Assembly (NCBI GenBank): GCA_903930505.1
Contig: CAIYYQ010000202.1
Coordinates: 1-23,583 of the forward strand
Direction of reading: 5' to 3'
Source: Methanobacteriota archaeon
GTDB lineage: Archaea > Thermoplasmatota > E2 > DHVEG-1
DNA: 23,583 nucleotides
The position numbers and the translations under genes are program-made. The notes beneath the pieces were generated by a model. It worked only from the letters and a program-made list of their open reading frames with translations, searched no databases and was not told the DNA's origin. This document shows positions 1 to 23,583 of the stretch, one piece after another. Position 1 is the stretch's first letter. Each line of letters opens with the position of its first letter.

Positions 1-725
1 AAACTCGTGAGATTAATCTTCCGCATCCGAACTGGATCCCCGGGGTTACGCGATCCGGGTTTGGTGAGGTGGTTGCTGATAGAATTGTCGGTGAGATTGA
101 CATGTATGATTTGATGAAGGCTGCGCTTCGTCAGCGGCCTGAGTATATCCTTGTTGGTGAGATTCGTGGGAAGGAGGCGTATGTGTTGTTTCAGGCGATG
201 GCAACCGGACATACTACGTATTCTACGTTTCATGCGGATTCTGCGAAGGCGCTTATCCATCGGTTAGAAGGAAAACCTATTGATATCCCGCGGGTGATGT
301 TACAGTCACTTGATATTATCACCATTCAAGTGAGTGCTCGGGTGAAAGACAAGCGCGTGAGAAGATGTAAGCAGATTGTTGAGATTATTGATATTGATCC
401 GACGACAAAAGAGATTCTGACAAATGAGGTGTTTCGGTGGGATCCGATTGAGGATAGGTTTGTTTATTCTGGGAAAAGTTATGTGTTGGAACGTATACGT
501 ACTCGTTGGGGTATGGGTAAAGACCGTCTAATTGAGGAGATAAAACATCGGGTGGAGATTCTTGAATGGATGCGTAAGCATGATATTCGATCGTTCAAGG
601 AAGTTGCTCATATTGTCTCACGGTATACAGAGAAACCAGTTGAGTTTATGGCTACGTTAAAGAATCCGCTAATTGAGGGTAAACCTAAAAAAGATGAAGT
701 TGATACTTCAATGGAAAAAAACTGA
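1..725 (+). CDS. Archaeal GspE/TadA-type pilus or secretion assembly ATPase, C-terminal part (5' truncated)
   Basis: Cytoplasmic hexameric ATPase that drives assembly of type IV pilus-like filaments. The gene enters from outside the window; the frame is open from base 3 and reads TREINLPHPNWIP, the conserved segment just after Walker A in this family. A Walker B region follows (ILVGEIRGKE) and then the histidine box (GHTTYSTFHADS), so the catalytic core is intact from there to the stop. The GTG at 69 is internal and is not the start. The last 90 or so residues are the usual charged C-terminal segment. Two TadC-like genes and pilin-like genes follow on the same strand, so this is the motor of that machine. 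The ATPase assignment is firm. Whether the machine builds a pilus, a pseudopilus or a secretion apparatus cannot be told from this fragment. Archaellum FlaI is less likely because no archaellum genes are nearby. Confidence 0.93.
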   Translation, partial: TREINLPHPNWIPGVTRSGFGEVVADRIVGEIDMYDLMKAALRQRPEYILVGEIRGKEAYVLFQAMATGHTTYSTFHADSAKALIHRLEGKPIDIPRVMLQSLDIITIQVSARVKDKRVRRCKQIVEIIDIDPTTKEILTNEVFRWDPIEDRFVYSGKSYVLERIRTRWGMGKDRLIEEIKHRVEILEWMRKHDIRSFKEVAHIVSRYTEKPVEFMATLKNPLIEGKPKKDEVDTSMEKN

Positions 726-726
726 T

Positions 727-810
727 ATGATTGGTGAAGGAAAAACGGAAGGGATGCAAACCAAGATGGAAAAAAAGAAGAAATTTATCTTTGGTTTTAA
801 AAAAACCTAA
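727..810 (+). CDS. Possible 27-residue basic microprotein
   Basis: A short ORF starts two bases after the ATPase stop and sits in the gap before the first TadC-like gene. It encodes about 27 residues, very rich in lysine, ending FIFGFKKT. No domain is recognisable. There is no separate strong ribosome binding site, so it would depend on translational coupling to the ATPase gene. It could be a real small peptide, a decayed extension of a neighbouring gene, or chance. The repeated lysine codons could simply reflect A-rich spacer DNA. Confidence 0.25.
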   Translation: MIGEGKTEGMQTKMEKKKKFIFGFKKT

Positions 811-844
811 AAAAGATTAGATAATAAAGGAGATAATTGAGGAG

Positions 845-1747
845 ATGCCATTAAATAATTATCAGCAATTTTGTTATAAGCGGCTAGGGCAATTCGCTGA
901 ACGAAAAGTAAATGAGAAACTCAATGCTGCTCTTGCATCTTCGCATATGGATGTCCGCGGTGCTGCGTACGTAGCGTTTTTGTTGATGACGTCTCTTCTT
1001 GTATTCGTTGTTTCTTTTATTGCGTTTGTGAGTTTTCTTATTGTTCTTGTCTATGTGATGCATATTGCTATTGATTTGATGCTGATTGTGATTTTTCTGA
1101 TTCTTCCTGCGATTTTATTTGGTGTAACGTATGCAATTGGTCTTTTTTTACCTTCGAGTAAAGCAAAAGCACGAAAGAAAAACATTGATGTGAATTTGGC
1201 GTATGCCGTGAATTTCATTGCTGCAATGTCCTCTGCAGGAATCACACCGACCGAGGTTTTTAAAAGTCTATCAAAGCAGGAGATATACGGTGAGGTTAAG
1301 GAAGAGGCTGCATGGATTTATCGTGATGTTGCGATGCTTGGTTCTGATATTATTACTTCGATTCGGAATAACATTGAGAGGACGCCGTCTCAACGGTTTA
1401 AGGAGTTTTTACAAGGGACTGTGGTTACTGTTACTTCTGGTGGGTCGTTGAAAACGTATTTTGTTGCCAAGGGTGATCAGTATATGCGTGAGAACCGCCA
1501 GGCGCAGAAACAACGCATTGAAAGTCTTGGGATTATGGCGGAAAGCTATGTGACTGCTGCGGTGGCTGGTGTGTTGATGCTTCTTATTGTTATCCCGCTT
1601 ATGATGATTATCAGTGTGGTCAGTGGATCGCTTTCTCCCAGTGGATTTATGGGCCAGATGACGCTTATGTATGTTATTGTTTTTGTGTTGATACCGATTA
1701 TTCACTTTGGATTTGCCTTTGTTATTAAATCTATGGCTAATGGATGA
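845..1747 (+). CDS. TadC/GspF-like membrane platform protein, first copy
   Basis: Polytopic membrane protein predicted to form the inner-membrane platform that couples the assembly ATPase to pilin polymerisation. It has 300 residues. Two hydrophobic segments lie at about residues 40-100. A cytoplasmic T2SSF-type helical domain follows at about 115-230 (the AYAVNFIAAMSSAGITP region is typical), and two more membrane segments lie at about 235-298. GGAG occurs at 829-832 and again directly before the ATG, which supports this start. It is immediately followed by a second paralogue eight bases downstream, as in many archaeal Tad-like loci that encode two TadC proteins. Family assignment is confident; the name of the specific system is not. 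Confidence 0.88.
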   Translation: MPLNNYQQFCYKRLGQFAERKVNEKLNAALASSHMDVRGAAYVAFLLMTSLLVFVVSFIAFVSFLIVLVYVMHIAIDLMLIVIFLILPAILFGVTYAIGLFLPSSKAKARKKNIDVNLAYAVNFIAAMSSAGITPTEVFKSLSKQEIYGEVKEEAAWIYRDVAMLGSDIITSIRNNIERTPSQRFKEFLQGTVVTVTSGGSLKTYFVAKGDQYMRENRQAQKQRIESLGIMAESYVTAAVAGVLMLLIVIPLMMIISVVSGSLSPSGFMGQMTLMYVIVFVLIPIIHFGFAFVIKSMANG

Positions 1748-1755
1748 TGATGTAA

Positions 1756-2646
1756 ATGGTATCAGAAATTCCTCAACCTGGTTTTATTAAAAAACTGATG
1801 ATTGCCGGGCAACTGAACCAGTTGATTGTTTCGATAAGTACTGTGGTATCTATAGTGATATTTATCGTGCTGATGATGTTGACGCTTATTGGCGTTCTCC
1901 ATACCTTTTTCACGTGGATAGATTTCCTTATCTTTGCGACGTTATCTGGAACAGGGATTTTTGGTTTTTATCTGTTAATTCATGCGAAGAGAATCCAGAA
2001 GATTGATGCGATTTTCCCTGATTTTGTCCGGGATCTTGCTGAGTCTCGTCGGGCTGGGATGACATTTACAAAAGCAATTGTGTTTGCTGCAAAAGGTAAC
2101 TATGGTATACTCACAGGGGAGATTCAGAAGATCGCTCAGCAGGTTTCTTGGGGAAGTAGCGTAGAAGATGCGTTGAGTGCTTTTGGCCAGCGGGTGCATA
2201 CTCGAACCATTCAGAGGACGGTTTCTTTGATTATTGAAGCAAGTAAAAGCGGTGGAAATATCGCGGATGTTCTTGATGCCGCGTCACGCGATGCTCGGGA
2301 GATTAAAATACTTGATGCGGAGCGGCGAGCTAATATGGCGTCGTATGTTGTTGTTATCTACGTGGGTATGCTTGTTTTCCTTGTGATTATTGCAGTGTTA
2401 TGCGGGCAGTTTCTTCCTGCGATGATTGTGCAGGATACTGGTGGTGGGGCTGGGAAGATGGGCGCTGGTCCTGAGCAGGTCGCTGCTATTACTACCGTCT
2501 TTTTTTATGCGGGTATTATGAATAGTCTTGGGTCTGGGGTTGTTGCTGGTGTTTTTGAGGATGGGACGTTTTCTTCTGGTGTGAAACATATGTTTATCAT
2601 GGTTTTGATCACCTGGTTTATGTTTAAATTTCTTATTGGTGTATAA
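1756..2646 (+). CDS. TadC/GspF-like membrane platform protein, second copy
   Basis: Second inner-membrane platform subunit, 296 residues, with the same layout as its upstream neighbour: paired N-terminal membrane segments (about 20-80), a soluble T2SSF domain (about 90-200, with PDFVRDLAESRRAGMT and the later helix-rich repeat), and C-terminal membrane segments (about 210-295). The soluble domain has the small-residue pattern seen in TadC (SGGNIADVLDAAS). The start is ATG 1756, eight bases after the previous stop, so translation is probably coupled. The two proteins likely form a heteromeric platform. The gap to the next gene is only 14 bases, so the pilin-like genes are probably in the same transcript. 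Confidence 0.88.
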   Translation: MVSEIPQPGFIKKLMIAGQLNQLIVSISTVVSIVIFIVLMMLTLIGVLHTFFTWIDFLIFATLSGTGIFGFYLLIHAKRIQKIDAIFPDFVRDLAESRRAGMTFTKAIVFAAKGNYGILTGEIQKIAQQVSWGSSVEDALSAFGQRVHTRTIQRTVSLIIEASKSGGNIADVLDAASRDAREIKILDAERRANMASYVVVIYVGMLVFLVIIAVLCGQFLPAMIVQDTGGGAGKMGAGPEQVAAITTVFFYAGIMNSLGSGVVAGVFEDGTFSSGVKHMFIMVLITWFMFKFLIGV

Positions 2647-2660
2647 ATGTTTTTGGGAGT

Positions 2661-5600
2661 ATGATGAAGAGATATAATCATGCGGTCAGTGAAGTACTTT
2701 CTATGTCGCTTTCTGTTCTTATTGTGATGGGAACGGTTGGTTCTGTTCTTTATTGGGGGACTCCATATATTGAGGATATTAAAGCGAACGCGGTGAATCA
2801 AGATGTATCGAATAAACTCGGTGTTGTTGTTGATAACATTTACGATATCAGTCATGAAACCCCTGGGTCACGGCGGACGTCTTCTCTGGATGTTTCTGGG
2901 GGATCCTTTGAGATGAATGATAGCGGAGATCGGTTGATTCTCTCGTATACATTGGATAATCAGTATTCCTTTGACGCTACAGGTTTTAATGATAATGATA
3001 ATTCTTTTAGTATAAGTGCTCAAAAGATGGTAGGTGGCTCTCCAACTTCAATATCAAGTAGTGCAAACGTGTACTGGTACAATGATGATCCTGTCACGAT
3101 TTTTAATGCCTTAAAAGAGTTTTCTGTTGTTGGTCCTCAGGGTCAAATGTATCCCGTGTTCCTGTTTAACGTTTCTTCTTTGTACTCAAAAATAACACTT
3201 GATCATCTTACTGCTGTGACCCTCCGATTGACACCGGTCAACGGTGTTACCGTTGTTGCCAATCAAACAGTACCAGTTACCGTATCCCACTTCCGAGGCG
3301 ATACATGTATGGAGACATTTTCTACTCCCCTTTCACGATTTTTTTCTGCTCCTTTGAACCCTGATGATGCTTTGCTGATTTCTTATCCGGGATACGTTGA
3401 ATCAACAAATCTTCTCAGTCTTTTTGAAAACGACTATGCGTCGCATAACCTATTTTTTTCTCTGGTTCTAGGAAGCAAGAATCAGATCAGTATCGACAAC
3501 ATCTTTTTCTCATCTGTATTTCATAAACGTGATATGTCATACTATCGGCCTCAATTGATTGTGAGTTATGTGTCCACCGCCTTGGAGCAGGGAACACCTG
3601 CTGATCTCAATGGTGAAATGAGTACGCAAACACCGGTTTTACGCGAAGATCCTCCGTCAGGTGTACAACAGGATTCCTTAAAAGAAACTGATTCGGTTCA
3701 TGTATATCGCTCTACATGCTCCTCGTCTGTTTCCTCTGAAAACGATGTTTTCGGTATTGTTCCTTGTCATCAGATGGTTTATGATGAGTCTTATGATTTC
3801 CAGGTGAAGCACACCGCTTACACAGCACTGTTCCAGGCACTATCTTCTTGTTCTCAGCAGCACCCTATTGTTGTAACCCGCGGAGAGTACGCAGTGCGAT
3901 ACACCCCTGGGAACTATTTATGCTATGTCGCCGATGATTCTTTTCCGGGTGAGTTGCCTGCTGTTCAAAAACACGTGTCAGTTGCTCAGGTTGATAATGA
4001 TTCGATTACCTACTGTGATCAATATGGTCAAGGGATTGACCTCCGGTACACTGCTGCTGAGGATACGGTGAAAGAGGAACTTGTTATCGATAGTTTTTCC
4101 CTGCTTCCCTCTCCTCCTTTGGGGTATAGGGATTTTGCCTTGTTTCATCATCTTCAAGCGTTTTCTTTGAGAACTGGTGAGACTATGGGTGTTCGATATG
4201 GGGAGAACCAGTTTCTTACTTCTTCGTCGGGTGCCTCAAAAATCTTGGAGATCACTGGGTCTGAACCTGTTTCTTTTATCAACAAAGAAAACCAGGTGGT
4301 GTTTTCGTTGCCTCGTCTGTATGCATGGGATAGTGCGACTCCAGCAAGTAAGATACTGTTAGAACGCACCGTTCGAGTTGATGAGTATGGTAATATCACT
4401 GTTTTGATTCGCACACCGTGGACGTGGCTTGCTGATAATACACGGGTGTACCCTGTTTTTATTGATGATACTGTTAATATTTATAATGCAATGGATGTGG
4501 AGAAAGGTGTTCTAGCAGGATGGATGTGGATGAAAACAGAGAATCCGCCTGATGCATCTGATGCATCACCAGGTATAATTCAGAAATATAATAAGCTATA
4601 TACTAAAGATGAATATAGAAATATAGAAAGCAGTGAAGATAAGATCTATAATACCTGGATGAGTGATGCTCAGGATTACTCTCATATTTTATTAATGTAT
4701 AAGTTCCCTCTTAGCGAAAGCGTAGAAAATATTAGACAGATACAGATACGGTGGGTGGGTTACTGTGATCAGAATTGGAGCCAAGATAAACGTGAAGAAA
4801 AGCCTGATCTTTTCTTATATATATGGAAAAAAGATACATGGGAGTTGGTGGAGTCAAGTCAAAATACTAAACAAAATGTAGAATTATCTGGCGATTATGA
4901 AAAAGATTTTGATTTGTACCTTGCTCAAAAAAACAACATAATTCTTTTACTTGTTGGTGGAATTGCAGACAAAACAATTCCTGGAAGTACTTATGAGGAT
5001 TATGTAGAGGTACAAGTTACTTCTAATTCTCCGCCCAGGATAGAAGAATCTCAGACTTCCCCTATTCCCAGAAATGGTGCAACGAATCAGTTGTTGAGTC
5101 CTACTCTTAAAGTCACTGTTCGTGATAGCGATCCTGGTGATCTTATGACGGCAACATTTTTTCTACAGATGGCTGGGGTATGGAAACCAGTCGGGGATAC
5201 TTTTACCGACCTGAAGGACAATACACAAGTCTCAGTTGATTTAAACACCCTTGATCCCCCAATAATCCTTGCTGAAAGTACTACATATCACTGGAAGGTA
5301 GAACTCAGAGATTCAGATCCTCAGAATGATGTTGTTATATCTACCTATAGTTTTACGTGCCATGATCCTGCCTATTTCGAAATATCTTCACCCACGGCAG
5401 GAGAAGCAATTGAAGGATCCAAAGTAACATGTAGTTGGAATGAAGGAGTTACCAGTCCTAATCTTAAATATCATTATATGCTTGAAGGTTACATTAATCA
5501 GTGGTCACCTTGGACAATACAAGAATCAGTCGTCTACTATAACCTTCCTTATGGGGATTACACGTTTATTTTACAGGGACAATCTCTTGATTCTCTCGAT

Positions 5601-6206
5601 CCAGACAATCCTGATCGCTGTGAAGAGCGTAGAGCTTTTACAGTCATAGGTTCTCTTCAGGATAGAGATGAACCATTATATAATTCCCCCTTTACATGTA
5701 AAAATCCGTTGCAGGGCACGGTCCGTATCGACCTCTATGATGGAGATGTGTTATTTGGTCGGATTTACTTGTTTGATCTCGGTCTCGTGAAACACACGTA
5801 TACTTCTATGACCCGTACCGATGTCTCCATCCTTGAAAACGATGCGTTGGTCGTTAACTCCTCAGGATCGGAGAGCATGATACAACCAAATGGGGTAGAA
5901 ATTAATGGTGATACCATCACCTTAAAAATCAATCAAATGCGGTCATCAACAGATTTCTATCAGAGTGGGAGTGGAAACCTTCATTTCACTTGTGTTCTCG
6001 TGGAAAACTTGATTCGTGAGATGCTTACAAATATTTACGAGTTAAAAATCCAGGTGTATGGTTCGTATGCGACTCCGTGGCTTGATTATCTTGAGACGAA
6101 AGGATTCGACCCAACCGATAATCCATCGGTATTGACATATCCTGTTGAAACTTCTGGAATGAAGGTAGTGCTTTTTCATTCATTGTGTAAAGCAGGGTTC
6201 TGGTGA
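2661..6206 (+). CDS. Giant pilin-like surface protein with split pilin domain and DNRLRE/Fn3-like insert
   Basis: About 1181 residues, predicted to be membrane-anchored or polymerised by the adjacent Tad-like machine with its bulk outside the cell. The N-terminus (KRYNHAVSEVLSM, then a hydrophobic helix to about residue 32) resembles archaeal class III signal peptides of DUF7289-type proteins. The C-terminus (about 1015-1181, GRIYLFDLG, then ILENDALVVNSSGS) matches the C-terminus of the next protein, so the pilin fold appears split. Between these are a DNRLRE-like domain (about 150-305, ending RPQLIVSYVS), a beta-rich region with GIDLRYT and YPVFIDDTV (about 405-605) of the kind found in large surface proteins, a beta domain (about 645-790) and Fn3-like domains (about 792-1010). 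GGGAG at 2655-2659 fits either ATG 2661 or ATG 2664. Function is inferred as adhesion or surface display; ligand unknown. Confidence 0.8.
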   Translation: MMKRYNHAVSEVLSMSLSVLIVMGTVGSVLYWGTPYIEDIKANAVNQDVSNKLGVVVDNIYDISHETPGSRRTSSLDVSGGSFEMNDSGDRLILSYTLDNQYSFDATGFNDNDNSFSISAQKMVGGSPTSISSSANVYWYNDDPVTIFNALKEFSVVGPQGQMYPVFLFNVSSLYSKITLDHLTAVTLRLTPVNGVTVVANQTVPVTVSHFRGDTCMETFSTPLSRFFSAPLNPDDALLISYPGYVESTNLLSLFENDYASHNLFFSLVLGSKNQISIDNIFFSSVFHKRDMSYYRPQLIVSYVSTALEQGTPADLNGEMSTQTPVLREDPPSGVQQDSLKETDSVHVYRSTCSSSVSSENDVFGIVPCHQMVYDESYDFQVKHTAYTALFQALSSCSQQHPIVVTRGEYAVRYTPGNYLCYVADDSFPGELPAVQKHVSVAQVDNDSITYCDQYGQGIDLRYTAAEDTVKEELVIDSFSLLPSPPLGYRDFALFHHLQAFSLRTGETMGVRYGENQFLTSSSGASKILEITGSEPVSFINKENQVVFSLPRLYAWDSATPASKILLERTVRVDEYGNITVLIRTPWTWLADNTRVYPVFIDDTVNIYNAMDVEKGVLAGWMWMKTENPPDASDASPGIIQKYNKLYTKDEYRNIESSEDKIYNTWMSDAQDYSHILLMYKFPLSESVENIRQIQIRWVGYCDQNWSQDKREEKPDLFLYIWKKDTWELVESSQNTKQNVELSGDYEKDFDLYLAQKNNIILLLVGGIADKTIPGSTYEDYVEVQVTSNSPPRIEESQTSPIPRNGATNQLLSPTLKVTVRDSDPGDLMTATFFLQMAGVWKPVGDTFTDLKDNTQVSVDLNTLDPPIILAESTTYHWKVELRDSDPQNDVVISTYSFTCHDPAYFEISSPTAGEAIEGSKVTCSWNEGVTSPNLKYHYMLEGYINQWSPWTIQESVVYYNLPYGDYTFILQGQSLDSLDPDNPDRCEERRAFTVIGSLQDRDEPLYNSPFTCKNPLQGTVRIDLYDGDVLFGRIYLFDLGLVKHTYTSMTRTDVSILENDALVVNSSGSESMIQPNGVEINGDTITLKINQMRSSTDFYQSGSGNLHFTCVLVENLIREMLTNIYELKIQVYGSYATPWLDYLETKGFDPTDNPSVLTYPVETSGMKVVLFHSLCKAGFW

Positions 6207-6319
6207 AGATAGATGATTCAAAAACAACGTCATCAAAACCGTTTTTGTGTGCTACGGAGCAGTTGTTCTTGTCTTCGTTCCTTTGTTTTCGTGTTATCTC
6301 CTTGGATTGTAACATCAAC

Positions 6320-6327
6320 TTTATATG
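6320..6327 (+). promoter_or_regulatory. Possible internal TATA box before the PKD-containing pilin-like gene
   Basis: A tttatatg motif lies about 25 bases upstream of an expected start near 6350, inside the 158-base gap between the 1181-residue gene and the ATG at 6365. It would give a short leader that still includes the strong Shine-Dalgarno sequence. The gap itself is otherwise unexplained. This is only a motif match. Confidence 0.35.
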
Positions 6328-6352
6328 GAAAAAAAAACATCTGCGTTGTAAC

Positions 6353-6358
6353 GGAGGG
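6353..6358 (+). promoter_or_regulatory. Ribosome binding site that fixes the start at 6365
   Basis: A ggaggg sequence lies six bases before ATG 6365. The longer reading from GTG 6203 would add 54 residues rich in Cys, Phe and Ser ahead of the pilin signal, with no comparable site, and would bury the class III signal peptide. Confidence 0.75.
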
Positions 6359-6364
6359 GATTTC

Positions 6365-8842
6365 ATGAAAAGGCACTGGCGATCAGGGGATGCAGTTTCA
6401 GAGATCCTAAGCATGATGTATATCCTCATCATTTCTATAACGATCATCGGCACCTTACTTGTATGGGCACCGCAACAACTGAATGAAAAAAAAGATGCTA
6501 TTCGAATAGAAAGCATTCACAATCAATTCACTACTTTTAACAATGCTATTGATGAGTTATTGAATCGTGGTGTTGGAAGTACAAAATCTGTTGAACTCAT
6601 AGGCGATACAGGATATCTTGAGAGCAGTTCCCAGGGGACACGTATGGTATTGTATCACAGTATAACAGAAAGTGGAAGTCCCCCTTATTCTACTGCTGAT
6701 TTTGCTTTCAGGGTTTCTGGTTTAGAATACGACAAAAACGACCCCGATGATCATACCTTTACCTACATTCAAGAGAGCCTACCACCTAATTTCATAAATT
6801 ACTTAAAAGCTAATGATAAAAATATACGTATGACTGGGACTGATCTTGAAACCGGTAACCCCCTCTTTTCAAATGATTACCTGTATTCTGAAATTACAGT
6901 GATCAGCGAAGCACAGCCATTATTTATCAATTTTTTTGATAATACTCAAATCGTTAGTTCCTCTGAAGCAACATGGAAATGGGATTTTAATTATACAAAT
7001 CAGGAACAAATGAATAAGAATCCAAGTGTAGATTCTACGAGCCAGAACCCGTCTATGCAGAAGTATACAGCACTGGGAAGATATACGACTTTGTTGACGG
7101 TTACTGATCGATGGGGTCAAGAAGTTCAAGTAATCCACGATGTGATCATCGAACCTAGTAATTATGGTGGTGTGGTCGCTGGTTTTACCTATTTTGTGGA
7201 AGAAGCACCACCGTCAACTTATGGATATATATATTCAAATATTGCGTATACCGGAAGAGATGTGTTTTTTGAAAGTGAATCTTTCATCCCCTCTTCTGTC
7301 TCGCCAACATATGTTTGGGATTTCGGAGATGGTTCCCCCCCATCTCTAGGATCGGTGAATCCATCACATACGTATAGTACACCCGGAAGATATCCGGTAA
7401 CACTGACAGTGACGAATCTTGCTAATTCGCAGAGTAATTTTTCTGTTCACTACATAACGGTCCTAAACTCTCCGCCTATTGCTGAATTTAGCTCTGATGC
7501 CACCTCTGATTCCCCAAAGAAGGTCAATGAGGTTGTAACTTTTTTTGATAATTCATATGATATACCAGATAAAGTTAAAACTGGGTGGCAATGGTCATGG
7601 GATTTCAATTATACGTCTCAGGAAGAGTATTCGGGGACGCCATATGAGGAGTCCGCCCAGAAAAATCAACAAAATCCCACCTATGTATATACAAGTGCTG
7701 GGAATTATACGGTCGCTCTTATTGTCACAGATTCATTAGGTGCTGTCAGTGACATAAAAACCCATGATATTGTTATTGGTGATGGTACTGCTGATCCTGT
7801 TGGTGCTGGATTCACCTACATGGGCGATACTCCTTGGGGTTCAGGAGGATTAAAGTCATCGAAAATAATGACAGGAGGTTATCTTGGACTCACACCTGAA
7901 TATATTTTGCCGAGTGATCCTGTCGAACCTGAAGAAGGATATTATTGGTCTTACGACGAGGATTTGCTCACTTATTACGGCGATCGCATTGGAATGCTTC
8001 GTCTTGCCATCCCTGATGAGCTTTTTCCCAAAGGAGATGATGTACAAACAAAAACCAGTGTCACGTATAAAGTTGGGTGGTATACGGATGAGGAGGGATC
8101 TACTCAATATATTTCAAAGTCCCATGTAATTACGATTTGGCAGCGGGAACCATACGCTGATTTTTCGTATAAAGTTGTTCATCAAAGTATTGTAGATACC
8201 AAAGACACCATGGGACAGCCTGTATCGTTACGAGGTTCTGTTCAAATCGACATCTTAATACCCTATAATACAAAATGGTCCTCGCTAGGTTTAAACTATG
8301 ATTCCAGTACCGATTTGGAGTGGGTGCTAGCAGGGAGAATCTTCCTCTTTGATCTTGGTTATCTTCGCTATGCAACACCCCAAGGTCAGACCTCACAGGC
8401 TGTTGTTTTTGAAAACGGTGCAATTCTTATTGAAGATCAACAAAGTGGATCCATCGTAAAAAACCCAAAGTTTTATGATGAATCTCGTGCAGAAGGTATC
8501 GGAACAGAGCTGGTCCATATCCAGGGAACAACAAAAGATTTCGTAATACACGTTGTACAGTTCAAGGGACCACAACAAGCCACTAGCTTTATGGGAACTC
8601 CGATAGGTCTGAAATGTACATTACTTGCGAGTACAGTAGTAGAACCAAGTGTTAATTATCAAAATAGATTACGTATTCAACTATTCGGGGATACAGCCCA
8701 AATCTGGCGTGATTTCCTTATAAATAATCATGGGTTCTCAGTTGAGAAATATTACCCAGAGAATATTATCTATAGCTATGGCAGTTATTATGGATCGACG
8801 CTCATGCTAGCCAGATCCGTGTTCCAATTAGAATTTAAATAA
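6365..8842 (+). CDS. Pilin-like surface protein with PKD domains inserted in the pilin domain
   Basis: About 825 residues. The frame is open from a GTG at 6203, but I choose ATG 6365. It is preceded six bases upstream by a strong ribosome binding site (ggaggg, 6353-6358), and it places the class III-like N-terminus MKRHWRSGDAVSEILSM at the start, matching the paralogue upstream. A hydrophobic helix follows to about residue 38. Three PKD-like domains are visible at about 190-262, 299-367 and 369-470. The middle one has the classic YVWDFGDGS. The outer two have WDFNYT-QE plus a longer loop, then GxYTxxLxVTD. The C-terminal 205 residues (GRIFLFDLG, VVFENGAILIEDQQSGS) match the C-terminus of the preceding protein. 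PKD domains usually mediate surface interactions; the partner here is unknown. Confidence 0.82.
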   Translation: MKRHWRSGDAVSEILSMMYILIISITIIGTLLVWAPQQLNEKKDAIRIESIHNQFTTFNNAIDELLNRGVGSTKSVELIGDTGYLESSSQGTRMVLYHSITESGSPPYSTADFAFRVSGLEYDKNDPDDHTFTYIQESLPPNFINYLKANDKNIRMTGTDLETGNPLFSNDYLYSEITVISEAQPLFINFFDNTQIVSSSEATWKWDFNYTNQEQMNKNPSVDSTSQNPSMQKYTALGRYTTLLTVTDRWGQEVQVIHDVIIEPSNYGGVVAGFTYFVEEAPPSTYGYIYSNIAYTGRDVFFESESFIPSSVSPTYVWDFGDGSPPSLGSVNPSHTYSTPGRYPVTLTVTNLANSQSNFSVHYITVLNSPPIAEFSSDATSDSPKKVNEVVTFFDNSYDIPDKVKTGWQWSWDFNYTSQEEYSGTPYEESAQKNQQNPTYVYTSAGNYTVALIVTDSLGAVSDIKTHDIVIGDGTADPVGAGFTYMGDTPWGSGGLKSSKIMTGGYLGLTPEYILPSDPVEPEEGYYWSYDEDLLTYYGDRIGMLRLAIPDELFPKGDDVQTKTSVTYKVGWYTDEEGSTQYISKSHVITIWQREPYADFSYKVVHQSIVDTKDTMGQPVSLRGSVQIDILIPYNTKWSSLGLNYDSSTDLEWVLAGRIFLFDLGYLRYATPQGQTSQAVVFENGAILIEDQQSGSIVKNPKFYDESRAEGIGTELVHIQGTTKDFVIHVVQFKGPQQATSFMGTPIGLKCTLLASTVVEPSVNYQNRLRIQLFGDTAQIWRDFLINNHGFSVEKYYPENIIYSYGSYYGSTLMLARSVFQLEFK

Positions 8843-8855
8843 GGAGGAATGGAAT

Positions 8856-11800
8856 GTGAGATGCAGAAAGTTTCATCAAAACGCTGTCGCAAACATCCTA
8901 GGATATCTTTTTTCTTTTACTCTGATCTCTATGATTATGTTGATCTCCCTCATGACTACCACATCCATTGTTGATCAAAAAAAACAAGAGGCAGCTGGTC
9001 TTGAGGCACAAAACGTTGCAAATCAAATATCTGATGCGATGATCGATACAGTTACTGTCAGCGAGTCCCTGCCTTATGCGCAATATTATAGCCTGTTGAA
9101 CCTCCCTCAGAAATTCGCAGGGTTGGATTACAATGTCACACTCACAAATGAAGAGGTTACTGTTTCTACGACTGATGGGAGGATTCAGAAAAGCACCCTG
9201 AATTACAACACGGAAAATTTACAGGTGGACATTTCAGGTAAATTAACCAGCGGGGAAAAAAGCGTTTCTGTGGCATATTCTCCTTCAGAATCTCTTTATA
9301 AAATTGATTTTGGGACAGGCGATTCCAGCGCAAGTCACTCCCCTGTGAAAGCCGGGTATCTGTTCGCAACAGGGAAAACAACCATCGACGCCACCACCCC
9401 GCCGGAGTGGTATGTCGTTGGCTCTTCTGCGAATCCTCAGGTGGGCGATAGAGGGGGTGTCGTCGGAGTTAATGATTGGTCAGGATTTTGGCATGGTGTA
9501 CCAGTAGAACCATGGGTGTTTCAAGACGGTGATCACAATTGGCAAAATTATCCTTACCAACGCCCTCTTTATGCGGATCCGGATTTAGACGGCATAACTC
9601 CATTATTCGCGGGATACGGGTATGCTGAATGGGGTGGTCTCTATGCATTCGATGAAGCGGGTGGTGAACCCTTTATCTTCCTTGATACGAATTCAAACTC
9701 GGATAGTATACCCTGGGTGTATGATGCAGGTGATAATTTTGGATATGGAAATGCTTTTTATTATATGCCTGGCGCTATGGGCGCCTATTTTCCACAAACA
9801 AATATCGCTCTTTTGGATCCTGACGGCAATGGTATCTTAGCAGCTCCTAATCCTCTTTCAGTTCCTCCTCGTCCTGGGGGGCTTTTTGCTTTCGATGCAC
9901 ACAATATCCCATATGTTTATCGGGATAATGATCAGGTGGGTAGTCCTAATTATGGTATATATAATACCCCGAACCCGGGAGAAGGCATTCCGGGAGATGT
10001 CGTCGTTTATCCATCTTTAAATAGTTATCGAGCAAAGTACCGCATCCCGATTAAACTCACCCGTGATTCTACTCAGCCATTAACTGATATACCAGTGGAA
10101 ATTGTTCTTTCATCACAAGATATAAAAATGGATGAACTTGTCGGAACAAATACATATTCCTGTTTTTTCTACGATCCTGATCCAAACGCTCTTAAAACAC
10201 TACCGTGGAGTATAGACTATGTAAAATCGTATCCGTCCGGGTATTTTAGCAATGTCCTCAATTTCAATAGTATCAATGAACATACTGTGTTCCGGGTTAA
10301 CGTTTCTTTTGATCAGGACCAAACGGAAAAATATGTTTATCTCTACTATGGATTACCTGTTCCTTCGCCTAACAACAAGAAAGCTGTCACAGATTTTTAT
10401 TATACCCCGGAAGGTTTTAATCAATGGAATAAAAAATATTCTACTTCAAAGGATGAAGGAGCGTATTCAATTACTTGCGATGGAAATGATTTTATCTACG
10501 TAGCTGGGTATAAAACCGAAGATCAAGGGAATGCGAAGGATTGGTGGCTGAAACAATTCACTGTGAACGGATATGAATATGATCAAGCAGCTGTAGCTGG
10601 AACCACTGACCCTGGTTGGAATAAAACATTTGGCAATACCGGTGTTGACGATGAAGCGTTTTCTGTTACCACCTACGGTAGTGATGTGTATGTTGCAGGG
10701 TATAAAACAATTTCTGTAGGGAATGCTGATTGGTGGATTAAAAAATTTCAACGCAATGGAGAAGAGTATCCATCTTGGGATAAAGTGATTGATGGTGGAA
10801 ATAATGGTGATGATGTAGCCCGATGTGTTGCCGTGCGATCGGGGAATGTGTATGTCGCAGGGTATAAAACAAGTTCCTTAGGAGATAAAGATTGGTGGAT
10901 TAAAAAATTTGATAACAATGGGAACTCCCCCAGCGGTTGGAATGATATTCAATTTGGTGGAACTGGAAATGATTGTGCATATGCGCTTGCTATTGACAAC
11001 AATAATCAATATGTTTATGTTGTCGGAAGCTATTATTCTGACATTGGAAACGGTTTGGATTGGTGTGTGAAAAAGTTTTCCGCCTCTTCAGGAGGAGAAA
11101 TAACAGATGGATGGCCAAAAATCATCAATAACCCTGGCGATGATGTCGCGTATGCTGTTGCTGTCGATGATGATGATGCTGTGTATGTCGCTGGATATTA
11201 TACAACCACCAATAATGGAAAAGACTGGCTTGTGATGAAGTTCGACGAAGCTGGTGGCGAAGAGTGGAGTAAGGCATTTAGAGGCGCCGATGGTAATGTT
11301 GATGATGTTGCCTATAGTCTTGAACTTATACGAACGAACTGGGGCTCATATTGGCATTACTCCCCTGGTGAAATTGTTTCGCTCGATCCTGATGGAAACC
11401 AATGGCAAGCAACGCCGACCATAAATCAGCCGGGTGGTCTGTACGCCCTTGCGCCAAATGGAGAGCCGTATACTTTTGCATATCCAGGGGCCGACTGGAC
11501 GTACAATGGTGAAAGCCCAATCGAGTATGACCCGGATCATAATGAGAAAGATGCTAACCCTACATCAGGTGATTTCGCAGGACTTTATACTACAGATTTA
11601 TTAGGCAACGCATACATTTTCCAAGACACTATCAGAAACTGGAAATTTAATACTGGAGAACATTACAAATGTGTTGGTGGTGTTAACATTTCACCTGATG
11701 TCGATTATTCTTATGGTGGATATTACGCAGTGGACACAACCGATAGTCATGAGCCGTTCACCTTCAAAGATTTAAGTACTCTGTACGTCACTGGATATTA

Positions 11801-13271
11801 CACAAAGGGATCAAATCATCAGTGGAATATTAAGTGTTTAAGGCCCGATGGTGCTACTATATCAGATAGCATATCAGATAACGGGTATTCGTTACAAGGA
11901 AGCCCCTATTCTCTATGTATCGATAGTTATTCATATTGGTATGCCGCAGGGTATATCCCAGGTGGATTAACTGATAAAGACATGATGATTGTAAAAGGCG
12001 GCCCATCTGCTGCATGGACGAACTATGATCCGCGCATCTGGTCTTGTTCCTATATAACATATCTCGCTAACAGTTGTGGTGATGGTTTACATTCAAATAC
12101 AGGTTATGACCATCGTATCGTTTCAAAGGATTATGAGCTTGATCTCACAACGTCTGATGATGTGATGTATATTGTAGATTTAAATATAAACGCACATGGA
12201 AGATTCTCGACATCATCGTGGCAGTACCAGTTGAGTGCGTGTCATACTGGGTTGATTATCATGAGCCAAGATGGAAAGGTAAATTATAATCTACCAGCCA
12301 AACTTAGCGCTACCTCAACAAATGCTTATGTTCTTTCAGTTCGTGATCTTCTTACTTCCCCTCAAGAACCTGAAAAATCTCAATTTAATTTTAGTAAGTA
12401 TGTAAATGGTGTTCCTCAACAGTCGTCTCAGGTAGTAAAATCTATTCCGTATTTAGCTGCTGCCGGCGTTAAAAGTACCTGGGGTGAGGGGCTTCTTCTC
12501 AGAGCATATATATATAAAGAAGGAGGAAAATTAGTCATTAAAGGATACTTGTATCACCCAACAACGTTCGCACCATATCCAACAGAAATCACCTTTACTG
12601 AAGATTTATCCTCTTCTTTTAAAAAGGGACGGATTGGGGTCGTTAACATGTTTCATGACGATAGCATTGATCGCTATGGTCAAACCACAGTAATTAATTC
12701 GATTAGGGTGTTGAAAACAACGAAAGACCCAATCAATGTTGTTGTAGGAGCTTCAGAGGGAAGAAATTTTGGATGGATATGGCCAACGGTGGGAGGTATA
12801 AAAGTAAACGGTGAAGCTGAGTATAACGATGCGTCGTCCCTATTTCCGGATCCGTTGTATGACGATTACGTTAAGGTCCCAATACAATACGGTGTCCCTA
12901 ATTATGATCCCGTTTCTGGGAACCTAAACGATTTTAGTCGTTTCACCTTCAAAAAAATTAAAGACCCTGGCAGATACATGATTACGCTCACAACAGGCGG
13001 AAAAGATCAGGCTGATTCTTGCTCTCTCAACTATTGGTATCAAGAACGAGGACAACTTCCTCCTGATAACATTAAATCGATTCTTATTCCTGAAACAGAT
13101 GCAAACACGGTCAAACGTATTCACGTTATCCTGGAGATTCCTGAAGGCAAGGCATCCGGTGACTTCTATCTGTTATTCTACAAGAATGAAGGCGGGAACC
13201 CACTCGATAAACCAATATCCTCTATAACTTTAGATCGGATTGAACGAAACATAGGATTTGATGTAACATAG
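8856..13271 (+). CDS. Giant pilin-like protein with a seven-bladed beta-propeller
   Basis: 1471 residues starting at GTG 8856, nine bases after the strong site aaggagg (8841-8847). The N-terminus (CRKFHQNAVANILGYLF, then a hydrophobic helix to about residue 38) is pilin-like, so this is predicted to be a surface subunit of the same machine. Two repeats built around DPD...GGLYAFD...PFIF occupy about 240-385. DUF2341-like sequence lies at about 390-515. Seven propeller blades follow from 533 to 1049, each with D-D/A-x-S/A-V, VYVAGYKT or similar, and WWIKKF. Blade six is split by about 150 residues (824-972) carrying three more copies of the first repeat type. The C-terminal 420 residues are beta-rich and unassigned. 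Probable role: binding or display at the surface, with calcium likely at the DPDGN loops (inference). It could alternatively be an S-layer-associated protein anchored by its helix. Confidence 0.8.
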   Translation: MRCRKFHQNAVANILGYLFSFTLISMIMLISLMTTTSIVDQKKQEAAGLEAQNVANQISDAMIDTVTVSESLPYAQYYSLLNLPQKFAGLDYNVTLTNEEVTVSTTDGRIQKSTLNYNTENLQVDISGKLTSGEKSVSVAYSPSESLYKIDFGTGDSSASHSPVKAGYLFATGKTTIDATTPPEWYVVGSSANPQVGDRGGVVGVNDWSGFWHGVPVEPWVFQDGDHNWQNYPYQRPLYADPDLDGITPLFAGYGYAEWGGLYAFDEAGGEPFIFLDTNSNSDSIPWVYDAGDNFGYGNAFYYMPGAMGAYFPQTNIALLDPDGNGILAAPNPLSVPPRPGGLFAFDAHNIPYVYRDNDQVGSPNYGIYNTPNPGEGIPGDVVVYPSLNSYRAKYRIPIKLTRDSTQPLTDIPVEIVLSSQDIKMDELVGTNTYSCFFYDPDPNALKTLPWSIDYVKSYPSGYFSNVLNFNSINEHTVFRVNVSFDQDQTEKYVYLYYGLPVPSPNNKKAVTDFYYTPEGFNQWNKKYSTSKDEGAYSITCDGNDFIYVAGYKTEDQGNAKDWWLKQFTVNGYEYDQAAVAGTTDPGWNKTFGNTGVDDEAFSVTTYGSDVYVAGYKTISVGNADWWIKKFQRNGEEYPSWDKVIDGGNNGDDVARCVAVRSGNVYVAGYKTSSLGDKDWWIKKFDNNGNSPSGWNDIQFGGTGNDCAYALAIDNNNQYVYVVGSYYSDIGNGLDWCVKKFSASSGGEITDGWPKIINNPGDDVAYAVAVDDDDAVYVAGYYTTTNNGKDWLVMKFDEAGGEEWSKAFRGADGNVDDVAYSLELIRTNWGSYWHYSPGEIVSLDPDGNQWQATPTINQPGGLYALAPNGEPYTFAYPGADWTYNGESPIEYDPDHNEKDANPTSGDFAGLYTTDLLGNAYIFQDTIRNWKFNTGEHYKCVGGVNISPDVDYSYGGYYAVDTTDSHEPFTFKDLSTLYVTGYYTKGSNHQWNIKCLRPDGATISDSISDNGYSLQGSPYSLCIDSYSYWYAAGYIPGGLTDKDMMIVKGGPSAAWTNYDPRIWSCSYITYLANSCGDGLHSNTGYDHRIVSKDYELDLTTSDDVMYIVDLNINAHGRFSTSSWQYQLSACHTGLIIMSQDGKVNYNLPAKLSATSTNAYVLSVRDLLTSPQEPEKSQFNFSKYVNGVPQQSSQVVKSIPYLAAAGVKSTWGEGLLLRAYIYKEGGKLVIKGYLYHPTTFAPYPTEITFTEDLSSSFKKGRIGVVNMFHDDSIDRYGQTTVINSIRVLKTTKDPINVVVGASEGRNFGWIWPTVGGIKVNGEAEYNDASSLFPDPLYDDYVKVPIQYGVPNYDPVSGNLNDFSRFTFKKIKDPGRYMITLTTGGKDQADSCSLNYWYQERGQLPPDNIKSILIPETDANTVKRIHVILEIPEGKASGDFYLLFYKNEGGNPLDKPISSITLDRIERNIGFDVT
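9570..9950 (+). repeat. Protein-level repeats of the DPD / GGLYAFD type, N-terminal pair
   Basis: Two repeat units within the 1471-residue protein, at about residues 240-280 and 319-360. Each runs DPD-x-D/N-G, a variable proline-rich stretch, then GGL-Y/F-AFD, then P-F/Y-x-F/Y and an acidic loop. Related units recur at about residues 841, 891 and 955. The DNA copies are diverged, so the duplication is old. Confidence 0.6.
10452..12002 (+). repeat. Seven beta-propeller blade repeats, sixth interrupted
   Basis: Blade starts are about residues 533, 608, 668, 709, 765, 816 and 1009. Each unit has an acidic pair, a hydrophobic strand, VYVAGY or a close variant, and D-W-x-x-K-K/M-F. Blades two and three are near-identical at DNA level over about 70 bases (10686-10759 and 10848-10921, offset 162). 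The count of seven matches a closed propeller ring. Confidence 0.72.
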
Positions 13272-13304
13272 GATTAAAAAAAAGAGTAGAGAGGTGGAAA
13301 AGAT

Positions 13305-13844
13305 ATGAAGCATGATGACCATGCCCAGATGCTGGTGTTTGAATCTGTGTTCTTCGCAGCAACAGTGGTACTTTCCTTGGTTTTTCTCTATCAAGTTTCA
13401 CCGCATTCGGTAATTATTGATGTTCATTCTACTGATTTAGCAGCAATAGGTAAAAATACGCTATATACCTTACATAACGATGAGATAACTCCACTCTGCC
13501 CAGGGTATCCTACGCGAAAATTAGATCACTATTTGATCACAAACGCGTACGGTGATCTCACTTCAGATCTCCGAAAGATTATCCCCTCGACAATCATGTA
13601 CAATATCAATATTACGAATGGTGAAGACACTATGTTTTGGTGCAATTCATTCGGTGATCACGCTGTTGCGGATCGTTTGACCCCGGGGACCCCTCTTGTC
13701 GTTGTTCACTGTCCTGTGTCCATCCCCTCAGCAATACTTGATGCATACCAAAGTGATCTTTACAATGATGGTAACCCAATCGGACCGTTTTATGGATATG
13801 ATGGGAATTTGTACGAGGTTCAATTACAGCTGTGGTATATATGA
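13305..13844 (+). CDS. Small pilin-like protein
   Basis: 179 residues. The N-terminus KHDDHAQMLVFESVFFAAT has a charged stretch, a small residue at the predicted -1 position and a glutamate six residues into the hydrophobic helix, which resembles a type IV pilin-like class III signal. The rest is a compact beta-rich domain with cysteines at about residues 66, 113 and 136. The start follows gaggtgg (13291-13297) by seven bases. I do not recognise a named family with confidence. It resembles the small pilin-like DUF proteins found next to TadA/TadC pairs in haloarchaea. Its stop overlaps the next start (ATGA), so the two are translationally coupled and likely act together, perhaps as minor pilins. 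Confidence 0.75.
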   Translation: MKHDDHAQMLVFESVFFAATVVLSLVFLYQVSPHSVIIDVHSTDLAAIGKNTLYTLHNDEITPLCPGYPTRKLDHYLITNAYGDLTSDLRKIIPSTIMYNINITNGEDTMFWCNSFGDHAVADRLTPGTPLVVVHCPVSIPSAILDAYQSDLYNDGNPIGPFYGYDGNLYEVQLQLWYI

Positions 13845-14401
13845 TCAAAACAACGAAAACAACCGGAATAAAAACAACAACATATCGCGTTCTTAAAAAA
13901 GATGATCAAGGGCAACTCATTATGTTAATGGGTTTCACTCTTGTTTTCGCGGTCATGATTATCGGTGCCATCTCCTCAGAGATTTCAGATATTGATGTTC
14001 TTGTTCCCCAACGACGATCCAGTGAATTGGTAACGGAGTTTATCTACCTCAAAGACACATTTGGAACCGCGTTGAACTACCAGCTTGCAACTCTGAAGAT
14101 TACACAACCTTCTGGTGAGCTCCCTACATTAATTACCTATGAGGGCGACCTGTACGGAAGCTCAGTTTCCTCTCCGCTTATTACCACCTATGTGAGCCAA
14201 ACAAGTAACTACTTTCGTGCCCTTGAATTCACCCATAATATGGTGTTCTCCGCAACGTACAAAGGATTAGATTACTCCCATAGATCCTTAGAGGGAGATG
14301 TCTACTACGTTCAAGTTACCCTATCCCTAAAAGATGACACTGGATTGATTATTGAACCTGTTGTATACTCTGTCGTTTGTAAAGCACCGCAAGTACCTTA
14401 G
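13841..14401 (+). CDS. Small pilin-like protein (DDQGQ-type N-terminus)
   Basis: About 186 residues from ATG 13841. An earlier GTG at 13832 is in frame, but ATG 13841 overlaps the previous TGA in an ATGA arrangement typical of coupled genes. The segment KKDDQGQLIMLMGFTLVFAV gives a charged region, glycine at the predicted -1 position and then a hydrophobic helix, as in the DUF7261/DUF7266-like small proteins of archaeal pilus loci (named from memory, not searched). The next segment, SEISDIDVLVPQRRSSELVTEF, is predicted helical and amphipathic. The remaining 110 residues look beta-rich. A pseudopilin or minor pilin role is inferred from position and N-terminus; no enzymatic motif is visible. 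Confidence 0.72.
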   Translation: MIKTTKTTGIKTTTYRVLKKDDQGQLIMLMGFTLVFAVMIIGAISSEISDIDVLVPQRRSSELVTEFIYLKDTFGTALNYQLATLKITQPSGELPTLITYEGDLYGSSVSSPLITTYVSQTSNYFRALEFTHNMVFSATYKGLDYSHRSLEGDVYYVQVTLSLKDDTGLIIEPVVYSVVCKAPQVP

Positions 14402-14436
14402 GTAATAAAAATGGATGATTGGAAAACCGTGAGAAT

Positions 14437-15705
14437 ATGATGAAACGCAATCTCTTCCAGAAGAACAACTCTGGAATCATATCAATACTGGAAATGGTGA
14501 TAGCAACCGCTATTATCTTTACGGTTGTCGGGTTGTTCTACACGTCAGTAAACAATCTCATCGGGATTTACGTACGATCAGATGTTGATCTCAAAGCAAA
14601 ATGTTTAGACGTCTGTGAAGTATTAACGAGAACCCCTGGGTTATCCAATGATTTAGCAAGAAACTGGGAAGATAAAACAGGTCTCCCCAGCCAGATAGGA
14701 TTGGCAGCTACACCAACACTTTCGTACGGTACGTTTCATTTTTCTCTAGCGGATCCAAATACACCTATTCCAGATACACCTCCCCTCTATCAACATTTTT
14801 TTGATACTCCATATGGGAATGTGATTTCTTCCTGTTTTCTTGCGGGTACACAAGTAGCAACACCCGATGGAACATTCAAAGCAATTGAAACCATTCACGT
14901 TGGTGATGTCGTCATGTCTTTAGACCGGGAAACCAATAAGGTTGTTCCTCGGACTGTTGTCAACGTCCTCCATCATACACCTGACGAGATGACAGATTAT
15001 TACCTTGTCCTCAATGGTTTTCTAAAGGTAACCCCTAACCATCTTTTCTATGATACAGGGATATGGCATTCCTTCGGACAGATTACTGTGGGTAGCATCA
15101 TCCATGGTGTTCCTATTTTTTCTGTAGAAAAGGTTTACAAAAAAGTACCAACGTTTGATTTAACTGTGGAACATGATCACAACTACCTCGTTCGCTTTTC
15201 AAATAATCCGATTGTCGTTCATAATACAGATCCTGTTGTTGACTCTAGTCTATGGTTACCCGCAAGTAAAAACGCCATTATAAATGAGAAAGATTTTGAA
15301 ACATTTGGTTTTAATTACTACGTAGAATACACCCTCTATCCATTAGATCATTCTCAGGGAGGCATTTACGAAGTAAAAGGAGAAAATGCGTTTCCCTACG
15401 CTGTTCTTGATGCTAATAAAATCGATAAATTAAAAACTCTACCCTACAGTGACATAAAAAATATTCTCGGATTTAAAGAAGATACTTCGTATCAATTCTA
15501 CGATTTTTCTATAGACATAACGAGCTTATACTACTTTGGATCTAAATCATACACGTATGGAGCATCATACGAATCCAGAGATACTATCGTCTCGATTAGG
15601 CGTAACATATTGATTTACCATCCTCCAACATACGGCACTAGTCCAACAGATATTATCCAACCATTTTATGAAGGTGGTCAAATAACCATCTCCCTTTACA
15701 AGTGA
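14437..15705 (+). CDS. Pilin-like protein containing a Hint/mini-intein domain
   Basis: About 422 residues from ATG 14437 (ATG 14440 is an alternative; a TTG at 14419 would add six). A gtga at 14429-14432 supports 14437. The N-terminus (KNNSGIISILEMVIATAII) is the most pilin-like of the locus: a small residue, then a hydrophobic helix with glutamate near position six. After about 100 residues of pilin body comes a complete Hint module. It starts with Cys (CFLAGTQVATPDG), has block B TPNH, block F TFDLTVEHDHNYLV, and ends VVHN followed by Thr. The remaining 153 residues are beta-rich and look like the continuing pilin headgroup. No homing endonuclease is present. If spliced, exteins of about 132 and 153 residues would join. 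It could instead self-cleave or act in surface anchoring. Confidence 0.85.
   Translation: MMKRNLFQKNNSGIISILEMVIATAIIFTVVGLFYTSVNNLIGIYVRSDVDLKAKCLDVCEVLTRTPGLSNDLARNWEDKTGLPSQIGLAATPTLSYGTFHFSLADPNTPIPDTPPLYQHFFDTPYGNVISSCFLAGTQVATPDGTFKAIETIHVGDVVMSLDRETNKVVPRTVVNVLHHTPDEMTDYYLVLNGFLKVTPNHLFYDTGIWHSFGQITVGSIIHGVPIFSVEKVYKKVPTFDLTVEHDHNYLVRFSNNPIVVHNTDPVVDSSLWLPASKNAIINEKDFETFGFNYYVEYTLYPLDHSQGGIYEVKGENAFPYAVLDANKIDKLKTLPYSDIKNILGFKEDTSYQFYDFSIDITSLYYFGSKSYTYGASYESRDTIVSIRRNILIYHPPTYGTSPTDIIQPFYEGGQITISLYK
14833..15225 (+). other. Mini-intein / bacterial intein-like Hint domain, 131 codons
   Basis: The module is bounded by Cys1 (codon 14833-14835, preceded by Ser-Ser) and by terminal His-Asn (Asn codon 15223-15225), with Thr at +1 (15226-15228). 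Block A reads CFLAGTQVATPDG with the usual IETIHVGDVVMS continuation. Block B is KVTPNHLFY. Block F is FDLTVEHDHNYLVRF. Block G is IVVHN. All residues needed for standard protein splicing are present. The length is near the minimum for an endonuclease-free Hint fold. Related A-type intein-like domains often cleave rather than splice, so activity is uncertain. Confidence 0.83.
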
Positions 15706-15814
15706 GAATATACAACAATATCAATCTATCGAATAATCACGAAACGCATGAGTTTTAATTAAAAATCATTTCCAAAAAACATCACATTGTTCTCCTGATA
15801 TTGAGATGGCAGAA

Positions 15815-15862
15815 AGTATATAGCATTAATACTGTATTCTAGCTGACGTTCATGTATAATAC
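15815..15862 (+). promoter_or_regulatory. Candidate promoter region for the proteasome alpha gene
   Basis: Two TATA-like motifs lie upstream of the alpha subunit: gtatatag at about 15815-15822, preceded by purine-rich agaaa that could serve as BRE, and gtataata at about 15855-15862. The first would give a leader near 50 bases; the second would give a short leader that keeps the ggtgg ribosome site (15883-15887). The 183-base gap after the Hint gene suggests that this is where a new transcription unit begins. Confidence 0.5.
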
Positions 15863-15894
15863 ATATCATAGATAAAAAAACTGGTGGAATGTAT

Positions 15895-16608
15895 ATGGAA
15901 TCTTCTGAAGCTATGTATGATGGAGCAAGTACAATATTCTCGCCAGATGGTCGACTGTTTCAAGTGGAATACGCACGGAAAGCAATTGACAAGGGAACAC
16001 CAACGGTTGGTCTGAAATATAAAGATGGCGTGATCTTATTTGTGTACAAACATGTTGATTCTCAGCTTGTCCGTATGCAATCGCTTGAGAAAATCTTCCA
16101 AATCGATGATCATATCGCTTGTGCAGCATCTGGTCTTGTCGCAGATGCCAGACATCTTGTGGAGCTCGCACGAGATGAAGCGCAAATGAATAAAGTCATG
16201 TATGATGAGCAGATCACGGTGAAAACACTTGTAGAAACTGTTTGTGACTATAAACATCTGTTCACCCAGTTTGATGGCGTACGACCCTTTGGTGTTTCAC
16301 TTATTGTTGCTGGAATTGACGGCAGAGGCAAACAGCTGTTTCTCACTGATCCATCTGGTGCAGCAGTCGGTTATAAAGCAGTCTGCGAAGGAGAAGACAG
16401 CGAGAAAGCGATGGCTTTTTTTAAAAACAAGTATATTCCAGATCTTGCCTTAAACGATGCGCTTGATCTTGGTGTAGAAGCATTGCATAAGGTAGCGAAA
16501 AAGAAGATGCAACCTGATTTTCTTGAAATCGCAGTGATTGACAATAAGAAAAAATTTTATAATCTCTCAACAAAAGAAATTAAAAGTCTGATGGGACGTC
16601 ATTCGTGA
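15895..16608 (+). CDS. psmA: 20S proteasome alpha subunit
   Basis: Structural alpha-ring subunit of the archaeal 20S proteasome. It gates substrate entry and binds the regulatory ATPase. About 237 residues, normal for the family. The N-terminus has the alpha signature FSPDGRLFQVEYARKAI, and the body has SGLVADARHLVE and RPFGVSLIVAGID. The gate residues Tyr and Asp (MYDGAS), the Pro of SPDG and the Tyr of VEYA are present, but the usual Arg of the YDR motif is Gly. The lysine of SLEKIFQID, in the pocket that receives the HbYX tail, is kept. ATG 15895 is preferred over ATG 15889 because ggtgg at 15883-15887 is spaced correctly only for the former. The usual SBDS and exosome neighbours are absent. 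Confidence 0.95.
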   Translation: MESSEAMYDGASTIFSPDGRLFQVEYARKAIDKGTPTVGLKYKDGVILFVYKHVDSQLVRMQSLEKIFQIDDHIACAASGLVADARHLVELARDEAQMNKVMYDEQITVKTLVETVCDYKHLFTQFDGVRPFGVSLIVAGIDGRGKQLFLTDPSGAAVGYKAVCEGEDSEKAMAFFKNKYIPDLALNDALDLGVEALHKVAKKKMQPDFLEIAVIDNKKKFYNLSTKEIKSLMGRHS

Positions 16609-16641
16609 TGGTTAATAACTGATTCATCACAGATCTATAAT

Positions 16642-16935
16642 TTGGTTACTTTGCTTCTTGCAGAAAAACGCACATCTCTTGCTGTGCTGAGGACCGGTAT
16701 CGCTATTTTTACCCTGCCTCTTTCTGTTTTTACTGTGCTTATCGCTACATCAAAATTTTATGATGTGTCTTCATCTCTTCATTTCATTATTCCCTTGTTG
16801 ATTATCTGTGGTATTCTTATGGTATTTGCATTGTATCTCATGTTTCGTTCGTTTCGTAGAATCAAAGATATTGATCACAAAATCCATGATATAAAAATTC
16901 ATGAGAGCTGCGTTCGAGACAATATACAAGAATAA
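16642..16935 (+). CDS. DUF202-like small membrane protein
   Basis: About 97 residues with a TTG start; the start is uncertain because no ATG or clear ribosome site lies in the short open stretch before the motif. The sequence LLAEKRTSLAVLRTGIAIF matches the conserved ER-T-x-LA-x-LRT signature of DUF202 (YidH-like) proteins. Two hydrophobic helices span about residues 18-38 and 49-68, followed by a charged, helical tail. The function of DUF202 proteins is not settled. The gene starts 33 bases after the proteasome gene and may be co-transcribed with it. It ends just before a ten-base T run. Confidence 0.68.
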   Translation: MVTLLLAEKRTSLAVLRTGIAIFTLPLSVFTVLIATSKFYDVSSSLHFIIPLLIICGILMVFALYLMFRSFRRIKDIDHKIHDIKIHESCVRDNIQE

Positions 16936-16945
16936 TTTTTTTTTT
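16936..16945 (+). terminator. Oligo-T terminator after the DUF202-like gene
   Basis: A run of ten T directly follows the stop of the small membrane protein gene, as is typical for archaeal intrinsic termination. The next gene is convergent and ends at 16954. Confidence 0.55.
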
Positions 16946-16953
16946 ATGTATCT

Positions 16954-17535
16954 TTATTTTCCTTTTCGCGCCCAGTGAAATAACCGATGTTTTGGTGAGG
17001 GAAATATAGGTTCTCCTACAGATCGAATATCTTCTACTGAGTAGAATGCATGGGGATGGATTTGGTTTACATGGTTTACAATTTTATGCAAATCTTCCCT
17101 GCGGATGATAGCCATGATTATTTTCACAGGTCCTTTTACTCCATCTGCATCAACAGTTGTGACCCCGTAACCTGCTTCTTTAAGTGATTCAACGAGCTGA
17201 GGTGAGTCATGTTTGGTGGTGATGCGAATCATTACCATCCCGATGGAGAGTTTTTCCTCGACAAGCATCCCTGCGAAGCATCCGATTGCAAATCCACCGG
17301 CATACGCAAGTGAGCATGCGAGATTATTCAGGTTCTGCATGATTTGTCCAATTGCAAGAAGCCAGATATTAATCTCGACAAATGCAATCAAAGGAGCAAT
17401 ATATTTTATCCCTCGGGAAACAAAAATAATTCGTAACGTCCCAAGAGTTACATCAATGAGTCGTGCAGCAAAAATTAAGAGTGGTAATATCACCCATTTG
17501 AACAGATCTGAGTTGTAAAATCCTAGTGCATCCAT
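16954..17535 (-). CDS. UPF0316 family membrane protein (DUF5698 + DUF2179)
   Basis: 193 residues. The N-terminal two thirds hold three or four membrane helices (about 15-32, 43-63 and 75-93), with the conserved RLIDVTLGTLRIIFVSRG segment of the DUF5698 domain. The C-terminal third is a soluble DUF2179 domain with a ferredoxin-like pattern (YGVTTVDADGVKGPVKIIM, then RRED). The family is widespread in bacteria and present in archaea. Its role is not established, though DUF2179 domains are suspected to bind small ligands. The start at 17535 follows agggat about six bases upstream. It is convergent with the preceding gene and has no obvious partner. Confidence 0.85.
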   Translation of the reverse strand: MDALGFYNSDLFKWVILPLLIFAARLIDVTLGTLRIIFVSRGIKYIAPLIAFVEINIWLLAIGQIMQNLNNLACSLAYAGGFAIGCFAGMLVEEKLSIGMVMIRITTKHDSPQLVESLKEAGYGVTTVDADGVKGPVKIIMAIIRREDLHKIVNHVNQIHPHAFYSVEDIRSVGEPIFPSPKHRLFHWARKGK

Positions 17536-17641
17536 ATGATCCCTATTTTGTTTGAACCTTTTTTACTTTTTTTAATATTGGTTAATGTGTGTAATGATTA
17601 ATAAATTTGTGTTGTCTATCGCATGTCTGGTTCTAGATCTT

Positions 17642-17749
17642 CTACACTTCGATGTTATGGCTTTTCGCAAGTTTACAACTAAGACAAATACCAACCTCTT
17701 CTTCTTCAGGTGCTAACTCCTCTCCGCAGATTGTGCAATATTCGGTCAT
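17642..17749 (-). CDS. 35-residue zinc-ribbon microprotein
   Basis: A very small gene encoding 35 residues that start MTEYCTICGEEL and end with GICLSCKLAKSHN. Two CxxC pairs 14 residues apart form a zinc-ribbon or rubredoxin-like knuckle. ATG 17749 is preceded by GGAGGA (17761-17766 on the - strand) at a spacing of 11 bases, a strong ribosome site that argues for real translation. A tttataaa motif near 17833-17840 on the - strand could be its promoter. Such isolated zinc-ribbon peptides are common in archaea. Their partners are usually unknown; nucleic-acid or protein binding is inferred only from the fold. It is divergent from the next zinc-binding gene. Confidence 0.72.
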   Translation of the reverse strand: MTEYCTICGEELAPEEEEVGICLSCKLAKSHNIEV

Positions 17750-17901
17750 AGATTTCTATTTCCTCCATAGGCAATCTGTCTATTTTTTTCTGTATTAATC
17801 AGATGAAAGTACGGAAGGGAATAATCATCCTCTTTATAAATCCTTAGTATGTTTTCTCTTAGATTCCAGGGAGAACGCTCTGTGTGTAAGGTGGGAGAAA
17901 A

Positions 17902-17912
17902 TTAATATAAAT
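17902..17912 (+). promoter_or_regulatory. TATA box of the 70-residue zinc-binding gene
   Basis: An aatataaata motif lies about 30 bases before ATG 17940, which would place the transcription start at or very near the start codon. No Shine-Dalgarno is visible before 17940, so a leaderless mRNA is likely. Confidence 0.5.
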
Positions 17913-17939
17913 ATTTTTGTTGATACTGTTAATACGTAG

Positions 17940-18152
17940 ATGATAATGAAAGGATCAATGAAAGTAAAAAAAAGACCCTTCAAAGTTGGAAACGATGAGT
18001 TTTGCCCGAATTGTATGGACTGGCGAGAGTACGACGAAGCGGGAAAATGTAAAAAATGTAAAAAACTTATTAAAAAAATGGAGCATCATGATCAGAAGAT
18101 TAGTGATGAGTTTGATTTTACTGATTTTTCAAGTGAACATGGGGATGAGTAA
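17940..18152 (+). CDS. Small zinc-ribbon protein with acidic tail
   Basis: 70 residues. A basic N-terminus (KVKKRPFKV) precedes FCPNCMDWREY and CKKCKK, two CxxC pairs 13 residues apart, which is a zinc-ribbon arrangement. The tail is acidic (FDFTDFSSEHGDE). In-frame ATGs at 17940, 17946 and 17958 are possible starts; 17940 fits a leaderless mRNA from the upstream TATA box. The protein is unrelated in sequence to the divergent 35-residue zinc protein but shares the layout. Nucleic-acid binding is plausible because of the basic-plus-zinc N-terminus, and the acidic tail might mediate protein contact; both are inference. A T run follows the stop. Confidence 0.7.
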   Translation: MIMKGSMKVKKRPFKVGNDEFCPNCMDWREYDEAGKCKKCKKLIKKMEHHDQKISDEFDFTDFSSEHGDE

Positions 18153-18168
18153 GAAATCTCTGTTTTCC

Positions 18169-18178
18169 TTTTTTTTTT
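18169..18178 (+). terminator. Oligo-T terminator after the zinc-ribbon gene
   Basis: A ten-base T run lies 16 bases after the stop of the 70-residue gene, then an AT-rich region begins. An inverted repeat with eight-base arms (18190-18197 and 18210-18217) follows and may reinforce termination. Confidence 0.5.
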
Positions 18179-18179
18179 A

Positions 18180-18496
18180 ACTGTCTGAATATGAATACAT
18201 AATACATATTATTCATAATAGATGATATCGTTAAACTGGGGGGTAGGTGTTTTATCATTTTTTTATAAATTAAGTATTAGCATTTATTTAATAATTGTTG
18301 TTTAACTACAAAATTAATTTTATTAATGTTTCTATTTAACTTTAAATATTCTTGTTAGCATGGCTCAATATAAATACGTGATATATATTGCGAGATTATT
18401 TCTATCATAATTTTAATGTAAGCTATAGATAGATAATATCTATCATTTTAATATAGAATCACGAGTTTTTCAAAAGAATCTCACAACCTTTTAAAA
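18180..18496. other. AT-rich intergenic stretch with short palindromes, no gene seen
   Basis: About 320 bases with no supported ORF on either strand. It holds an inverted repeat tatgaata/tattcata (18190-18217), a short GATAGAT-AAT-ATCTATC palindrome near 18429-18445, and scattered TTAGCA motifs (near 18285 and 18354) that also occur on the far side of the recombinase/HNH pair. The composition is more AT-rich than the flanking genes, consistent with the edge of an inserted element. Confidence 0.45.
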
Positions 18497-18661
18497 ATGA
18501 AAATAAAAGGACAACAAAAAATTCATTATCTGAAAATCAAAAACAAAAACCTGTTTTTTTCTCCCGGTAAAATAAAAAATACCTTATCTGTCTATTATTA
18601 CCTTAAAAAGTATGGGATATTCGACGAAACAGATTGGTTCTACCATTTTCTAAAAATCTGA
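18497..18661 (+). CDS. Possible 54-residue protein in the AT-rich island
   Basis: An uninterrupted frame encodes about 54 residues, basic at the start (MKIKGQQKIHYLKIKNKN) and aromatic-rich at the end (VYYYLKKYGIFDETDWFYHF). It has no recognisable domain and no Shine-Dalgarno. A tttaatatag motif near 18448 could be a TATA box giving a short leader. The residue mix is protein-like rather than random. It could encode an accessory protein or antitoxin-like regulator of the neighbouring recombinase element, but nothing in the sequence shows that. Confidence 0.33.
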   Translation: MKIKGQQKIHYLKIKNKNLFFSPGKIKNTLSVYYYLKKYGIFDETDWFYHFLKI

Positions 18662-18805
18662 TCTTTTACAATTGGATCTAAAATATCTGACATATATTAT
18701 CGTAGCCACATATGTATTTGAATAGATTTCTGAGTAATAATGATTAAGTTTGTTAGATAATATATAGCATGGAATGAGCCGAAAAAACGAAAATTTTGGA
18801 AAAAG

Positions 18806-18858
18806 TTATATACATATTCTGTATATGTGACATATTTCAAATAATAGACTTTAGTCTA
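18806..18858 (+). promoter_or_regulatory. Recombinase promoter with overlapping palindromes
   Basis: A ttatata TATA box (18806-18812) with a purine-rich gaaaaag upstream element is followed by tatac-(7)-gtata, overlapping the box, and by the perfect palindrome TAGACT-TT-AGTCTA (18845-18858) near the expected transcript start and just before the start codon. Repressor binding at either site would block transcription. Autoregulation by the recombinase or by an unseen regulator is an inference. Confidence 0.45.
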
Positions 18859-18867
18859 ATATAAGAG

Positions 18868-19626
18868 ATGAGCCACATGTCAGATACCTATAGAGTAGCT
18901 TTTTACATCAGAGTAAGCCGGGAAGAACAGGCAAAAGGCTATAGTCCTGAGGGACAAAAATCTACTCTGGAAACCTGGATAAAAGAAATCGGGTGGAAGT
19001 GGGTAAAAACCTATCAAGATGAGGTAAGTGGGAAAGATACCAGACGAGTACGATTTCAAGAGATGATCACGGATGCAAAGAACGGATTGTTTAACGGCAT
19101 TTGTATGCTTGACAACGATCGATTCTCCCGATCGACAAAAGATGTTCTCAATATCATGGATGATCTCCTTACATATGGAATAAAATTACATATTTACAAC
19201 CTCCGTCATATCGATATCTACAGCGATCAGGGACGATTTATTCTTACAAATTTTGCTGCATTCAGTGAATTTTTCAGAGGGCAATTAGCCTCGAAGATCC
19301 GTGTTGGTGTGAAACAAAAGATGAAGAACGAATGGTTTGGACAAGCCCCGTACGGGTATACGGTTCTCTCTGATATCGTAGGTAATAGAAAAAGAAACAC
19401 AAGACTTGTAGAAAATCCAGAAGAGCAAACAATATTGACTGAGATGCATAAATTACGAGATGAAGAGAAAAGTTACACAGAAATTGCCAAATATCTGAAT
19501 GAAAAAAGAATACCAACCCGACTTAAAAGAAATGGTGGTACCTGTAGTTGGTATCCAGGTACAGTGAGAAATATTCTTGTACGACCACAGGTGGATCTCA
19601 ATGAAACAAAAGAGAAAGAATCTTGA
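18868..19626 (+). CDS. Serine recombinase, short form lacking the C-terminal zinc ribbon
   Basis: 252 residues; a DNA strand-exchange enzyme of the resolvase/invertase superfamily. The catalytic domain (about 8-150) has the YIRVSREEQ motif, with nucleophile Ser17 and Arg15 retained, and DRFSRS at 84-89. A Recombinase domain (PF07508-like, about 155-240, GQAPYGYT through YPGTVRNILVRP) follows. Large serine integrases normally continue with a zinc ribbon and coiled coil; here the protein stops after the Recombinase domain. ATG 18868 is used, though ATG 18877 is a possible start after gatgag. The gene overlaps the next one by 26 bases, implying translational coupling. The context is an AT-rich island, suggesting a mobile element; attachment sites were not identified with certainty. 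Confidence 0.9.
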   Translation: MSHMSDTYRVAFYIRVSREEQAKGYSPEGQKSTLETWIKEIGWKWVKTYQDEVSGKDTRRVRFQEMITDAKNGLFNGICMLDNDRFSRSTKDVLNIMDDLLTYGIKLHIYNLRHIDIYSDQGRFILTNFAAFSEFFRGQLASKIRVGVKQKMKNEWFGQAPYGYTVLSDIVGNRKRNTRLVENPEEQTILTEMHKLRDEEKSYTEIAKYLNEKRIPTRLKRNGGTCSWYPGTVRNILVRPQVDLNETKEKES

Positions 19627-19969
19627 ATTTCCTGTCGATGTCAAGAAACAAGTACTGGAACGATCCGGGAATAGATGTGAACGATGTGGTATTGATTTTG
19701 ATAATGCTCTTAAAGGAGAATTCCATCATATAGTGGCAATATGTTTTGGTGGTGATAATAGTCTGAGTAATTGTTCGTTATTATGTGGTGATTGTCATCT
19801 TGTTGCGCCAAATGTACGAAAGAAGATAGACCTTTTAATTTATCGTCATTATTTTTTACGTTTTGCTTCTTTTAAGGAGGCAGCACAGTTTTATAGTGTC
19901 GATAATAGGTTTGATTTACAAGTAAAACTTGCATTGGATCTCGCAAAGAAGTATAAGAAAAATTTTTGA
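19601..19969 (+). CDS. HNH endonuclease
   Basis: About 122 residues from ATG 19601, seven bases after an aggtgg ribosome site; an upstream TTG at 19577 is unlikely. The HNH fold is clear: a CERC zinc pair (residues 26-29), EFHHI with the catalytic His pair (42-43), GGDNSLSN, then LLCGDCH (62-66) with the second zinc pair and final His. The basic N-terminus and the helical C-terminus (about 75-122) may contact DNA. The start lies inside the 3' end of the recombinase gene, so both are translated from one message. HNH nucleases commonly accompany phage and integrative elements. The exact role is unknown: nicking for mobility, or a defence-type nuclease. Confidence 0.88.
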   Translation: MKQKRKNLEFPVDVKKQVLERSGNRCERCGIDFDNALKGEFHHIVAICFGGDNSLSNCSLLCGDCHLVAPNVRKKIDLLIYRHYFLRFASFKEAAQFYSVDNRFDLQVKLALDLAKKYKKNF

Positions 19970-20212
19970 AACGAATATTTTATAATTATAATGCTAGATT
20001 TTATCTTTCAATGAAATCATAATATGCTAGTTTTTATCAATCAATATTGTTTGATATTGTTTAGCATAAAATTAATGCTACGTGTTAGCACAATTTATTA
20101 ATTTAACGTTAAAACATAACTAATTAACTCCATAACGCTACTTAATTTATATAATAACTACTAAAGCAAATATTCTTACATTTTTTATTATTTCATACTT
20201 ATCATAATAAAA
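19970..20212. repeat. AT-rich spacer with repeated TGCTA/TAGCA motifs
   Basis: No gene seen. A 22-base imperfect direct repeat occurs at 19991-20012 and 20024-20045 (19 of 22 identical, period 33, both starting atgctag). Further on lie tagcat (20062-20067), its inverse atgcta (20075-20080) and a tgcta-cgtgt-tagca palindrome (20076-20090). Five TGCTA-type half sites fall within 100 bases, which looks like a set of protein-binding sites next to the recombinase/HNH pair. Confidence 0.5.
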
Positions 20213-22174
20213 TTATTGCTTTTGCACAAAAAATCCTTCGTACGTATACCAAGAATCCCGCAGTAGTTTTAGTATCTCAAATGGTATTTGTGGAATTTGT
20301 TTATAAATTTGTCTTGCATATGTATTTAATTCAATACATAACAAAAGTATTTTGTTGTTCTGCAAGGTAGTATTTTGATATATATGGATTTCATTATCCA
20401 CTTTATCTAAACATTCAACAAGTTTAGAAAGACTCTTGTCAGTATCAATTAACTTACGCAGAATATCGGTTTGTAACCGGTCAAGCGATTCATTTATTGA
20501 ACCATGGGTTGATTGTAACAACGCCATGATCGCATCTAACAAATAAAGATTATAGGTCGCATTTTCCCTAGACCACCCATGCCATTGATTTTCAAGATAA
20601 TTCATGCAGTTCTGAACTGTCCATCGAGCATCCCAAAATCCATAGTCACCCATTTTATAGAAGAAATCATCACTTAACGTATGATTATTCTCCATCAAAT
20701 CCAAATATATATAATTCTCCAAATCATCAAACTGATTGTATATTTTTTTGCATGAATTCAGTGTAGTATTGATATGATCATATATCGATGAAGAAACGTT
20801 TAAAGAAAAGGGTTTTTCAAAAGGGATATTTACACTTTTTATTCCAATTGTTTCTATCTCTGAGACTTGTTTTTCTCTGGTAAAATCTTTTTGTGAGACT
20901 GGCTGAGAACATACATAAAAAATAGCATTGTATAGTACACGAAGTTCTTTTGGATCTCCAATTTCAGGATGATCGCAGAATGTTACGATTTTTCCTTTTT
21001 TACACTGAGAAACAGTCCAGATGGTTTTTCCCTCAGTGAAGTTCGCCCATCGCTGAATTAGTTTTTCGTTCAAAAATGGGTAAAATCGGGGAAATATATA
21101 CGAAAGCTCCCGGTTCGAAGGTTCTACATCCTTAGCAGTAGCTAATGATTCTGTATTTTTTCCATACCATGTAACTATCGGTCCGCCGATAAGTCCTGAT
21201 CCAGTGATTGTTCCATTGACGCCAAACAACACTGGGCTATCGCTTTCTTGAATGGTGATATTGATATCAGCGGGTACTGCCTGAGATACGAGAAAATCTC
21301 CAAGGGCAAGACATCCGATTGTTGGGAGTCGTGAAAGATAATGTTCTGGGATAAATATTGGTAAAAGAGTAAGCCCGCTACTTGCTGCTTCTGCGCCATA
21401 ACAAGAACCAATGTATCCGCCGCCGTTCACCACGAACTGTTTGATTCGGTAGAGGGAAAGAATACGCGATGATGTATAGAAACTATTGAGGATATTAAAG
21501 TTAAGGCTTCCTCCACCCCAGATAAACACGTTAAAATCATGAGTGGTAAGTTGTCTAGGGGTTTCTTTGTCATCAAGGAAAACATTCGTGAGACATCCTG
21601 CGTCTGTTAATGATTCGAAATACCAATCCGCGTGGGTGACTCCTTTTCCGTAGTTATACGCGATGCGTGGTTCATGTAGTTCGTATCCATCCAGTTTGTA
21701 TATGGGTTCAAGGATCATGTCGATGGGAACCTGTGGTTTTTCATATTTTGAGAGTTCGCTGGAGATATTGTAATCATAGATAAGAACAATGAGTTGTGTA
21801 TCAAGGGATATATTTCCTGTGAAGGGAACGATAAAGGTGCCTTTGGGGAATAGTTTTTGCTGTGATACAGCTGATTGATTCATTTCTTTTGACTGAAGGA
21901 GCAGATCGGTTGAGGACCAGTAGACCGGAATGTGTAATCGGAGAACATCATTGATACAATTCATGATGGTGTTTTGTAATTCCTGTTGATCGTATTTTCT
22001 TTCTTCTGTATAATTTAATGATGGAAAGGAAATGAGAAACCCATAGCAGGAGGATTGCGTCGTCGTGTCTGTTGAGGATGTAACAGGAACGCCAGAGACT
22101 GCTTGTGGACTTACAAGAAGCAGAATAATAGATAGTGAATAAAAGTTGATAGAGAGCGATTTTTTCTGAGCCAT
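20213..22174 (-). CDS. Secreted glycoprotein with class I glutamine-amidotransferase-like (BPL_N-like) domain
   Basis: 653 residues. A signal peptide occupies about residues 1-28 (basic start, hydrophobic core LSIILLLVSPQAVSG). The region about 150-420 resembles the BPL_N/GATase1-like fold: FIWGGGSLNFN, then FVVNGGGYIGSCYGAEAAS with the elbow cysteine at residue 258, and later a WTVSQCKKGKIVTFCDHPE strand. These features suggest a Cys-centred amidotransferase-like or peptidase-like active site, but the catalytic partners were not proven. The C-terminal 220 residues (about 435-653) are helical and unassigned. At least a dozen N-x-S/T sequons suggest surface glycosylation. On the - strand a cluster of TATA-like bases near 22192-22212 sits about 26 bases before the ATG, implying leaderless mRNA. 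Substrate unknown. Confidence 0.75.
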   Translation of the reverse strand: MAQKKSLSINFYSLSIILLLVSPQAVSGVPVTSSTDTTTQSSCYGFLISFPSLNYTEERKYDQQELQNTIMNCINDVLRLHIPVYWSSTDLLLQSKEMNQSAVSQQKLFPKGTFIVPFTGNISLDTQLIVLIYDYNISSELSKYEKPQVPIDMILEPIYKLDGYELHEPRIAYNYGKGVTHADWYFESLTDAGCLTNVFLDDKETPRQLTTHDFNVFIWGGGSLNFNILNSFYTSSRILSLYRIKQFVVNGGGYIGSCYGAEAASSGLTLLPIFIPEHYLSRLPTIGCLALGDFLVSQAVPADINITIQESDSPVLFGVNGTITGSGLIGGPIVTWYGKNTESLATAKDVEPSNRELSYIFPRFYPFLNEKLIQRWANFTEGKTIWTVSQCKKGKIVTFCDHPEIGDPKELRVLYNAIFYVCSQPVSQKDFTREKQVSEIETIGIKSVNIPFEKPFSLNVSSSIYDHINTTLNSCKKIYNQFDDLENYIYLDLMENNHTLSDDFFYKMGDYGFWDARWTVQNCMNYLENQWHGWSRENATYNLYLLDAIMALLQSTHGSINESLDRLQTDILRKLIDTDKSLSKLVECLDKVDNEIHIYQNTTLQNNKILLLCIELNTYARQIYKQIPQIPFEILKLLRDSWYTYEGFFVQKQ

Positions 22175-22243
22175 TTACAATTATATTAATACATATATTA
22201 TATTATACTTTTTGTATGCATACTTCTTTGTATAACGCTTTTC

Positions 22244-23311
22244 TCAGACTTCTTGCAAGAGGAATGCTCCAAGGCATCTCAATTTCTCGTTATAGGAGTC
22301 TGGGTAAAGGAATCGTTCCGCCATGGTGATGCTGCTGAGGATTGAGTTCCCATCCTGTGGAGTGAAGCAGAATCCAACAACTTCAGTATCGTTGATCACA
22401 TGGATCGTTGGGATAACAATAACGGTTTGATCAAGTATTCTCCCGTAATGTCCATGTTCTCGTCCGAAGGAAAACACCGTATTCGATGAGGTTTTATGTG
22501 TTACAGCAACATAGGGGTTCTCAATGAACCGTTGAAGTGCCTCTTCTTTTGTCATTTTCTTGTCAAGTTTCACATTATACCAGATACAGTGCATATACTG
22601 AGTGTTGATTTTTAATGAACTGGAAAATACGTTGAGATCAATCCCTAATGTTTTATACAGATGATAGACATCGACAGCATGATGCGTCCCCATTTTTTCG
22701 TCATTGTGTTTATCAACCTGTGGTGCGGGAACAAAGCTTTTATCCTGGCTGATGTCGTTTGCTCGTCTGATACAGACAAATCGTCCTTCTTTCATGTGGT
22801 TTTTTTTCTTTTCAATTGCTAGTGTTTTGATGATGACTGCTATATTGTGCGTGTTGCAGCTGACAACATGAATAAATTGATCCTTTGCAGTGATCGCTTC
22901 ATCGTTGATTCCTGCGGCGTACATTTTTCCAAAACCAAACTCAGAACCTTGTGCCATAAACCCCTTTACTTTATTTTTATATTTATTGTAATATTTTTCT
23001 TTGTTCATGAGCCCGGTTCCTTTAGGAGTGCAATCAATAACAACTGAGGCGCGTCTGATCGCTTCTTCAGCATCATAGGTGGATTCTATTCCTAAATCCT
23101 GAAATTCCTTTGTCTTCTCTTCGCTAATAGCTAGATTCGCTCCTCTGTTGATGAGTGCTTTAATTTTCGGACGATCAACAAGATTTGGAGTGTGTTTATA
23201 AAACGTGACTTCATCAATCCCTAAATCATCTCGTGCATCACACAGTAATCCAATTAACGGTTCGCCTATAGTTCCTGTGCCTACGACATGTACAATATTT
23301 CCGTCTGCCAT
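22244..23311 (-). CDS. gap: Archaeal-type (type II) glyceraldehyde-3-phosphate dehydrogenase, divergent
   Basis: 355 residues; cytosolic oxidoreductase of central carbon metabolism that interconverts glyceraldehyde-3-phosphate and 1,3-bisphosphoglycerate with NAD(P). The Rossmann loop is VGTGTIGEPL near the N-terminus, followed by ASVVIDCTPKGTG and the catalytic segment VVSCNTHN with the active-site Cys; most archaeal enzymes have SCNTTG there. The C-terminal half continues as in the archaeal family (GTHHAVDVYH region, then a hydrophobic beta core), slightly longer than usual. A GGGGGA-like ribosome site (23321-23326 on the - strand) lies nine bases before ATG 23311. The altered residues after the catalytic Cys suggest a paralogue or a lineage-specific form. 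Confidence 0.85.
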   Translation of the reverse strand: MADGNIVHVVGTGTIGEPLIGLLCDARDDLGIDEVTFYKHTPNLVDRPKIKALINRGANLAISEEKTKEFQDLGIESTYDAEEAIRRASVVIDCTPKGTGLMNKEKYYNKYKNKVKGFMAQGSEFGFGKMYAAGINDEAITAKDQFIHVVSCNTHNIAVIIKTLAIEKKKNHMKEGRFVCIRRANDISQDKSFVPAPQVDKHNDEKMGTHHAVDVYHLYKTLGIDLNVFSSSLKINTQYMHCIWYNVKLDKKMTKEEALQRFIENPYVAVTHKTSSNTVFSFGREHGHYGRILDQTVIVIPTIHVINDTEVVGFCFTPQDGNSILSSITMAERFLYPDSYNEKLRCLGAFLLQEV

Positions 23312-23447
23312 AACACAATATCCCCCAGGGTAATCTGGTAATCAATAAGGACCATTTAATTCTTGCTGTTCTTCTCTTTTTTAATACAATCATTTTTGTA
23401 TAGATGAAGCGATAGACTTATCTTAGGGTTTTTGATATTATTCTCAT

Positions 23448-23583
23448 ATGGATATTTTCACAATTATCGGGAGAGAATACGATTCAAATATATATGTGAT
23501 TACTGGAGAAAATCCGACGATTATCGATACGGGAACCGGGTTTCACAGTAAAGTAATCCAAACGACGATTAAAAAATACGTTG
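23448..23583 (+). CDS. Metallo-beta-lactamase-fold protein, N-terminal fragment (3' truncated)
   Basis: 45 codons are visible before the window ends. The sequence IIGREYDSNIYVITGENP, then TIIDTGTGFHSKVIQ is the typical first sheet of a metallo-beta-lactamase-fold hydrolase, where IIDTGTG precedes the metal-binding HxHxDH motif that lies outside the window. No clear ribosome site precedes ATG 23448, and leaderless expression is possible. The specific activity (glyoxalase II-like, nuclease or other) cannot be told from this fragment. Confidence 0.72.
   Translation, partial: MDIFTIIGREYDSNIYVITGENPTIIDTGTGFHSKVIQTTIKKYV

Follow-up and report, generated by a model that had tools for sequence, protein, structure and literature searches.

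A probably resident and A-type BIL-like Hint domain without an endonuclease in a minor-pilin-like subunit encoded by an archaeal Tad-like locus

Introduction

Why should a pilus subunit encoded in an archaeal Tad-like locus carry a Hint domain in its middle, and would that domain splice itself out like an intein, or does it belong to the pilin and cut or join it? The locus lies in a window of 23,583 nucleotides, by which we mean the whole stretch of DNA that was analysed. The initial annotation had seen in one pilin-like subunit a splicing-competent Hint without an endonuclease, set between a pilin helix and a beta-rich part. In the open-licence PMC literature no paper was found on a Hint or an intein in an archaeal pilin.

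BIL domains are reviewed, in passages of PMC5874633, PMC7765530 and PMC4031507, as bacterial domains placed in variable regions of proteins. According to sections of PMC4031507, PMC5874633 and PMC7664689, the A-type ends in His-Asn, can splice by attack of a freed amine and mainly cleaves; its nucleophile at +1 is described in such passages as one that the domains "often lack" (PMC5874633) or "lack" (PMC4031507).

We give a probability of roughly 0.6 to the reading that the window encodes a resident, endonuclease-free Hint that works like an A-type BIL domain and sits in a minor-pilin-like subunit, within a variable loop.

Results

A complete Hint between two pilin parts

The pilin gene and its parts are the following.

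14440..15705, + strand: Hint-bearing pilin-like subunit, 421 aa (open reading frame; eight pilin-family relatives over 82-100% of its length)
14476..14571, + strand: residues 13-44, a hydrophobic N-terminal segment of prepilin type that includes Glu18 (alignment and model helix)
14440..14832, + strand: 131-aa N-flank (N-extein), whose final stretch corresponds to the leader that is missing along with the Hint in a paralogue
14833..15225, + strand: Hint domain, 131 aa, no endonuclease (translation, Pfam/NCBIfam profiles, predicted fold)
14833..14835, + strand: codon of Cys1 (Cys132), N-terminal nucleophile, invariant in 10/10 aligned sequences
15031..15042, + strand: TPNH, the block B TxxH, residues 198-201, invariant in 10/10
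15178..15180, + strand: block-F-region His247, invariant in 10/10
15220..15225, + strand: terminal His-Asn, residues 261-262, invariant in 10/10
15226..15228, + strand: Thr at +1 (Thr263), found in the window copy only among 18 Hints of 17 pilins
15226..15702, + strand: C-flank (C-extein), 159 aa, a W-x4-K segment and then the pilin core VLDxxKI...LGF...YDF

The length of 421 residues is counted from the ATG at 14440, and an in-frame TTG start is also possible at 14419.

The 131-residue translation of 14833-15225 reads CFLAGTQVATPDG...TPNH...FDLTVEHDHNYLV...VVHN and is followed by Thr (codon 15226-15228). Matches to Hint profiles exceed chance: the window pilin matches Pfam Hint above its cut-off (E 5.2e-9) and Pfam PT-HINT (PF07591) just above it (E 1.5e-6; 28.9 against 27.7 bits), and the Hint alone lies over the cut-off of NCBIfam intein_Cterm (TIGR01443; 26.7 against 15.6 bits) and just under that of intein_Nterm (TIGR01445; 22.6 against 24.5 bits). 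The predicted fold agrees with solved BIL and intein structures in the PDB. The window copy has all the catalytic residues of class 1 inteins (Cys or Ser at position 1, TxxH, a C-terminal His-Asn, and Cys, Ser or Thr at +1) and also that of A-type BIL domains, a Hint fold ending in His-Asn. Among Pfam and NCBIfam profiles no endonuclease family matches anywhere in the pilin; the weak match to Pfam Hom_end_hint is to a Hint-type model and not to an endonuclease.

Upstream of the Hint the N-terminus is prepilin-like (...NNSG-IISILEMVIATAIIFTVVGLFY...), and the structure model of the window pilin predicts a helix at residues 10-44. Glu18 is invariant in 11/11 aligned pilins. In most family members the conserved Glu is found six residues past the Gly or Ala of the site where cleavage is presumed, as in SG-IISILE, one residue further than the Glu5 of type IV pilins. 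Downstream of the Hint the model is beta-rich, with strands predicted in the C-flank at 93-100, 108-112, 120-132 and 147-158; pLDDT is about 70-88 in the core block of this part and 64.1 on average overall. The model of the C part has no PDB match at E <= 0.001.

A pilin cassette beside TadA and TadC

Upstream of the Hint pilin, the window encodes the following proteins.

3..725, + strand: TadA-type ATPase, C-terminal part (PF00437, E 1.1e-18)
845..1747, + strand: TadC-like membrane protein 1 (PF00482)
1756..2646, + strand: TadC-like membrane protein 2 (PF00482)
2661..6206, + strand: large pilin-like/adhesin subunit without a Hint (Hint-bearing homologues in genomes G001, G070, G253, G139, G173 and G185)
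6203..8842, + strand: pilin-like subunit with PKD domains (PF18911, E 2.1e-24)
8856..13271, + strand: large pilin-like/adhesin subunit (DUF7266), 1471 aa (profile match)
13305..13844, + strand: small pilin-like subunit, 179 aa, in conserved order relative to the Hint pilin
13832..14401, + strand: small pilin-like subunit, 189 aa, likewise in conserved order

The sequence features of a Tad-like minor pilin are present, that is, a prepilin-type N-terminus with a TadA ATPase and TadC-like proteins encoded alongside. The same gene order recurs in G070 and G253, and in G001 across two contigs. The structural claims of the initial annotation are borne out by these data: the coordinates of the 131-residue Hint with Cys1, TPNH and His-Asn before Thr are exact, profile scores pass their cut-offs, no endonuclease is matched, and the domain, flanked by an N-terminal helix and a beta-rich C part, belongs to a pilin-like subunit encoded in a Tad-like locus of an archaeon.

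Judged by proteasome alpha, the closest genome (G092, 95% identical) has TadC-like proteins (91-92% identical) and a DUF5698 protein (91%) in the same order as the window. In this genome the whole pilin cassette, window 2661-15705, is replaced by unrelated large open reading frames (L089:4647-17897); the window pilin genes have no tblastn match in L089 at E <= 1e-5, and the 1471-aa adhesin has no match in the search of G092, an empty result that alone proves nothing. Elsewhere in the window, a 252-aa serine-recombinase-like frame overlaps an HNH endonuclease frame at 18868-19969, possibly a small mobile element, and 22244-23311 on the minus strand encodes a divergent relative of type II glyceraldehyde-3-phosphate dehydrogenase (109 bits, where the cut-off is 185).

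Conservation and spread of the Hint

Ten proteins were returned by the protein search: the window's own copy, eight pilin relatives that are 31-59% identical to the window pilin, and one labelled Thermococci that aligns over 32% of the query, i.e. the Hint. The query was Hint-bearing and lengths of 0.55-1.75 times the query were admitted, so that short Hint-less pilins could not appear in this set. Cys1, TPNH, His247, His261 and Asn262 do not vary in the ten sequences. The Hint is exactly 131 residues long in 8/8 proteins (the window pilin and P0004-P0010), and mean identity among these eight is 50.2% in the Hint, against 41.5% and 42.2% in the pilin parts. Because of its invariant residues, fixed length and higher identity, the Hint looks to be under selection, with its catalytic residues kept. 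No sign of a recent import is seen in GC content, which is 0.407 in the Hint and 0.410 and 0.354 in the flanks.

These residues bear on the possibility that the Hint is catalytically retired and serves as a folded display module only, like the PKD domain found at the same place in relatives. The shared loop speaks for it, but a purely structural domain would not need an invariant Cys1, TPNH, His and Asn, and Cys1 is also retained in 47 of the 48 His-Asn-ending Hints of a wider census, a set selected for that ending. We regard such retirement as highly improbable.

With the full-length profile (E <= 1e-6), matches occur in 27 of 389 sampled Thermoplasmatota genomes and in 19 of the 52 genomes in the order of G001, most of the matches listed covering the Hint only; the extein profile (E <= 1e-3) matches in 25 of the 389 and 9 of the 52. 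Against genome contigs the full-length profile gave three loci, L001 included, all matched through the Hint. Against the protein database the extein-only profile gave six proteins, all Hint-bearing, in a word-based search that may miss Hint-less ones. Similar Hints occur in one MAG each of Elusimicrobia and Blackburnbacteria and on a viral contig, the search of viral contigs giving one Hint-only relative. The viral Hint (L004:4548-5690) ends in HN with Lys at +1, in a protein adjoining a 1492-aa frame.

Other arrangements were also observed. The Hint pilin of G001 (L011:4671-6182) has at its C-terminal end a type I dockerin domain (PF00404, E 1.7e-7), the pilin of G218 (L042:8839-12234) has two Hints far apart, and a PKD protein of G061 (L046:3708-5804) has two Hints, the second of which begins with Arg in place of Cys1.

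The residue after the Hint

Canonical splicing requires Cys, Ser or Thr at +1. We collected 18 Hints in 17 pilins, that is, the relatives plus pilins added from Thermoplasmatota genomes, and the window copy with its Thr is the only one (1/18) that has such a residue; the others have N, D, D, E, D, E, E, R, Q, P, L, G, A, Y, V, A and A. In a wider census, which leaves out any segment that has the same first 70 residues as another or starts before the open frame, the rule applied recognises a terminal His-Asn in 48 of 72 distinct Hint segments, and TxxH is found in 45 of these 48; many of the other 24 are partial or divergent. The window Thr is again the sole Cys, Ser or Thr at +1 among 36 His-Asn Hints, a count that omits 12 rows from two tandem-array proteins (L048 and L065). 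One of the omitted rows, from L065, has its true end ten residues past an internal His-Asn, with Glu at +1. Apart from the Thr of the window copy, the +1 pattern is the one given for A-type BIL domains.

A true splicing mini-intein would let Thr+1 take the acyl group of Cys1 and Asn262 cyclise, leaving a mature ligated N-C pilin of 290 residues. The window copy has every class 1 catalytic position for this, including Thr+1, and a poly-Hint protein of the same order has Thr or Ser at +1 after 8/9 Hints; on the other side, 17/17 other pilin Hints are without Cys, Ser or Thr there.

The poly-Hint protein, L048:159-8930 (G101:C62), reaches the contig end and has nine complete Hints in tandem at residues 1485-2820. 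They share 29-69% mutual identity, and all nine have Cys1 and His-Asn, TxxH being missing in 2/9. Spacers are 1-5 residues (TCSE, TGV, TGCT, TCAIE, TC, T, SK, TC). In P0013, labelled Thermoplasmatales, nine Hints were found with similar spacers, and in P0014 ten, one not starting with Cys and two with ends not found, the spacers being mostly single C, T or S; a subtilase domain is present in all three proteins. If poly-Hint proteins splice, their micro-exteins would join into a short peptide. Tandem Hints are also seen in P0023, P0026 and P0032, several spaced by a single Lys, and one-residue Hint spacing extends beyond the archaeal arrays.

Pilins without the Hint

G001, a Candidatus Thermoplasmatota MAG (isolate CSMAG_2286) and the source genome of L001, has this section of the pilin cassette twice on a single contig. 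In one copy the pilin bears a Hint (L011); in the other it is Hint-less (L010:10343-11440, 365 aa). The Hint-less paralogue is collinear in its N part with the pilin of G070, which has a Hint followed by a PKD domain. About four residues then replace some 24 leader residues of G070, the Hint and about six residues that follow, and past this gap the two are collinear again across a PKD-like domain and all of the C part. In the paralogue this domain is called PKD because it aligns with the PKD_4 domain of G070, Pfam itself giving none. Compared with the pilin of G253, which has a Hint and then two PKD stretches, the gap also includes the first PKD.

The insertion is therefore not flush at the splice points in this comparison, which is between relatives and not with the window pilin itself. 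It had been proposed that Hint-less homologues should run continuously across the junctions; the pilin is indeed continuous around the site, but the leader and following residues are missing as well, and because of this a spliced product would keep a scar.

Eighteen loci from the extein profile or earlier searches were read. Nine have N and C pilin parts with no Hint between them, their C-part scores being weak (9-37 bits) and the frame in G267 being cut by the contig end; eight show one pilin part only, and one (G161) has a Hint. Three of the nine Hint-less pilins span just 187-220 residues. As Hint-less loci have both parts, the N helix part and the C beta part together make up the pilin core, whose loop may or may not hold a Hint. 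The contents of this loop vary among relatives, being a Hint plus PKD, two Hints or none, and PKD-type domains take up the same place. The difference between Hint-bearing and Hint-less pilins is modular, and not flush at the splice points.

For a splicing mini-intein, the union of N and C parts into one pilin core in Hint-less relatives is favourable. The non-flush gap, the PKD-type domains in the same loop, and a loop that is variable and not a conserved functional site argue against it, and we consider this explanation unlikely. Of the earlier proposal of a splicing-competent Hint, catalytic completeness is retained; splicing as the conserved outcome of the family is not, given a +1 nucleophile in 1/18 and a relative that is not flush. 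Putative cleavage or cross-linking, which the initial annotation also named, fits the data better than conserved splicing would.

A candidate lysine and Hints in sister subunits

Cross-linking would need an acceptor. By analogy with BUBL BIL2, the thioester of the N part could be captured by a lysine or another nucleophile, whether in the C part, in an adjacent subunit or on a molecule of the surface, and the filament would be stapled covalently. The lysine of W-x4-K after the Hint, a suggestive candidate lead as acceptor, is present in 11/17 Hint pilins and missing in the one Hint-less relative examined. The motif is absent after the Hint in 6/17 Hint pilins (in the G173 pilin W-x4-K occurs before and inside the Hint), the Hint-less comparison is a single sequence, and W-x4-K may simply be pilin structure. 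Conjugation by this Hint seems decidedly improbable to us.

Hints recur in a sister subunit of the cassette. In L001 a Hint is found in the first large subunit after TadC, immediately following the motif VYWYDSET, where the window homologue reads VYWYNDDP and has no Hint; another G001 homologue has one at a different, later position (residues 783-913). G070 and G253 have Hints in both the large subunit and the pilin. The large-subunit Hints of G139, G173 (two frames, near-copies in the Hint) and G185 retain Cys1 and TPNH and end in YFADGF[LM][VA][RK]S, with no His-Asn; by blastp the G139, G173 and G185 frames match both ends of the window large subunit at 25-30% identity. In a tree of Hints, where 7/36 inner branches are well supported and the pilin label needs five changes, these four His-Asn-less Hints form one well-supported group and the pilin Hints of G139, G173 and G185 a separate, also well-supported one. 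In these genomes the pilin and large-subunit Hint types have thus been passed on side by side.

A broader idea would make the Hints built-in pilus ligases, thioester-forming domains in several subunits of one filament that excise themselves or open and pass N parts to the lysines of neighbours. It appears quite unlikely. If true, filament or adhesins would be stitched covalently without sortase or other enzymes, and the trait would come and go with swappable cassettes.

Discussion

The best reading of these comparisons is a resident and modular Hint that works like an A-type BIL domain, and not an intein that is mobile or inserted with precision. As to export, which reactions take place, when and to what end, we infer the following course. 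The pilin would be exported and the Hint would fold outside the membrane; Cys1 would turn the Ser131-Cys132 bond into a thioester, and cyclisation of Asn262 would cut the C-terminal junction, as the chemistry of the family predicts. The main products would be an anchored N part, a free Hint and the beta-rich C part, with a variable share of religated pilin produced when the new amino group attacks the thioester. With its Thr+1, the window copy could in addition undergo ordinary splicing.

Here BIL-type equipment is kept in a machine of a defined kind, the Tad-like pilus locus of an archaeon; cutting or ligation there would show plainly in what the filaments are made of. One pilin exists in versions with a Hint, without one and with a PKD domain, which nature thus offers for comparison. 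Were the Hints to conjugate subunits, they would provide an enzyme-free route to covalent pili.

Comparison with known systems

Several Hint families can be set against this domain. The Hedgehog C-terminal (Hog) domain is described in passages of PMC5874633 and PMC7664689 as C-terminal, with N-terminal chemistry only and a sterol-recognition region; the window Hint does not fit this description, being internal, of 131 aa, with His-Asn intact and followed by the pilin core. Pretoxin HINT (PF07591) shares the profile match just above the Pfam cut-off, and the top plasmid matches of the window protein (31-36% identity) are often polymorphic-toxin proteins. A toxin reading was rejected: the C part is a pilin core common to Hint-less pilins, not a toxin domain. 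A Hint Pfam family is also listed in marine bacteria, in a part of PMC12487129. The Tetrahymena BUBL BIL2 (PDB 6y75/6tmm) transfers its ubiquitin-like neighbour to a lysine, as stated in passages of PMC8616854; its flanks are ubiquitin-like, whereas here they are pilin parts and conjugation is hypothetical.

With class 1 mini-inteins the window copy shares every catalytic position and Thr+1. It differs from them in that the Hint-less relative is not flush, the site is not a conserved functional one, +1 is not conserved among pilin Hints, and relatives have other domains at this place. With A-type BIL domains (e.g. that of Clostridium thermocellum, PDB 2lwy) it shares the Hint fold, Cys1, TxxH, the terminal His-Asn and the lack of an endonuclease, as well as sister copies without a +1 nucleophile and insertion in a variable protein part, here a pilin loop; it differs in being archaeal, kept in a pilin family and itself provided with Thr+1. 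Because Thr+1 is present and the chemistry is a predicted one, we file the window Hint strictly under neither BIL domains nor inteins, and describe it as A-type BIL-like.
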